The notes under the pieces are model-generated. The model searched no databases. It was not told the DNA's origin and was given only the letters and a program-made list of their open reading frames with translations. DNA of 64,000 bases, taken from assembly GCF_004321985.1 (NCBI RefSeq), contig NZ_SCQN01000046.1, positions 62,001-126,000 on the forward strand. Direction: 5' to 3'. Source of the stretch: Castellaniella sp. (GTDB taxonomy: Bacteria > Pseudomonadota > Gammaproteobacteria > Burkholderiales > Burkholderiaceae_B). This document shows positions 1-64,000 of the stretch, one piece after another. Each line of letters starts with the position of its first letter. Position 1 is the first letter of the stretch. Both the position numbers and the translations under genes were made by a program.

Positions 1-115
1 GGTGACGGCGGATCCCGCCCTGCATACGCGGGACCTGGGCGGATCGGCCACGACGGCACAGGTCACCGATGCGGTGTGTGCGCTCATCGAACAGGCGCCA
101 GTCGCAGCTGCCTGA
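1..115 (+). CDS. C-terminal fragment of an isocitrate/isopropylmalate dehydrogenase-family protein
   Basis: Only the last 37 codons are in the window, read in the frame that ends with TGA at 113-115. The visible residues include TRDLGGSATTAQVTDAVCALI, which matches the conserved C-terminal segment of the beta-decarboxylating dehydrogenase family (isopropylmalate, isocitrate, tartrate and homoisocitrate dehydrogenases: a D-x-GG-x-A-T segment followed by the last helix). The exact substrate cannot be told from this fragment; a tartrate or isopropylmalate dehydrogenase-like enzyme is most likely. It converges on thiM with a 13-base gap. Confidence 0.6.
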   Translation, partial: VTADPALHTRDLGGSATTAQVTDAVCALIEQAPVAAA

Positions 116-128
116 AGGGCTGCGGGTG

Positions 129-986
129 CTAAAGCCCGCAGGTGTCCGGCATTTCGCGGATTTCGAGGTGCACGTCGGCCCGCGCCAGATCAGCCGATTG
201 CAGCGCGTAGAGCGCATCCACGAATGCGACGGCGAAACTGCCGGGGCCGCTGGTCGTCTTGCCGGCCGCCTCGCCTGCGAGCTTGAAGTGGGCGTGGGCT
301 GCAATCGTGGCATCGAAGTCACTGGCCAGCCGCCTGCCGTCCGGGGCGCGCTGGGCCGCCAGGTAAGCGGCCGTGAGCGAACCCAGCGAACAGCCGGTGC
401 CGATGACGCGCGGCATCAGCGGATGGCCGCCGCCGACGCGCGCCAAGCGGACGGTGCTGTCCGAGACCTCCACGATGGCGTCGCGCGCGCCCGAAACCGC
501 CACCACGGCACCAGTGGATTGCGCAAGGCTCATCGCGGCGACCAGCACGGCATCCACTTCGTCGGTCGAGTCTACGCCGCGCCCGCCGGCGCCCTGGCCT
601 GCCAGAGCCGCGATCTCTGAAGCATTGCCGCGAATGACGGATGGGTGGCATTCGGCTGCTTGCTGAATGCGCGTAGTCCGGAAATCGATCACCCCCACGC
701 TGACCGGGTCCAGCACCCACGGTTTGCCCATCTGGTTGGCAACCCGGATGGCGGCGTCGGCGGCCAGCAATTGCTGGTTGGTGGCAGTGCCGAAATTGAT
801 CAGAATGCCGTTGGCCAGGCGGGCGAACTGACCGGCGTCGGCTTCGTGATCCAGCATGGCGGGGGCGGCGCCCACAGCCAGCAGCACGTTGGCGCTGAAC
901 TGCTGGACCACGGTATTGGTGATGTTTTGAATGAGAGGTGCGGCTGCATGCAGCCGCGCATTCAGGGCAGGCAAATCCAGTGCCAT
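129..986 (-). CDS. thiM: Hydroxyethylthiazole kinase ThiM
   Basis: 285 aa, the normal family length. ThiM phosphorylates 4-methyl-5-(2-hydroxyethyl)thiazole so that salvaged thiazole can enter thiamine synthesis. Visible are the N-terminal PLIQNITNTVV substrate-binding segment (residues 17-27), VLDPVSVG (91-98), and the catalytic-Cys motif GTGCSLG with Cys199. The start is the ATG at 986, where the family's usual N-terminus begins; an upstream in-frame extension would run into the neighbouring gene. It is the last gene of a leftward run with an SDR (47-base gap) and an aldehyde dehydrogenase. No thiD or thiE is nearby, which is unusual. The space upstream is too short for a TPP riboswitch. 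Confidence 0.93.
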   Translation of the reverse strand: MALDLPALNARLHAAAPLIQNITNTVVQQFSANVLLAVGAAPAMLDHEADAGQFARLANGILINFGTATNQQLLAADAAIRVANQMGKPWVLDPVSVGVIDFRTTRIQQAAECHPSVIRGNASEIAALAGQGAGGRGVDSTDEVDAVLVAAMSLAQSTGAVVAVSGARDAIVEVSDSTVRLARVGGGHPLMPRVIGTGCSLGSLTAAYLAAQRAPDGRRLASDFDATIAAHAHFKLAGEAAGKTTSGPGSFAVAFVDALYALQSADLARADVHLEIREMPDTCGL

Positions 987-1033
987 GATAATTCCTACGT
1001 TAGCGTTGACCCGTTGACAGGGGGGGCGCGGCG

Positions 1034-1792
1034 CTACAGGCAGCGGCCGCCGTCCACCTCCAGACATACGCCGGTAATGAATGCGGCCTCGTCGGAGGCC
1101 AGGTACAGGCATGCGTTGGCCACATCGTCGGGAGTGGAGAAGCGCCCCAGCGGGATGCCCGCCACAAACTTGGCGCGATTTTCGGGGGTGTCGGGCTGGC
1201 CCATGAACTCCGTCAGCAGGCCCGTGGCCCCGATCACGGGATTCACGCAGTTGACGCGGATTCTGTCGGGACCCAGCTCGGCCGCCATGGATTTGCTGGT
1301 GGTGACCACGGCGCCCTTGGTGCCGTTGTACCAGGTCAGGCCCGGGCGTGGCCGGATGGCAGCGGTGGAGGCGATGTTGACGAAGACGCCGCCGCCTTGG
1401 CGGCGGAAATGCGGCACGAAGCTCTGGGCGCTCAGGAAAATGCTCTTCACATTGATGGCATAGATCCGGTCGAATTCGGCCTCGGTGATTTCGAGCATGG
1501 GGCGATTACGGTGCGTGGCTCCGGCGTTGTTGACCACGATGTGCAGTGCGGAATAATGCGCCAAGGCCTGCTCACGCAGGCGGTCCATGCTGGCCGCGCT
1601 GGCGACGTCGACGGCGACGAAATGCGCCTGGCCGCCCGCCGCCTGGATCTGGGCTACGGTCTCGCGTCCAGTTGCCTCGTTGATGTCGCCCACCACGATG
1701 CGCGCGCCTTCGCGCGCGAAAGTCTCGGCGATTCCGCGGCCGAATCCTGAACCGGCGCCCGTCACGATCGCGACTTTGTTCTGCAGACGCAT
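1034..1792 (-). CDS. Short-chain dehydrogenase/reductase (SDR)
   Basis: 252 aa, a classical SDR. The Rossmann nucleotide motif TGAGSGFG is at residues 11-18, NNAG at 88-91, and the catalytic Ser (about 142), Tyr155 and Lys159 (YNGTK) are in place. Asp37 (VVGDIN) after the second strand favours NAD(H) over NADP(H). It probably oxidises a secondary alcohol or reduces a ketone; the substrate cannot be read from sequence. It lies 18 bases downstream of an aldehyde dehydrogenase on the same strand, so the two probably act in sequence on an alcohol/aldehyde brought in by the divergent TRAP transporter. That link is inferred from position only. Confidence 0.9.
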   Translation of the reverse strand: MRLQNKVAIVTGAGSGFGRGIAETFAREGARIVVGDINEATGRETVAQIQAAGGQAHFVAVDVASAASMDRLREQALAHYSALHIVVNNAGATHRNRPMLEITEAEFDRIYAINVKSIFLSAQSFVPHFRRQGGGVFVNIASTAAIRPRPGLTWYNGTKGAVVTTSKSMAAELGPDRIRVNCVNPVIGATGLLTEFMGQPDTPENRAKFVAGIPLGRFSTPDDVANACLYLASDEAAFITGVCLEVDGGRCL

Positions 1793-1810
1793 GCTTTCTC
1801 CTGTGGTCCC

Positions 1811-3259
1811 TTAGCCGTGGTGGATCGACACGGTCTTCAATACGGTAAAGCCCAGTAGAGCCTCGAAACCTTTTTCACGGCCGTAGCCGCTGGATTTGAC
1901 GCCACCAAAGGGCAATTCGACCCCGCCGCCAGCACCATAATTGTTCACGAAGACCTGGCCGCAGCGAAGCTGGCGGGCGAGCCGAAGCTGTCGTGCGCCA
2001 TCGCGTGTCCAGACGCCGGCGACCAGTCCATATTCAGTGTCGTTGGCCAGATCCAGCGCGTGTGCCTCGTCGCGGAAGGGCTGTGCCACCAGCACGGGGC
2101 CGAAGATTTCCTGGCGCGCCAGCGCGCTGTCACCCGGCACGTCTCGAAAGAGCACCGCTTCCTGGTAGTAGCCGGCGGCCGGCGCGCCCTCCATGATGCG
2201 CCCGCGGGCCGCTTCGGTCAGGTGTTCCTCGCGCGCCACGTCCAGCATCTGGTGCACCCGCTCGAACTGCTTGCGGTTGACCAGGGGACCCAGGTCGGGG
2301 TGGCGCGAGGGAGGACCAGTCCGCAGGTCGCGAAAGCGCTCGGCAACCCGGGCGAGGAACGTTTCGTAGATGCTTTCCTGAACGAGCAGACGGCTGCCGG
2401 CCGAGCAGGTCTGGCCGCTGTTCTGGATAATCGCGTTCACGATGACCGGAAGCGCCTTGTCCAGATCCGCATCCTCGAACACGATCTGCGGCGACTTTCC
2501 GCCCAGCTCCAGCGTGACCGGGCAGTGACGGCGGGCGGCGGCCTCGGCCACGTGCTGACCCGTGAGGGTCGATCCCGTAAAGGAAATATGCGCAATCCCG
2601 GGGTGTGCCGTCAGCGCTGCGCCGGCCTCGATGCCGTAGCCAGTGACCACGTTCAGCGCACCCGCTGGAAAGCCGATGTCGGCGGCCAGTTCCGCCAGGT
2701 GCAGGGTGGACAGGCTGGCATCCTCGGCGGGCTTGACCACGCACGCATTGCCCGCGGCCAGTGCCGCCCCCACGCTGCGCCCGAAAATCTGCATGGGGTA
2801 GTTCCAGGGGATGATGTGGCCCGTCACGCCGTGCGGTTCGCGCACCGTCAGTACCGTGTAGCCTGATTCGTAGGGCAGCGTTTCACCGTGCAGCTTGTCG
2901 CAAGCACCGGCATAGTATTCGAAGTAGCGCGCCAGCGCGGCGACGTCATTGCGTGCTGTGGCTGGCGCCTTGCCCGTATCGCGGGCTTCGAGTGCAGCCA
3001 GCGTGTCAGCCTGTGCCAGCACCGCGTGGCCCCAGCGCGCCAGCAGCCGGCCGCGGTCTCGTGCACAGGTCGTGGCCCAGGGACCATTCAGGTGCGGGCC
3101 CATGGCTGCCTGGGCGGCCCGGACAGCTTGGTCCACGTCGTCGGCGGATCCTCGCGCCAGTTCGTCGAACGGCTGACCGTCGGCAGGGTCGATGACCGGA
3201 ATGGTCCGGCCGTCGCGGGCCGGGACTCTGGCGTTGCCGATGAAATGGTGCGCAGTCAT
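1811..3259 (-). CDS. NAD(P)-dependent aldehyde dehydrogenase
   Basis: 482 aa, typical for the ALDH superfamily. PWN (Asn153), ELGGKSP with the general base Glu251, and NSGQTCSAGSR with catalytic Cys285 are all present, as is the GFTGS-type cofactor loop (SFTGS, 227-231). The closest functional classes are betaine-aldehyde, gamma-aminobutyraldehyde or broad aliphatic dehydrogenases; no specific substrate can be claimed. The ATG at 3259 was chosen over an upstream start at 3334 because the homologous region begins at HHFIGNARVPA. It is the first gene of the leftward ALDH-SDR-thiM run, divergent from the TRAP transporter. Confidence 0.9.
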   Translation of the reverse strand: MTAHHFIGNARVPARDGRTIPVIDPADGQPFDELARGSADDVDQAVRAAQAAMGPHLNGPWATTCARDRGRLLARWGHAVLAQADTLAALEARDTGKAPATARNDVAALARYFEYYAGACDKLHGETLPYESGYTVLTVREPHGVTGHIIPWNYPMQIFGRSVGAALAAGNACVVKPAEDASLSTLHLAELAADIGFPAGALNVVTGYGIEAGAALTAHPGIAHISFTGSTLTGQHVAEAAARRHCPVTLELGGKSPQIVFEDADLDKALPVIVNAIIQNSGQTCSAGSRLLVQESIYETFLARVAERFRDLRTGPPSRHPDLGPLVNRKQFERVHQMLDVAREEHLTEAARGRIMEGAPAAGYYQEAVLFRDVPGDSALARQEIFGPVLVAQPFRDEAHALDLANDTEYGLVAGVWTRDGARQLRLARQLRCGQVFVNNYGAGGGVELPFGGVKSSGYGREKGFEALLGFTVLKTVSIHHG

Positions 3260-3562
3260 AGGGCGGCTCAGACGGAGGTGAAGTAATCTGGTCGGGATGA
3301 GATTCTGCGGCTCATGGTGGTGAGGCATGCACAAGCATGTATGCGTCTAGTTTAGCGTCCAGATTGTCAATCGGCACTGCGCCGCGTGCTGCAGTGTGGA
3401 ATTACCCTATGAGCCAGCTCTGTCGGCCATCTTGGGGGGTTGGTGCGTTGCGGGATCACGCGTATCGTGTTTGAATACTTCGGGATTTTTCGGACCGCCC
3501 GGTCGATTCGGGGGGTGATCGTGATATCGACGGGCCGGCGAAGGCCACGAGGGGACCGCTTC
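3260..3562. promoter_or_regulatory. Divergent intergenic region between ALDH and TRAP operons
   Basis: About 300 bases without a convincing gene. It must hold the promoters for both divergent operons. On the minus strand a perfect TTGACA lies at 3365-3370, with no clear -10 box at standard spacing. On the plus strand TTGCGG (3448-3453) and TTGAAT (3471-3476) are 17 bases apart, a weak sigma-70 match. A GCATGC/GCATGTATGC direct-repeat-like stretch at about 3325-3344 could be an operator. No regulator gene is adjacent. These assignments are tentative. Confidence 0.35.
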
Positions 3563-4543
3563 ATGGTACGGGGAAAGGGATTGATTCGCTGGCTGGCTGC
3601 TGCCGCCTTGGTGGGTACTGCGGCGGTAACTCCCGTGCTGGCGCAGACGACGCTGAAGATGGCATACGCGTTATCGGAGACGTCGCACTATGGCGTTGCG
3701 GCCGCGGCGTTTGCGAAGTCGCTGGCGGCCAGCGACCCCAACTTCAAGATCCAGCAGTTTCCCAACAGCCAGTTGGGCGGCGAGCGCGAAGTGATCGAAG
3801 GCCTGCAGTTGGGCACCATCGACATGGCCATTGTCTCCACCGGCGCATCGCTGAATTTCGTGCCGCAGACGGGCGTGTTCGATATCCCGTTCCTGTTCCG
3901 TGACCTGGCGCATGCGCGCAAGGTGCTGGACGGCAAGATCGGCCAGGACATGCTGGCGCAGTTCCCCAAGCGGGGCCTGGTGGCGCTGGCCTGGGGCGAA
4001 CAGGGTTTCCGCCATCTGACCAACAATGTGCGGCCCGTGAAGGAACCGGCCGACATCAAGGGGCTGAAGATCCGCACCACCGAGAACCCCATCCACATTG
4101 CCGCTTTCCGGCAGCTGGGTGTGCTGGCCACGCCCATGGCCTGGCCAGAGGTGGCGACCGCCCTGCAGCAAGGCACCATCGATGGCCAGGAAAACCCGCT
4201 TTCCGTGCTGGTGTCGGTGAAGATCTGGCAACTGCAGAAATACCTGTCGCTCACGGCGCATGTGTACGGACCCGCACTCATCATGATGTCGCCGTCCGTC
4301 TATGACGGTCTGTCCGACGCGGACAAGGCAAAATTCAAGGATGCGGCCCATGCGGCGGTGGTCGCCATGCGCGCCTATGTGGATCAGGTCGAGAAGGATG
4401 GCGTGGAGACGCTGAAGAAAAACGGCATGCAGGTGAACACGGTGGACCACGCGGCCTTCGTGAAGGCGGTGGAACCGATCTATCCGCAGTACTACAAGCA
4501 ATTCGGGAAGGATCTGGTTGAATCCATCCGCAATACGCAGTGA
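3563..4543 (+). CDS. TRAP transporter solute-binding protein (DctP family)
   Basis: 326 aa. Residues 1-27 form a Sec signal peptide (RGKGLIRW then a hydrophobic stretch, cleavage after VLA), so the mature protein is periplasmic. The body has the DctP/SBP family layout, including the GGEREVIEGLQLGTIDM segment and a conserved Arg in KIRTTENP that usually salt-bridges the substrate carboxylate. The substrate is therefore probably an organic acid. The ATG at 3563 was chosen because a GAGGGGA Shine-Dalgarno sits at the right distance and the signal peptide starts there. It is the first gene of a dctP-dctQ-dctM operon. Confidence 0.92.
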   Translation: MVRGKGLIRWLAAAALVGTAAVTPVLAQTTLKMAYALSETSHYGVAAAAFAKSLAASDPNFKIQQFPNSQLGGEREVIEGLQLGTIDMAIVSTGASLNFVPQTGVFDIPFLFRDLAHARKVLDGKIGQDMLAQFPKRGLVALAWGEQGFRHLTNNVRPVKEPADIKGLKIRTTENPIHIAAFRQLGVLATPMAWPEVATALQQGTIDGQENPLSVLVSVKIWQLQKYLSLTAHVYGPALIMMSPSVYDGLSDADKAKFKDAAHAAVVAMRAYVDQVEKDGVETLKKNGMQVNTVDHAAFVKAVEPIYPQYYKQFGKDLVESIRNTQ

Positions 4544-4561
4544 TCTGTGCGGCGCGATGTC

Positions 4562-5047
4562 ATGCCCATCCTGAGTTCGATTGATCGCGGATTGTTCCGG
4601 ACGGTGTCCTGGGTCGCCCAGGCGCTGCTCTGGTCCGCCGTAGCTGCCGGTTTCTACCAGGTCCTGGCGCGCTTCGTCTTTGAGTCGCCCTCCGCCTGGT
4701 CCGAGGCCTGGACGCGTGCGTCCATGATCTGGTCGGTGATGCTGGGCGTGGCGCTGGCGTTTCGCCAGGGCGCCATGCTGGGGGTCGACCTGCTGCACAA
4801 CCTGCTCGAGCCCCACAAAGCCCGCATCCTGGAGCATCTGGTCATGCTGATCGTGGGCGGATTCCTGATCTTCCTGACCTGGGTGGGCGTGGACATGACC
4901 TGGCGAGTGCGGTTCCAGACGATGCCCAGTTTGGCGGTGTCGATTTCCTGGGTCTATGTGTCCATCCCCTTGGGGGCCCTTTTGTCGCTTTTTGGGGCGC
5001 TCGCCTACTGGGCCGGGCCGCGCCACACGCACATCGAAACCAACTGA
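4562..5047 (+). CDS. TRAP transporter small permease (DctQ family)
   Basis: 161 aa with four predicted transmembrane helices, the standard DctQ topology. It forms the membrane complex with the large DctM subunit and docks the binding protein. It has the family's W-x-E-E-like segment in SAWSEAWTRASMIW and an amphipathic region between helices 1 and 2. The start could be ATG 4562 or GTG 4547; neither has a strong ribosome binding site, and translational coupling to the upstream stop (4543) is likely. The next gene, dctM, begins 15 bases downstream. Confidence 0.88.
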   Translation: MPILSSIDRGLFRTVSWVAQALLWSAVAAGFYQVLARFVFESPSAWSEAWTRASMIWSVMLGVALAFRQGAMLGVDLLHNLLEPHKARILEHLVMLIVGGFLIFLTWVGVDMTWRVRFQTMPSLAVSISWVYVSIPLGALLSLFGALAYWAGPRHTHIETN

Positions 5048-5062
5048 TCCGGAGCCTGGCGC

Positions 5063-6340
5063 ATGTCGCAGTTGATGGTCCTCTCCATGCTGCTGTTCTT
5101 TGGACTGACCGTGCCGGTGGCGGTCTCGATCGGTCTGGCGTCCATGGTGGCGGTGGGCGCCGACGGCCACATGACGTGGCTGGTGATCGCGCAGCAGCTC
5201 TATGCGGCGATGGACAAATATCCGCTGGTGGCCGTGCCATTCTTCATCCTGGCGGGGAACCTCATGGAGGCGGGTGGCATTTCCGAGCGCATGGTGGAGT
5301 TCGCCAAAAGCGTGGTGGGTGGCGTGCAGGGCGGCCTGGCCTGCAGTTGCGTACTGACCTGCATGATTTTTGCGGCGGTGGCCGGCTCCAGCGTGGCCAC
5401 GACGTTTGCCGTGGGATCCATCCTGATCCCGGCGATGGTGAAGCATGGCTATCCGCCACCGTTCGCAGCGTCCCTACAGGCCTCGGCGGCGGAACTGGGT
5501 GTCATCATCCCGCCGTCCATCCCGATGATCCTGTTCGCGGTTTCCACGGACACCTCGGTGGGCGAGGTCTTCATCTCGGGGATCGGGCCCGGGATCCTGA
5601 TTGTGATTGCCATGATGCTGTACGTTTGGCTCTATGCGCGCAGTCACGGCTATGGCACTCACGACGGTGACAATCGCCTGCCGGTCTGGGCGGCCTTCAA
5701 AAAGGCGTGGTGGGCACTGCTCATGCCCGTCATCATCCTGGGTGGGATCTACGGCGGCATCTTCACGCCCACCGAGGCGTCGGCCGTGGCGGTGGTGTAT
5801 GCGCTGTTCGTGGGCGGATTCATTTACCGGCGGCTGGATGCCAGGACGCTGAGCCGGACCTTTCACCGTTCGGTGGTGTCCACCGCCATCATCATGTTCA
5901 TCATCGCCAACGCTGGCGTGTTCGGGTTCTTGCTGAACCGCGCAGGCGTGCCCATGGCGCTGGGCGAGTGGCTCAGCCATCTGTTCCACAGCAGCTTCGC
6001 GTTCCTGATGGGTGTGAACGCGGCGCTGTTCATCATCGGCATGTTCATCGAGACCTCCGCCTCCATCGTGGTGCTGGCCCCGTTGCTGCTGCCGGTCGCC
6101 ACCCAGTTCGGTGTGGACCCGGCGCATTTTGGCGTCATCATGGTGGTGAACCTGGCCCTGGGCATGGTGACGCCGCCTTTTGGCGTGAACCTGTTTGCCG
6201 CCTGCACGGTGGCCAACGTTCCGATCGAGAGGCTCATCCGGCCGCTGCTGCCGTTCGTGGGCGTGGTGCTGTGCTGCCTGATGGTGATCACATACTGGCC
6301 GGATCTGTCGCTGTATCTGCGCGACCTGGTGTATCGCTGA
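5063..6340 (+). CDS. TRAP transporter large permease (DctM family)
   Basis: 425 aa, very hydrophobic, about twelve transmembrane helices; the DctM length and composition. It is the sodium-coupled transport subunit. Family motifs are visible: AGNLMEAGGIS in the first third, and the mirrored pseudo-repeat FIETSASIVVLAPLLLPVA and MVTPPFGVNLF in the second half. A GGAG ribosome binding site lies just before the ATG at 5063. It closes the TRAP operon and converges on gnd, 56 bases away. A short TCAGC/GCTGA inverted repeat lies between the two but is too short for a confident terminator. Confidence 0.93.
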   Translation: MSQLMVLSMLLFFGLTVPVAVSIGLASMVAVGADGHMTWLVIAQQLYAAMDKYPLVAVPFFILAGNLMEAGGISERMVEFAKSVVGGVQGGLACSCVLTCMIFAAVAGSSVATTFAVGSILIPAMVKHGYPPPFAASLQASAAELGVIIPPSIPMILFAVSTDTSVGEVFISGIGPGILIVIAMMLYVWLYARSHGYGTHDGDNRLPVWAAFKKAWWALLMPVIILGGIYGGIFTPTEASAVAVVYALFVGGFIYRRLDARTLSRTFHRSVVSTAIIMFIIANAGVFGFLLNRAGVPMALGEWLSHLFHSSFAFLMGVNAALFIIGMFIETSASIVVLAPLLLPVATQFGVDPAHFGVIMVVNLALGMVTPPFGVNLFAACTVANVPIERLIRPLLPFVGVVLCCLMVITYWPDLSLYLRDLVYR

Positions 6341-6396
6341 GCATCTCTGGCCGAGGGATCAGCGCGCGTGCTGACCGGGTCGGCCTGGGAACCCAG

Positions 6397-7431
6397 TCAG
6401 GATTTCTTCTCGTGGTGGCCGCCGAACGCGTGGCGCATGGCCGACAGCATCTGGTTGGCGAACAGGTCCTGGTCGCGGGACCCGAAGCGGGCGAACAGCG
6501 CGGAAGTCAGCACCGGAGCCGGGACGCCTTGCTCGATGGCGGCCTGGGCCGCCCAGCGGCCTTCGCCGGAGTCGGAGACGGCGCCCTGGTAGTGCTTCAA
6601 ATTCGGGTCCTGGTGCAGTTCGGTGGCCGTCAGGTCCAGCAGCCAGGAGCCGATCACGCTACCCCGGCGCCAGAGCTCGGCGATGTCGGCCAGCGGTAGA
6701 TCGTACTGATGATGTTCTGGGTGCTCGAGCGGTGTGGTTTCGGCGTCTGTCTGGTGATCCTGGCGACCCATGCCGGCGTGGCGCAGGATGTTGAAGCCTT
6801 CGGCGTAGGCCGCCATCAGCCCGTATTCGATGCTGTTGTGAATCATCTTCACGAAGTGGCCCGCACCGCTTTCACCGCAGTACAGAAAGCCCCGTTCGGC
6901 TGGCGAGGGATCGCCGTCGCGCCCGGTTGAGCGGGGGGCCGCTTCGAAACCAGGGCTCAGCGCTGCGAAGACTGGTTCCAGAAGACGGCATGCATCCGCC
7001 GGGCCGCCAACCATCAGGCAGTAGCCGCGCTCACGCCCCCAGACCCCGCCGCTCACCCCCACATCCACATAATGGATGCCTAGGTCCGCCGCGACCTGTG
7101 CGCGGCGAATGTCCTCGGTGTAATGCGAATTGCCCCCATCGATCAGGATGTCGCCCGCCTCGAGCAGGGGCAGCACCTGTGTCATGACCGCATCGACCAC
7201 GCCGCTGGGCACCATCATCCAGACCGATCGCGGCTTCGGCAACCTCTCGATCAGGTCGGCGATGCGGGTTGCCGTGGCGATTCCCTGTTGATGGCTGCGA
7301 TCCGCGGCGTCCGCGTCTGCGTCATGGCCGACGCAGGCGATGCCCGCGGACTGCAGGCGCAGGATCATGTTGCAGCCCATGCGCCCCAGGCCGATCAGGC
7401 CCAGCGGTCCGGTGAAAATGGTGCTGTTCAT
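6397..7431 (-). CDS. gnd: 6-phosphogluconate dehydrogenase, decarboxylating, short (YqeC/GndA) type
   Basis: 344 aa, the short bacterial form rather than the 470-aa enterobacterial form. It oxidises and decarboxylates 6-phosphogluconate to ribulose 5-phosphate, probably with NAD. The N-terminus has the GLIGLGRMG nucleotide motif (11-19). [12 protein letters not shown] and the catalytic [16 protein letters not shown] segment (Lys, Asn and Glu) are intact. An insert-like stretch, [16 protein letters not shown], lies between the Rossmann and catalytic parts. It follows topB by 17 bases on the same strand and may be co-transcribed with it, though the pairing has no obvious functional logic. Confidence 0.9.
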
Positions 7432-7448
7432 CGGCGATCCGTCTGTCG

Positions 7449-10163
7449 TCAGAATGCCGCGCCGTCGTCATCGGCGGGGGGCGCTGGTTTTCTGGGTTTT
7501 GCGGCCGCCTTCCCGGCTGTTTTGCGGGGCGACTTCGCCTTGGCTGATTTCCCGTTCGCGCTGCCGGTCGCCTTGGCGCGCGTGGTCTTGGTAGCGGCCT
7601 TCTTGGCGGGCGCCTTAGGTGTTTCCGCAGGCGCATCGGCTGATTTCGCGGTCGAGGTCCGGGCAGCCGATGGTTTTGCGCTGCCTGCCTTCGCAGCGGC
7701 ACCCGCCTTCGGCGCCCGCGCCTCGAATTCGAAGCCGATCTTGCCATCCTTCTGGCGTACCAGGTAAGCCTTGAACTTGCGGTTCGTGCGGCTGGAGACG
7801 AATCCCTGGAACAGATCGGTCTTGCCGGTTTCCAGCAGCTTCGTCATTTGTGCGGCGGGGATTTCCTGCTGCAGGATGACCTTGCCGCTACGGAAGGTGC
7901 AGGACTTTCCCGGCCCGACCGAGTGCTCGCAGACGTAATTCATGCCATGTTCGAAGACCCGGCCGCCGCACTTGGGACACGCGCCCAGGGCAGTCTGGCC
8001 CGAGAAGTCCACGGCTTCACTGTCTTCATCGTCCTTCTGGCCGAAGTCGAATTCCAGCTTGAACTCGTCCGTGATGCGCAGCAGCGCGGCAAAGGGCCGT
8101 CCCATCTTGCTGATGAAGCCGGTGAGCGGCCCGATCTGGCGGTGCTTCAGCAGGTCTTCGACTTCGGAAATCTCGAACGTGCGCCCGCCCGGGTGCTTGC
8201 CAATGGAAAAATCGCAGTTCGTGCAGGCGTATCGGCGGTAGTTTTCCTTCACCACCGCGCCACACTTGGGGCAGGGGGTCTTCAGTGTGGCATAGTCGCC
8301 GGGCACTGTGTCGCGTTCGTATTCCTTGGCCCGCTTGACGATGACCTGGGTCATCTGCGCGATTTCCCGCATGAAGGACTCGCGGTCCAGCTTGCGCTGC
8401 TCGACGAGCTTCAGCTGATGCTCCCACTCGCCCGTCAGCTCTGGCGAAGTGAGTTCATTCACGCCCAGACCCGAGAGCAGCGTCATGAGCTGCCGCGCTT
8501 TTGCACTGGGGATCAGGTCGCGTCCCTCGCGGCGCAGGTAGCCTTCGTTCAGCAAGCCTTCGATGATGGCGGCCCGGGTGGCTGGTGTGCCCAGACCACG
8601 CTCGGACATGGCCTCGCGCAGCGCCTCGTCGTCCACGAGTTTGCCGGCGCCTTCCATGGCCGAGAGCAGCGTGGCTTCGTTGAACCGTGCGGGCGGCTTG
8701 GTCGCCAGGCCACGTGCTTCGATGTCTTCGGTGCGCACCCGTTCGCCATCCGCGACCGGAACCAGCGAGGCATCCTGGCCCTGGGATTCGCGGCCGTAGA
8801 TGGATAGCCAGCCGGGAGAGACCAGGACCTTGCCCTCGGTTTTGAACGAATGCTCCGAGACCTGCGTGATGCGGGTAGTGATGTGGAACTCCGCTGCCGG
8901 AAAGAAGACCGCCAGGAAGCGTCGAGCCACCAACTCGTAGATCTTGAATTCGGCGTCTGATAGTTCGCGTGGCACCTGCAGCGTGGGGATGATCGCGAAG
9001 TGGTCAGAAATCTTGGTATCGTCGAAGATGCGCCGGTTGGGCTTGACCCAGCTCTGCTCCACCACCCGGGCGGCGAATGGCTTCACCGTGCGGGCAGCGC
9101 CCGATTCGCTGTCGGCCAGCACCCGCATGGTCTGTTTGACCGTGTCCACATAGTCTTGCGGCAGGTATCGGGAGTCTGTCCGCGGGTAGGTGAACGCCTT
9201 GTGGCGTTCGTATAGCGTCTGGGCCAGCGACAGCGTGGTCTTGGCCGAAAAGCCGAAGCGTGAGTTGGCCTCGCGCTGCAGCGTGGTCAGATCAAAAAGG
9301 GCCGGGGAGACCTGCGTGCTGGGTCTGGATTCCTCGGTCACGGTGCCGGGGTTGTCGCGGCAAGCTGTGACGATGCTCTGGGCGGCGGCTTCCGACCAGA
9401 GACGCGAGTCGCGCGAGTCGGGGTCCTGCTCGTCCTTCTTGAACTTGGGGTCGAACCAGCGACCCTCGTAGAGGCCCGCAGCGGCCACGAAGGTCGCGTG
9501 AACTTCCCAGTAGTCGCGCGAGACGAAGCTGCGAATGCGGTCTTCACGCTCCATGACGATGGCCAGCGTGGGCGTCTGGACCCGGCCCACTGGCGTCTTG
9601 AAGAAGCCCCCGTCCTTGCTGTTGAAGGCCGTCATTGCGCGGGTACCGTTGATGCCGACCAGCCAGTCGGCCTCGGCGCGAGACCGTGCAGCGGCTTCCA
9701 GCGGCTTCATGGTGTCGTCGTCCCGCAGGTTCTGGAAGGCTTCGCGGATGGATGCCTGGGTCATGGACCGCAGCCAGAGGCGCTGGATCGGTTTCTTGAC
9801 CCCCGCGTACTGAATGATATAGCGGAAGATGAGTTCGCCCTCGCGCCCTGCGTCGCAGGCGTTGATGACGGCTCCCACGTCCTTGCGCTTGAGCAGCTTG
9901 ATCAGCATTTTCAGCCGCTCGCCCGAGCGCTTGTCGGTCGGCCCCAGCTCGAAATGCGGTGGAATCACAGGCAGCTGAGCGAAACTCCATTTGCCGCGCA
10001 CCGGGTCATTGGGCGCCACCAGGCTGAGCAGATGCCCCACGCTGGAGGACAGCACGTACGAGTCGCTCTCGAAGTAATCCCCCTCGCGGGAGAACCCCCC
10101 CAGGGCGCGGGAGATATCCAGTGCAACCGACGGCTTTTCGGCAATGATCAGAGTTTTAGTCAT
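7449..10163 (-). CDS. topB: DNA topoisomerase III TopB
   Basis: 904 aa, type IA topoisomerase. The N-terminal Toprim domain has IIAEKPSVA and the acidic DAGREGE motif (104-110). The catalytic Tyr326 lies in FTYPRTDSRYL. The C-terminal part has zinc-finger-like repeats (CPKCGAVVKENYRRYACTNC near 650, and a second CPKCGGRVFEHG near 750). The last 85 or so residues are a low-complexity Lys/Ala/Pro/Thr tail resembling histone H1, probably a flexible DNA-binding extension. The protein decatenates DNA and resolves recombination intermediates. It lies downstream of smg and gluQ; smg-topB linkage is common in betaproteobacteria. Confidence 0.96.
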   Translation of the reverse strand: MTKTLIIAEKPSVALDISRALGGFSREGDYFESDSYVLSSSVGHLLSLVAPNDPVRGKWSFAQLPVIPPHFELGPTDKRSGERLKMLIKLLKRKDVGAVINACDAGREGELIFRYIIQYAGVKKPIQRLWLRSMTQASIREAFQNLRDDDTMKPLEAAARSRAEADWLVGINGTRAMTAFNSKDGGFFKTPVGRVQTPTLAIVMEREDRIRSFVSRDYWEVHATFVAAAGLYEGRWFDPKFKKDEQDPDSRDSRLWSEAAAQSIVTACRDNPGTVTEESRPSTQVSPALFDLTTLQREANSRFGFSAKTTLSLAQTLYERHKAFTYPRTDSRYLPQDYVDTVKQTMRVLADSESGAARTVKPFAARVVEQSWVKPNRRIFDDTKISDHFAIIPTLQVPRELSDAEFKIYELVARRFLAVFFPAAEFHITTRITQVSEHSFKTEGKVLVSPGWLSIYGRESQGQDASLVPVADGERVRTEDIEARGLATKPPARFNEATLLSAMEGAGKLVDDEALREAMSERGLGTPATRAAIIEGLLNEGYLRREGRDLIPSAKARQLMTLLSGLGVNELTSPELTGEWEHQLKLVEQRKLDRESFMREIAQMTQVIVKRAKEYERDTVPGDYATLKTPCPKCGAVVKENYRRYACTNCDFSIGKHPGGRTFEISEVEDLLKHRQIGPLTGFISKMGRPFAALLRITDEFKLEFDFGQKDDEDSEAVDFSGQTALGACPKCGGRVFEHGMNYVCEHSVGPGKSCTFRSGKVILQQEIPAAQMTKLLETGKTDLFQGFVSSRTNRKFKAYLVRQKDGKIGFEFEARAPKAGAAAKAGSAKPSAARTSTAKSADAPAETPKAPAKKAATKTTRAKATGSANGKSAKAKSPRKTAGKAAAKPRKPAPPADDDGAAF

Positions 10164-10283
10164 GAAGTTCCAGGAGCGGCCGGATGTGCAGCCGCATAGC
10201 GCGGATCATACGACGAATATATCAAACGGGTGCTGGGCCCATCATTTGCCCAACCCGGCTATCCTCCTGTCGGGGATGGCAGA

Positions 10284-11165
10284 TCAGGGGAAGCGCTGCG
10301 CCCAGCGGGCGGCGGCTTCACCTAGAAAAACATCTCGGCTGTGTGCAGGAAATGGCGCGAAACCCAGGGCCTGCCAGGCGTCCTGGAGGGCTTCGAGCGG
10401 GTCCGCCAGATCCAGGGCCGGTGCATGGTTCTGTTTCGAGAGCTTGCGCCCTTCGGCGTCCAGCACCAGCGGGACGTGCATCATGCGTGGGGCCGGCAGC
10501 CCCAGCGCCCGTGCCAGCTGCCGCTGCCGAGCGGTGGAATCCAGAAGGTCGGCGCCGCGCACCACGTCCGTGACGCCCTGCGCAGCGTCGTCGACGACCA
10601 CCACGAGTTGGTAGGCCCACAGACCGTCTGCGCGGCGGATGATGAAATCGCCCACCTCGTTCGCCACGTCCTGGCTTTGCGGCCCCAGCCAGCGGTCCTG
10701 AAAGATTTCCCGGCCGGACTCGACCCGGAAGCGCCACGATGGCTGGACGGCGGCATGGGGCTGATGCCTGGCGCGGCCGGTCGTTTTGTCCGGCCGGCAG
10801 GTGCCGGGGTAGGGGCCGGCGGCGAGATCGCGCCGGCTGCAGGTGCAACCATAGGTGCGGCCCTTCGCCTGAAGGCGGGCGAAGGCCTGTGCATATAAGG
10901 AGTGGCGTTCGGATTGCCAGACGGCGGCGTGGTCCCAGCGCATCCCGAGCGCGTCCAGCTGCGCCATGATGATTCCGTCCGCGCCAGCGGCGGTACGGGG
11001 CGTGTCGATGTCTTCGATGCGCAGCAGCCACTCGCCGTGGTGGGCGCGGGCGTCCAGGAAGCTGGCCAGAGCTGCCACCAGTGAACCGGCGTGCAGCGGC
11101 CCGCTGGGGCTGGGTGCGAAACGCCCGACGTAGCGGCCCCGTGGGGGCGACACATCAAGAGGCAT
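10284..11165 (-). CDS. gluQ: Glutamyl-Q tRNA(Asp) synthetase GluQ-RS
   Basis: 293 aa, a truncated GluRS-like enzyme without an anticodon-binding domain. It attaches glutamate to queuosine at position 34 of tRNA-Asp. [13 protein letters not shown] (16-28) holds the HIGH-type signature; KLSKQ is the KMSKS equivalent. The zinc ligands expected for the family are present (Cys107, Cys109, Tyr119, Cys123). The ATG at 11165 is preferred over the GTG at 11177. It lies 30 bases after smg and 120 before topB on the same strand. Confidence 0.95.
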
Positions 11166-11195
11166 GGCAGGAATCACGGGGCGCGAGGGCGCCCG

Positions 11196-11666
11196 TCAGT
11201 GCGCCAGGCGCGGGTCGTCATCAGCCAGAAGTTCTTCGAAGATCAGGTGGTCGACCTCGGCCTCCTGGCTCCAGAGCACCATGAGCGCCAGGATCTTGAT
11301 CTCGGTCAGGCTGAGCGGCGCCTCGTGGGCGGCCTGCGCGCAGCCGATGAGGATCTCACGCAGTGCTGGTGGCAGCGCGCCCGAGCTTTCGAGGAATACG
11401 ATGAAGCCGATGGCTTCGGTTCCCAGCGCGCTGTATTCCTGCTCGGTGTAGATCCGGGGTGCGTGCGACTCTGTGTGCCGACCCAGGGATGCCAAGACCA
11501 GGCATTGTTCGGTCGTATTGGCCAGCTCGCGCAGCCAACTGAGCGCGTCGTCGATGTCTTCGTGCTCGAACCCCGCAGCGGCGAGCTTGCTGGCAAGGAT
11601 CTCGGCGCGTGGACAGGCTTCGGGGGTGTAGTAGTTCTCGAACAGATAGACCAGGATATCGTACAT
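11196..11666 (-). CDS. smg: Smg/DUF494 family protein
   Basis: 156 aa. It matches the Smg (DUF494) family in length and in its opening MYDILVYLFENYY. The molecular role is unsettled; the family is usually encoded next to dprA and topoisomerase genes, and here too it sits upstream of topB. No catalytic motif is visible, and the protein looks mostly helical and acidic. No dprA gene is in the window. Confidence 0.93.
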   Translation of the reverse strand: MYDILVYLFENYYTPEACPRAEILASKLAAAGFEHEDIDDALSWLRELANTTEQCLVLASLGRHTESHAPRIYTEQEYSALGTEAIGFIVFLESSGALPPALREILIGCAQAAHEAPLSLTEIKILALMVLWSQEAEVDHLIFEELLADDDPRLAH

Positions 11667-11748
11667 GGCGTCGCATCCAGAATTGCGCCTACAGTGTACT
11701 TGATCCGCCCGATCAGCAGGGTACGGATGGGTACGACCATGGTGCGCC

Positions 11749-12969
11749 TCAAGCCCTGGGACCTGCCGCCGCGAACGCCTGTTTCAGATCTGCGATCAGG
11801 TCGCCGGGTTCTTCCAGTCCGACATGCAGGCGTATGACGGTGCCGGCTTTCATGCGGGCATCCGCAATCTGAGCCCAATAGCTGTGGGTGGCAAGTGCCG
11901 CCGGCTCCACCTGCGTCACCAGACTTTCATAGCCGCCCCAGGAATATCCGATCCCGAACAGGCGCAGCGCGTCGATCACCCGGCGTACCTGATGTTCGTC
12001 GAAATCGACTGACACGGACAGCAAGCCGTTGGATCCGGTAGCATCCCGCTGCCACAGGGCGTGACCGGCGTCCTGTGGCCAGGCGGGGAAAAAGATGTGA
12101 GAGACTTCGGGGCGCTGCGCCAGCCAGTTACATACGTCCAGCGCGTGCTCCCCGCAGGTGCGCATGCGCAGCCCCAGGGTTCGGGCACCGCGGATGGCCA
12201 GCCAGGCGTCGTCGGCACTGACGGTGCTGCCCAACGCGTAGTGTGTCTCGTGCAGTCTCGCGATCCGCGCCGGGTCGCGGGCAATGGCTGCGCCCAGCAT
12301 CAGATCGGAGTGGCCCCCGACGTATTTGGTGGCGGCGATGACGGAAACGTCGGCGCCCAGCGTGAGTGGGCGATAGATGTAACCGGAGCCCCAGGTGTTG
12401 TCGGTGATGACGGTCAGCCCGTGATCGTGTGCCCAGCGTGACAGCGCAGGCACGTCCTGCATCTGCAGCAGCAGCGATCCCGGAGATTCCAGATACAGCA
12501 CGCGGGTCTCGGGGCGCAGCGCCGCCTGCAGGTGTTCGATGTCGGGGGCCACGAAGTCCATGGCAATACCCATGCGCGACAGGATCGTCTTGTGCAGATG
12601 GCGCACCGGGCCATACACAGAATCCACGACCAGCGCGTGTTCGCCCTGGCTCAGGAAGGCCAGCATCGCCATGCTGATGGCTGCCATCCCCGAAGGTGCG
12701 AGGAAGGCACGCTGGCCCCCTTCGAGCTGGCACAGCAGTTCTTCGAGCGCAGCGTGGGTCTGCAGGCCCACGCGTCCGTAGGTTGGCACCCGTTCGCCGC
12801 GCTGCTTGGCCGCCTGGGCGCGGTCCAGCACGTCCATGGAAGCAAACCGGACGGTGCTGGTTCGGTAGGACGGGAGCGCCACCGGCCCCGACCCCGTGGC
12901 CGGGTCCAGTGGTGCCTGGCCGGTGTGTTGCAGCAGGGTGTCGATGTGATCGGAAGCGGAAGATGTCAT
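11749..12969 (-). CDS. metC: Cystathionine beta-lyase / trans-sulfuration PLP enzyme
   Basis: 406 aa, Cys/Met-metabolism PLP family (fold type I). The PLP lysine is in SVIAATKYVGGHSD, and the preceding Asp of TDNTWGSGY contacts the PLP ring. SGMAAI and YGRVGLQTH are family features. The overall pattern fits MetC (cystathionine beta-lyase), which makes homocysteine, pyruvate and ammonia. Gamma-lyase or sulfhydrylase activity cannot be excluded from sequence alone. It lies 26 bases downstream of the MBL-fold gene and 82 bases upstream of smg. Confidence 0.88.
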   Translation of the reverse strand: MTSSASDHIDTLLQHTGQAPLDPATGSGPVALPSYRTSTVRFASMDVLDRAQAAKQRGERVPTYGRVGLQTHAALEELLCQLEGGQRAFLAPSGMAAISMAMLAFLSQGEHALVVDSVYGPVRHLHKTILSRMGIAMDFVAPDIEHLQAALRPETRVLYLESPGSLLLQMQDVPALSRWAHDHGLTVITDNTWGSGYIYRPLTLGADVSVIAATKYVGGHSDLMLGAAIARDPARIARLHETHYALGSTVSADDAWLAIRGARTLGLRMRTCGEHALDVCNWLAQRPEVSHIFFPAWPQDAGHALWQRDATGSNGLLSVSVDFDEHQVRRVIDALRLFGIGYSWGGYESLVTQVEPAALATHSYWAQIADARMKAGTVIRLHVGLEEPGDLIADLKQAFAAAGPRA

Positions 12970-12995
12970 GGCAAAAAGTGGCTGGGGTGCAGTGT

Positions 12996-14069
12996 TCAGG
13001 AGCGTTGGAAGCGGTAGACGCCATCGGCTCCCAGATGGCGATTCAGTGCGCCCTGAAAGTATAGGGCGTGCAGGTGGGCGATGGATTCGCCCATGGCGAA
13101 CGAAAGCTGATGGGTATCCAGCTTGCGGTGAAACAGCAGGGGCAGCAGGTCATGCGCGCTTTGCGGCTGCGCACAGGCCGTCAGGACCTCGGACAGACGT
13201 TCGGCATGGTGATCGAGCTGCTGGGTGACGCGCACCTGCAGTCCGCGAAAGGGCTTGCCGTGCGATGGCAGTACCAGCGCGTCCTCGGGCAGCGGGCGCA
13301 GTTGCTTGAGCGATTCCAGGTACAGGGCCAGCGGGTTGGCCTCGGGCTCCTGGGCGAACACGCTGACGTTGGTGGAAATGCGCGGCAGCACCATGTCGCC
13401 GGAAATCAGCACGCCCAGTGACGGGCACCAGAAGGAAGCGTGTTCGGGCGCGTGGCCGTAGCCCACGATGACTCGCCATTCGTGTCCGCCGATCTTCAGC
13501 GTGTCGCCGTCCATGATGCGGTGGAATTGGGCCGGGGCGTCGGGCACCATGCCGCCGTAATAGTTGCGTCGGGCCCGCATTTGGGCCTGGATCTCGGGAT
13601 CCACCAGACCGTGGCGGGCGAAGTGCTGGATGGAGGGCTCGTTCGATGCAGCGTCGTCGTGGGCCGCACCGGACGGGCCGGTGCCACACCACAGCCGTGC
13701 CAGGACGTAGTCCGTCATGGTCATCCAGAGCGGAACCTGCCAGCGCGCGCACAGCCAATGCGCCAGCCCGACGTGATCCGGGTGCATGTGCGTGACCAGC
13801 ACGCGCAGCACCGGCAGCCCGTCCAGCGCCTGTGCGAAGACCGTTTCCCAGGATTCGCGTACCTCTGGGCGATCGATGCCGCAATCCACGATGGTCCAGC
13901 CGTCGCGCCCGTCGATCTGGTCGCGCAGCAACCAGAGGTTGATGTGATCCAGCGCGAACGGCAGCGGCATGCGCAGCCAGCGGACGCCGTCGGCGACGGT
14001 GATCGCCTGTCCCGCAGCTGGGAGCGTTTCATTCAGCAGGTAGGTCAGTTGTTGTTCCTGGGGATTCAT
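12996..14069 (-). CDS. Metallo-beta-lactamase-fold hydrolase, probable LiuR-regulon member
   Basis: 357 aa. The di-metal motif THMHPDHVG is present, along with a second His in GYGHAPEHASFW, Asp in LISGDMVLPRI and His in LPSHGKPF: a complete glyoxalase II/MBL metal set. The C-terminal 90 residues form an extra helical domain. Many MBL proteins of this type hydrolyse thioesters, and the gene diverges from liuR with an operator overlapping its probable -35 box. An acyl-CoA thioesterase role in branched-chain acid breakdown is a reasonable inference, not shown. Confidence 0.85.
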   Translation of the reverse strand: MNPQEQQLTYLLNETLPAAGQAITVADGVRWLRMPLPFALDHINLWLLRDQIDGRDGWTIVDCGIDRPEVRESWETVFAQALDGLPVLRVLVTHMHPDHVGLAHWLCARWQVPLWMTMTDYVLARLWCGTGPSGAAHDDAASNEPSIQHFARHGLVDPEIQAQMRARRNYYGGMVPDAPAQFHRIMDGDTLKIGGHEWRVIVGYGHAPEHASFWCPSLGVLISGDMVLPRISTNVSVFAQEPEANPLALYLESLKQLRPLPEDALVLPSHGKPFRGLQVRVTQQLDHHAERLSEVLTACAQPQSAHDLLPLLFHRKLDTHQLSFAMGESIAHLHALYFQGALNRHLGADGVYRFQRS

Positions 14070-14105
14070 GTCGTTTCGAACTCCGTACGTTTGCCCGACA
14101 CCCAG

Positions 14106-14141
14106 ATTATGTCAGACAATACAACTGACGTTAACGTAAAC
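14106..14141 (-). promoter_or_regulatory. liuR box 1: Putative promoter of the MBL-fold gene with embedded LiuR operator
   Basis: On the minus strand, TTAACG (14129-14134) and CATAAT (14106-14111) are 17 bases apart, a plausible sigma-70 pair. The -35 lies inside the palindrome TGACGTTAACGTAAAC at 14126-14141. The palindrome is repeated almost exactly 462 bases downstream before liuA. Its location beside a MerR-type liuR gene makes it the likely LiuR operator; binding there would block the leftward promoter and probably liuR itself. Confidence 0.65.
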
Positions 14142-14158
14142 TGAACTCGCTCGCCCGC

Positions 14159-14590
14159 ATGGATATGCCCATGAATCAAACCACCTGGACGATTTCCGAA
14201 CTGTCACAAGAGTTCGGTGTCACGCCCCGTACCATCCGGTTCTACGAAGACCAAGGCATCCTCAGTCCGGCCCGTGAAGGGCGCCGGCGCATCTATGCGC
14301 CTCGTGATCGTACGAGGCTGAAGCTTGCGTTGCGAGGGCGGCGGCTCGGGCTGCAGCTTGCCGAAATCCTCAGTCTGATCAATCTGTACGATCACAGCGG
14401 CGCCAGTTCGACCAAGCAGTTGCGGCACTATGCCGAGGTTCTGTCCAGTCACCGCGAGAAGCTGGAGCAGCAGCGCCGCGATCTGGACGAGACGCTGCGG
14501 GAGATCAGCCGCCAGCAGGCGGACTGTGAGGCCTTGCTGCGCGCCCGCGAGGCCGCCCGGTCCACAGCCCCCCAGGACTTCCCTGATTGA
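14159..14590 (+). CDS. liuR: MerR-family transcriptional regulator LiuR
   Basis: 143 aa. The N-terminal winged HTH of the MerR family is clear: [25 protein letters not shown] (about 10-34) and [13 protein letters not shown]. The C-terminal half is a coiled-coil dimerisation helix rich in Glu, Gln and Arg. It lacks the Cys cluster of metal sensors, as expected for LiuR, which controls leucine/isovalerate catabolism in Proteobacteria. The genes on its right are liuA, liuB and liuD. Three in-frame ATGs (14159, 14165, 14171) are possible starts. Confidence 0.88.
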
Positions 14591-14603
14591 CGTTAACGTA
14601 AAC
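14588..14603. promoter_or_regulatory. liuR box 2: Putative LiuR operator upstream of liuA
   Basis: TGACGTTAACGTAAAC, identical over 16 bases to the site at 14126-14141. The first three bases are the TGA stop codon of liuR itself, so the operator is built into the end of the regulator gene. The palindromic core is TACGTTAACGTA-like (ACGTTAACGT is perfect). liuA starts 57 bases downstream. Recurrence of one exact palindrome at both edges of liuR is strong evidence for autoregulation and control of the liu operon. Confidence 0.8.
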
Positions 14604-14660
14604 GTTATAGGAAAATCAGGTTCTTCCGCCATCGCGCACCGATTCCCTCAGGAGACACTT

Positions 14661-15839
14661 ATGGACCTGCCTGGATTGAATTTCGACCTCGGCACTGATC
14701 TGGATATGCTGCGCGACGCCGTGCGCGAATTCGCGCAGTCAGAGATTGCTCCGCGGGCTGCCGAAACCGACCGCACCGACCAGTTCCCAATGGATCTATG
14801 GCGCAAGTTCGGCGACCTGGGGCTGTTGGGCGTGACGGTGGGCGAGACCTACGGCGGCTCCAGCCTGGGGTACTTGGCCCATATGATCGCGGTAGAGGAA
14901 ATCTCCCGCGCCAGCGCGTCCATCGCCCTGTCCTATGGGGCACACTCGAATCTGTGCGTGAACCAGATCCACCGCAACGGCACTGAGGCCCAGAAGCGCA
15001 AATACCTGCCGGGGTTGATCTCGGGCGATCATGTGGGCGCGCTCGCCATGAGCGAGCCAGGGGCGGGGTCTGACGTGGTCAGCATGCGCCTGCGGGCCGA
15101 AAAGCGAGGCGACCGCTATGTACTCAACGGCACCAAGATGTGGATCACGAACGGGCCGGACGCCGATACGCTGGTGGTGTACGCCAAGACCGACCCTCAG
15201 GCCCGCCAGCATGGGATCACCGCCTTCATCGTGGAGAAGAGCTTTCCGGGCTTCTCGGTAGCCCAAAAACTCGACAAGCTGGGTATGCGCGGCTCGCATA
15301 CGGGCGAGCTGGTCTTCCGGGACTGCGAGGTCCCCGAAGAAAACGTGCTGGGCCAGGTCAACGGGGGAGTGAAGGTCCTGATGAGCGGCCTGGATTACGA
15401 GCGCGCCGTCCTGGCTGCGGGGCCGTTGGGCATCATGCAGGCGGTGCTGGATGTGGTGGTGCCCTACGTCCACGAGCGGAAGCAGTTCGGCCAGTCCATT
15501 GGCGAGTTCCAGCTCATCCAGGGCAAGCTTGCCGACCTGTACACCACGCTGCAGGCCTGCCGCGCCTATTGCTACACGGTGGGCAAGAATCTGGATCGGC
15601 TGGGTGCGGAGCATGCGCGTCAGGTGCGCAAGGACTGCGCGGGGGTCATCCTGTATTGCGCTGAAAAGGCGACCTGGATGGCCGGCGAGGGCATCCAGAT
15701 CCTGGGCGGCAATGGCTACATCAATGACTACCCCACCGGGCGCCTGTGGCGCGACGCGAAGCTTTACGAAATCGGCGCTGGCACCAGTGAAATTCGCCGC
15801 ATGCTGATCGGCCGCGAATTGTTTGCCGAGACGGCCTGA
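14661..15839 (+). CDS. liuA: Isovaleryl-CoA dehydrogenase
   Basis: 392 aa, acyl-CoA dehydrogenase family, FAD-dependent. It oxidises isovaleryl-CoA to 3-methylcrotonyl-CoA in leucine breakdown and passes electrons to [14 protein letters not shown] and WITNGP are the FAD and substrate signatures. The catalytic Glu is at 247 (LDYERAV), the position used by isovaleryl-CoA dehydrogenases rather than the later Glu of short-chain enzymes. The C-terminal [14 protein letters not shown] is also typical. The ATG at 14661 has a CAGGAGA ribosome binding site 7 bases upstream. First structural gene of the liu operon. Confidence 0.95.
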
Positions 15840-15843
15840 CCCC

Positions 15844-17700
15844 ATGCGTGAGGACGGCGACCTGCGGCACATCGAGCCCGCTGTGCCTCGTGCGCACGGG
15901 CCCGAAGCTGTTGCTCGCATGATTCTCGCGGGCTTTGATCGCCACTATTCTCTGTTCCGCTATAGCGCGCAGCGCGCCAAATCGCTCTTCGAATCGGCTG
16001 ACTGGCATGGGATCCAGCAGCTGGCGCGCGAACGCATCGAATACTACGACACGCGTGTTCGGGAATGCGCCACGGCCCTGGGGCAGGCGCTGCGCGGAAC
16101 CGCGCCTGCACAGACCGCGCCGGGCTTGGCGCTGACGGCCGAACAGATCGATTTCTGGCAGGCCACCAAGACTTGCTACATTGCGCTGCTTGCCAGCCAC
16201 CGGCAGCCTGAATGCGCGGAGACGTTCTTCAATTCAGTCTCGTGTCGAATACTGCATCGCAGCTACTTCAACAATGATTTCCTGTTCGTGCGACCGGCCG
16301 TCGCGACCGATTACATCGACAGCCTGCTGCCGTCCTACCGCTCCTACTATCCGCTCACCGATGGCCTGATGCCCAGTCTGATCCGCATGGTGGCCGATTT
16401 TGGCCTGGCGGCGCCTTATCAGGATCTCCCGGCGGATGCCCGACGGATGGCCCGCATGGGTTTGCGCCATCTGCGCCGGGTGCTGCCCAGGGGGCTGGGC
16501 CGGCGCCTGGCGCCAGACTGCCAGATCCAGGTGCTGGGCTCGCTGTTCTTCCGCAACAAGGGCGCCTACATCGTGGGCCGGGTCGTCAACCAGACCGCCA
16601 TCCACCCCTTCGCCGTGGCGCTGCTGCATACGCCTTCCAACCACATTCAGCTCGATGCGCTGCTTCATACCAGCGATGATCTCAGTACGCTGTTCAGCTT
16701 CACGCGCGCGTACTTCCTGGTGGATATGGAGGCCCCCGCCGCCTATGTGGATTTCCTGGCTTCGCTCTTCCCCCGTAAGCCCAAGGCTGAGATCTATACC
16801 ACCATTGGCCTGCAGAAGCAGGGCAAGACCCTCTTCTACCGCGATTTCCTGCACCATCTGTCGCACTCCAGCGATGCTTTCGATGCGGCGCCCGGGATCC
16901 AGGGCATGGTCATGACCGTGTTCACCCTGCCGTCCTACCCGTATGTGTTCAAGCTCATCCGCGAACACATCGCCAAGGACGGCATGGACGAAGCCACCGT
17001 GCGGCGCAAATACCAGCTCGTGAAGAAGCACGACCGCGTCGGGCGCATGGCAGATACCTGGGAATACTCGCAGGTGGCCTTGCCACGCGACCGCTTCTCG
17101 GCTCGGTTGCTCGCCAGCCTGCGTGCGGATGTTCCGGGTCTGCTGGAGGAGTCCACCGATCTCATCGTGTTCAAGCATGTCTATATCGAGCGGCGCATGA
17201 CCCCGCTGAACATCTTCCTGGCCGGTGCCTCGGACACCGCCGTGGATTCTGCGATCCAGCAATACGGCCAGGCGATCCGCGAATTGGCGGCGGCCAACAT
17301 CTTCCCCGGTGACATGCTGTACAAGAACTTTGGCGTCACCCGCCTGGGCCGCGTCGTGTTCTACGACTACGACGAAATCCAGCCCATGGCCGACATGCAG
17401 TTCCGCCGCGTCCCGCCGGCCCCCAACGAGGAGGCCGAGCTTGCCAGCGAGCCCTGGTATCCGGTGGGCGCGAACGATGTGTTCCCCGAAGAATTTTCAC
17501 GCTTCCTGCTGGGTGATCCCAGGGTACGCGCCGCCTTTCTGAAGCACCATTCCGACCTTTTGGAGGCACAATGGTGGCAGAATTGCCGTGCGCGCGCCGC
17601 CCAGGGGCGTATTGAAGACATTTTTCCCTACCCTCCGGCGCGTCGGCTGCATTCGGCTTGCCCGTCCCGCTTCGACCGGGGGGCGACACCCCGTTACTAG
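15844..17700 (+). CDS. aceK: Isocitrate dehydrogenase kinase/phosphatase AceK
   Basis: 618 aa, slightly longer than the usual 570-600. AceK phosphorylates and dephosphorylates isocitrate dehydrogenase to control the branch point between the TCA cycle and the glyoxylate bypass. Recognisable segments include the regulatory N-terminal domain and the kinase-like C-terminal domain with FKLIREHIAKDGM, IVFKHVYIERRMTPLNIF, FPGDMLYKNFGV and VFYDYDEI (the metal-binding DYDE). The final 20 or so residues look like a loose extension. It starts 4 bases after the liuA stop, inside the liu operon, where it is not an expected partner. The aceA and aceB genes are not in this window. Confidence 0.93.
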   Translation: MREDGDLRHIEPAVPRAHGPEAVARMILAGFDRHYSLFRYSAQRAKSLFESADWHGIQQLARERIEYYDTRVRECATALGQALRGTAPAQTAPGLALTAEQIDFWQATKTCYIALLASHRQPECAETFFNSVSCRILHRSYFNNDFLFVRPAVATDYIDSLLPSYRSYYPLTDGLMPSLIRMVADFGLAAPYQDLPADARRMARMGLRHLRRVLPRGLGRRLAPDCQIQVLGSLFFRNKGAYIVGRVVNQTAIHPFAVALLHTPSNHIQLDALLHTSDDLSTLFSFTRAYFLVDMEAPAAYVDFLASLFPRKPKAEIYTTIGLQKQGKTLFYRDFLHHLSHSSDAFDAAPGIQGMVMTVFTLPSYPYVFKLIREHIAKDGMDEATVRRKYQLVKKHDRVGRMADTWEYSQVALPRDRFSARLLASLRADVPGLLEESTDLIVFKHVYIERRMTPLNIFLAGASDTAVDSAIQQYGQAIRELAAANIFPGDMLYKNFGVTRLGRVVFYDYDEIQPMADMQFRRVPPAPNEEAELASEPWYPVGANDVFPEEFSRFLLGDPRVRAAFLKHHSDLLEAQWWQNCRARAAQGRIEDIFPYPPARRLHSACPSRFDRGATPRY

Positions 17701-17709
17701 GAGACCATC

Positions 17710-18891
17710 ATGTCTGATCCCATCGTCATCGTTTCGGCCACCCGCACCCCCATGGGGAGCATGATGGGCAGCCTGTCCGCGCTCTCGGCGCACGAACTGG
17801 GCGCCATTGCCATCCGGGCGGCCGTAGATCGCGCCGGCATTGCGGATGACGCGGTCCAGGAAGTCATCATGGGCAATGTGCTGCAGGCCGGCCAGGGCCA
17901 GGCGCCCGCCCGCCAGGCGACCATCGGCGCCGGTCTGCCAAAGAGCACGCCGGCCAGCACGCTGCACAAGGTCTGCGGCTCGGGCATGAAGGCCGTCATG
18001 CTGGCGCATGACATCATCAAGGCCGAATCGGTCGACGTGGCGGTGGCGGGTGGCATGGAAAGCATGAGCAACGCGCCCTACCTGCTTCTCAAGGGCCGCC
18101 AGGGCTACCGCTATGGCCACTCCACGGTCTACGATCACATGGCGCTCGACGGCCTGGAAGATGCCTACCAGCGCGGCACCGCCATGGGGGTGTTCGCCGA
18201 GGACTGCGCCGGCAAATATCACTTCACGCGTGAAGAACAGGACGCCTTCTCGCTGGAATCGCTCAAGCGCGCACGCACGGCCAATGAAGACGGCAGTTTC
18301 AAGTGGGAAACCGTTCCGGTGACCATCCATGACCGCAAGGGCGATACCGTCGTGGACAAGGACGAGGCCCCGTTCAAGGCCAAGCCTGAGAAGATCCCCA
18401 CGCTGAAGCCAGCGTTCAAGAAGGACGGGACCGTCACGGCGGCCAATTCGTCCTCGATTTCCGATGGGGCTTCCGCCCTGGTTGTCATGCGGGGTTCCAA
18501 GGCGCAGCAACTCGGCGTCAAGCCGCTGGCGCGCATCGTCGCCCATACGCAGCATGCCCAGGAACCCCAGTGGTTCACCACGGCGCCCGTCGGCGCCATG
18601 CAGAAGCTGCTCGCCAAGACCGGCTGGAAGATCGCGGACGTGGACCTGTTCGAAATCAACGAGGCCTTCGCCGTCGTCACCATGGCGGCCATGAAAGAGC
18701 TCGACATCCCCCACGGGAAGGTCAATATCCACGGCGGTGCCACTGCGCTGGGGCATCCCATCGGCTGCTCGGGAGCTCGGCTGATCACCACCCTGATTGG
18801 TGCGTTGCGCAAGACGGGCGGCAAGCGCGGTGTTGCGTCGCTGTGCATCGGCGGCGGTGAAGCTGTCGCCATAGCTATTGAAATGCTGTAA
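17710..18891 (+). CDS. Acetyl-CoA C-acetyltransferase (thiolase)
   Basis: 393 aa, thiolase superfamily. Catalytic Cys89 lies in [17 protein letters not shown], His349 in [16 protein letters not shown], and Cys379 in CIGGGE complete the active site. The length and motif set fit a degradative/biosynthetic acetoacetyl-CoA thiolase. In this operon it would cleave acetoacetyl-CoA made from leucine to two acetyl-CoA. It follows aceK by 9 bases with a TAGGAGACC ribosome binding site. A 15-bp hairpin lies between it and liuB. Confidence 0.95.
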
Positions 18892-18901
18892 ATCCGGACA
18901 G

Positions 18902-18936
18902 CACACCACGGGCCGGGATCACCGGCCCGTGGTGTG
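18902..18936 (+). terminator. Perfect 15-bp hairpin between thiolase and liuB
   Basis: CACACCACGGGCCGG, loop GATCA, then the exact complement. It starts 10 bases after the thiolase stop. No T-run follows, only a mixed TCTGCCTCCTTTC tract, so it is a weak or partial terminator, an RNA-stability element, or a processing site setting different mRNA levels for the two halves of the operon. Confidence 0.6.
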
Positions 18937-18959
18937 TCTGCCTCCTTTCAGGAATCGTC

Positions 18960-20561
18960 ATGCCGGTCATCGAGTCCCGCATCAATCCACGATCACAAGA
19001 ATTCCAGGACAATGCCCGCTCGATGCGGGCACAAATTGAAGATCTGCAGGCGCAACTCGCCCGCACGGCACGGGGTGGCAGCGAGTCCGCGCGTGCCAAG
19101 CACATCGCCCGCGGCAAGCTGCTGCCGCGCGAGCGGGTGGAGCGTCTGCTGGACCCGGGTACGCCTTTTCTGGAACTGTCCCCGTTGGCGGCGCACGACG
19201 TCTATGACAACGCCTCGCCGGGTGCCGGGTTGATCACTGGCATCGGTCGGATCAGCGGCACCGAGTGCGTCATTGTCTGCAACGACGCCACCGTCAAGGG
19301 CGGCACCTACTATCCGCTGACGGTGAAGAAGCACCTGCGTGCTCAGGAGATCGCCCAGCAGAACCATCTGCCATGCGTCTATCTGGTCGATTCGGGCGGG
19401 GCGAACCTGCCCAACCAGGATGAAGTCTTCCCGGATCGGGACCATTTCGGGCGCATCTTCTACAATCAGGCCGTCATGTCGTCCCTGGGTATCGCCCAGC
19501 TGGCGGTCGTCATGGGGTCGTGCACAGCCGGTGGCGCCTATGTGCCCGCCATGAGCGACGAGTCCATCATCGTACGCAACCAGGGCACCATCTTCCTGGG
19601 GGGGCCGCCGCTGGTGAAGGCGGCCACGGGCGAAGAGGTCACGGCAGAGGACCTGGGCGGCGGCGATGTACACACCCGCCTGTCGGGTGTTGCCGACCAC
19701 TTGGCCGAAAACGATACCCATGCACTGCGGCTGGCTCGCGAGGCTGTGGCCCGACTCAACCGGCCGGCGATGCCGCTCGCCGGCCCCTGGTCAGAGCCGT
19801 TGTACGACCCAGCACAGCTCGACGGCATCATCCCCCAGGACACACGCAAGCCCTACGATGTGCGCGAGGTCATCGCGCGCATCACCGACGGGTCGGAGTT
19901 CGAGGAGTTCAAGGCGCGCTATGGCACCACCCTGGTGACCGGGTTTGCCCATATCTATGGCATGCCGGTGGGCATCATTGCCAACAACGGCATCCTGTTC
20001 TCGGAAGCGGCCCAGAAGGGCACCCACTTCATCGAGCTGTGTTGCCAGCGCAAGACCCCGCTGGTCTTTCTGCAGAACATCAGCGGCTTCATGGTGGGCC
20101 GCAAATACGAGAACGAAGGCATTGCGCGTCACGGCGCCAAGATGGTCACGGCGGTCTCGACGGCGGCCGTCCCCAAGTTCACCGTCCTGATTGGCGGGTC
20201 GTTTGGCGCTGGCAATTACGGGATGTGCGGGCGCGCCTTCGGTCCGCGGCTGTTGTTCATGTGGCCCAACGCCCGCATTTCGGTCATGGGCGGCGAGCAG
20301 GCGGCCAGCGTGCTGGCCACGGTGCGTCGCGACAGCATCGAGCGCAAGGGCGGCCATTGGTCTGCTCAGGAGGAGGATGCTTTCAAGGCACCCATTCGGG
20401 CCCAGTATGAGCACGAAGGCCATGCCTACTACTCCACGGCGCGTTTGTGGGATGACGGCATCATTGCGCCCGCCGAGACGCGCCGCGTCCTGGGACTGGG
20501 GCTGGCGGCTGCGCGGCATGCCCCGATCGAAGAGACGCGCTTCGGCGTATTCCGGATGTAA
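18960..20561 (+). CDS. liuB: Methylcrotonyl-CoA carboxylase, carboxyltransferase (beta) subunit
   Basis: 533 aa, acetyl/propionyl-CoA carboxylase beta family. It transfers CO2 from biotin to 3-methylcrotonyl-CoA, giving 3-methylglutaconyl-CoA. Segments typical of MCC-beta are [64 protein letters not shown] (split across two crotonase folds) and [12 protein letters not shown], plus the late oxyanion-hole glycines [14 protein letters not shown]. Its own ATG at 18960 follows CCTTTCAGGAATCGTC. It partners with liuD 11 bases downstream. Confidence 0.95.
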
Positions 20562-20572
20562 GGAGACTGCTT

Positions 20573-22578
<2,006 letters not shown>

Positions 22579-22582
<4 letters not shown>

Positions 22583-23583
22583 ATGCATTCAAAGTAGCCA
22601 TCCTGGCGCTGGGCGGCACGATTGCCATGACGAAAAGCGAGGATGGCGGGGTCGTGCCGACGCTCACCGGTGAGATGCTGGCGGCGGCGGTGCCGGGTCT
22701 GGGCGAGCTTGCGCAGATCGACGCACGCACCTTCCGCCAGCTTCCGAGCCCCCATCTGAAATACGGTGATCTGGAGGACCTGGCCGGGGAAATCATTCGG
22801 CTGGATCAGGCCGGTTGCCGTGGCGTGGTCGTCACCCAGGGCACCGACACCATCGAGGAAACCGCATTCGTGCTGGACCTTTTGACGGACCTGGAGATGC
22901 CGGTCGTCGTCACGGGCGCCATGCGCAATCCCACCGTGGCTGGGGCGGACGGCCCGGCGAACCTGTTGGCGTCTGTCCAGGTGGCCATCAGTTCCGAAGC
23001 GCGCGGCTGTGGGTGCCTCGTGGTGATGAACGATGAAATCCATGCTGCCCGCTTCGTGCGCAAGATGCACACGAGCCGCCTGGATGCCTTCGGCTCGCCG
23101 GCGAGCGGCCGACTGGGCTGGGTCAGCGAGGGTCGGGTCTTCGTAGGGTCCAGGCTGGAGCGACCGCCCACCATCCCGCTGTCGGGGTTGAGCGAGAATC
23201 ATCGGGTGGCGCTCATCACCGTCGCGCTGGGCGATGACGGTACGCTCATCCGGGCGCTGCCGCCCGGACAATTCCAGGGGCTGGTCGTGGAGGCGACAGG
23301 CGGCGGGCATGTGCCGGTCGAGGTTGCCGATGCGTTGGAAGTAGTGGCGCGGCGGATGCCCGTCATCCTGGCCTCGCGCACGGGTGCCGGTGAAACGTTG
23401 TCGCACACCTATGGGTTTCCCGGCGGCGAAATCGACCTCCAGCGTAGGGGGCTGATCCGCGCCGGCTGGCTGGATGGCCTGAAGGCCAAGACACTGCTCA
23501 CGCTACTGCTTCGCCACGGAGTCACCAGTGTCTCGGACATCAGTGCGGCCTTCGAACCATGGGGCGGTGGCTCGCGTCGCTGA
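22579..23583 (+). CDS. Asparaginase (type I/II family) in the liu operon
   Basis: 334 aa. Both catalytic threonine motifs are present: LGGTIA with Thr14, and VVTQGTDTIEE with Thr89-Asp90. No signal peptide is seen, so it is cytoplasmic. It overlaps liuD by 4 bases, showing operon membership. Why an asparaginase would travel with leucine breakdown is unclear; the true substrate may be another amide. The end of the gene overlaps nothing, and the operon ends about here. Confidence 0.9.
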
Positions 23584-23703
23584 GCGGACTTCCGCGGTCG
23601 GTTCACATGCCAGATAGCGGACCGGGGTGACGGGATCGCTTTCCAGATCCCGCACCGGGTCGAAGGACGGGTCCGCGTATTCAATGCGGGCCATGTCCCG
23701 TGC

Positions 23704-24327
23704 TTACTTTTTCTCGGCCAGGATCTGCTTCACCAGCTTGTCGGTTTCGTCCACTGAGCCCTGATAGCTGTTCATGTTGGCGGGCGAGGTCAGGTAGCGG
23801 CCGCCGATGGCAAAGGTCGGTGTGCCGTTGATGTGGTAGGCCTTGGCCAGTTCATCGGCCCGCTTGACCTTGGTCTGGACGCCAAAGGAGTTGAATGCGT
23901 CGGTGAATGCTTTGCGATCCAGCCCCTGCGACACAGCCCAGTCGGTGATCTGCTTTGCTTCGAAGAGCTGCTTGTGCTCTTCGTGGATGGCCTTGAAGAC
24001 GGCCGAATGCAGATCCAGCCGGTTCATCGCCTCCAGCGTGTAGTAGAGCTTCTGGAGATCCTGCATGCTGGCGTTGAAGGCGACCGGCACATACTTGAAC
24101 ACCATGTCCTTGGGTGCCGTCTTGAGCCATTTTTCGAGCAACGGCTCGACCGCATTGCAGTGGGGGCAGGTGTAGGCGTAGAACTCCAGGACTTCCACTT
24201 TCCCCGGGTAGTCGGTTGGCTGGACCGGATCCACCTTGTCGAATTCAGCGGCGTGTACCGGGGTCATGGCCAGTGCGGCCAGACCCAGGACCAAGCCGGA
24301 AGCGATGCGGGAAAACAGAGTGTTCAT
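23704..24327 (-). CDS. dsbA: Thiol:disulfide interchange protein DsbA
   Basis: 207 aa. A Sec signal peptide (about 1-26, ending VHA) leads into a thioredoxin-fold domain with helical insert. The active site is CPHC at 54-57, the classical DsbA motif, and the cis-Pro loop is in GTPTFAIGGRY. It oxidises cysteines of exported proteins in the periplasm. The ATG at 24327 was chosen because the signal peptide begins there. It is the last gene of an argS-SPOR-dsbA leftward operon, 22 bases after the SPOR gene. Confidence 0.94.
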   Translation of the reverse strand: MNTLFSRIASGLVLGLAALAMTPVHAAEFDKVDPVQPTDYPGKVEVLEFYAYTCPHCNAVEPLLEKWLKTAPKDMVFKYVPVAFNASMQDLQKLYYTLEAMNRLDLHSAVFKAIHEEHKQLFEAKQITDWAVSQGLDRKAFTDAFNSFGVQTKVKRADELAKAYHINGTPTFAIGGRYLTSPANMNSYQGSVDETDKLVKQILAEKK

Positions 24328-24349
24328 GGTGTGACTCCTGAAGTGCAGA

Positions 24350-25096
24350 TCAGGGGCGAACGACAGCGGATTGAATCTTGTCGTCACCCAATTTGGTTCG
24401 TGCCCGGTTCATGTCGTCGATCCCCTTGAAGGGACCGACCCGCACGCGATTGATGGGAGCGCCGTTGGCCTCGCCGGCTTCAACATGCACGGGCAGCCCC
24501 AGCAGGACGACGCGTGCCAGCATGGCCTGTGCCTCGTCCTTGGAGCGGAAAGCCCCGGTTTGTAGATAATAGGTGGTTTGCGTGCCCGTTGCCGGCCGGG
24601 TGGATGCTGGTGGTGGAGGAGGGGGCGGAACGGGCAGGTTGGTGGATGGACGTGCAATCGGCGCGGTCAGGGGAGGCGTCACGCTGGACGGCTTGGCGGA
24701 GGCGACGATGGCGGGCTTGCTGTCAGCCGATGATTTGGAGGCGGATTTCTTGTCGATGCCTGCGATGATCTGCCCAATGGCGTCCGATAGCGGGTTTTCG
24801 GGGGACGCATTCGGATCAGGCGCGGGGGCCGGCGGGTTGGTGCTGCTACCGCCTAGCGCCTGAGACCGGGTTCCGGCAGGACCGTCCTTGCCGTACAGCG
24901 AAATGTTGGGGTCGGGCGCATTGGCGACGTCCGGCAACAAGGTGCTGGGTGTGCTGCGGCTGGCCTTGTCCTTGAAGGGCATGGGCGCCTGGGTGACGAA
25001 CAGGGCCACGGCGACGGCGGCCGCCACACCGAGCACCATGCCCAGCACCAGGCCGAACCAGGCGCCACGGGACCCCGAAGCTTTCTTGCGGGCCAT
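24350..25096 (-). CDS. SPOR-domain inner-membrane protein (FtsN-like)
   Basis: 248 aa. One N-terminal transmembrane helix (about 12-34) after a basic cytoplasmic stretch, a long Pro/Ala/Ser-rich periplasmic linker with a run of eight prolines near residue 155, and a C-terminal SPOR domain (about 172-247; YYLQTGAFRSKDEAQAML, RVRVGPFKGIDDMNRARTKL). SPOR domains bind denuded peptidoglycan at the septum. The layout resembles FtsN. It lies 3 bases after argS, the common arrangement in Bordetella and relatives. Confidence 0.9.
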   Translation of the reverse strand: MARKKASGSRGAWFGLVLGMVLGVAAAVAVALFVTQAPMPFKDKASRSTPSTLLPDVANAPDPNISLYGKDGPAGTRSQALGGSSTNPPAPAPDPNASPENPLSDAIGQIIAGIDKKSASKSSADSKPAIVASAKPSSVTPPLTAPIARPSTNLPVPPPPPPPASTRPATGTQTTYYLQTGAFRSKDEAQAMLARVVLLGLPVHVEAGEANGAPINRVRVGPFKGIDDMNRARTKLGDDKIQSAVVRP

Positions 25097-25099
25097 GGG

Positions 25100-26782
25100 C
25101 TACATCCGCTCCGGGGCGCTGACCCCAAGCAACCCCAGGCCGTTGGAGATCACGCGCGCCGTGGACTGGGCCAGGCGCAGGCGCGCTGCGGTCAGCGCCG
25201 GGTCATCGCCCCAGATGCGCTCGCTGTTGTACCACGAGTGAAAGTCTGCGGCGCAGTCGCGCAGCCAGAAAGCGAGCTGGTGGGGTGCGAGTTCCAGGGC
25301 GGCCTGGGTCAGCACGCCGGGGTATTCGGCTAGCCGCTGCATCAGCGCGATTTCGGTAGGGGCCGTCAGCGGAGTGGGGTCCGCGGTGGCGATGGGCGCC
25401 GGGGTTTCGTGCTGGTTCAGCAGTGAATGGATGCGCGCGTGGGCGTATTGGATGTAATAGACCGGATTTTCCTCGCTGTGCGATAAGGCCAGGTCGATGT
25501 CGAAGACGAATTCCGAGTCGGCGCGCCGCTGGGCCAGGAAAAAGCGCACGGCATCGCGCCCGACCCAGTCGATCAGATCGCGCAAGGTGACGTAGCTGCC
25601 AGCCCGCTTGGAGATCTTGACCTCTGTGCCGTCACGCATGACGCGGACCATCTTGTGCAGCACGTAGGCAGGGTAATCGGCGGGGATACCAAGATCGAGG
25701 CCCTGCAGGCCGGCGCGCACCCGGGCGATGGTGCCATGGTGGTCGGTTCCCTGGATGTTGATGGCCGTACGAAAGCCCCGCTCCCACTTGGCGACGTGAT
25801 AGGCCACGTCCGGGACGAAATAGGTGTAGCCGCCCTCGGACTTGCGCATGACGCGGTCCTTGTCGTCGCCCGTGCCCAGTTCAGTCGTGCGCAGCCACAG
25901 CGCACCATCCCGTTCGTAGGTGTGGCCGGCTGCGATCAGGGCCTGGACGGTGCGCTCCACCCGGCCGCTGGTGTAGAGCGAGCTTTCCAGATAGTAGTTG
26001 TCGAAGTGCAAGTCGAAGGCCTGCAGATCCAGATCCTGTTCGTGGCGCAGGTAGGCGACGGCGAAGCGCCGGATGGCTTCCAGATCGTCCAGGTCGCCGG
26101 TCGCCTGGATGGGGGCACCGTCGCTGGCCTGGACGGTTGCCCGAGTACGGTAATCGTTGGCGATGTCCTGGATGTAGTCACCCTTGTAGCCGTCCGCCGG
26201 GAATCGTGGATCGTCGGGTGCGATGCCGTGTGCGCGTGCCTGTACGCTCACCGCCAGGTTGTGGATCTGGTTGCCGGCGTCGTTGTAGTAGAACTCGCGC
26301 GTGACCTGAGCGCCTTGGGTGGTGAACAGCCGGCAGATCGAGTCGCCCAGCGCCGCCTGGCGGGCATGGCCCACGTGCAACGGCCCCGTGGGATTGGCCG
26401 ATACGAATTCCACCAGGACCTTGCGGTCACTGGCCGGTCGCCAGCCGTAGCGTTCCCCTTGGGCGCGAATGGCCTCCAGAACGGCTTGGTGGGCGGATGC
26501 GGAGAGGCGAAAGTTGATGAAGCCAGGTCCGGCCACTTCGGCCTGGGCAACCAGCCGTCCGGCATCCGGCAACGCCATCAGCGCGTCCACGATGGCCTGG
26601 GCCAGTTCGCGCGGGTTACGGTGTGCGGTGCGCGCCGCCTGCAGGGCCACGTTGCAGGCGACGTCACCGTGAGCGGCGACCTTGGGGCGCTCCAGCGTGA
26701 TGTCCGCCTGCAAGTCCGGGACCAGGGAATGAACAGCAGAATGCAGGAGGGATATGAGCTGGGCGTGTTGCTCGGGTAGCAT
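25100..26782 (-). CDS. argS: Arginyl-tRNA synthetase ArgRS
   Basis: 560 aa, class I synthetase. The HIGH motif is HVGH at 136-139 within [16 protein letters not shown]; the KMSKS position reads KISKRAG. The N-terminal additional domain (Add1, about 1-110) and the C-terminal helical anticodon domain ending LGVSAPERM are present. The ATG at 26782 fits. It is the first gene of the argS-SPOR-dsbA operon. Confidence 0.96.
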
Positions 26783-26858
26783 GAATTCGGTAATCAGAGG
26801 GTGGTGGCGCGTGTGCAGCCCGGCGGCGGGGTCCGGGGCCGGCCCGCAAATACAGATA

Positions 26859-26885
26859 CCCCGAAATCATAGCCTGATTCAGGGG
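26859..26885 (-). terminator. Possible weak terminator after the RHS gene
   Basis: An imperfect hairpin, CCCC-GA-AATCA-TAGCC-TGATT-CA-GGGG, 18 bases past the RHS stop codon. It has internal mismatches and no T-run, so it is tentative. The space 26783-26903 between argS and the RHS gene shows no ORF of credible length. Confidence 0.35.
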
Positions 26886-26903
26886 TGTTGCGCTCAGCCG
26901 CCG

Positions 26904-29900
26904 TCAGGAACCCGCCATGCCCTGCAGGCCGAGTTCGCTTCGCAGCCAGGCACCGTAGCCTTGCATGTCCACGGTTCCCACGACATTGCCCGGCGCTGCC
27001 TGCCAGAGTTCCACGCGCTGGATGAACTGCTCGAAAGCTCGTCGCTGGTCGGCGCCCAGGTAGGGATCGTGGCGCTGCAGTCCCAGGGAGCGGGTACTGG
27101 CATCCTGTAGTGCGCGGTCGCTGTTTTCCAGGATTCGGTCCATGGGCAATCGCTCATCGTGCAGCAGCGGCTGGGTGACGCGTTGATCCGCAGCCGGCAG
27201 CGCCCCCATGGGAACCAGTGCTGCCAGGGCCTGCCAGCGCATCCAGTTCAGCGCGACGTCGGACAGATCGCCCGAGGGGATGGGCTGCTGATGTGGATCC
27301 AACGCCATGCCCCCGCCGATATCGGAGTGAGCGCCGATGAAGGGCGCCTCGACCGCGTTGCCCGGCGAGCCTCTGGTGGCTGAGACCAGCGGGAACAGCG
27401 CGCGGAGTTCATGCAGTGCCACGGCGTGCGCGACCCACTGCCAGGCGCCGGTGATCGTCAGGTCGTACCCCGCATTGGCGGCGCCCAGCAGGCCGAACTG
27501 GGCAACGGTGTCGAACAGCCCCAGAAACCGCAGGTCCACGCACAGGCCGATCGAACCGCGCAACGGATCGTCGTACGAGAACCAGCCATTGCGAGTCTGG
27601 TGTGCGATGCGGTTGGCGAAGTCGCGCGCCAGCGCGGCGCCTCTGGAGAAACCCAGGATGTCGATGGGAATGGGGTGGGTCGCGCTTTGGGCGCCCTGCA
27701 GCGCGACCAGCAGGGACTGCCATTGGTTGCGCAGGATCTGGCCACTGCTGGCGGCGGTGATCGCGTCCCAGTCCAGGCGGGCACCGTTGCCGGGACCCGC
27801 ATGGTAGAGGCTGGGTCCGTCCTGGTAGATTTGCGCAAGCTTCCAGACGTTGCTCTGGTTGGCGCGCCCCTGGCGTGTGCCGTCGAAGGCCAGCAGGATC
27901 AGTCCGAGGGGGTCGATGTGGCGCATGGGCTGCTGGGCCGCATAACCCAGGGCTTGCTGGCCCGGGACAGGCCCCAGCGGGTCCGGTTCCAGATACTGGC
28001 CGTGCGTGGGCAGGTAGGTCCGGAAGACGTTGTCGTGCCAGCCTGTCGTCGGGTCCTCGTCCTGGCCTGGCGCACGCAGCGGCAGATTCAGATCACCCTG
28101 GGTCCGGGCCCGGCCCAGTGCATCATAGGTCGCCGACCACCGGATGGCGCGGGTATGGTCGGTGACCAGCACGGGGGCTCCCAGAGCGTCGGCATGGATG
28201 TAGTACAGGCGCGTGTGTCCGTCGGGGCCGGATTGCAGCAGGGCGACAGGGACCTCGTCGGCATACAGGTAGCGCTGGGTGATGCCGAAGGTTTGTGTGG
28301 GGGAACCTGCGGAGGGTTGGTGCGCCGCCGTGCCGGCGGCCGCTGGCACGGGACGCTGCCAGATGGCGACCAGGCGGTTGTCCAGGTAGTAGCGTTCGGT
28401 TTCCCGGGTACCCTCGCGGCGGCGGATGGTGTGCCCTTGCGCGTTGCGGACATAGTGGATGGCTTCGCCTTGTGCCGGTTGAACTTCGACCAACAGACGT
28501 TGTGCCTGGTAGTGCAATCGGAATGGGCCCACCGTGCGCGGCAGCCCGGAGTCGTCGCGCCGGATCTCGGCAATCGTTTGGTTGAGGCGGGCGCGTAGTG
28601 CACCGGTGCGGTCCCAGGCCAGCCAGTCGGCGGCTACGCGCGGCGCTTGCTGTGCGGACGGCGGAACTTGTGCCGTGATTTCGTTCACTCCCACCATCCT
28701 GTCGTCTGCGTCGTAAGCGTAGTGGTGGCTGACGTCCTGCGGTCGGCTCGGAACTTCCGTGGCCAGTGATTGCAGCAGGGCGACAATTCGCCCGTGTTCG
28801 TCGGACGAGCGCCGTTCGCCCCAGATGAGACGTGGCCCATCCGACAGAATCAGCGTGTGGGCCTTCCCTCCGGGGGAGCCCCAGGATTGCAGATGCAAGC
28901 CGTTACCGTAGCGGTAGCCCGCCTGGCCTGGCAATTGGTGGATGACGGGGTGATGCGTGCCGTCGCGGGCTTGCCAGGTCAGCGCCGCGAGTCGCGACCC
29001 GGTGCCCCACGCGTAGAGCAGAGCTCCGCCTTCTGGCAGGTCGTGGCGGACCAGTCGTCCCGACGAATCGTACGAAAACGCTTCCTGGTACGTCATGGCA
29101 CCTACCGGATGCGGCCGTCGCACGATGCGCCGTGCCAGGCGCCCGTGATCATATTGGCGGGATTCTTCCTCTGAGGGGTGTGAAAGCCGGGTCAGGTGTG
29201 CGCCGTGCCACTGCAGGCTGATGGCGACAGACTGTTGGCCGACACTGGCGTAAGACAGTCGCGAGGGGTGCCCGGCTGCGTCGCGCGTGATGTCCAGCGT
29301 GTCGCCGTTCGCATGCCGCAGGCCTGACAGGCCGTCGCGTGCATCGAAGCGTGCCGTGGTCCGGCCCGTCAGCGTGCTGCTCCAGGCTGTTCGCCGGCCG
29401 CGAGAATCGAACGCCAGAACCAGACCGGGCCAGCCGCCGTCCGGCTCCAGCAGGCGGTTGATCCGCCCATCCGGGTAGCGCTGGATCTGCAGGGATTCGA
29501 TGGCGGTCAGACGGCCACTGTGGTCTCGTTCGACCGGGAGTCGCGGGGTGGCAGAATCCCCGGTGGGTGAGTCCAGGTTGATCTGGCCGATGGGCGACGC
29601 CTGAGCGCGCGTCAGCGCTGCTTCGATGTGTCCGCTTCGGGTTCCGTGCGTGATGTCGGTTTGTGCGGCGGGACTGCGAACGCGTGTGATGCGCGTGTCG
29701 GGCGTGGGCCCCGGCAGGGCGTATTCGAATTCCAACATGGGTCCGGGGTCGGTGTCTCCCCCCTGAGTGGCGCGGATCACGCGGCCGTTGCTGTCGTACC
29801 ACCAGGCCCTGGCCCGCCAGGCCCTCCCAGCGGCATCGGCCAGTGTGACACCGGTAATCGCGTCTGGATGTCCGGCCTGCCGTTCGGCCTCGTAGTGATA

Positions 29901-30734
29901 GTGCCGGCTCATGCCGTCCGGACGTGTCACACGCACTATTCGTGGGGGCGGTGAGTGCCTGGCGTCGCCCGGGGTGGTGGGCTCGTAGGTGTAATGGAAG
30001 GTGCCGGCCGGCGTCTGCAGCGATGTCAGGACAGTGGTGGTGCCTACCAGGCCGTAGTTCAGCGTCAGAGTTCCGCGTCGTCCGTAGATGTGGTGAATCG
30101 ATCCGGTCAGGGGGCCTGTGGCGTGGCGCTGGATCCGTACCGTGGGTCCTTTTGGTGGGCGGATCGCCAGCAAGAGCCCGCGGCTGTCGAAGTCCATCCG
30201 GTGACCGCTATCCTGAACCCAAGCGAGGGCGGCCGCGTCGTGAGCTGCGGGCAGTCCAGCTGGCTCGGAAAGTATCCGGATTCGGCCGTGGCTGGGCCTG
30301 GCAGCCGTTCCCTGGGCGTCAAACCACAGCGTCTGGCCGTCTGCCAGGAGCAGGCGCCACCCGGCACCTTGGGTCGTGAGGCGGATGTCGTACTCGTGTG
30401 TCCAGCGGGCCGGGGCAGGACCGTCGTTTGCCGGTACCGTACGGTAGAACCGGATGAAGGAGGGGTAATTGCCGTCCAGGGGCGCCGGCAGGTCGATCTC
30501 CCGCAGATGCTTGGCCCCGGTGATCAAGTGCACGGGGTTGCTCAGGCCCAGGTCCAGATCGGGCTCGCCGGCGGACGATGTGGGCGATGCCGCCGCACAG
30601 GGAAGGGGACTGGCGGGTGCGCGGCAGACACCGGGAGCGGGCTGCGCGGCCGCTGCGCCCAGGGTCGTGAGCAGGCCAGCCGCAAGCCAGCTGTTGATCC
30701 GGCAAAAGCCGCGTGGAATGGCGGTCTTGGACAT
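26904..30734 (-). CDS. Secreted RHS-repeat protein with C-terminal DUF2235 (Tle1-type) hydrolase domain
   Basis: 1276 aa from the ATG at 30734. A Sec-type signal peptide (cleavage near residue 30, GAAAA-QP) is followed by a Cys/Pro/Ala-rich stretch. A DUF6531-like opening NPVHLITGAKHL is at 66-77, then many YD/RHS repeats (such as WYDSNGRVIRA and YDSSGRLVRHDLPEGG). The RHS core pair DPLG-n19-DPLG, one residue longer than the usual 18, ends at about 945. The last 331 residues (DNA 26907-27899) are a DUF2235 alpha/beta-hydrolase: FDGT start, GFSRG with Ser1030, FDTV with Asp1075, GAHSDIGGG with His1136, a full catalytic triad. DUF2235 includes the T6SS phospholipase Tle1. No PAAR or VgrG domain is seen, no immunity gene is adjacent, and no secretion system is in the window. 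Confidence 0.88.
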   Translation of the reverse strand: MSKTAIPRGFCRINSWLAAGLLTTLGAAAAQPAPGVCRAPASPLPCAAASPTSSAGEPDLDLGLSNPVHLITGAKHLREIDLPAPLDGNYPSFIRFYRTVPANDGPAPARWTHEYDIRLTTQGAGWRLLLADGQTLWFDAQGTAARPSHGRIRILSEPAGLPAAHDAAALAWVQDSGHRMDFDSRGLLLAIRPPKGPTVRIQRHATGPLTGSIHHIYGRRGTLTLNYGLVGTTTVLTSLQTPAGTFHYTYEPTTPGDARHSPPPRIVRVTRPDGMSRHYHYEAERQAGHPDAITGVTLADAAGRAWRARAWWYDSNGRVIRATQGGDTDPGPMLEFEYALPGPTPDTRITRVRSPAAQTDITHGTRSGHIEAALTRAQASPIGQINLDSPTGDSATPRLPVERDHSGRLTAIESLQIQRYPDGRINRLLEPDGGWPGLVLAFDSRGRRTAWSSTLTGRTTARFDARDGLSGLRHANGDTLDITRDAAGHPSRLSYASVGQQSVAISLQWHGAHLTRLSHPSEEESRQYDHGRLARRIVRRPHPVGAMTYQEAFSYDSSGRLVRHDLPEGGALLYAWGTGSRLAALTWQARDGTHHPVIHQLPGQAGYRYGNGLHLQSWGSPGGKAHTLILSDGPRLIWGERRSSDEHGRIVALLQSLATEVPSRPQDVSHHYAYDADDRMVGVNEITAQVPPSAQQAPRVAADWLAWDRTGALRARLNQTIAEIRRDDSGLPRTVGPFRLHYQAQRLLVEVQPAQGEAIHYVRNAQGHTIRRREGTRETERYYLDNRLVAIWQRPVPAAAGTAAHQPSAGSPTQTFGITQRYLYADEVPVALLQSGPDGHTRLYYIHADALGAPVLVTDHTRAIRWSATYDALGRARTQGDLNLPLRAPGQDEDPTTGWHDNVFRTYLPTHGQYLEPDPLGPVPGQQALGYAAQQPMRHIDPLGLILLAFDGTRQGRANQSNVWKLAQIYQDGPSLYHAGPGNGARLDWDAITAASSGQILRNQWQSLLVALQGAQSATHPIPIDILGFSRGAALARDFANRIAHQTRNGWFSYDDPLRGSIGLCVDLRFLGLFDTVAQFGLLGAANAGYDLTITGAWQWVAHAVALHELRALFPLVSATRGSPGNAVEAPFIGAHSDIGGGMALDPHQQPIPSGDLSDVALNWMRWQALAALVPMGALPAADQRVTQPLLHDERLPMDRILENSDRALQDASTRSLGLQRHDPYLGADQRRAFEQFIQRVELWQAAPGNVVGTVDMQGYGAWLRSELGLQGMAGS

Positions 30735-30828
30735 GTGCCTGGCTCTGGTCAAAGCGGGTAGTTTCCTGCTTGGCAGGGCCAGAAAGTTGGGTTAGTGTAT
30801 GAATGTGTCCAATGGAGGAAACCCCACC

Positions 30829-31176
30829 ATGCTCATTCTGTTCCAGTCGAAATCAGCTGCGGAAGTCCTCATGTTTGCGCAGCATGCCAAACCGCTTCTT
30901 CAGGCAGCCGGCAAGAAATTCGATACTCCGGATCTGCCCAATCGTGGGGTCATCACCCGGACACAGCTCGATGCGGCCATCGCCGGAATAGAGGCCCTGG
31001 TGGCTTCCGACCTGATCCCGGACCCCGATGTGTCCAACGACCACGACGATTCCACTCAGCACCCGATCGCCCAGCATGTCGGTTTGCGGCGACGCGCCTG
31101 GCCGCTGTTGACGATGCTGCGGCTGGCGCGTGCGAAGGACGAGGATGTGACCTGGGAGCCTGCTCCCGTTTGGTAA
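30829..31176 (+). CDS. DUF1840 family protein
   Basis: 115 aa. It begins MLILFQSKSAAEVLMF and ends with a PLLTMLRLARAKDEDVTWE segment, both features of the DUF1840 family found in beta- and gammaproteobacteria. The role is unknown. It is cytoplasmic, with no signal or membrane segment. The ATG at 30829 was chosen for its ATGGAGGAAACCCC ribosome binding site and family match; an upstream ATG (30799) is also in frame. It diverges from the RHS gene with a 94-base gap and shares a terminator with leuA. Confidence 0.9.
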   Translation: MLILFQSKSAAEVLMFAQHAKPLLQAAGKKFDTPDLPNRGVITRTQLDAAIAGIEALVASDLIPDPDVSNDHDDSTQHPIAQHVGLRRRAWPLLTMLRLARAKDEDVTWEPAPVW

Positions 31177-31190
31177 CCGTTCGCATCGAT

Positions 31191-31228
31191 CGAAAAAGCG
31201 CCGGGAACCATTTTGGTTTCCGGCGCTT
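31191..31228 (-). terminator. Bidirectional terminator between DUF1840 and leuA
   Basis: Arms AAGCGCCGGGAACC and GGTTTCCGGCGCTT (one G-T pair) with loop ATTTT, at 31196-31228. The A-run to the left (31192-31197) becomes a T-run for leftward transcripts, making this the leuA terminator. For the rightward gene only TTGTCG follows, so termination there is weaker. It lies in the 77-base gap between two convergent genes. Confidence 0.85.
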
Positions 31229-31253
31229 GTCGTAACCGCTGAACGGGTTGAGA

Positions 31254-32954
31254 TCAGGCGGCGATTGCCTTGGGCGTCAGCACGATGCCTGCCGCAGCCT
31301 GGCGGTTGACGGCGCTCAGGATCGCCAGGAACGAGGACGTGACGATGTCTTCGTGGATGCCGACGCCGAAACCGCTGGCTGCGTCACCGATGCGCATCTC
31401 GATGTACGAGGCCGCACGGGTGTCGGTGCCGGTGCCGATGGCGTGTTCCTGGTAGTCCATGATCCGTGTCTCGAAGCCGAGCGCATCGACGAAGGCCGAG
31501 ATGGCTCCATCACCATGGCCGACCAGATGCCGTGGTTCGCCGTCGATCTCGACGTTGATTTCAATCGAGAACTGCTTCTGGCCGGTGGTCTTCGGGCTGC
31601 CTGTGATGCGGTGGCTGATGAGCTTCCAGGGGGTTTCGCGTTCCAGGTATTCCCGTGAGAAGACTTCGAACACGTCTTTGGATGTGACCTCCCGGCCGGT
31701 CTCGTCCGTGACCTGTTGGATGGCCCGGCTGAATTCGATCTGCAGGCGGCGCGGCAGCACCAGGCCTTGTTCGTGCTCCAGCAGGTACGAGACGCCGCCC
31801 TTGCCGGACTGGCTGTTGACGCGGATGACCGCGTCGTAGTTTCGGCCCAGATCGGCCGGATCGATGGGCAGGTAAGGAACTTCCCAGACGGCATCCGGTT
31901 TCTGCTGGGCGAAGCCCTTTTTGATGGCGTCCTGGTGCGAGCCCGAGAACGCGGTGAACACCAGGTCGCCGGCATACGGGTGGCGCGGGTGCACGGGGAT
32001 CTGGTTGCAGTCTTCCACGCAGCGGCGGACTTCTTCCAGGTCGGAAAAATCCAGCCCCGGGTGAACGCCCTGTGTGTACATGTTCAGTGCGAGCGTCACC
32101 AGGTCCACGTTGCCCGTGCGTTCGCCGTTGCCGAACAGGCAGCCTTCGACGCGGTCGCCACCTGCCATCAGGGCCAGTTCAGCCGTGGCGACGGCTGTGC
32201 CGCGGTCGTTGTGCAAATGCAGGCTGAGCACGATCTTGTCGCGCTGGGCCAGATGAGTGTGCATCCATTCGATCTGGTCGGCGTACAGGTTGGGAGTTGT
32301 GGATTCGATGGTGGCCGGCAGGTTCAGAATGATCTTGTCCTCTACCGTCGGCTGCCAGGTATCGACCACGACGTTGCAGACCTCCAGCGCGAAGTCCAGT
32401 TCGGTCGTGCTGAAGACCTCGGGCGAATATTCATAGCGCCAGCGCGTTTCCGGATGCCGGGCCACGGCGGCCTTGACCATCTTGGTGCCCGCGACGGCGA
32501 TGTCGCGGATCTCTTCGCGGCTCATGCCAAAGACGATCTTGCGGAAGGCTGGTGCGCAGGCGTTGTACATGTGGATGATGGCCTGGTGCGCACCGGCACA
32601 CGCCTGGACCGTGCGCTCGATCAGATCTTCGCGGGCCTGGGTGAGCACGATGATGGCAACGTCGTCTGGAATGCGCTTTTCGTCAATCAGCTTGCGCAGG
32701 AAGTCGTAGTCGGTCTGTGATGCGGACGGAAAACCGACTTCGATTTCCTTGAAACCGATTTTGACGAGCTGGTCGAAGAAGCGCAGCTTGCGCTCCACGC
32801 TCATGGGCTCGATCAGTGCCTGATTGCCGTCACGCAGGTCGGTGCTCATCCAGACGGGGGGATGGGTGATCCGGCGGCTGGGCCAGGTGCGTTCGGAGAA
32901 ATCGCGGGCGAAAGGCGCGAAGGGGACGTATTTGTCGGCGGGATTCTTGATCAT
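31254..32954 (-). CDS. leuA: 2-isopropylmalate synthase (LeuA, type 2)
   Basis: 566 aa, the longer LeuA type known from actinobacteria and many betaproteobacteria. It condenses acetyl-CoA with 2-ketoisovalerate, the first step of leucine synthesis. [12 protein letters not shown] (metal and substrate), [23 protein letters not shown] (metal His pair) and [11 protein letters not shown] are visible. The C-terminal third is the regulatory LeuA dimer domain that senses leucine. The ATG at 32954 has a weak ribosome binding site (ACAGG). Upstream is a 46-codon leader ORF with a Leu-codon cluster and RNA hairpins, implying attenuation by leucine supply. Confidence 0.95.
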
Positions 32955-32975
32955 GGCAATACCTGTCGGGAGGCG

Positions 32976-32994
32976 GGGTCCGGATCACGGACCC
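32976..32994 (-). promoter_or_regulatory. Hairpin between leader ORF and leuA (attenuator candidate)
   Basis: On the minus strand GGGTCCG-TGATC-CGGACCC forms a 7-bp all-paired stem 22 bases before the leuA start. Its 5' arm can instead pair with GACCCG at 33025-33030 through CGGGTC at 32990-32995, giving a competing antiterminator. A separate stem CGTGGC/GCCACG (33014-33044) lies just after the leader stop codon. No T-run follows the hairpin, so it may work with Rho or on translation rather than as a classical intrinsic terminator. Confidence 0.5.
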
Positions 32995-33049
32995 GAAAAC
33001 GGAAGATGGAATTCGTGGCGAGAACGGGTCGTCGAGCTGCCACGCGGCA

Positions 33050-33190
33050 CTAGGCTCGGCAACCGGTCGCTAGCAGCAGTAGGCCCGACAGGACCAGAGA
33101 AAGAGACGCGCCGGTGTGGACGCGCGAGCGCACACGCCCGTCTGCAGGAGCCTGCAGGCAAGAAGGCGAGAAGGTGCGCGAAATATTCAT
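33050..33190 (-). CDS. Putative leuA leader peptide (LeuL-like)
   Basis: 46 codons from ATG (33188-33190) to TAG (33050-33052) on the minus strand, in the gap between leuA and the upstream gene. Near its end it reads SLSLVLSGLLLLATGCRA: seven Leu codons in 17, with four in a row, CTA CTG CTG CTA, at 33071-33082. CTA is rare in a genome this GC-rich. E. coli LeuL has the same GLLLL cluster with rare CUA codons. The ribosome binding site is weak. It ends 95 bases before leuA with alternative RNA stems between. Recognised from sequence pattern; not an annotated family. Confidence 0.65.
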   Translation of the reverse strand: MNISRTFSPSCLQAPADGRVRSRVHTGASLSLVLSGLLLLATGCRA

Positions 33191-33211
33191 GTCCGTAAGT
33201 CAACCATATTT

Positions 33212-33769
33212 CTATGTTGTTGGCAAGGACTTTTGTGCACGCGCGCTTTCCAGCGCCGCTCGCTGGGCGGCGGCCAGTTGCAGACGCCCGGCACGGCCGG
33301 CGCGCAGTTCGCGCCCGGCAAGCTGCAGGTCGCCGACCCTCAGTGGTTCGTCGCGTTGCTGCCACGCCCAGAGAAGTACGTCCAGCGCTGGCGCGGACAG
33401 CCGGTCGGTCAGTTGCTCCACCGAGTGCGGGTCCACGGCCTTCAGGCGTGCGCGGCCCGTCAGCCCGCGCACGGTGAGCGTCAGCAGGTACGCAATCAGG
33501 ATCGTGCATAAAATGATCACTGCCCACCAGAAGTACGGGTTGTAACGCTGCAACAACGCCGAAGCGTCGGCGCCCATGAAATGGTTGTCGGCGTAATCGA
33601 TTCCCTTGCCAAAGGCCAGCAGGCGGTTGAGCAGGTCGTACCAGCCCAGTGCCACGACCACGACCAGCAGCGTGCACAGGATCTTCGTGGTGGCCGTCAG
33701 TTTCAACAGGATTCTGGCCAACAGCAGGTGATCCTGGGTGGTGGGCGTGAGGGTCTGTTCGGGGTTCAT
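33212..33769 (-). CDS. Conserved-looking two-helix membrane protein of unknown function
   Basis: 185 aa from the ATG at 33769 (AAGG ribosome binding site). Two hydrophobic helices are predicted at about 28-48 and 79-100, with an acidic periplasmic or loop segment between (FGKGIDYADNHFMGADAS) and a basic, Ala/Arg/Leu-rich cytoplasmic tail of 85 residues. I do not recognise the family. It lies upstream of the leu leader and diverges from rpoN with only 20 bases between start codons, so each gene's promoter must overlap the other. Confidence 0.75.
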   Translation of the reverse strand: MNPEQTLTPTTQDHLLLARILLKLTATTKILCTLLVVVVALGWYDLLNRLLAFGKGIDYADNHFMGADASALLQRYNPYFWWAVIILCTILIAYLLTLTVRGLTGRARLKAVDPHSVEQLTDRLSAPALDVLLWAWQQRDEPLRVGDLQLAGRELRAGRAGRLQLAAAQRAALESARAQKSLPTT

Positions 33770-33789
33770 GAGCCTTAGTGTAGTGGAGT

Positions 33790-35139
33790 ATGCAAACGCA
33801 ACCGTCTTTGGGACTGTCGCAACGTCAGCAGTTGACGCTGACACCGCAAATTCGCCAGGCACTGCACTTGCTGCAGTGCTCGTCGCAGGAGCTTGCGCTC
33901 GAAATTGATCACGCACTGGCCGTCAATCCGCTGCTGGAGTCGCCCGAGGACACTGGCGATTCAGCCGGATCTGAATCGCCGGAGTCGACAGATGCACCGC
34001 CGTTATCGTGGGTACGGCCCGGCGCGCGCACCGTGACGGATGATATCCCGGAAGCCGCGGCGGCACCGAGTCTGCCCGACCATTTGTTGCAACAGTTACA
34101 CACCACGCGCGCCAGTGAGCGCGATCGCCTGCTGGTCGGTCTTTTGATCGGCGAGCTGGACGAGCGGGGCTATCTGTCGTTCGATCCGGAGGCGCTATCG
34201 GCGCAGCTGCCGCGCGGACTTCAGGTTTCCGCGACGGAGTGGCGGGTAGCGTTGCGGCTGCTGCAGTCGTTCGATCCGGTGGGGATCGCCGCCTGCGATT
34301 TGCCTGAGTGCCTGCGGCTGCAACTGGAAGCGCGGGCCGGCGACTGGCCGAAACCGGTCCTGGACCTGGCCCGGAAGCTCACTGGGCATCTGGAAGATCT
34401 GGCTGCGGGCCGCTGGGGACGTCTGTGTGAGCAGCTTGGCTGCGATCGCGAGGAACTGGAAGCTGCGCGGGCGGCCCTGCGCAGGCTGGAGCCCAGACCG
34501 TTGCGAGCCTGGGCTACCGATACCACCCATTACGTCGTGCCGGATGTGTTGCTCGAGGCGGTGCGGGGACAGTGGCGGGTCGTGCTGAACCCGGCCGCCG
34601 AGCGGCCGCTGCGTCTGAGTCCCGATCTGACGGCGAACCTGGCGGATGCGGGCGCTGCTCGGGGATTGCAGGCGCAGCTGGTCGAGGCGCGCAATCTGAT
34701 GCACAGTCTCAACCAACGCCGCCAGACCATTCTGCGCGTAGCTCAGTCCATCGTGCTGCATCAGCAGGGTTTTCTGGAACAGGGCGTCAGGGCGCTGCTG
34801 CCGTTGACTCAGCAGGAGGTCGCGCAGGAGCTGGGCCTGCATGAATCCACTGTCTCGCGCGCGACGCGCCTGAAGTATCTGCAGACGCGCTGGGGGGTGT
34901 TCGAACTGCGGCGGTTCTTTGGTGCGGGCGTACCCACGGAGTCGGGCGAGGCCGCCGCTGCGCGCGCGGTCCAGGCGTTGATGCAGGATCTGCTGGCGGC
35001 TGAACCGGCGGACAAGCCGCTGTCGGACATGCGACTGGCGCAGTTGCTGGCCCAGCGTGGCGTGACGGTTGCGCGCCGCACGGTCGCCAAGTATCGCGAG
35101 GTCATGGGTGTGTTGCCCGCGAACCTGCGCAGGCGCTGA
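33790..35139 (+). CDS. rpoN: RNA polymerase sigma-54 factor RpoN
   Basis: 449 aa, a little short for the family. The N-terminal Gln/Leu-rich region I is clear (MQTQPSLGLSQRQQLTLTPQIRQALHLLQ), and a short acidic region II follows (about 55-75). The core-binding region and the HTH segment (TQQEVAQELGLHESTVSRA) lead to the diagnostic RpoN box ARRTVAKYRE near the C-terminus. It directs transcription from -24/-12 promoters with AAA+ activators. The usual neighbours lptB, hpf and ptsN are absent. A TGGAG ribosome binding site precedes the ATG. Confidence 0.94.
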   Translation: MQTQPSLGLSQRQQLTLTPQIRQALHLLQCSSQELALEIDHALAVNPLLESPEDTGDSAGSESPESTDAPPLSWVRPGARTVTDDIPEAAAAPSLPDHLLQQLHTTRASERDRLLVGLLIGELDERGYLSFDPEALSAQLPRGLQVSATEWRVALRLLQSFDPVGIAACDLPECLRLQLEARAGDWPKPVLDLARKLTGHLEDLAAGRWGRLCEQLGCDREELEAARAALRRLEPRPLRAWATDTTHYVVPDVLLEAVRGQWRVVLNPAAERPLRLSPDLTANLADAGAARGLQAQLVEARNLMHSLNQRRQTILRVAQSIVLHQQGFLEQGVRALLPLTQQEVAQELGLHESTVSRATRLKYLQTRWGVFELRRFFGAGVPTESGEAAAARAVQALMQDLLAAEPADKPLSDMRLAQLLAQRGVTVARRTVAKYREVMGVLPANLRRR

Positions 35140-35199
35140 TGGCTGTCGTTGCTTTGTCGATCTCTTGTGGTTGTTACGAAGAGTCGCGGGTCCGTGTTC

Positions 35200-35850
35200 T
35201 CAGAAAGAGGATTTCTTGGCGGGGCAGTCCGCGACCTTCCCCCAGGCGTTGTGCGGCTCGCAATATTTGTTGCGCGCCGCCCATGCGCACGACGGGCGGG
35301 AGAAGAAGCCCAGATTCTCGCAAGCCTTCAGTTCCGTCTGGAAGGCCCGTTGCCAGTTTCCGTTGTTCTGGGTGGCGGGCGAGGACGGCGGGGGTGGTGG
35401 AGGCGTGGTCACGTCGATGGGTTGAATGGCCTGGTTGCCCAGGTTTCCAACGTTGGCGATGCCCTGTAGGCCACCGCTGCCGGCGTCCATTTGCTGCTGG
35501 GCCAGCGAAATAGCCTCATCCATGGAAATCGTGGTGGTTGCCAATGCGATCGGCCGGTTTTCGCTCAGCAGCGATGCGGTCTGTAATTGCCAGTCGGTGG
35601 GCGGCGGCTGTTGCGGTACCCCCTGGCGGCCATCCGGAAGCGGCTGCGGCGCGCTGGCCACGAAAGGTTTGCCGTTGGCATCCAGCACCGGCGTCTTGCC
35701 GGCCAGTTCGGGGTGCGTGAGCTGTGTGGGCTGTGTCGTCTTGCTCTGTGCCGGGCCGTGGGCGATCAGCCAGTCGCCGAGTTGCAGCCCACCCCAGGCA
35801 GAGGCTCCCGCGGACAGCACCAGGAAGACGAAGATCAGTCGCCAGGACAT
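35200..35850 (-). CDS. Exported or membrane-anchored protein with C-terminal Cys-rich motif
   Basis: 216 aa. The N-terminus is a hydrophobic signal or anchor (WRLIFVFLVLSAGASAWGG, about 3-21). The middle is Pro/Gln/Thr-rich and probably disordered, with a PPPPPP run near 150. The last 45 residues hold a compact four-Cys segment, with spacing C-x10-C-x9-C-x11-C and aromatic residues (GFFSRPSCAWAARNKYC). This looks like a small disulfide- or metal-stabilised domain seen in other Burkholderiales exported proteins; I cannot name it. It is transcribed toward rpoN (convergent) and lies upstream of nothing on its strand. Confidence 0.7.
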   Translation of the reverse strand: MSWRLIFVFLVLSAGASAWGGLQLGDWLIAHGPAQSKTTQPTQLTHPELAGKTPVLDANGKPFVASAPQPLPDGRQGVPQQPPPTDWQLQTASLLSENRPIALATTTISMDEAISLAQQQMDAGSGGLQGIANVGNLGNQAIQPIDVTTPPPPPPSSPATQNNGNWQRAFQTELKACENLGFFSRPSCAWAARNKYCEPHNAWGKVADCPAKKSSF

Positions 35851-35906
35851 GGACAGGTTTTCCCTTCGATCATTGCGAGTCAGCGCCCCATTATAGAAGA
35901 TGCTGT

Positions 35907-37514
35907 TCAGGCACCTGTGTCGAACATCTGGCCAGCGTGTTCGCGCATGGTGTGGAACTGGACGTCGGGGTAGCGTTCCTCGGCGACTCTGAGCTGGGCT
36001 GCGGAGGTTGCCAGGAAGGCGGTTGCGTCCACCACATCGTGGGCGATGTTGGCCGCGTTCGCATCCATGAATTTCCTCAGTGCCTTGGGATCGCTGGACG
36101 TGATCCAGCGGGCGAGATTGTAGCGGCTGGGCATGAGCCGGGCGTCCACGCCGTATTCCGTTTTCAGGCGGTGGGCCACCACCTCGAACTGCAGTTGCCC
36201 CACCGCGCCCAGCAGCAGGGCACCCCCCGCTGCCTCGGGCCGGAAGACCTGGATGGCGCCTTCTTCACCTAGCTGGGCCAGGCCGGTGCGCAATTGTTTG
36301 GTCCGCAGCGGATCCTTCACCTCGACGGCCTGGAAGAGTTCAGGAGCAAAGAATGGCAGGCCGGTGAAGGTCAGGGCCTCGCCCTCGGTGAGCACGTCGC
36401 CCAGTTGCAGGAGACCGTGGTTGGGAATGCCGATGATGTCCCCCGCGTAGGCTTCCTCGACGATCTCACGGCGCTGCGACAGAAATGATACGACGTTGTT
36501 GGGGCGGATTTCCTTGCCGTTGCGCGCGATCCGCAGACGCATGCCGCGCTGGAAGTGGCCCGAGCTCACCCGGACGAAAGCCACACGGTCGCGGTGTGCC
36601 GGATCCATGTTGGCCTGCACCTTGAAGACGATTCCGGTCAGCTTGGGTTCGTCGGGCATGACGGTGCGTTCCAGCGCCTGCCTGGGTCCTGGTGGCGGGG
36701 CCAGGTCCACGAGCGCGTCCAGCACCTCGCGCACACCGAAGTTGTTGATGGCCGAACCGAAGAACACGGGGGTCTGGCGGCCCGCCAGAAATGCCTCGCG
36801 GCTGAACTCGGGCGTGGCGCCCCGGATGAGCTCGATCTCGTCGTGCGCCTTGGCGTATTCGTCACCGAACCGTCTGGCCAGCTCGGGGTTTTCCAGCCCG
36901 TCCACCGCTTCGTCGTCATCGTGATGGCGCTCCAGGCCAGCCCTGAAGACCCGCATGCGGTCGTGCGGGATGTCGAATACGCCGCCGAAATGGCGCCCCA
37001 TGCCTACCGGCCAGGAGAAGGGGATGGCATCCATGCCCAGATGTGCCTCGACCTCTGAGAGCAAATCCAGTGGCTCGCGCACTTCGCGGTCCAGTTTGTT
37101 GATGAAGGTGATGATGGGGGTGTTGCGCGCACGGCAGACTTGCAGCAGGCGGATGGTCTGGGGCTCCACGCCGTTGCCGGCATCGATCACCATCAGGGCA
37201 GCGTCCACGGCGGTGAGCACCCGATAGGTGTCTTCGGAGAAATCCTGGTGGCCCGGCGTGTCCAGCAGATTGATCACGCAGTCCCGATAATCCATCTGCA
37301 TGACCGACGAGGCCACCGAGATCCCGCGCTGCTTTTCGATTTCCATCCAGTCCGAAGCCGCGTGACGGCTCGCCTTGCGGGCTTTCACGCTGCCCGCGAT
37401 CTGGATCGCACCCGAAAACAGCAACAGCTTTTCCGTGAGCGTGGTTTTCCCCGCGTCGGGGTGGGAGATGATGGCGAAGGTGCGTCGGCGGGAGACTTCT
37501 GAAGTAAGGCTCAT
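35907..37514 (-). CDS. prfC: Peptide chain release factor 3 (RF3)
   Basis: 535 aa, GTPase of the translation-factor family. The P-loop is SHPDAGKTT (17-25), followed by RGISVASSV (switch I), DTPGHQDF (switch II) and NKLD. The family-specific KARKASRHAASDWMEIEKQRG insert is present. RF3 speeds the release of RF1 and RF2 from ribosomes after termination. It is the third gene of a leftward rhlE-lysE-prfC run, 19 bases after lysE. Confidence 0.96.
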   Translation of the reverse strand: MSLTSEVSRRRTFAIISHPDAGKTTLTEKLLLFSGAIQIAGSVKARKASRHAASDWMEIEKQRGISVASSVMQMDYRDCVINLLDTPGHQDFSEDTYRVLTAVDAALMVIDAGNGVEPQTIRLLQVCRARNTPIITFINKLDREVREPLDLLSEVEAHLGMDAIPFSWPVGMGRHFGGVFDIPHDRMRVFRAGLERHHDDDEAVDGLENPELARRFGDEYAKAHDEIELIRGATPEFSREAFLAGRQTPVFFGSAINNFGVREVLDALVDLAPPPGPRQALERTVMPDEPKLTGIVFKVQANMDPAHRDRVAFVRVSSGHFQRGMRLRIARNGKEIRPNNVVSFLSQRREIVEEAYAGDIIGIPNHGLLQLGDVLTEGEALTFTGLPFFAPELFQAVEVKDPLRTKQLRTGLAQLGEEGAIQVFRPEAAGGALLLGAVGQLQFEVVAHRLKTEYGVDARLMPSRYNLARWITSSDPKALRKFMDANAANIAHDVVDATAFLATSAAQLRVAEERYPDVQFHTMREHAGQMFDTGA

Positions 37515-37533
37515 GGATAGTGGAGACGAAGGC

Positions 37534-38166
37534 TCAACCCTTGTGGCTGAACGATGCCAGGAGGGTGCCGGCCAGGATGAACAGCGTGCCGAACCCCCGG
37601 TTCATCCAGCGGATGCGGCCAGGCTTGCGCAGCAGCAGCAACATGCGTGAGGCGAGCGAAGTATAGCAACTCATGGCGACCAGGTCGGTAAATGAGAGTG
37701 TTGCACCGATGAGCACATATTGCAGGGCCAGCGGTCGGCCCAGATCCAGGAATTGCGGCACCACCGCCAGCAGAAACATGGTGCCCTTGGGATTGGTGAC
37801 GTTCACCAGATAGCCGTGCAGGAACTGGTCGCGAACCGGGTGTTTGTTCAGGGCCTGGCGGGCTTCGACGGCAACCGGCATGGCATCCGTCCGGAACTGC
37901 TTCACGCCCAGGTAGACCAGGTAGGCGGCGCCGATCCACTTGACGATGGTGAAGGCTGTAGCCGACGTCGCCATCACGGCGCCGACACCCAATGCCACGA
38001 TGAAGAGCTGGAAGATGATGCCGGCCTGCAGGCCGGCAATGGTCCAGAGGCCCTGGCGGTACCCGTATTTCAGCCCCGAAGCCATGGAGCAGATGGCCCC
38101 CGGCCCGGGTGAGAACGAAATCGCCCAGGCTGCGGCGAAAAACGCCAACCAGGTCGAGAGGGCCAT
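37534..38166 (-). CDS. LysE/RhtB family amino-acid exporter
   Basis: 210 aa with six predicted membrane helices. The opening FAAAWAISFSPGPGAICSMASGLKYGYRQG contains the family signature SPGP and G-x-R-x-G. VNVTNPKGTMFLLAVVPQF is the second conserved segment. Members export lysine, threonine, homoserine or related compounds; the substrate cannot be read here. It lies between rhlE (18-base gap) and prfC on the same strand. Confidence 0.92.
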   Translation of the reverse strand: MALSTWLAFFAAAWAISFSPGPGAICSMASGLKYGYRQGLWTIAGLQAGIIFQLFIVALGVGAVMATSATAFTIVKWIGAAYLVYLGVKQFRTDAMPVAVEARQALNKHPVRDQFLHGYLVNVTNPKGTMFLLAVVPQFLDLGRPLALQYVLIGATLSFTDLVAMSCYTSLASRMLLLLRKPGRIRWMNRGFGTLFILAGTLLASFSHKG

Positions 38167-38184
38167 CGCCAGAGCTCCGTAGAA

Positions 38185-39666
38185 TCAGTCAGCCTTGTGC
38201 AGCAGGGCGGCCGGCTGGTCGTTGTATGAGCGAGCCTCGCGCCGAGGAGCTGGCGCGGCATTCGCGGACCGGTTCGGACGGCCGTTGGCCGGCCGCGCAG
38301 TCCCGCGGCGCGGTTCCTGGGTGCCGCGCCGGTCTCCGGCAGGTGTCGGGTGGCGTGCGCTGCGGCCTGACGGCGCGTTGTCGCGGCGCCCCTCGCGGCC
38401 AGCGGATCCACCGTCCCGGCGGCCGGCGGCGCGCGGTGCCCCGCGTGGATCGTCTTGTAGTCGGGCCAGTGCGCGCTTCTCGCGCGCATCCGGCACAGAG
38501 TCGGCGGTGACCATGGCGCGCGGGTTCCAGCCTTCGATTTCCGTGCGTTCGATCGGCTGCTTGATGACCCTTTCAATCGCCTTGAGCAGCTTGATCTCCG
38601 AGGCGTCCACCAGTGAGAGCGCCGATCCCGTGCTGCCGGCGCGGCCGGTGCGGCCGATACGGTGCACATAGTCTTCCGGCACACTTGGGAGTTCGAAGTT
38701 CACGACTTGCGGGAGTTGTTCGATGTCCAACCCGCGTGCCGCGATGTCCGTGGCGACCAGGACGGCGATCTTGCCGTCCTTGAAGCCTGCCAGCGCCTTG
38801 GTCCGCGCAGCCTGGCTCTTGTTGCCGTGGATGGCGGCGGCCGCCAGGCCGTCCTTCACGAGTTTTTCCGCCAGCCGATTGGCGCCGTGCTTGGTGCGCG
38901 TGAACACCAGAACCTGGTTCCAGCCGCTGTTGCGGATGATGTGGCTGAGCAGGTCCCGCTTGTGCGACTGCTCGGTCATCACGACGCGCTGGCTCACCAG
39001 CTCGGATGCCGTATTGCGCCGAGCGACGGATACTTCTTCGGGATGGTTGAGCATGTGCTGTGCGAGATCCCGGATCTCGTCGGCGAAGGTTGCCGAAAAC
39101 AGCAGCGTCTGGCGCTCTTTAGGCAGCAGCCGCAGCACGCGCTTGATGTCATGGATGAAGCCCATGTCCAGCATCCGGTCGGCTTCGTCCAGCACCAGGA
39201 TCTCGATCCCGGATAGATCGAGCGTCTTCTGTCCGACGTGATCCAGCAGACGCCCGGGCGTGGCCACGAGGATGTCCGGTGAGCGCTTCAGGGCCGCGAT
39301 CTGAGGGTTGATGTTCACGCCGCCGAACATCACCATGGAATGGACTTTGGTGTACTTGCTGTAGAGCCGTACCGATTCTTCCACCTGGGCCGTGAGTTCG
39401 CGGGTGGGCGTGAGCACCAGCACACGAGGGCGTCCCGGCCGGCGTTCGGTAGTGGGGTGCTGCAGCAGATAATGCAGGATGGGTAGTGTGAATCCGGCCG
39501 TCTTGCCGGTGCCGGTCTGTGCGGCTGCCAACAGGTCGCCGCCGTTCATCACGCGCGGGATGGCCTGCGCCTGAATTGGGGTAGGGTGGGTGTAGCCCGC
39601 GTCGGTAACGGCGCGCAGCAGGGGCTCTGCCAGGCCTAGCGAGGCAAAGGTGATATCTGTATCCAC
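38185..39666 (-). CDS. rhlE: DEAD-box ATP-dependent RNA helicase RhlE
   Basis: 493 aa. All core motifs are present: Q motif ([26 protein letters not shown]), AAQTGTGKT (48-56), [39 protein letters not shown] and [10 protein letters not shown]. After about residue 375 there is a long Arg/Gly/Pro/Ala-rich basic tail, normal for RhlE of Burkholderiales, likely an RNA-binding extension. It unwinds RNA in ribosome assembly and RNA decay. The start is GTG at 39666; no upstream ATG gives a better fit. Confidence 0.95.
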
Positions 39667-39945
39667 GAATATGACTCCAGCGACCGCCTATCGCTCGAGT
39701 CGAGGGATACCAATCGAGGCCGACGAATGAAGAATGTCTGAGGGGAAGAGGCCAGGGCGGCAGAGTGGAGAGCCAGACCCGGGATCACGCGCAGCGACTG
39801 GTAGGCGGCGCGAAAGACGCTGATTATAGCGTATGGCGCGTCACTGACTGACGGGTGTGGACGTTGAACCACAGACTGGGAGCGGTGTGCCCTGGTCTTT
39901 AAAATGCTCGCATTTCAGGCCGCGATGAGGCGAAAGGGGGGACGC
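39667..39945. other. Non-coding gap between rhlE and the TPM gene
   Basis: A 279-base divergent space. It should hold the rhlE promoter and its 5' leader, since cold-induced helicase genes often have long leaders. No clear promoter, repeat or conserved RNA was recognised. Short ORFs in it look like chance. Confidence 0.4.
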
Positions 39946-40950
39946 ATGCGTTGGCGTGGCGTGCTGGAGCAAGTGACGCAGCTCGGGAGCACGGAGAACC
40001 GTATCACGGTGGCCCGAGAACGCTATCGAGGCGTGGCCCAGGCCGGGTGGTCCCGCGCGTTTGTTCATTCGGGATGGCTGGCGATGGTTGTGTGTACCCT
40101 TGGTCTGTGGGGTTCGCCCGCATGGGCGGCGGTGTCGCCGGCCGGTGCTGGCGAGCCGCCCGTCCCGGTGTGGACGGCTCCGGTGATGGATCAGACCGGT
40201 ACGCTGGGAACCGCGCAGATTCAGGCTTTGACCGACCAGGTCAGGGAGTTGGCCCGGACCAAGGGTTCGCAGCTCTTCGTGCTCATGGTCCCCAGCACGG
40301 GCAGCGATACGATCGAGCAGTACGCGCGCCGGGTGTTCGACCAGTGGCGGATCGGGCGCAAGGGTGTGGATGATGGCGTGTTGCTGTTGGTGGCGAAGCA
40401 GGACAGGCATGTGCGCATCGAGGTCGGTTACGGCCTGGAAGGCGCTGTGACCGACGCGCTGTCCGGGCGCATCATCCGCGAGCAGATGGCCCCGCAGTTT
40501 GCGGCCGGCGATTTTTCGGGCGGTGTCGCCGCCGGTGTGCGGTCTCTGATCACCTTGATGTCGGGAGAACCGCTTCCACCGCCTCAGGTGGCTTCGTCCG
40601 GTGGGAATGAGGATGCGCCGCTCTTCATGTTGGCGCCGATTGCCCTGATTTCCCTGGTGGTGCCCGCGCCGATGGCGGCGTTCATGCTGGGGGCATTCGT
40701 GTGGGTGGCGACCGAAAGCCTGGGTTGGGCGGCGGCCGCCGCAGCGGCGGGTTTTTTCCTGGCCTGGCTGGGCCATGCCATGGGTTGGGCCCGCCGCTTC
40801 CAGCGCAAGGGCCGGTCCCGCGATGGCTACTGGGGCGGTGGTGGGGGTGATTCGGGTGGCGGGTCAGGCGGCGGGGGTGGTGGTCCTGGCGGTGGGTCAG
40901 GCGGCGGGGGCGGTTCAGGCGGCGGCGGTGGCGCGTCGGGAAGCTGGTAG
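39946..40950 (+). CDS. TPM-domain (YgcG-type) membrane protein with Gly-rich tail
   Basis: 334 aa. A hydrophobic signal or anchor (HSGWLAMVVCTLGLWGSPAWA, about 43-63) follows a 40-residue basic leader. The TPM_phosphatase domain (about 75-205) shows VMDQTGTL, QLFVLMVPSTGSDTIEQYARRVFDQWRIGRKGVDDGVLLLV and VEVGYGLEG-like IEVGYGLEGAVTDALSGRII. Two membrane helices follow at about 225-270. The last 50 residues are nearly all Gly and Ser. The start is the ATG at 39946, because an AAAGGGGGGA ribosome binding site precedes it; an ATG at 39904 is in frame. The usual lemA partner is absent. Confidence 0.85.
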   Translation: MRWRGVLEQVTQLGSTENRITVARERYRGVAQAGWSRAFVHSGWLAMVVCTLGLWGSPAWAAVSPAGAGEPPVPVWTAPVMDQTGTLGTAQIQALTDQVRELARTKGSQLFVLMVPSTGSDTIEQYARRVFDQWRIGRKGVDDGVLLLVAKQDRHVRIEVGYGLEGAVTDALSGRIIREQMAPQFAAGDFSGGVAAGVRSLITLMSGEPLPPPQVASSGGNEDAPLFMLAPIALISLVVPAPMAAFMLGAFVWVATESLGWAAAAAAAGFFLAWLGHAMGWARRFQRKGRSRDGYWGGGGGDSGGGSGGGGGGPGGGSGGGGGSGGGGGASGSW

Positions 40951-40978
40951 TTGCCCGGTCCTTGCCGTCGCGGAGTGG

Positions 40979-42472
40979 TTACAGCGCCGTGAACAGGGAC
41001 TGGGCCATTTGTCCGACCAGCAGGTCGCGCCGCGAATCCGGTGCGGGCGCTTCGCCGATCGACGACCATTCGGGGTGGCTGCGAGCCTCGTTCAAAATCT
41101 GCTGCACGTCGGTCGGCAGGCGATGCAGGACTTGGGCCGGTTTCGGGGCTGATTCGTCGGTGGGGTCGCCTTGGTCCGCGGGTGTGTCGCCCTGGTCCGC
41201 TGCGGCGGGCGCTTCAGCGGGCTGCGGCGGCGAGGCTACGGGTGTCAGATCACCTTCGATGGGGCGCATGGCCGCGTGGCCGCGCAGTTCCAGTGCGCGG
41301 ACCAAGGCAATCTGACGTAGCCCGAGCAAGTTCAAGACTGGGTCGTCCACCGTCATTTCCGTGAAGCCCGCCAGGCGGCTCATCAGCCGTTTCCCCCACT
41401 GGTTGGCGCCTTGCCAGGTGCCGCCAATGGCTGCGCCGATCAGCGCGGCGGCGCCCAGGCTGAGGCCGCCGGTCAGCACATCGATTGTGGCGCCTGCCAT
41501 TGCGCCTGTTGCCAGGCCTTTGCCAATCTGGATACCGAAGGCTCGCAGGGCCTGGGGACTGAACAGGTCCATTCCCCAGCGTTCCCCTTCCAGGGGCAGC
41601 GGGTGGTGCGGGAAGGCGGCTTTGCTGAACCGGTACCGTTTGAGCAGCGAGTGCACGCAGTCCTGTTCCCGGTCGCGGGTGCGTTTGCGCAGGCTCAGAG
41701 TGATGGTGGCGATGTCGGTGGGGTCCTGTGAACAGGGCAGGCGCAGCGCGGCGGCATCCATCAGTAGGTCCGCAATGAGCCGAGTCGCGTCTTGCAGCCG
41801 TTTCAACCGTTGCTGGTCCAGATCAGTGCGTAGCGCCTGCAGGGTGGTTGCGTGCTGGTCCAGCATGAGCGCGAGGCGGTCCAGCATCTGGACTTCTCCA
41901 TCCAGGGCCGGAGCCACCGTGTCGAAGTCCACCGTAGCGTGCAGGCCAAGCCGCGCCAGCGCCTCGCGCCATGCGCCGGCGTCGGCCTGGGGGCTGCGGG
42001 TGAAGTTCAGTACGGGCAGTACGGGCCGCCCGCAGGCGGACAGCAGCAGGAGCTCATCCTTGTGTTTGGGGAGCACGGGGTCGCGGGTGTCGATCACATA
42101 AAGCGCAGCGTCCGTCGCGAGTACGGTCGACAGCACCCGACACTCCTGTTCGAATCGGCCCGCCGATTCGGGGCTATCCAGCAGCCGCTGGATACGGTCG
42201 GGGCCGTCCAGCCGCTCGTCCGCCGGCACCAGTTGCTCGATGTAGTCCAGAGCGCCCATCGCGTCCTCGAGACCCGGCGTGTCGCGCAGCGTCAGGATGG
42301 GACGCCTGTCCTGAGTCAGGAGCTGGGCGCTCTCGACGTGGCGGGTGGTGCCGGGGCTGTCGGCGACCTCGCCGAAGTGCTCGTCCCGCAGCAACGTGCG
42401 CATGAGCGAGGTCTTGCCAGTGTTGGTATGCCCCACGACGGCCAGATCGATGGAAGCGAGAGTGTCAGCCAT
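40979..42472 (-). CDS. GTPase with DUF3482 domain
   Basis: 497 aa. An N-terminal Era-like G domain has VVGHTNTGKTSL (P-loop, about 13-24) and LRDTPGLED (G3). The G4 NKxD motif is not seen; VLNFTRSP occupies that place, so nucleotide specificity may differ. The DUF3482 domain follows, with a Gly/Ala-rich hydrophobic stretch (GLATGAMAGATIDVLTGGLSLGAAALIGAAIGG) that could insert in or touch the membrane. The C-terminal 100 residues are a Pro/Ala/Asp linker and helix. The start overlaps the DUF2868 stop by 8 bases, so the two are coupled. Confidence 0.85.
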   Translation of the reverse strand: MADTLASIDLAVVGHTNTGKTSLMRTLLRDEHFGEVADSPGTTRHVESAQLLTQDRRPILTLRDTPGLEDAMGALDYIEQLVPADERLDGPDRIQRLLDSPESAGRFEQECRVLSTVLATDAALYVIDTRDPVLPKHKDELLLLSACGRPVLPVLNFTRSPQADAGAWREALARLGLHATVDFDTVAPALDGEVQMLDRLALMLDQHATTLQALRTDLDQQRLKRLQDATRLIADLLMDAAALRLPCSQDPTDIATITLSLRKRTRDREQDCVHSLLKRYRFSKAAFPHHPLPLEGERWGMDLFSPQALRAFGIQIGKGLATGAMAGATIDVLTGGLSLGAAALIGAAIGGTWQGANQWGKRLMSRLAGFTEMTVDDPVLNLLGLRQIALVRALELRGHAAMRPIEGDLTPVASPPQPAEAPAAADQGDTPADQGDPTDESAPKPAQVLHRLPTDVQQILNEARSHPEWSSIGEAPAPDSRRDLLVGQMAQSLFTAL

Positions 42473-43895
42473 GGTGAGCAAGTCCGAGATGAGCCGTCCA
42501 CTGCGGTAGATCCGCCGCCAGCGGGATTGCCAGTGACGTCAGCAGTTCCTGCCAGGCCGGGAGCCGGCTGGGGACGCCGTCCAGACACAGGACTTGCAGG
42601 TCCGGACAGGTTTGCCGCAGTTCTTCCAGCCAGGAACGGGTGCCGCGGTCCGGCGTCAGCCGAGCATCGCAGACGAGCAGCAGGTGCGCAGGCGGCTGAG
42701 CGATCAGGCGGCGGATGCGGTTCCGATCTTCGCGGCTGTCGCAGCGCCCGAGATCCGCGATCATGGCAGGCAGTCCGTTGGGCGGCCAGATCACCCCGGC
42801 GCCCAACTCGTAGCCCAGGATCGCGGCTTGGTCCCGTGTCGGCACAGCGGCTGTTTGGGGTTCGTGGTCCGGGACGGTGTCGGGAGCCGGGCGGTCTATC
42901 CCCAGATTCCGGTGGGTGGGTAGAAGGCGTTCACGCAGCTCCAGCCAGCCTGGAAGATCCGTATCGATCAGGGGTTGGTTCAGGCGGTACCTCAGGTGCA
43001 ACGCACAGATCAGCAGAGCGGCCAGGCGTGGAATCAGCCCCCACGCCAGCACACAGCCGATCAGCCACCAGGACCAGTCGGCCTGGACGGTGGCGGCCAG
43101 GGGGCCCTGACTGACGCTGGCGGCAATGTCGAACGACCCGGGTGGCCCGAATCCCAGCGCCCGTGGCCATCCACTGATGAAGTGAGTCAGCGCGATGAAA
43201 GTATCCGGAGACAGCAGCGTGGTTTCCCAGTGGAAGGTGTAGCGCCGCGTGCTCAGCAACACGATCAGTGTGGGCAGCATGCCCAGAAAGGCCAGTGTCC
43301 AGGCCCCGTGGCTGATGACGCCCAGGGCGCTGTGCCAGGCGCGCGCCCTGGCCAGCAGCGAGACGAAAGCCTGCGCGGCCAGAGCCCCGTCGGGGCCGTG
43401 AGCCAGCTTGTGTGTCAGCCATAGCCAGATCCGCGACAGCAGTGTCCCGGGCTGGATCCCGGGGATGTAGCTGGCGAGCCAGATCAGGAACGTCAGGCTG
43501 TGCAGTCCCAGGACCGCCAGCAGGGCCAGCGAGAGATTGATCTCGCCCTGTGGCTGCCCCAGGGCTGTAGCGGCCGCCCCCATGCCGGCCAGCCCGGCGG
43601 CCAGCCAAAGCACCGCCAGTGCCAGGCGGGCACTGGTCGCCCACTGGTTCAGGCGCGTTTGCAGGTTGCTGTGCCGAGCCAGCCACTCTGAACGGGCCAG
43701 AATCCGGGCGGTCAGATCCGCTTCCTGGCGCAAGGCCGTCTGGCAGGCGATACGGTCTTCCAGTGGACCCCAGTGTGCTTCGCGCAGCCGCACGGCCTCG
43801 GCCTGCCAACACCGGAACAGCGGGCTGGAGCCGGAAGAAGCAGCAGGCTTGGCGGGGTTCCTCATGGCGTTCTGCGGCAGCGGATCAGCGGCCAT
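42465..43895 (-). CDS. DUF2868 membrane protein, partner of the DUF3482 GTPase
   Basis: 476 aa. The N-terminal 80 residues are soluble. Four or five hydrophobic segments follow, roughly at 95-115, 120-145, 190-215 and 285-310. The C-terminal 170 residues are a soluble domain with alternating beta/alpha pattern (AAILGYELGAGVIWPP; HLLLVCDARLTPDRGTRSWLEEL). It matches the DUF2868 family, nearly always encoded next to a DUF3482 GTPase. The function is unknown. It diverges from the CLC gene with a 147-base gap. Confidence 0.85.
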   Translation of the reverse strand: MAADPLPQNAMRNPAKPAASSGSSPLFRCWQAEAVRLREAHWGPLEDRIACQTALRQEADLTARILARSEWLARHSNLQTRLNQWATSARLALAVLWLAAGLAGMGAAATALGQPQGEINLSLALLAVLGLHSLTFLIWLASYIPGIQPGTLLSRIWLWLTHKLAHGPDGALAAQAFVSLLARARAWHSALGVISHGAWTLAFLGMLPTLIVLLSTRRYTFHWETTLLSPDTFIALTHFISGWPRALGFGPPGSFDIAASVSQGPLAATVQADWSWWLIGCVLAWGLIPRLAALLICALHLRYRLNQPLIDTDLPGWLELRERLLPTHRNLGIDRPAPDTVPDHEPQTAAVPTRDQAAILGYELGAGVIWPPNGLPAMIADLGRCDSREDRNRIRRLIAQPPAHLLLVCDARLTPDRGTRSWLEELRQTCPDLQVLCLDGVPSRLPAWQELLTSLAIPLAADLPQWTAHLGLAHHG

Positions 43896-44042
43896 GATAC
43901 TGCCCCGGACCCACTGGCGTGCGCAGTCAGGGGGGCCGGCAGGGCCGCCGCGGGCTCATGTTGGATAATAGACCTCGCTCTGGTCTCCAGCCCCTCCGGA
44001 TTGCAAACCCCGGAATCACCCTAGAAACCTCTTGGCAAATCC

Positions 44043-45461
44043 ATGAAACGACCACTGATGCCTCGCATTGATTGGCTGGAGCCCGCTGTCATGCTGGCCA
44101 CCGTGGTGCAATGGCTGGTGCTCGCGTCACTCACGGGAATGGTGGTGGGGTTCGGGACCAGCGTGTTCCTGCGAGCATTGTTCTACATGACTGACCGGTC
44201 CATCCTCATGCCGGCGTGGGCCTACTGGCTGACTCTTCCGCTGGCGGGCCTGGCCAACGGCCTGTTGATGGGGTATGGGTACCGAAAGCTCGGCACTCCA
44301 GGGTTGAAGGACTCCATCTTTGCCGCGGTGCATGAACAATCGGGGCACATGCCGTGGCGCACGCTGTGGATCAAGCCGGTCGCCGCCATCATCACCCTGG
44401 CCAGCGGCGGTTCGGCCGGCAAGGAAGGACCATGCTCGCACATCGGAGCGTCGCTGGCGGCCGTCGTAGGGCAGGTTTTCCGGTTGAATTCAGAGCTGCG
44501 TCAACGCATCGTGGCCTGTGGCGTGAGCGCCGGGTTCGCCAGCGTGTTCGGCACTCCCATCGCCGGAGCGATCTACGGGGTCGAGATGCTCATCATCGGA
44601 CGCATCCGGCACGACTTCCTGTTCCCTGCGCTGATTGCCGGGGTGACCTCGTTCCAGGTCAGCAAGCGAATGGGGATTCCCTACGAATACTATTTCATGA
44701 GTGCGCTGCCGGCGTTCTCCGAGTCCCTGTTTCTGCGCACGATCCTGATCGGCATGCTGTGCGGGTTGGTGGCGCGCGTATTCGTGGACATGATCTATGC
44801 CGTACGCAATGCCTGCCACCGGCTGCAGGCCCGGTACACCATCTGGCCACCGTTGATGCCGGTGGGGGGCGGTCTGCTCCTGGCCGCGCTGGTGACGGTG
44901 ATTCCCACCGACTATCTGGGGTTGAGTTTGCCGCTCATGGACCGTGCGCTGAGCGGAGAAGCGATGCCGTACCTGGGTTTCCTCTGGAAGACGCTGCTGG
45001 TGGCCATCACGCTGGGTTCCGGGTTCTACGGCGGGATCGTCACTCCCCAGTTCGTGATTGGGGCCGTTGCGGGCAACGCCTTTGCCCACCTGTTCGGCAT
45101 CAGTCCCACGCTGGGTGCGGCCGTGGGGCTGGTGTCGGTCGTGGCGGCGGCGTCGAACACGCCGCTGGCGGCGATACTGATGGGCGTGGAACTGTTTGGC
45201 GGCGCAACCGGCACCATCTATGTGGCGGGCGCCGCCATTGCCGCGTACCTGATCGTCGGTCATCGCAGCGTCTATCCCGACCAGCGGCTGGGCTACGCCA
45301 AGTCGTCCTGGATGCGGGTACAGGCCGAGATTCCCGTCGGCCAGGAAAAAACACATTTGTCCTATGGGTTGCTGAAAAGCTGGGGCCGGATCAAGACCCA
45401 CGGATGGCGGGCCTGGTGGCGGGATACGATGGCTTCAAGAGGGAAACGACATGACGTTTAG
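44043..45461 (+). CDS. CLC-family chloride channel/transporter
   Basis: 472 aa with ten or more hydrophobic helices. The gating-glutamate segment is SAGKEGPCSHIGAS (compare GREGP of E. coli ClcA), followed by GFASVFGTPIAGAIYGVEML, matching the CLC core. The external selectivity loop GSGIP is not present; the equivalent position reads GTPGLKD. Ion selectivity may therefore differ from the standard chloride/proton antiporters. The C-terminal 60 residues are cytoplasmic and basic, with no CBS domains. It overlaps the downstream CPA1 antiporter gene by 11 bases. Confidence 0.88.
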   Translation: MKRPLMPRIDWLEPAVMLATVVQWLVLASLTGMVVGFGTSVFLRALFYMTDRSILMPAWAYWLTLPLAGLANGLLMGYGYRKLGTPGLKDSIFAAVHEQSGHMPWRTLWIKPVAAIITLASGGSAGKEGPCSHIGASLAAVVGQVFRLNSELRQRIVACGVSAGFASVFGTPIAGAIYGVEMLIIGRIRHDFLFPALIAGVTSFQVSKRMGIPYEYYFMSALPAFSESLFLRTILIGMLCGLVARVFVDMIYAVRNACHRLQARYTIWPPLMPVGGGLLLAALVTVIPTDYLGLSLPLMDRALSGEAMPYLGFLWKTLLVAITLGSGFYGGIVTPQFVIGAVAGNAFAHLFGISPTLGAAVGLVSVVAAASNTPLAAILMGVELFGGATGTIYVAGAAIAAYLIVGHRSVYPDQRLGYAKSSWMRVQAEIPVGQEKTHLSYGLLKSWGRIKTHGWRAWWRDTMASRGKRHDV

Positions 45462-47271
45462 CCCCGAATTGGTGATCGCGGGCATCGGCCTGGTTGCGAT
45501 GGCGGCCCAGTGGATTGCCTGGAAGCTGCGCATGCCGGCCATCCTGTTTCTGCTGCTGGCGGGGCTGGCGGTCGGTCCGCTGGAGCACTGGCTGGACCCG
45601 GATGATCTGTTCGGCGAACTGCTCTTTCCCTTCATCTCGTTGTCGGTGGCAGTGATCCTGTTCGAGGGCAGCCTCACGCTGGAGTTTCACCAGATCCGCG
45701 AACTGAAGCAGGTCGTGCGTCGTCTGGTGACGGGAGGCACGCTCATCACCTGGGGCGTGACGACGGTGACGACTCATTGGGTGATGGATTTTCCGTGGGA
45801 CCTGGCGTTTCTGTTCGGTGCGATTACTGCGGTGACCGGCCCGACGGTGATTGCGCCGCTGCTCAAGACGGTGCGGCCGGTGGCGCCCGTGGCGCATGCG
45901 CTGCGCTGGGAGGGCATCCTGATCGACCCGATCGGTGCGTTGTTCGCGGTGCTGGCCTTTCAACTGATGGTGGCCTTGCGGACCACGCACGACTGGAGCC
46001 ACGCGACCTGGGTGTTTGGCATCACGCTGCTGACTGGCTGTGCGGCCGGCGCGACATCGGGCTGGCTCACCAGCACCGCGCTGCGGCGTAACTGGTTGCC
46101 GGACTCGCTGCTCAATCTGTCCGTGCTGGCGATCGTTTTTGCGACCTTCAGTGTGTCCAATGCCATCCATGGCGAGTCGGGCCTGCTGGCCGTGACGATC
46201 CTGGGTCTCTGGTTGGCGAACCGGCCCGGTGTGCCGGTGGGCGACATCCTGGAATTCAAGGAAACGCTCAGCCAGCTTCTGTTGTCCGCTCTGTTCATCC
46301 TGTTGGCCGCGCGTATGGATCTGGACTTGCTGGGTGCGCTTGGCTGGAAGGCGGGTCTGGTGCTGGCGATCATGTTCTGGGTGGCCCGGCCGCTGAAGGT
46401 ACTGTTTTCCACCTGGGGGTCCTCGCTGAAATGGCGTGAACGGGCTCTGCTCGCCTGGATTTCGCCGCGCGGCATCGTCGCCGCCGCCGTTTCGGCCCTG
46501 TTTGCGATCCGGTTGCAGGATTTCGGGGTGCCGCATGCTGAACAGCTGCTGCCGCTGACTTTCGTGGTCATCATCGGTTCCGTGATCTGGCAGAGCCTGA
46601 CGGCGCGGCCGGTGGCGAAGCTGCTGCGTGCGGCGGAGCCTGACCCCGTGGGGTTCCTGATCCTGGGTGCGAATCCGGTTGCGCGCACGATTGCTCAGGC
46701 GCTGCAGGAACAGGGTGTCCCCGTGCGGTTGTGCGACAGCGACTGGTACAGCCTGGCCAAGGCCCGCATGCAGGGATTGCCAACATACTACGGCAGCCCG
46801 GTGTCCGAGCATGCGCACCTGAACCTGGATACCGGGGGGCTGGGACGGCTGCTGGCGCTGGGCGCGCGCGACCACCTGAACCAGCTCATCGTGGTTCGGG
46901 GGCGGGACGAGTACGGCAAGCATCGTGTGTTCAGCCTACCCCGGTCGGATCTGGGGGATGCGGCCGAAAAGCACTCGCTGGATCCGGAGTACCGCGGTCG
47001 CACGCTGTTTGGTTCGGGGCTGGGCTATTGGAAGCTATCCACGCTGCTGCTGGAAGGCGCACAGGTCAAGGCGACGCGGTTGTCCGAAGCCTTCGATTTC
47101 GATCAGTATTGTGGGCAAGGGACGCCGCGCCCCGTGTTCCCGCTGTTTGCGCTGAACCCGAAGGGCTATGCGTTGCCTTTCACGCAGGATCAGCCTTTGC
47201 GGCCCGAAGCAGGCTGGACCGTGATCGGGCTGCATTTGCCGGCTGCGACCGAGGCGGAGACGACGGGCTAA
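45451..47271 (+). CDS. CPA1-family sodium/proton antiporter with C-terminal RCK/TrkA-N domain
   Basis: 606 aa. About twelve membrane helices cover residues 1-400, with FEGSLTLEF, AVTGPTVIAPLL and the functional-Asp segment EGILIDPIGALFAVL, then SPRGIVAAAVSALFA. After about 405 a Rossmann-like RCK_N/TrkA-N domain begins (GFLILGANPVARTIAQALQEQGVPVRLCDSD). Such domains bind NAD(H) or nucleotides and gate cation transport. It overlaps the CLC gene by 11 bases, so chloride and cation/proton movement may be coupled. It converges on ridA with a 4-base gap. Confidence 0.9.
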   Translation: MTFSPELVIAGIGLVAMAAQWIAWKLRMPAILFLLLAGLAVGPLEHWLDPDDLFGELLFPFISLSVAVILFEGSLTLEFHQIRELKQVVRRLVTGGTLITWGVTTVTTHWVMDFPWDLAFLFGAITAVTGPTVIAPLLKTVRPVAPVAHALRWEGILIDPIGALFAVLAFQLMVALRTTHDWSHATWVFGITLLTGCAAGATSGWLTSTALRRNWLPDSLLNLSVLAIVFATFSVSNAIHGESGLLAVTILGLWLANRPGVPVGDILEFKETLSQLLLSALFILLAARMDLDLLGALGWKAGLVLAIMFWVARPLKVLFSTWGSSLKWRERALLAWISPRGIVAAAVSALFAIRLQDFGVPHAEQLLPLTFVVIIGSVIWQSLTARPVAKLLRAAEPDPVGFLILGANPVARTIAQALQEQGVPVRLCDSDWYSLAKARMQGLPTYYGSPVSEHAHLNLDTGGLGRLLALGARDHLNQLIVVRGRDEYGKHRVFSLPRSDLGDAAEKHSLDPEYRGRTLFGSGLGYWKLSTLLLEGAQVKATRLSEAFDFDQYCGQGTPRPVFPLFALNPKGYALPFTQDQPLRPEAGWTVIGLHLPAATEAETTG

Positions 47272-47275
47272 CCGC

Positions 47276-47671
47276 CTATCTTGTGGCCGGCTGATAGGCC
47301 GTGACGTCGATCTCCAGCCTGGCATCCACCATGAGACGTGCTTCCACAGTGGATCGCGCCGGGCGATGCGTGCCGAAGCATTCCATGTAGATCCGGTTGA
47401 ATGCGCCGAAATCGCGTGCATCGGCTAGCCAGACGCTGGTCTTGCAGACGTCCTGCAGCGTGCAGCCAGCCAGTTCCAGGGCCTTTTCGAGGTTCTTGAA
47501 GACTTGCCGGGTCTGGACCTCGATGGTGCCGCCCACCAGTTCGCCATTCGCATTCGTAGGGACTTGGCCGGAGATGAAGACGAAATCGCCCGCGCGCACG
47601 GCCGGTGAGAATGGGCGCGCCTTGTGGTCCGACGCCGTGGGTTCGCCTCCCAGCAATTGGATGGATTTCAT
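47276..47671 (-). CDS. ridA: RidA/YjgF-family enamine/imine deaminase
   Basis: 131 aa. The catalytic Arg106 is in RPARSTVEAR and the supporting Glu120 is in LEIDV, matching Arg105/Glu120 of the active RidA subfamily. RidA hydrolyses 2-aminoacrylate and other enamines released by PLP-dependent dehydratases, preventing damage to PLP enzymes. It diverges from an operon that includes a D-serine dehydratase-like enzyme, which would generate exactly such enamines. One TGTAAT-type operator lies 17 bases upstream of its start. Confidence 0.93.
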   Translation of the reverse strand: MKSIQLLGGEPTASDHKARPFSPAVRAGDFVFISGQVPTNANGELVGGTIEVQTRQVFKNLEKALELAGCTLQDVCKTSVWLADARDFGAFNRIYMECFGTHRPARSTVEARLMVDARLEIDVTAYQPATR

Positions 47672-47687
47672 GAATACCCCAAAGATT

Positions 47688-47702
47688 TGTAATTAAATTA
47701 CA
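47688..47702. promoter_or_regulatory. Putative RpiR-family operator 1
   Basis: TGTAATTAAATTACA, with perfect 7-base arms around one central base. It lies directly upstream of ridA, in its leader/promoter zone. RpiR-family regulators such as HexR bind this type of TGTA(A/G)T-n-TTACA palindrome, and an RpiR gene is in the neighbouring operon. Confidence 0.7.
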
Positions 47703-47726
47703 GGGAAAACCCCATATATCGAATTA

Positions 47727-47755
47727 TTGACAGTTACATAAGCCGAAAATAGTAT
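47727..47755 (+). promoter_or_regulatory. Sigma-70 promoter of the peptide-ABC/D-amino-acid operon
   Basis: TTGACA (47727-47732), 17-base spacer, TAGTAT (47750-47755). The predicted transcription start is near 47762, which falls inside operator 2. The region 47672-47788 is much more AT-rich than its surroundings, as expected for a real promoter. Confidence 0.7.
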
Positions 47756-47760
47756 GTTCG

Positions 47761-47775
47761 TGTAATTTTATTACT
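47761..47775. promoter_or_regulatory. Putative RpiR-family operator 2
   Basis: TGTAATTTTATTACT, matching operator 1 in both arms except the last base. It covers the predicted start site of the operon, a repressor position. Its centre is 73 bases from that of operator 1, almost exactly seven helical turns, so two dimers could bind on the same face and loop. Confidence 0.65.
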
Positions 47776-47788
47776 TAGGGGTCGACAT

Positions 47789-49375
47789 ATGCAACCACGC
47801 ACTTTCACCGGCCGGGCCTCGCTCGGTCAACCCTCCGACCCCGCGCGCCGTCGGGTCCTGCTGGCAGGCGTTCTGGGTTTGCCCGCCCTGGCCCTGTCGG
47901 GGCGTTCGGCCTTGGCTGCCTCGGCTACCCGCTCGGCGAGCCTGGCCATGATCGGCGAGCCACAGACGCTGGATCCCATGCTGACAACGGCGGATCTGGT
48001 TGGCACGCTGATGCAACACGTCTATGAGCCGCTTTATACCTTCGACAGCCACTGGAACATCGTCCCCATGTTGGCCGCCTCGCTGCCGACCATGCGGGAT
48101 CAGGGCCATACCGTGGAAATTCCGCTACGCCAGGGCGTGAAGTTCCACGATGGCCAGTTCATGAAAGTCGGCGATGTGATCGCATCCCTGAAGCGCTGGC
48201 TTGCCGTGTCGCCTCGCGGCAAGGCGGTCGCCGCGCAGGTAGCCGGCATCGAAGCGGGGGCAGACCGCATCACGCTGAAGCTGAAGTCGCCCTATGCGCC
48301 GCTACTGGCGCAGCTGGCGCTGCCCACCAGCATGGCCGGGGTCATGCCGGAACACACGGTTGCCGCACAGTTGACCCAGTTCGTGGGAACCGGGCCGTAT
48401 CGTCTGAAGGAGCGCCGCCCGGATCAGTACACGATCCTGGAGAAGTTCGATCAGTATGCGGCGCGCAGCGAAGCGCCGGATGGCTATGGCGGCAGGCGCA
48501 CGGCCTACATCCAGGAACTGCGCTTCGTCCCTGTGCCCGATTCCAACACGCGCACCGAAGGCATCCTGTCTGGCCAGTTCGCATATGCGGACTTGCTGCC
48601 GGTGGAGGTCGCGGGCCGGCTGGAACGCGGTGGCAAGGCGGTCGTGCCGCTGATCGGCAAGGACTTCGGCTTCCCTTATCTGGTGTTCAACACCCGAAAA
48701 GGTACGCTGGCTTCGGTGCCGCTGCGTCAGGCAGCGCAGGCCGCGCTGGGGGCCGAGGAAATGATGGCGGCCGCCTTTGGTGATCCGCGATTCTTCAGCA
48801 TCGGCGCCAATTTCTTCCCACAAGGTACGCCCTACTATTCACTAGCGGGACAGCAGCACTACAACGTGAACCAGCCAAAGCTGGCCGCCGATCTCGCCCG
48901 GAAAGCCGACTATGCCGGCAAACCCATACGCATCCTGGCCAGCCGACAGTACGAGTTCCATTACAACATTGCCTTGGTGCTGGCCGAGCAGTTCAAGCGC
49001 GCCGGTCTGGCCACCGACCTGCAGGTAGTGGACTGGGCGACACTGCTGCAGCGACGCAATGATCCCGAACTCTGGGACATCTACATCACCCACTCGGGGC
49101 TGTTTCCCGAGCCCATGCTGTCGCCACCGCAGTTGGGTGACGGTGCGCCTGGCTGGTGGGACACGCCGGAAAAGACCCGCTTGCTCGCTGCCTTCAACCA
49201 GCAGGTCGATTTGGCTCTGCGCGGTCCGTTGTGGGGGCCGGTCCAGCAGTTGGTCTACGAACAGGTGCCATTTGTGGAACTGGGCAAGTTCAACAGCCTG
49301 TCTGCACGCGCCAGCAGGCTGCAGGGCTTTGTGCCCAGCGCCTGGCCGTTCTTCTGGAATACCCGGTTTGCCTAG
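47789..49375 (+). CDS. Peptide/nickel-type ABC transporter solute-binding protein (family 5)
   Basis: 528 aa. The signal peptide carries SDPARRRVLLAG, a twin-arginine-like motif, then a hydrophobic stretch ending ALA (about residue 43), so export may be through Tat. The mature part is an SBP_bac_5 protein: EPQTLDPMLTTADLVGTLMQHVYEPLYTFD and PLRQGVKFHDGQFMKVGDVIASLKRW. The ATG at 47789 has an AGGGG ribosome binding site. First gene of an eight-gene operon. Its context with D-amino-acid enzymes suggests the ligand is an N-acyl-D-amino acid or short D-residue peptide. Confidence 0.92.
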   Translation: MQPRTFTGRASLGQPSDPARRRVLLAGVLGLPALALSGRSALAASATRSASLAMIGEPQTLDPMLTTADLVGTLMQHVYEPLYTFDSHWNIVPMLAASLPTMRDQGHTVEIPLRQGVKFHDGQFMKVGDVIASLKRWLAVSPRGKAVAAQVAGIEAGADRITLKLKSPYAPLLAQLALPTSMAGVMPEHTVAAQLTQFVGTGPYRLKERRPDQYTILEKFDQYAARSEAPDGYGGRRTAYIQELRFVPVPDSNTRTEGILSGQFAYADLLPVEVAGRLERGGKAVVPLIGKDFGFPYLVFNTRKGTLASVPLRQAAQAALGAEEMMAAAFGDPRFFSIGANFFPQGTPYYSLAGQQHYNVNQPKLAADLARKADYAGKPIRILASRQYEFHYNIALVLAEQFKRAGLATDLQVVDWATLLQRRNDPELWDIYITHSGLFPEPMLSPPQLGDGAPGWWDTPEKTRLLAAFNQQVDLALRGPLWGPVQQLVYEQVPFVELGKFNSLSARASRLQGFVPSAWPFFWNTRFA

Positions 49376-49376
49376 C

Positions 49377-50333
49377 ATGCGCGCGGCCTTCAGGCTCCTG
49401 GTCACACAGCTGCTGAGCGCCTGCCTGGTGCTGCTCATCGTCGCCGTGATGGTTTTCTCGCTGGTGCATCTGGCCTCAGGTGATCCCATCGCGGTGCTGC
49501 TGGGCGATCAGGCGACGGCGGCTGACATTGCTCAGGTTCGCGCCCAGTATGGCCTGGATCAGCCGCTGGTCCAGCAGTTCTTTCTCTGGCTGGGGCAGGT
49601 GCTGCACGGCAATCTGGGCAATTCCATTTTCATGCAGCAGCCCGTGGTGGATGTGCTGTGGGACCGAGCTCAGCCCACCATCATGCTGTCGGTGTTGTCG
49701 GTCCTGATCGCCACGCTGATTGGAGTTCCCTGTGGTGTGCTGGCTGCCGTGTGGCGCGGGTCGCGTACCGATCAGGTGGTCAGCGCCGTGGCCATGTGCG
49801 CTGCCAGCGTTCCCAGTTTCTGGATGGGCCTGATCCTGATCCGCCTGTTTGCCGTGCAGCTTGGGTGGCTGCCGGCATCTGGCTATGGGCCGCCTGATGC
49901 CAGCATTCCGGACCGCTTCATCCACCTGATCCTGCCATCGGTGGTGCTCGGGGTGCTGAATTCGGCTCTCATCATCCGCTTCACGCGTGCCTCGATGCTC
50001 GACACGTTGGGCGAGGACTATGTGCGCACTGCGCGCGCCAAGGGGCTGTCCGAACCGGACGTTATCCTGCGCCATGTCATGAAGAATGCTCTGATTCCCA
50101 TCGTCACGGTCATTGGCCTGACCATGGCGCTCATGATAGGTGGAACGGTGGTGACCGAGACCGTGTTCAACCTGCCAGGGGTGGGCAGCCTGGTCGTGCG
50201 CGCCGTGCTGCGGCGCGATTACCCGGTCATCCAGGGCACGCTTTTGGTGGTGGCCTTCATCTATGTCGTCATCAATTTCGTGATCGATTTCCTGTACACC
50301 GTCATCGATCCCCGCATCCGGGTGACCGCATGA
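49377..50333 (+). CDS. Peptide-type ABC transporter permease (DppB-like)
   Basis: 318 aa with six predicted helices. The first helix and large periplasmic loop (VHLASGDPIAVLLGDQA, ... DQPLVQQFFLWLGQVLHGNLG) and the EAA loop (EDYVRTARAKGLSEPDVILRHVMKNALIP) are diagnostic of the DppB/OppB family. It starts one base after the binding-protein stop and overlaps the next permease by 4 bases. Confidence 0.93.
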   Translation: MRAAFRLLVTQLLSACLVLLIVAVMVFSLVHLASGDPIAVLLGDQATAADIAQVRAQYGLDQPLVQQFFLWLGQVLHGNLGNSIFMQQPVVDVLWDRAQPTIMLSVLSVLIATLIGVPCGVLAAVWRGSRTDQVVSAVAMCAASVPSFWMGLILIRLFAVQLGWLPASGYGPPDASIPDRFIHLILPSVVLGVLNSALIIRFTRASMLDTLGEDYVRTARAKGLSEPDVILRHVMKNALIPIVTVIGLTMALMIGGTVVTETVFNLPGVGSLVVRAVLRRDYPVIQGTLLVVAFIYVVINFVIDFLYTVIDPRIRVTA

Positions 50334-51193
50334 CGGCGCTTGCCCTGACGGACAGCCCAAGCGGGCGCTTTGTGCGGCGCCTGTTTGCGCGGCGCGTGGT
50401 GGCATTGGCCGCGCTGGTGCTGCTGGTCGTGATCGCGACGGCGCTGGCCATTTCCTGGTTGTCGTCGGTGGATCCGAACGCGATCGCCATCACTCAGCGG
50501 CTGCGGGCGCCTTCGTGGCAGTTCTGGGGCGGTACGGACCAGCTTGGACGCGACGTGATGCTGCGCGTGGCCTACGGCGGACGCTATTCCCTGCTGATCG
50601 GCTTTGCCACCGCCGTCGGCGCCACGCTGATCGGCACCGTGATGGGGATGGTGGCTGGCTACTTCCGGGCGCTGGATGGCATCATCATGCGGGTGGTGGA
50701 CGCCATGATGGCCTTCCCCGATATCCTGCTGGGGATCGCGCTGGTCTCCATCCTGGGGCCGTCGCTGTGGAACGTGGTTCTGGCTCTGGTGATCGTCTAC
50801 AGTCCACGGGTGGCCCGCGTGGCGCGTGCCTCGACGCTGGTGTTGCGTGATCTGCTCTATGTGGATGCGGCTCGCGCACTGGGGACGCCGACCTGGCGCA
50901 TTCTCCGGATGCACGTGCTGCCGGGGCTGATGTCGCCGGTGCTGGTACAGCTCACCTTCATCTTCGCCTATGCCATCCTGGCCGAGGCTGGTCTGTCGTT
51001 CCTGGGGGTCGGGGTTCCGCCTTCCATTCCGACCTGGGGCACCATGATTGCCGGCAGCCTGAACTACATGGATCATGCGTTCTGGACCATCATCTACCCG
51101 GGACTGGCGATCGTGGTGACCTCGCTCGCGCTGCAGCTGGTGGGCGACGGCATTCGGGATTCCCTGGATCCCAAACTGAGGAAGGGCGCATGA
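50330..51193 (+). CDS. Peptide-type ABC transporter permease (DppC-like)
   Basis: 287 aa with five or six helices. The DppC/OppC features are FWGGTDQLGRDVMLRVAYGGRYSLLIGF and the EAA loop YVDAARALGTPTWRILRMHVLPG. It forms the heterodimeric channel with the preceding permease. It overlaps both neighbours by ATGA-type 4-base junctions (50330 and 51190). Confidence 0.93.
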   Translation: MTALALTDSPSGRFVRRLFARRVVALAALVLLVVIATALAISWLSSVDPNAIAITQRLRAPSWQFWGGTDQLGRDVMLRVAYGGRYSLLIGFATAVGATLIGTVMGMVAGYFRALDGIIMRVVDAMMAFPDILLGIALVSILGPSLWNVVLALVIVYSPRVARVARASTLVLRDLLYVDAARALGTPTWRILRMHVLPGLMSPVLVQLTFIFAYAILAEAGLSFLGVGVPPSIPTWGTMIAGSLNYMDHAFWTIIYPGLAIVVTSLALQLVGDGIRDSLDPKLRKGA

Positions 51194-52263
51194 GCTCAGC
51201 ATCGCTGGTGACGAAGGGTTCTGCGGCGCACGCCGTGGCGGCCCCCGATCTGGTCCGCCTGGATGTCAGAGGGTTATCCACGTCCTTCATGACCGAGCGC
51301 GGCCGGGTGCAGAGCGTGGCCGATGTGTCGTTCGCGGTACCGGCCGGGCGTACGCTGGCACTGGTCGGTGAATCGGGCTCTGGGAAGTCGGTCACCAATC
51401 TCAGCCTCATGGGGTTGCACGCGCGAAGCGCGCAGCCGCTGGTGGGCGGCCACGCCCGCTTCGTGCGGCGCAATGGGGATGCGGTCGAACTCATTGGCTT
51501 GTCGGAAAAGGCTTTCCGGACGCTGCGCGGCAACGAAATCGCCATGGTGTTTCAGGAACCGATGACCAGCCTCAACCCCTTGCTGACAGTCGGCGAGCAG
51601 ATTGCCGAGTCGGTTCGGCTGCACTGGGGGTATGGCCGAGCACAGGCGCTGGCCCATGCGCAGCGAATGCTGGATCTGGTCGAAATTCCGGCGGCTGCGC
51701 GGCGGGTCGGCGAATATCCTCATCAGCTGTCGGGCGGCATGCGCCAGCGCGTCATGATCGCCATCGCCATGGCCTGCACGCCCACGCTGTTGATCGCCGA
51801 TGAGCCCACTACGGCACTCGACGTGACGATACAGGCACAGATCCTGGCTCTGATCGGCCGTCTGCAGCGCGAGACCGGCATGAGCGTGCTGTTCGTGACG
51901 CACAATCTGGGCGTGGTGGCCCAGTATGCGGACGAGATCGCTGTGATGTATGCCGGCCGCATCGTCGAGCGCGGCGAAGTGCACCGTCTGTTCGCCCATC
52001 CGGCTCATCCATATACACGGGCGTTGCTCGACTGCCTGCCGGCCATGGCCCGGCGCCGGCCCCATGCGCCTGGCGTGCGGCCGCGCCTGTCCGCCATCGA
52101 GGGCCAGGTGTCCAGTCTGTTCGAACCGCCACCAGGCTGTGCGTTTCGCCCACGCTGTCCGGTGGCTACGGCCGAGTGCGACCAGGCAATGCCGTCCATG
52201 ATTCGCGTCAACGACCAACAGGAAGCCCGCTGCATCCGGCTGCGGGACGGATTCCATGACTGA
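51190..52263 (+). CDS. Peptide-type ABC transporter ATP-binding protein (DppD-like)
   Basis: 357 aa. Walker A GESGSGKS, signature [15 protein letters not shown], Walker [15 protein letters not shown] and the His switch FVTHNLG are intact. The C-terminal oligopeptide-transporter extension carries the Cys cluster ([15 protein letters not shown]) that may bind an iron-sulfur cluster in DppD/OppD proteins. It overlaps the next ATPase gene by 8 bases. Confidence 0.93.
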
Positions 52264-53221
52264 CGGCGACCCGTTGATCGAGATCCAGGGCCTGTGCAAG
52301 AATTTCGGGCCCTCTGTCGCACCCGTACGTGCGGTAACCGACGTGTCGTTTACTATCCGCAAGGGCGAGACCGTCGGGCTGGTGGGCGAGTCCGGTTCGG
52401 GCAAGACCACTATCGGCCGCATGCTCACGCGCCTGGCCGACCCGTCGGCGGGTCGTGTGATTTACCGCGGGTTGGATCAGCCCATGGATCTGGCAGCCAT
52501 CAGTCTGCGCCGGTATCGGCCGCTACGCGCGCGTATTCAAATGATTTTCCAGGATCCGTATGCGAGCCTGAACCCCCGGTTACGAATCCGTCAGATCATT
52601 GGCGAGGCACTGGATACTCACGGTCTCCACAGGGGCGCTGCGCGGTTGCCGCGCATCCACGCGCTACTGCGCCAAGTGGGGCTTGGTGCAGAGCACGCCG
52701 AGCGCTACCCGCACGAATTCTCCGGTGGCCAGCGCCAGCGCATCGGCATCGCCCGTGCGCTGGCAGTCGAGCCGGAATTCATCGTCGCTGATGAGCCGTT
52801 ATCCGCGCTGGATGTTTCCATCCAGGCCCAGGTGATCAATCTGCTGTCGGACATCCGTGAGCATCTGGGGCTGACCATGTTGTTCATTTCGCATGACCTG
52901 GATGTGGTGGAATATCTGTGTGACCGCGTAGTGGTGCTGTATCTGGGGCGGGTCGTTGAAATCGCACCCACGCGCGAGCTCTATGCCCACCCCTGCCACC
53001 CCTATACGCGCGCCTTGCTGGCGGCTGCGCCTGCCCCTGATCCTGCGCAGCGACGGGACATTCCGCTGCTCGAAGGTGACCTGCCTAGTCCGGCCAATCC
53101 GCCGTCGGGCTGCGTATTCCGCACTCGATGCCCGTTGGCCCAGGCGCGCTGCGCCAGCCACGACATGCAGCTCCGCCAGGTGGGGGACGAACACTGGACC
53201 GCCTGCTGGCGCGATGCTTGA
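52256..53221 (+). CDS. Peptide-type ABC transporter ATP-binding protein (DppF-like)
   Basis: 321 aa. Walker A GESGSGKTT, signature FSGGQRQRIGIARAL, Walker B FIVADEPLSALDVS, His switch FISHDLD. The C-terminal tail has the same Cys arrangement (GCVFRTRCPLAQARC). It completes the five-gene importer and is 21 bases before the PLP enzyme gene. Confidence 0.93.
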   Translation: MTDGDPLIEIQGLCKNFGPSVAPVRAVTDVSFTIRKGETVGLVGESGSGKTTIGRMLTRLADPSAGRVIYRGLDQPMDLAAISLRRYRPLRARIQMIFQDPYASLNPRLRIRQIIGEALDTHGLHRGAARLPRIHALLRQVGLGAEHAERYPHEFSGGQRQRIGIARALAVEPEFIVADEPLSALDVSIQAQVINLLSDIREHLGLTMLFISHDLDVVEYLCDRVVVLYLGRVVEIAPTRELYAHPCHPYTRALLAAAPAPDPAQRRDIPLLEGDLPSPANPPSGCVFRTRCPLAQARCASHDMQLRQVGDEHWTACWRDA

Positions 53222-53242
53222 ATTTTTCGGGAACATGACATC

Positions 53243-54517
53243 ATGTATCAGGACGACATCATTCTGCTGGACCATCGCTTCAAGGGCTTTCCGCCCGCTG
53301 CCGCGCCGTGTGCGCCAGACCGCATCGCGGAGCGGGGATGGAACCTGTTTCATGACGATCTGCCATTTCCGCTGGCGGTGCTCGACCAGGCGGCGCTGGA
53401 TCACAATCTGCGGTGGATGCAGGCGTTTGCGGCCGAGCGTGGCGTGGATATTGCGCCGCACGGCAAGACCACGATGTCCCCGCAGATCTTTCGTCGCCAG
53501 CTGGATGCGGGCGCCTGGGGCCTGACTTTTGCCACGATCTTTCAGGTAGGGGCAGGGGTACGGGCCGGAGCGCGGCGCATTATCGTGGCCAACCAGGTGC
53601 TGGCGGATGCGGACCTGGACGGCCTGGCGGCCCTGCTGGACGCGCACCCGGACCTGCGGGTCTGGTTCCTGGTGGACTCGGATGCCCAGGTGGCGCTCAT
53701 CGAGGATTGGGCATATCGGCGGCACTGGGACCGCCCGCTGGATTGTCTGCTCGAGATCGGCGTTCCCGGGCAGCGTACGGGGTGCAGGACGGCGGCTCAG
53801 GCGCTGGCGCTGGCAACCCGGATCCGCGGCAGCCTGGCCCTGAAGCTGGGCGGGATCGAATGCTACGAAGGCGGGCTCGCCCATTGTGACCGGGCGGGTG
53901 ACGAGGCGTCGGTCGCCGAATTCCTGGGCCGCGTGCGCGCCGTGGCCGAGCAGTGCGACCGGCAGCAGCTCTTCGAGGACGAGACTGTCATCCTGAGTGC
54001 GGGCGGTTCGGCTGTCTTCGACGTGGTAGCACCCGCTCTGCGCCTCTCGCTTTCACACCCGGTGCGCGGCGTGTTGCGGTCGGGATGCTACGTCACGCAC
54101 GATCATGGGTTCTACGCCGGAATGCTGCGCAACGTCGAAGCCCGCAGCGGTCTGGACCACAGCCTGCGTCCCGCGCTGTCGGTCTGGACCCTGGTCCAGT
54201 CGGTGCCGGAACCTGGCCTGGCTCTGCTGACCTGCGGCAAGCGCGATATCTCGTTCGACCTGTCCCTGCCGCAGCCGATCCAGTACGCACCCCGCAGCGC
54301 CGTCGCTGCTGCCGTCGCACCGGCCGACTGGAAGGTGACGGCGCTCAATGACCAGCACGCCTACCTACGCTTCGATCCTGTTGGTCGGGTCCCTGTGGTC
54401 GGCGACCGTGTTGTCCTCGGGATTTCGCATCCTTGCACGACTTTCGACAAATGGCGCTGGATGCCGCTGGTGGATGCGCAGGGTCAGGTGACGGGCGCCG
54501 TCACCACTGAATTCTAG
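53243..54517 (+). CDS. D-serine dehydratase-like / D-threonine aldolase-like fold-III PLP enzyme
   Basis: 424 aa. Fold-III (alanine-racemase-like) TIM barrel with the PLP lysine Lys75 in APHGKTTMSP and a C-terminal beta domain. GISHPCTTFDKWR holds the metal-binding pair His396/Cys398 of the eukaryotic-type D-serine dehydratase and D-threonine aldolase family. Such enzymes remove water and ammonia from D-Ser or D-Thr, or cleave 3-hydroxy-D-amino acids. Which of these applies cannot be decided. It sits between the importer and its RpiR regulator; dehydration would produce 2-aminoacrylate, the substrate of the divergent RidA. Confidence 0.87.
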   Translation: MYQDDIILLDHRFKGFPPAAAPCAPDRIAERGWNLFHDDLPFPLAVLDQAALDHNLRWMQAFAAERGVDIAPHGKTTMSPQIFRRQLDAGAWGLTFATIFQVGAGVRAGARRIIVANQVLADADLDGLAALLDAHPDLRVWFLVDSDAQVALIEDWAYRRHWDRPLDCLLEIGVPGQRTGCRTAAQALALATRIRGSLALKLGGIECYEGGLAHCDRAGDEASVAEFLGRVRAVAEQCDRQQLFEDETVILSAGGSAVFDVVAPALRLSLSHPVRGVLRSGCYVTHDHGFYAGMLRNVEARSGLDHSLRPALSVWTLVQSVPEPGLALLTCGKRDISFDLSLPQPIQYAPRSAVAAAVAPADWKVTALNDQHAYLRFDPVGRVPVVGDRVVLGISHPCTTFDKWRWMPLVDAQGQVTGAVTTEF

Positions 54518-54526
54518 GAAGGTGGA

Positions 54527-55426
54527 ATGAGCAGACAAACGGTCCCGAACTGGTCGGAAGACGGTCTCCTGCAGCGGCTGCGCAGCGCGCTGCCTGATCT
54601 GAGTGGGGCGCAGCAGCGCGTGGTCACGTCCGTCCTGGCCGATCCGGCCATGATCGTCAATCTGACGGTGGAAGCCATTGCCGGTCAGGCGGGCGTCTCC
54701 ATGCCGACAGTGGTGCGCACCTGCCGCAGCTTCGGTTTCGACAGCGTGCGAAACTTCATGCTGGCGCTGGCCCAGGATCTGGCGCTGTCGCCGCACCACC
54801 TGCACCGCAACGTCTCGCTGGACGATGATGCGCCAGAGGTGTCACGCAAGATCATCCAGGGTGCGATCTCCTCGCTGGCCAACCTGCAGCGACGGCTGGA
54901 TGTCGCGGTGATCGATCAGGCTGCCGTCCGGCTGGCTCGGGCCTCGCGGATCGATACCTATTCGGTGGGTTCCACATCAGCCTTTATGGCGCAGGAACTG
55001 CAGGCCCGGCTCTTTCGCCTGGGGTTGCGCGCCAACGCTTTCGCCGACGCGCACCAGCAGCTGATCTCCGCCAGTTCGCTGGATGCCGATGGCGTGGCCT
55101 TCGTCGTGTCCCACGTGGGTAGCATGCCCTTCATGCTGGAGGCTGCGCATCTGGCGCGCAGCCGGGGCGCGACGGTGGTGGCGTTGACGCAGCCGGACAC
55201 GCCTCTGGCGCATTGCGCCGATCTTTGTCTGGCTGTATCTGTGCCGCAGGACACCACCATGCGCGTGGGCACGGAAGCGTATCTTGCGCATCTGCTGGTT
55301 ATCGAGATCCTGATGGTCCGGATCGCGCAGCAACTGGGCCCGCAGACGCTGGAGCGGCTCAGGCAGTTCAAGCAGGTGCTGGAACAGCACGGGGTGGACA
55401 GTTCCGTTTACATCGGGCTCTATTGA
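54527..55426 (+). CDS. RpiR-family transcriptional regulator
   Basis: 299 aa. An N-terminal RpiR HTH domain (about 15-90: LSGAQQRVVTSVLADP, TVEAIAGQAGVSMPTVVRTCRSFGF) and a C-terminal SIS domain (about 140-270, IDTYSVGSTSAFMAQELQARL). SIS domains usually bind phosphosugars but in some RpiR proteins sense other ligands. It is encoded inside the operon it probably controls. The two TGTAAT palindromes upstream of the operon are of RpiR/HexR type. Its stop overlaps the deacylase start (TGATG). Confidence 0.9.
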   Translation: MSRQTVPNWSEDGLLQRLRSALPDLSGAQQRVVTSVLADPAMIVNLTVEAIAGQAGVSMPTVVRTCRSFGFDSVRNFMLALAQDLALSPHHLHRNVSLDDDAPEVSRKIIQGAISSLANLQRRLDVAVIDQAAVRLARASRIDTYSVGSTSAFMAQELQARLFRLGLRANAFADAHQQLISASSLDADGVAFVVSHVGSMPFMLEAAHLARSRGATVVALTQPDTPLAHCADLCLAVSVPQDTTMRVGTEAYLAHLLVIEILMVRIAQQLGPQTLERLRQFKQVLEQHGVDSSVYIGLY

Positions 55427-56877
55427 TGGCAAATGACAATCACCTGACGGTACTGTGCAATGGTCTGCTCTTTGACGGAACGGGAGCACCAACCAGGCCG
55501 GCAGATATCTGGATCCGGCAGGATCGCGTGGTGGCCATCTGTGATCCTGGGGTCAGCCCCCCCGGTTCGATGGGTGCGCGGCGAGTCGATTGCGCGGATC
55601 GCGTGGTCGCGCCCGGTTTCATCGACGTGCATACGCATGACGATGCCATCGTCCTCGATCAACCGGAGATGCTGCCCAAGCTATCCCAGGGCGTGACGAC
55701 CGTGATCGGCGGCAACTGCGGGATTTCGCTGGTTCCGCTCATCACCGATTCGCCGGAGGCACCGCTGTCGCTGCTTGGAACACATCAGTTCCGCTTTGCC
55801 GATCTGCGGTCCTATCAGGACGCCGTGGATGCGGCGCGTCCGGGGGTCAATGTTGCCATGCTCATCGGCCATACGGCGCTGCGCATGCAGGCCATGAGCG
55901 ATCTGGATCGGCCGGCCAATGCAGCCGAGTTGCAGCGCATGTGCGATGTGCTGGATTCAGCCATGCAAGCCGGGGCGGTGGGCCTGTCTTCCGGAGTGTT
56001 CTACCACCCTGCGTTTGCGGCCGACGTCCATGAACTGAGCACCCTGGTCCGGGTGATCGCGCCCTACCATGGCGTCTATACATCGCACATCCGGGACGAG
56101 CTCAAGGGCATCATGGCGTCTCTCGAAGAGGCGGCGCTCACGGCGCGGCTGGGCGGTGCTGCACTGGTGCTGTCGCACCACAAGTGTGCGGGGCCAGGGA
56201 ACTGGGGTCGTACGCGCGAGACGCTGGCCCGCATCGAGGCTCTATCGCAAGAACAGTCGATCGGGCTGGACGTCTATCCCTACACGGCCGGCTCCACCGT
56301 ATTGCGGGAGGACCTGGTCGATGGCGTCATCGACATCCTGATCACCGGCAGCCAATCCCATCCCGAGATGGCGGGCCGCTACCTGGCGGACATTGCCAAA
56401 GAATGGGGGGTCTCGCAGGTGCAGGCGGTGCGCCGGCTGTCGCCCGGCGGCGCGTGCTACTTTCAGATGCAGCAGGAGGACGTGGATCGGGTGGTCTGCC
56501 ATCCGCTGACCGTCATCGGATCCGATGGCCTGCCGCATGACGAGCGGCCGCACCCGAGGCTGTGGGGCGCCTTCCCACGCGTGCTGAACCAATACTGGCG
56601 CGAGAAAGGGCTACTGTCCCTGGAACAGGCCCTGCACAAGATGACAGGCTTGTCCGCCGAACGTTTTCATCTGGCCGGGCGTGGGATTCTACGCACGGGC
56701 AGTTTTGCTGATGTGGTGGTCTTCGATCCGGCTCTGGTTCGGGACTGCTCGACGTACTCGGAACCCTGGCGCTTCAGCGAGGGTATCGAGCAGGTATGGG
56801 TGAATGGCTGCCTGAGCTACAGTGGTCGGGAGCGAGCCTGCATCGGCCGTGCCGGCCGGTTCGTGCCCAGGGCCTGA
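55426..56877 (+). CDS. N-acyl-D-amino-acid deacylase (D-aminoacylase)
   Basis: 483 aa, amidohydrolase superfamily. GFIDVHTHDD carries the metal ligands His69 and His71; GNCG has Cys98, the bridging Cys typical of D-aminoacylases; LSHHKCAG gives further His ligands; and SDGLPHD has the catalytic Asp near residue 365. The enzyme hydrolyses N-acetyl- or N-acyl-D-amino acids to free D-amino acids. It is cytoplasmic. It overlaps the RpiR gene by one base, placing it in the importer operon. The precise side-chain preference is unknown. Confidence 0.92.
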   Translation: MANDNHLTVLCNGLLFDGTGAPTRPADIWIRQDRVVAICDPGVSPPGSMGARRVDCADRVVAPGFIDVHTHDDAIVLDQPEMLPKLSQGVTTVIGGNCGISLVPLITDSPEAPLSLLGTHQFRFADLRSYQDAVDAARPGVNVAMLIGHTALRMQAMSDLDRPANAAELQRMCDVLDSAMQAGAVGLSSGVFYHPAFAADVHELSTLVRVIAPYHGVYTSHIRDELKGIMASLEEAALTARLGGAALVLSHHKCAGPGNWGRTRETLARIEALSQEQSIGLDVYPYTAGSTVLREDLVDGVIDILITGSQSHPEMAGRYLADIAKEWGVSQVQAVRRLSPGGACYFQMQQEDVDRVVCHPLTVIGSDGLPHDERPHPRLWGAFPRVLNQYWREKGLLSLEQALHKMTGLSAERFHLAGRGILRTGSFADVVVFDPALVRDCSTYSEPWRFSEGIEQVWVNGCLSYSGRERACIGRAGRFVPRA

Positions 56878-56932
56878 GGCTCGCGTATCGGGCGCGTCGA
56901 CGTGGGAGCCTTTCACGGGGGGTGAGTAACCG

Positions 56933-57475
56933 ATGGCAAGCCGTCTCTTCTTTGCCCTGTGGCCCGATGAGGACGTCGTGCGCGAGCTCACGCAATGGGC
57001 GCGCCAGGCGCACGATCTGTGCGGCGGATGCATGATGCACCCCGACACGCTGCACCTGACGCTCGCGTTCCTGGGGTCGGTTGACGATGATCGAGTCCCC
57101 GGGCTGCAGGCGCTGCTGCGCAGCCGTCGGTGGATCGGTGGGCCGCTTACCCTGGATTGCTATGGCCGATTTCGCGGGCCGCGCATCGTCTGGGCGGGAT
57201 CGTCCGAATTCGTCCCCTGGCTGGACCGGATGCATGCCGCGTTGTGGCGTGCGCTGTCCCGTCTGGGGTTCGAGGCGTCGGCGGAGCCGTTCAGGCCGCA
57301 CCTGTCGCTGCTTCGTCGGGCCGACCCACAGGATCTCTCGGTCTTGCCCACGCCGCGGCCGGTGGTCTGGGCGGCCCGCCGGCTGGTGCTGGTGGCTTCT
57401 ACTCCGCGTGAGTCGGGGTCCTGGTACCGGGAAATCGCGGCCTGTGACCTGTCCGCAGCAGACGGTTTTGGATGA
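56933..57475 (+). CDS. thpR: RNA 2',3'-cyclic phosphodiesterase ThpR (LigT family)
   Basis: 180 aa, 2H phosphoesterase. The two H-x-(T/S)-x motifs are HLTL (His41) and HLSL (His123). The start RLFFALWPDEDV is typical. It hydrolyses RNA 2',3'-cyclic phosphates to 2'-phosphates and was first noted as a 2'-5' RNA ligase. It lies 55 bases after the deacylase on the same strand; whether it is part of that operon is uncertain, and no functional link is obvious. Confidence 0.92.
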   Translation: MASRLFFALWPDEDVVRELTQWARQAHDLCGGCMMHPDTLHLTLAFLGSVDDDRVPGLQALLRSRRWIGGPLTLDCYGRFRGPRIVWAGSSEFVPWLDRMHAALWRALSRLGFEASAEPFRPHLSLLRRADPQDLSVLPTPRPVVWAARRLVLVASTPRESGSWYREIAACDLSAADGFG

Positions 57476-57587
57476 TATGATGAAGCCGAAAAAATAGCGG
57501 GCCGTACTGGTTCTGCAAGGTGGGTTTTTATTCAACATCTGCCTCGCTGGCTCCCTGTGCGGATCCGCTTCACAACCAGGAGACTTT

Positions 57588-58952
57588 ATGAAGACATCCG
57601 TTGGCTTTGCATTGCGCAAACTGCTGCTCCCTGCTCTGTGCGCGGCCCTGCTGGCCCCCGTTGCGTCTCAGGCGGACACGCTCACCGTCTGGTGGAACAA
57701 GGGCTACTACCCCGAGGAAGACGCTGCCATCAAGGACACCGTCAAAAAGTGGGAACAGAAGACCGGCAACAAGGTTCAGCTCACTTTCTACAGCACTGAG
57801 GACCTTCCCACCAAGCTGATTGCCGCCGTCAATGCCGGCAACGTTCCGGACGTGGCCTATGAGGACGTCGGGGATTTTGCTCAGATCCCCCAGCTGGCCT
57901 GGGATGGGCAACTGACGGATCTCTCCAGCGTGGTGGAGCCAGCCAAGGACCTGTACACCAAGACGGCGCTGCTGACGGCGCACCTGTACGACAGCAAGAC
58001 CAGCAAGCGCAGCTACTACGCGGTACCGATCAAGCAGCAGGCCATGCACGTCTTCGTCTGGAAGTCCATGCTGGAAAAGGCGGGGAAGACCGAAAAGGAC
58101 ATCCCGCAGCAATGGGATCAGTACTGGAAGTTCTGGGAGCAGGTCCAGGACACGCTGCGCGCGAAGCGTGAACGCGTCTATTCCATGGGCCTGACGGTTT
58201 CCGCCACGGGGACCGACAACTACTACCTGTTCAACCAGTTGCTGCTGTCCTATGGCGCGCGCGTGGTTGACGAACAAGGTAAGCTGAAGGTCGACGACCC
58301 CAAGGTCCGCGAGGCGGCCATCAAGCTGATCACGTTCCTGGCCGACATCTACAAGAAGGGCTACGTTCCGCCCGGTGCCATCAACTGGGGCGATGCGGAC
58401 AACAATGCGGCCTTCTACTCGCATCAGGTCGTCATGACATTCAACCCCAGCCTGTCGATTCCGGCCGGCAAACAGGGGGACTCCAAGACTTATCACGACA
58501 TGATCACACTGCAGCCGCCTGCGGGGCTGGATGGCAAGCTCACTCCCAGCCTGGTGGCGGTCAAGTCCGCCATCGTCCCGGGCGGAGCCAAGCACGTGGA
58601 CCTGGCCAAGAATTTCCTGACCTTCCTGATCCAGCCCAAGGAACTTGGCGCCTACCTGCGCGCCTCTCAGGGCCGCTGGCTGCCGGTGATGCCCAGCATC
58701 ATCAAGGCTGACCCGTTCTGGACCAACCCGAGCGATCCGCACCTGCCGGTAGCCACCAAGCAGGAAGTCATGGAACCGACCGAGCCTTGGCCCCAGGCCC
58801 TCAATCCGGCCTACGCCTTCGTCAACTCACAAGAAGTATGGGGCCGTGCGGTTGGCCAGGTGCTGGTCAATGGGATGAAGCCGGATGCCGCCGTGGACCA
58901 GGCCATCGCGCAGATCAAGCAGATCTTCTCCAAATACCAGGTTCATGAGTAG
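57588..58952 (+). CDS. CUT1-type ABC transporter solute-binding protein (family 1)
   Basis: 454 aa with a Sec signal peptide (about 1-29, ending SQA). The mature protein has the SBP_bac_1 layout: TLTVWWNKGYYPEEDAAIKDTVKKWEQKTGNKVQL, PDVAYEDVGDF and NPSLSIP. The family mostly binds oligosaccharides or glycerol phosphates. A CCAGGAGACTTT ribosome binding site precedes the ATG at 57588. It heads an operon with two permeases, an ATPase and an FMN dehydrogenase, so the actual ligand may be a hydroxy acid or sugar acid. Confidence 0.9.
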   Translation: MKTSVGFALRKLLLPALCAALLAPVASQADTLTVWWNKGYYPEEDAAIKDTVKKWEQKTGNKVQLTFYSTEDLPTKLIAAVNAGNVPDVAYEDVGDFAQIPQLAWDGQLTDLSSVVEPAKDLYTKTALLTAHLYDSKTSKRSYYAVPIKQQAMHVFVWKSMLEKAGKTEKDIPQQWDQYWKFWEQVQDTLRAKRERVYSMGLTVSATGTDNYYLFNQLLLSYGARVVDEQGKLKVDDPKVREAAIKLITFLADIYKKGYVPPGAINWGDADNNAAFYSHQVVMTFNPSLSIPAGKQGDSKTYHDMITLQPPAGLDGKLTPSLVAVKSAIVPGGAKHVDLAKNFLTFLIQPKELGAYLRASQGRWLPVMPSIIKADPFWTNPSDPHLPVATKQEVMEPTEPWPQALNPAYAFVNSQEVWGRAVGQVLVNGMKPDAAVDQAIAQIKQIFSKYQVHE

Positions 58953-59844
58953 CAGTGCTTCGCCGGTTGCGGCCGGCGCCTCTGTGCATGCAGGGGTGCC
59001 CGGCCGCAGTGGTTCGCACGAACTGTTCTGGAGCGCAGTCTTTGCGGCTCCTTATGTCGTCGTGTTTCTGTTGTTCGTGATCTATCCCGTCTGTTATGGC
59101 CTGTGGATGGGAAGCGATCCGGCCAGCTATCGCACGCTGTTCAGCGATCCGATTTACGTCCGTACGGTGTTGAACACTCTGTTGCTGCTCATCGTCGGGG
59201 TCAACCTGAAAATGATCCTGTCGTTGCTGCTGGCGGAGTTCTTCATCGTGGGGCGGCCGTGGATGCGCGCGCTGTTTCTGGTGTTCATCTTGCCTTGGGC
59301 GGTACCCGCGATTCCCGAATTCATCTCCATTCACTGGATGCTGGACGCGCAGTGGGGGCTCATCAACAACTTCCTGTGGAACGTTTTCGGCATCATGGGC
59401 CCGCCCTGGCTGGCACGGCCGGATCTGGCCATGGGGTCAGTCGTCGTAGCCTATATCTGGAAGTGGCTGCCGTTCTGGACACTGATTTTCCTGGCCGGGC
59501 GTATGGCCATCCCGCGCGACCTCTACGAGGCGGCGTCAGTGGATGGCGCGACTGGCGTGAAGGCGTTCGTCCATATCACCATTCCCATGATGTGGAAGTT
59601 GTATGTGACCTGCACGCTGCTGTCCACTCTCTGGACCCTGGGGGACTACAACACGGTCCACTTCGTCAGTGGTGGTGGGCCGGTGCTGTCGACCCATGTG
59701 CTGGCCACTCTGGGCATCCGTGACGCTTTCGAGATTGGTGATCCGTCACTCGGGGTTGCCGTGGTGATCACGGCGCTGCCGCTGGTCATCCCCATCATGG
59801 TGCTGCTCATGCGGCAGTTCCGTCGTGATCAGGTGTCGGGATGA
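58945..59844 (+). CDS. CUT1-type ABC transporter permease (MalF/UgpA-like)
   Basis: 299 aa with six predicted helices. The EAA loop YEAASVDGATGVKAFVHITIPMM is clear. The start is ATG 58945, overlapping the binding-protein stop by 8 bases. The first 25 residues are a Ser/Ala-rich cytoplasmic stretch. It pairs with the next permease, overlapping it by 4 bases. Confidence 0.92.
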   Translation: MSSSASPVAAGASVHAGVPGRSGSHELFWSAVFAAPYVVVFLLFVIYPVCYGLWMGSDPASYRTLFSDPIYVRTVLNTLLLLIVGVNLKMILSLLLAEFFIVGRPWMRALFLVFILPWAVPAIPEFISIHWMLDAQWGLINNFLWNVFGIMGPPWLARPDLAMGSVVVAYIWKWLPFWTLIFLAGRMAIPRDLYEAASVDGATGVKAFVHITIPMMWKLYVTCTLLSTLWTLGDYNTVHFVSGGGPVLSTHVLATLGIRDAFEIGDPSLGVAVVITALPLVIPIMVLLMRQFRRDQVSG

Positions 59845-60683
59845 ACGTGCGTTCGCGAAAGAAGAATGTTCTTCTGTGGTTGATCGGCGTCATCGTGTTC
59901 GTGTGGACGCTGATGCCCATCTACACCATGGTGGCCGTGGCCCTCACGCCGGGCAGTGCCGTCTTTTCCTCTGATCTGTGGCCGCATCAACCGACGCTGG
60001 ACGGCTTCATCAAGGTCTTCACGCAGAACCACTTCTACCTGGAGCACTTCTGGCGGCAGATGTGGAACAGCCTGTTCATTGGCGTCATCACGGCGGCGGC
60101 AGTACTGGCGATTGGCACCATGACCAGCTTCACGATCGGGCGGATCCGTGTGCGTGGCAGCGCCTTTCTGTCTTCCGCGGCCCTGTTCACCTACGTGATC
60201 CCGATGTCGTTCCTGGCGATCCCGTTCTATCGGGTGATGCACAACTACGGGTTGGCAGATACGCCTTGGGCAGTCATCCTGGTGGAAGTCACCTTCGCCA
60301 CGCCTTATGCGATCTTTGTCTTCCTGCAGTATTCCAACAGCATTCCGCGCGAGCTCGACGAGGCGGCCAAGATCGATGGCGCGAGCCTGGGCCAGATCTT
60401 CCTGCGGGTGTATCTGCCGCTCATGGCGCCCGCGCTGGTGGCGGTGGGGACGTATGCCCTGCTGCTGGCCTGGAACGAATATCTCTTTGCATTCCTGCTG
60501 TTGTCGTCGGAGACCACGGTCACCGTCCCGGTTGCGCTGGGCTTTTTCCTCAACAGTGATCAGGCGCCCTGGGATCTGCTCATGGCGGCATCGGTGGTGT
60601 ATTCATTGCCGCCCATCGTCATTTATTACCTGTTCCGAAAGTACATGGCCGAAGGCCTGACGGTGGGGGGCGTCAAGGGATGA
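59841..60683 (+). CDS. CUT1-type ABC transporter permease (MalG/UgpE-like)
   Basis: 280 aa with six predicted helices. The EAA loop LDEAAKIDGASLGQIFLRVYLPLMAPA and the MalG-type C-terminus are present. The start overlaps the previous permease (ATGA at 59841). The ATPase gene follows after 69 bases. Confidence 0.92.
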   Translation: MNVRSRKKNVLLWLIGVIVFVWTLMPIYTMVAVALTPGSAVFSSDLWPHQPTLDGFIKVFTQNHFYLEHFWRQMWNSLFIGVITAAAVLAIGTMTSFTIGRIRVRGSAFLSSAALFTYVIPMSFLAIPFYRVMHNYGLADTPWAVILVEVTFATPYAIFVFLQYSNSIPRELDEAAKIDGASLGQIFLRVYLPLMAPALVAVGTYALLLAWNEYLFAFLLLSSETTVTVPVALGFFLNSDQAPWDLLMAASVVYSLPPIVIYYLFRKYMAEGLTVGGVKG

Positions 60684-60752
60684 TTTCGTGCGGACCCCAT
60701 CGCCGGCGTGTCACGGGCATGACCAGCGGGATTGAACAGTAAGGAGCCCCCT

Positions 60753-61847
60753 GTGGCGATAGTCAGCCTGGAACGTGTGACGAAGAGCTATGGCAACTCG
60801 GTTGCCGTGCATCAGTTCGACCTGGAAACGAAGGATGGTGAGTTTGTCGTGCTGGTGGGCCCGTCGGGTTGCGGCAAGTCCACGACTTTGCGCATGCTGG
60901 CCGGCCTGGAGGACGTGTCGGGTGGCCGGATCCTGATCGGCGGACAGGAAGTCCAGAATGTGGCCTCCAAGGACCGCGACATTGCCATGGTGTTCCAGAG
61001 CTATGCGCTCTATCCGCACATGGATGTGTTCGGCAACATGGCCTTCGGCCTGAAGATGCGCAACACGCCCAAACCAGAGATCGACCGGCGCGTGCACGAA
61101 GCAGCGAGCATCCTCGGGATCGAGGCGCTGCTGGAGCGCAAGCCGCGTGAACTCTCTGGGGGGCAGCGCCAGCGTGTTGCGCTGGGGAGGGCCATCGTGC
61201 GCGAGCCTCAGGTGTTCCTGATGGACGAGCCGCTCTCCAACCTGGACGCCAAGCTGCGTGCCGGCATGCGGGCAGAGATCCTCAAGCTGCACCAGCGCCT
61301 GGGTGTGACGGCCTTCTATGTCACGCATGACCAGGTCGAAGCCATGACCATGGGCCAGCGGATCGTCGTGATGCGCGATGGCTGGATCCAGCAGACCAGC
61401 ACCCCGCTGGGGTTGTATGACCGTCCGGCCAACCGCTTCGTGGCCGGCTTCATCGGCAATCCGGCCATGAATTTCCTCAGGATGCGCGTGGATGCGGCCG
61501 GTGAAAAGCTGCACGCAGCCTTTGGCGATCTGGACATTCCGGACCGTTTTCAGGCGTCGCTTCAGACGCGCCGGGATCGCGACGTCTGGGCCGGCATTCG
61601 GCCCGAGCACTTGTTCGTTGCGCCGCCGGACGCCAGCACGGGTGTAGTGACCGGGACGGTGGAGCTGATCGAGCCGCTGGGCTCCGTGATCGAGGTCCAG
61701 GTCAATGTGGACGGCACCGTCGTCATTGCTCAGATCGACCGTGACAGCCCGGTGCGTGTCGGCGAAGTACTGAAGCTGCGGGTGGATACGGTCCGCCTGC
61801 ATTTATTTGACATTGAAAGTGAAGTCAGTCTGCTGGATCCCCAATGA
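60753..61847 (+). CDS. CUT1-type ABC transporter ATP-binding protein (MalK/UgpC-like)
   Basis: 364 aa. Walker A GPSGCGKST, signature LSGGQRQRVALGRAI, Walker B VFLMDEPLSNLDAKLR, His switch YVTHDQVEAMT. The C-terminal 120 residues form the MalK-type TOBE regulatory domain (ending with a beta-rich segment). The GTG at 60753 was chosen for its AAGGAG ribosome binding site 6 bases upstream. It overlaps the dehydrogenase gene by 4 bases (ATGA). Confidence 0.93.
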   Translation: MAIVSLERVTKSYGNSVAVHQFDLETKDGEFVVLVGPSGCGKSTTLRMLAGLEDVSGGRILIGGQEVQNVASKDRDIAMVFQSYALYPHMDVFGNMAFGLKMRNTPKPEIDRRVHEAASILGIEALLERKPRELSGGQRQRVALGRAIVREPQVFLMDEPLSNLDAKLRAGMRAEILKLHQRLGVTAFYVTHDQVEAMTMGQRIVVMRDGWIQQTSTPLGLYDRPANRFVAGFIGNPAMNFLRMRVDAAGEKLHAAFGDLDIPDRFQASLQTRRDRDVWAGIRPEHLFVAPPDASTGVVTGTVELIEPLGSVIEVQVNVDGTVVIAQIDRDSPVRVGEVLKLRVDTVRLHLFDIESEVSLLDPQ

Positions 61848-63016
61848 AGAGACGTTTGCTTCCCTGGCGCAGCTATCGTGAGGCGCGCAACATTGCCGAG
61901 CTTGCCGGGATTGCACGTCGGCGGGTACCGAATTTCGTGTTTGAGTACATCGATGGCGGGTCAGATGACGAAGCCAGCCTGGCCAACAACCGGGCGGTCT
62001 TCGACCGCTACCGTTTCACGCCGCGCACGTTGACGGACGTCAGCGTCCGGGACATCAGTACACAGCTCTTTGGCCGCAGAATCGGCATGCCCGTGGTCAT
62101 CGGGCCCACGGGCTTCAATGGCATGGTGACCAAGGACGGCGACCTGAAGCTCGCCCGGGCCGCCGCTGCGCATGGCATCCCTTTTGCGCTGAGCACGGTG
62201 TCCACCGTGTCCATGGAAGACATCGCGCGCGTGCCGGGCGGCTGGCCATGGATGCAGGTTTACTTTTTCCGGGACCGGAAGTTTGTCCGGGAACTGGTCG
62301 CGCGCTGTGCCGCGGCAGGCTACGACACCATCGCGGTGACCACCGATAGCGCCATTTATGGCAATCGCGAGTGGGATTCGCGCAATTACTCGGCACCGCT
62401 CGTGCTGAACTGGCGCAACAAGCTGAACGTGGTCTGCCGGCCGCGCTGGATGCTGGACGTGCTGGTTCCCGATGGTCTGCCGACCTTCAAGAATCTGGGC
62501 GACCTGTTGCCTCCGGGCGGCATTTCGCCGCAGGGTGCTGCCGCCGAGATCGGCAAGCAGCACATGCCGTCGCTGAACTGGCAGGACATCCAGTGGCTGC
62601 GCGACGAATGGAAGGGCAAGCTCATCTTGAAGGGCATCCTGTCCGTCGAAGAGGCTCGGCAAGCCCGGGAGCTTGGGGTGGATGGCGTCGTGCTCTCCAA
62701 TCACGGGGGGCGGCAGCTGGACCATGCGGTGTCTCCCATGGAGATCCTGCCCGAAGTGCGCCAGGCTGTGGGCGCCAACATGACGGTGATGCTGGACAGC
62801 GGCTTCCGGCGTGGCACCGACATCCTGAAAGCCATCATTCTGGGAGCCGACGCCGTGCTGCTGGGGCGTGCCACCCTCTTCGGACTCGGCGCTGGCGGGG
62901 AACCAGGGGTCAACCATGTGCTTGACCTGCTGCAGACGGATCTTCATCGGACGTTGGGCTTACTGGGTTGCAGCAGCCTGAAGGAACTCGACGGCAGCTT
63001 GCTCCGAAGGGTCTGA
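61844..63016 (+). CDS. FMN-dependent alpha-hydroxy-acid dehydrogenase (LldD/MdlB family)
   Basis: 390 aa, TIM-barrel FMN flavoprotein. FEYIDGGSDDEASL (start), IGPTGFNGM, TTDSAIYGNREWDSRN, LKGILSVEEARQARELGVDGVVLSNHGGRQLDHA and DSGFRRGTDILKAIILGADAVLLGR match the family; the His-Gly-Gly-Arg catalytic segment is intact. It oxidises an alpha-hydroxy acid (L-lactate, mandelate, glycolate and others) to the keto acid. Translational coupling to the ABC ATPase suggests the transporter carries its substrate. Confidence 0.92.
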   Translation: MKRRLLPWRSYREARNIAELAGIARRRVPNFVFEYIDGGSDDEASLANNRAVFDRYRFTPRTLTDVSVRDISTQLFGRRIGMPVVIGPTGFNGMVTKDGDLKLARAAAAHGIPFALSTVSTVSMEDIARVPGGWPWMQVYFFRDRKFVRELVARCAAAGYDTIAVTTDSAIYGNREWDSRNYSAPLVLNWRNKLNVVCRPRWMLDVLVPDGLPTFKNLGDLLPPGGISPQGAAAEIGKQHMPSLNWQDIQWLRDEWKGKLILKGILSVEEARQARELGVDGVVLSNHGGRQLDHAVSPMEILPEVRQAVGANMTVMLDSGFRRGTDILKAIILGADAVLLGRATLFGLGAGGEPGVNHVLDLLQTDLHRTLGLLGCSSLKELDGSLLRRV

Positions 63017-63106
63017 GACGTCCCTTCGGCGCGGGGGGCGAGCGCAGGGCGGTAGTGGCTGTTTCCACCACACTTCTCTGACGAAAGACTGGCTGGTCTC
63101 TGAATT

Positions 63107-63147
63107 AGGGTAAACCCCTATCTTTAACCTAGGGTAAACCCTATAAT
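63107..63147 (+). promoter_or_regulatory. Promoter region with two AGGGTAAACCC palindromes
   Basis: AGGGTAAACCCCT starts at 63107 and AGGGTAAACCCT at 63131, 24 bases apart; each is an inverted repeat AGGGT-AA-ACCCT or nearly so. The second runs into a perfect TATAAT (63142-63147), which is a likely -10 box. No good -35 is present, suggesting an activator site. The gene start is 43 bases further on. Confidence 0.65.
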
Positions 63148-63189
63148 TCAGATATCGAATTTACGATGCTTCTGAAACAGGAGTCAGCC

Positions 63190-63423
63190 ATGATCTACAC
63201 CCACGCTCAAAACTCGATGCTGCTGTCCGATGCGCTGGAGCGCGCCTACAGCCATACCATCCTGAATGCTTCGCACCCGCTGTCGGTGGGGTATGGCATC
63301 AAGGTCGTGGGTCGCGGCCTGCGCCGCGCGGCATTGGCGACCGGGCATTTCATGGCCGACGTCATCAACGCACAGGCTGAAGCGCGCTCGCGTGATCAGC
63401 GTTACAGCCGTACGCCCTGGTAA
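63190..63423 (+). CDS. Small protein of unknown function
   Basis: 77 aa from the ATG at 63190, which has a CAGGAG ribosome binding site (an in-frame ATG at 63166 lacks one). The protein is rich in Ala, His and Arg, with a mainly helical pattern and no membrane segment, signal or Cys residues. It has its own strong promoter region and a strong terminator, so it is a single-gene transcript. I do not recognise the family. Confidence 0.7.
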   Translation: MIYTHAQNSMLLSDALERAYSHTILNASHPLSVGYGIKVVGRGLRRAALATGHFMADVINAQAEARSRDQRYSRTPW

Positions 63424-63441
63424 TTTCCGATCGATGACATG

Positions 63442-63482
63442 ACCCGGCCCATGCCTCGCAGCGAGGCATGGGCCGGGTTTTT
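63442..63482 (+). terminator. Strong intrinsic terminator after the small protein gene
   Basis: A perfect 17-bp stem (ACCCGGCCCATGCCTCG and its complement) with a CAG loop, followed by TTTTT. It lies 19 bases past the stop and in the gap with the convergent rep gene, whose stop codon it touches. Confidence 0.95.
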
Positions 63483-64000
63483 CATTTCTTGAGTAGTGCC
63501 TTCAGCAGTCCCAGCGTCCGGTCGGGCTCCATGTCGCCCGCTGGCGGCGCTGCCTCAGCCTGCAGCCCCATCTCGTCAATGAAGCGCGACGGCTCGCAGG
63601 CGACGTCGTCGCGTCCGCGCCGCCGTTTGCGGCACCAGCTGACCTGCAAGGTCCGCTGAGCGCGGGTGATGCCGACGTACATGAGGCGCCGTTCCTCCTC
63701 GATGCGGCGCACTTGGGCCGCGGCTCCCGCCTCGCTGTCGTCGCCTTCGTCCGTCCCGCCCCGGTGTGGCAGCAGCCCCTCTTCCACACCGATCAGGTAG
63801 ACATAAGGGAATTCCAGCCCCTTGGAGGCGTGCAGCGTCGAAAGCTTGACGGCGTCCGGCTCGTCGTCCTCTGATCGGTCCAGCATGGTGACCAGCGCGA
63901 CGTGCTGCACGAGTTCGAGCAGGGTCATGTCGTCTTCGGCGGCCTTCCGCTTGAGCCAGTCCGTGAGGTCCAGTACGTTGGTCCAGCGGGACTGCGCCTG
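63482..64000 (-). CDS. rep: ATP-dependent DNA helicase Rep (3' end, cut by window edge)
   Basis: The last 172 codons are present, reading through the right edge. Superfamily 1A helicase motifs V and VI are visible: KLSTLHASKGLEFPYVYLIGVEEGLLPH and EEERRLMYVGITRAQ. The wording (PYVYLIGVEEG) and the upstream MTLLELVQH segment match Rep rather than UvrD or PcrA. It works in replication-fork restart and removal of protein blocks. The C-terminal tail ends RTLGLLKALLKK. Confidence 0.9.
   Translation of the reverse strand, partial: QAQSRWTNVLDLTDWLKRKAAEDDMTLLELVQHVALVTMLDRSEDDEPDAVKLSTLHASKGLEFPYVYLIGVEEGLLPHRGGTDEGDDSEAGAAAQVRRIEEERRLMYVGITRAQRTLQVSWCRKRRRGRDDVACEPSRFIDEMGLQAEAAPPAGDMEPDRTLGLLKALLKK

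What the first reader, a model, noticed from the sequence alone, without database searches (positions are those of the whole stretch)
47276..56877. A complete N-acyl-D-amino-acid uptake and breakdown system with built-in RidA detoxification
Seen: divergent ridA, then five peptide-ABC genes, a fold-III PLP enzyme with D-serine dehydratase metal ligands, an RpiR regulator and a D-aminoacylase, all tightly packed or overlapping. Known: D-serine dehydratases release 2-aminoacrylate and RidA hydrolyses it; D-aminoacylase makes free D-amino acids. Inferred: the importer takes up N-acyl-D-amino acids or D-residue peptides, the deacylase frees them, the PLP enzyme deaminates them and RidA quenches the enamine, all under one RpiR switch. 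This exact combination is not one I recognise as described.
Basis: partly seen in the sequence, partly recalled or inferred. Interest (0 to 1): 0.72.

Follow-up and report, generated by a model that had tools for sequence, protein, structure and literature searches.

The report
Operon probably eating oxidised amino sugars
Nine neighbouring bacterial genes probably import an N-acetylated sugar acid, strip off its acetyl and amino groups and feed the rest into central metabolism; they look like a cousin of a recently described route for oxidised chitin rather than a D-amino-acid system.

Summary
The genes are as described: divergent ridA, five peptide-type ABC genes, a fold-III PLP enzyme with dehydratase-type metal ligands, an RpiR regulator and a D-aminoacylase-family deacylase. 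The set is conserved: 42 distinct loci of the same type besides the window, 34 with all nine genes. RpiR-type palindromes 73 bp apart lie between ridA and the importer. But PLP deaminase + RpiR + D-aminoacylase-like deacetylase + RidA is already described as the ong cluster for oxidised chitin (GlcNAc1A; PMC9537276), where RidA is essential. The window's deacylase belongs to a clade that groups with OngB (support 89) but has its own pocket signature, neither OngB nor Alcaligenes D-aminoacylase. In 9 of 42 sister loci a kinase of 2-keto-3-deoxy-sugar-acid type stands directly beside the cluster, five times DgoK with DgoA aldolase, in two arrangements. So the substrate is more likely a 2-acetamido-2-deoxy-aldonate (perhaps N-acetyl-D-galactosaminate) than an N-acyl-D-amino acid. 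The window's own genome has such kinases only elsewhere. New variant of a known kind.

The parts
47276..47671 (-). RidA-family enamine/imine deaminase, divergent from the importer
   Evidence: PF01042 113 bits; TIGR00004 100.7 bits, just under its cut-off 106.25; Arg106 in PAR motif
47688..47702 (.). Operator-like palindrome 1, TGTAATTAAATTACA
   Evidence: 2 matches with at most 1 mismatch in the window, expected 0.01; pair conserved in sister loci
47761..47775 (.). Operator-like palindrome 2, TGTAATTTTATTACT, 73 bp from the first
47789..49375 (+). Family-5 solute-binding protein, twin-arginine-like signal (ARRRVLLAG, own reading)
   Evidence: PF00496 182.5 bits; nearest PDB 8vdx 143 bits, then AgaA 6hlx 91 bits
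49377..50333 (+). ABC permease 1 (DppB/GsiC type)
   Evidence: PF00528 159 bits; start read
50330..51193 (+). ABC permease 2 (DppC type)
   Evidence: PF00528 105 bits
51190..52263 (+). ABC ATPase 1 (OppD type)
   Evidence: PF00005, PF08352
52256..53221 (+). ABC ATPase 2 (OppF type)
   Evidence: PF00005, PF08352
53243..54517 (+). Fold-III PLP deaminase/dehydratase with Cys-type metal site
   Evidence: PF14031 74 bits; 3gwq 307.6 bits; K75, C398
54527..55426 (+). RpiR/MurR-family regulator
   Evidence: PF01418, PF01380; nearest curated model HexR 174.7 bits, cut-off 296, not met
55426..56877 (+). D-aminoacylase-family deacetylase, type A pocket signature FYEAGSTLQ
   Evidence: PF07969; 9g5m 478, 1m7j 452, 3gip 441, 9kb1 414 bits; signature and tree

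Best explanation
An inducible operon for catabolism of 2-acetamido-2-deoxy-aldonic acids (C1-oxidised N-acetylhexosamines). The ABC importer brings in the acid; the deacylase removes acetate; the resulting 2-amino-2-deoxy-aldonate is formally a D-alpha-amino acid with a beta-hydroxyl, which the PLP enzyme dehydrates and deaminates through an enamine; RidA speeds or cleans up its hydrolysis to a 2-keto-3-deoxy-aldonate; a kinase and aldolase, beside the operon in some relatives and elsewhere in this genome, give pyruvate and glyceraldehyde-3-phosphate. RpiR represses from two phased operators until a sugar-phosphate-like inducer appears. Shown: genes, order, conservation, operator pair, kinase/aldolase linkage in relatives. 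Inferred: every substrate and reaction step in this organism, and the looping. The galacto isomer (N-acetyl-D-galactosaminate) is my best single guess, because DgoK with DgoA is the pair linked most often, but the gluco isomer or both are open.
For: ong precedent with the same enzyme set, essential RidA and RpiR repressor (PMC9537276). Deacylase clade joined with the OngB clade, SH-aLRT 89, AfDam outside. Kinase beside the cluster (within 170 bp) in 9 of 42 type A loci: DgoK, PF05035 over 300 bits in each of L034, L035, L037, L113, L117, with DgoA next to it; of these DgoA three were scanned and pass the KDPGal-aldolase cut-off of 207 (L034 280, L035 267, L113 272 bits), the other two rest on tblastn. 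PfkB kinases in L114, L115, L116, L123, whose best curated match is the KDG/KDGal kinase, all below its cut-off. dgoK-dgoA follow dam in three loci and lie beyond ridA in two, which suggests at least two separate joinings. Control: the same queries found none in 16 of 16 type B loci within the flank held. Relatives further off: Endozoicomonas L159 has dam, ridA, dgoK, dgoA, a KdgK-like kinase and eda; Undibacterium L154 has dgoK, ridA, a NagP-like transporter, plp and dam. FAD D-amino-acid-dehydrogenase-like genes: none in the held flanks of 40 of 42 type A loci, a fragment of another FAD oxidoreductase at the locus edge in two; present in 7 of 13 family loci whose PLP gene has no such cluster.
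Against: 33 of 42 loci show no linked kinase, among them all three Polaromonas and all but one of the Variovorax loci. In the window's genome DgoK (39-43%) and DgoA (56%) homologues are distant and sit in a galactarate/altronate-type cluster; a PfkB kinase and an Eda-type aldolase are on another contig. The congener G029, with the same nine genes, has no DgoK match and one PF01081 aldolase only; G135 has closer DgoK/DgoA (60% and 71%) but unlinked; G033 has only a 38% DgoK, and its contig ends about 220 bases after dam. Phmmer places the window deacylase nearer AfDam (452) and the N-acyl-D-glutamate enzyme (441) than PpOngB (414), though the top hit 9g5m (478) carries the OngB-like signature. 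The pocket lacks the OngB residues that bind the sugar hydroxyls. The PfkB kinases score 170-207 against a cut-off of 400, and that of the window's genome scores alike (169). The importer family is named for peptides. DadA-like genes also stand by two of four OngB-signature loci of other families, and six of the seven FAD genes by lone PLP genes are one genus, so this contrast is weak.
Confidence: 0.65

Rival explanations
1. One reading: uptake of N-acyl-D-amino acids or D-residue peptides, deacylation, deamination of D-Ser/D-Thr by the PLP enzyme, RidA removing 2-aminoacrylate.
For: Family names of deacylase and PLP enzyme; OngC itself also deaminates D-Ser and D-Thr; the closest PLP relatives outside such clusters (60-64% identical, eight genomes) stand alone, six of them, one genus, near a DadA-like gene; the deacylase keeps Phe and Thr at two positions where AfDam has them.
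Against: Kinase linkage in 9 of 42 loci; AfDam pocket residues Met254 and Met346 not kept; deacylase clade groups with OngB.
Confidence: 0.22
2. It is simply the ong route for GlcNAc1A with another importer; the pocket changes are neutral. (This lies inside the class of the best explanation, so the odds overlap.)
For: Same enzyme set and regulator class; type B clusters with the OngB signature use homologous importers, about 50% identical SBP; G029 has only a PfkB kinase and one PF01081 aldolase.
Against: Ser292 and Gln298, shown by mutation to matter in PpOngB, are Thr in 42 of 42 and Leu in 41 of 42 type A deacylases; DgoK/DgoA, not KdgK, is the commonest linked pair.
Confidence: 0.25
3. Uptake of opine-like amino-acid/sugar conjugates, the deacylase cutting an unusual amide.
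For: Second-best solved relative of the binding protein is AgaA, an agrobacterial opine binder by recall.
Against: Only 91 bits; opine genes were not searched for.
Confidence: 0.05

Closest known systems
ong cluster of Pseudoalteromonas prydzensis ACAM 620 (PMC9537276)
   Same: Fold-III PLP deaminase, RpiR repressor, D-aminoacylase-like deacetylase and RidA; order ongC-ongR-ongB as here (plp-rpiR-dam)
   Different: SSS symporter, a TonB-type outer-membrane receptor, GH20 and KdgK in the ong cluster; here a five-gene ABC importer, no glycosidase and no linked kinase; ridA divergent; deacylase pocket differs
OngB GlcNAc1A deacetylase, PDB 9kb1 (PMC12017989)
   Same: Metal ligands, catalytic Asp, Tyr194, Glu226, Ala256 and Ser291 equivalents; neighbouring clade
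   Different: Ala193 is Phe, Ser290 Gly, Ser292 Thr, Gln298 Leu, Gly348 Gln
Alcaligenes D-aminoacylase AfDam, PDB 1m7j
   Same: Fold family, metal site, Phe191 and Thr290 equivalents; 452 bits
   Different: Met254 is Ala and Met346 Gln; at the Leu298 region the ungapped alignment gives Asp (position 299), the alignment to OngB position 298 Leu
Type B clusters of the same bacterial family (L052, L053, L055-L063, L066-L068, L071, L072)
   Same: Same nine gene families, same importer kind
   Different: Order plp-sbp-permB-permC-atpD-atpF-rpiR-dam-ridA on one strand; OngB signature; in five scanned no palindrome with at most 1 mismatch, two weak ones before plp in L071 and one elsewhere in L061

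Membership tests
ong (GlcNAc1A) pathway | Fold-III PLP deaminase, RpiR, D-aminoacylase-like deacetylase and RidA together | tested here: met
   OngC, OngR and OngD sequences themselves were not at hand for comparison
ong (GlcNAc1A) pathway | OngB pocket residues Ser292 and Gln298 (PpOngB numbering) | tested here: not met
   Thr and Leu
ong (GlcNAc1A) pathway | KDG kinase in the cluster | tested here: not met
   none among the window genes scanned; KDG/KDGal-type kinase beside 9 of 42 sister loci
ong (GlcNAc1A) pathway | SSS symporter and GH20 hexosaminidase | tested here: not met
   five ABC genes instead; neither family among the neighbours scanned
ong (GlcNAc1A) pathway | Activity on GlcNAc1A | not testable with these tools
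   needs enzyme assay
AfDam-type D-aminoacylase | Hydrophobic pocket Phe191, Met254, Leu298, Met346 | tested here: not met
   Phe kept; Met254 is Ala, Met346 is Gln; Leu298 region ambiguous, Asp or Leu by alignment frame
Fold-III D-serine dehydratase family (PF14031) | Pfam domain over cut-off, PLP lysine, His-x-Cys metal ligands | tested here: met
   74 bits against 22; K75, C398; ligand roles recalled
RidA | PF01042 and the catalytic arginine | tested here: met
   113 bits; Arg106; TIGR00004 missed by about 6 bits; arginine role recalled
HexR regulator | NF008451 curated cut-off | tested here: not met
   174.7 of 296 bits

The most novel reading that the evidence does not exclude
A previously undescribed catabolic route for N-acetyl-D-galactosaminic acid (oxidised GalNAc) in Burkholderiales: peptide-type ABC import, a new deacetylase subfamily, PLP dehydration with RidA, then DgoK/DgoA; switched by an RpiR that holds a DNA loop between two operators kept about 7 or 8 helical turns apart.
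Probability: 0.38. Interest if true: 0.66.

Novelty: new variant of a known kind. Interest (0 to 1): 0.5.

Why it matters
It would extend the ong logic (treat an oxidised amino sugar as a D-amino acid), which its authors found almost only in Gammaproteobacteria, to many Burkholderiales, with another importer and perhaps another sugar. It offers a second system in which to test what RidA does, a point the ong authors leave open. It also warns that genes annotated 'D-aminoacylase' and 'amino acid deaminase' may be sugar-acid enzymes.

Tried and rejected
Rfam (gathering threshold) and tRNA scans of the window: nothing. HexR for the regulator: below cut-off. Filing the deacylase as AfDam or OngB: pocket residues tested and not met. 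Chance for the operator pair: rejected by shuffles, but the consensus was chosen after looking at the data and the spacing search was limited to 60-100 bp. A deacylase-kinase fusion in L123, suggested by one long frame, was checked and rejected: the long frame is a shadow frame upstream of the kinase. A paper for PDB 9g5m/9gv8: none found. A recurrent SDR gene near type A loci (7 loci) is loosely placed and was not interpreted. The Aeromonas chitin paper PMC11653859 (passages) found no convincing OngB or OngC there and did not help further. No structure was predicted.
Full report
Observation. The nine genes are present at the given coordinates, in the given order and as tightly packed as claimed. 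The family assignments hold at curated Pfam cut-offs. The PLP enzyme has the His-x-Cys site of dehydratases.

Prior art. It is known in another form. In Pseudoalteromonas prydzensis an RpiR repressor (OngR), a fold-III PLP deaminase (OngC), a D-aminoacylase-like deacetylase (OngB) and a RidA protein (OngD), with a kinase, symporter and hexosaminidase, catabolise GlcNAc1A, the oxidised unit of chitin made by LPMOs (PMC9537276; passages read). OngB gives GlcN1A, OngC gives KDG and ammonia and also acts on D-Ser and D-Thr; deletion of ongD abolishes growth on GlcNAc1A but its role is called unknown. The paper reports the complete pathway in one betaproteobacterium, Achromobacter piechaudii, all others being Gammaproteobacteria. 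PMC12017989 (abstract and sections 4, 7, 9 and 10 read) gives the structure of PpOngB and the residues that separate it from D-aminoacylases. A Paraglaciecola operon with the same enzymes is noted in PMC7014002 (passages).

Conservation in the family. Homologues of the PLP enzyme (E at most 1e-30) occur in 51 of 200 genomes drawn from the window's family. I looked at neighbourhoods in 38 of these 51 (for G199 only its weaker second match). Seven, the window's included, have the window's arrangement (type A: ridA divergent, then sbp-permB-permC-atpD-atpF-plp-rpiR-dam). Sixteen have a second arrangement (type B: plp-sbp-permB-permC-atpD-atpF-rpiR-dam-ridA on one strand; ridA of L058 is beyond the fetched end). 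Thirteen have a PLP gene without such a cluster, one (L069) a partial one with a less similar importer, and G199 was not resolved.

Wider conservation. With the criteria dam at least 50%, plp at least 48% and rpiR at least 40% identical, and repeats of the same place dropped (L111 repeats L037; further re-fetched stretches), there are 42 distinct type A loci besides the window: 6 from the family search and 36 named. Thirty-four hold all nine genes; of the other eight, six are cut by contig ends, L126 lacks the ATPase matches and L150 the ridA match. They lie in Pollutimonas, Acidovorax, Variovorax, Polaromonas, Comamonas, Ramlibacter, Pelomonas, Caenimonas and others.

Deacylase. With PpOngB numbering, positions 193, 194, 226, 256, 290, 291, 292, 298 and 348 read AYEASSSQG in PpOngB, FYEMGSTRM in AfDam (sequence alignment; the paper's structural match puts Leu298 at the key place) and FYEAGSTLQ in the window. 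Forty of 42 type A loci share the last signature; L150 has Met for Leu, L172 His for Gln. All 16 type B loci have Ala193, Ala256, Ser290-292 and Gln298, with Gly348 in 14 and Asn in two (L061, L068), so they are predicted GlcNAc1A deacetylases. In a tree of 54 rows, chosen by me from the larger set, the 14 OngB-signature rows are one group (SH-aLRT 97), 16 of 17 rows labelled type A (FYEAGST at its start) with one other row form a second (95), L154 stands apart, the whole is joined with support 89, and AfDam lies outside (quick method, no bootstrap, PpOngB has odd composition). Against this, pairwise scores put the window protein nearer AfDam than PpOngB.

Neighbours tell the product. Beside the cluster (within 170 bp) 9 of 42 type A loci carry a kinase of the kind that phosphorylates 2-keto-3-deoxy sugar acids. 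Five are DgoK (PF05035, 306-324 bits) next to DgoA: L034, L035, L037 downstream of dam, L113 and L117 beyond ridA. DgoA of L034, L035 and L113 pass the curated KDPGal-aldolase cut-off; those of L037 and L117 rest on tblastn. Four are PfkB kinases, L114, L115 and L116 beyond ridA and L123 after dam, whose best curated match is the bifunctional KDG/KDGal kinase at 170-207 bits, below its cut-off of 400. The same queries found none in 16 type B loci (flanks of limited length, five of these places seen further in L086-L090). In G041, G018 and G061 this is the only DgoK match in the genome. Endozoicomonas L159 and Undibacterium L154 combine related deacylases with DgoK and other sugar genes. Of the 13 family loci whose PLP gene has no cluster, 7 have a DadA-type or related FAD gene nearby (six of one genus); of the 42 type A loci none has a whole one in the held flank, two (L148, L172) show a fragment of such an oxidoreductase at the locus edge.

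The window's own genome. Its DgoK (39-43%) and DgoA (56%) homologues lie on contig C3 beside a galactarate/altronate-type dehydratase and a DapA-family gene; a PfkB kinase (best curated match the KDG/KDGal kinase, 169 of 400 bits) and an Eda-type aldolase lie on C8. G029, a congener with all nine genes, has no DgoK match, only such a kinase (192 bits) and one PF01081 aldolase. So the galacto assignment is weaker for this genus than the sugar-acid class as a whole.

Regulation. Two palindromes, TGTAATTAAATTACA and TGTAATTTTATTACT, 73 bp apart, lie between ridA and sbp; at most one mismatch gives 2 hits in 64 kb against 0.01 expected, and in the whole genome TGTAATNNNATTACW occurs at three places, two of them here. 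Pairs were sought in 36 ridA/sbp gaps (window and 35 loci): in 33 the pair was not equalled in 100 shuffles each; L124, L126 and L143 were equalled in 1, 1 and 2. Twelve have the TGTAAT form with spacing 72-74; 21 have a TGAAAT form, 19 of them spaced 80-86, one 71 and one 74. At 10.5 bp a turn (recalled) seven and eight turns are 73.5 and 84 bp, which suggests a loop held by RpiR. Consensus and spacing range were set after looking.

Mechanism and verdict. I take the operon to import and break down an N-acetylated 2-amino-aldonate, probability about 0.65 for the class, with GalNAc1A the single best guess. Reactions are inferred; no assay was available. A search for names of N-acetylgalactosaminic acid and its amine listed three papers, none on bacterial catabolism by title, and the listings show no ABC-importer version; the library lacks most subscription journals. 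It is a new variant of a known kind.

Noticed in passing
L052, L053, L055-L063, L066-L068, L071, L072: Sixteen type B clusters in the same family pair the OngB pocket signature with a peptide-type ABC importer: probable GlcNAc1A utilisation with an importer not mentioned in the parts of the ong papers that I read.
   Followed up: partly
window 47688-47775 and the ridA/sbp gaps of 35 sister loci: Operator pairs fall into two main spacing classes, about 73 and about 84 bp, with a parallel change of motif from TGTAAT to TGAAAT.
   Followed up: partly
L048 (G000:C77) 3792-12525: Second PLP paralogue (35%) in the same genome, divergent from a RidA 73% identical to the window's, flanked by two small amino-acid-type ABC sets (by eye) and a DAO-family FAD enzyme.
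   Followed up: partly
L039 (G128) against L035, L037: The PLP gene alone sits at the same leuB-asd/aroC site (genes named by eye) where relatives carry the whole cluster: cluster gain or loss around a fixed PLP gene.
   Followed up: no
window 44043-47271: ClC chloride channel and a Na/H exchanger with TrkA-N domain upstream, overlapping by 11 bases.
   Followed up: no
window 56933-60683: RNA 2',3'-cyclic phosphodiesterase, then a separate ABC importer (SBP_bac_1/8 binding protein and two permeases) downstream.
   Followed up: no
L080, L083: OngB-like deacylases in another family sit with a GntP symporter and a DadA-like gene, so that branch may also touch D-amino acids.
   Followed up: no
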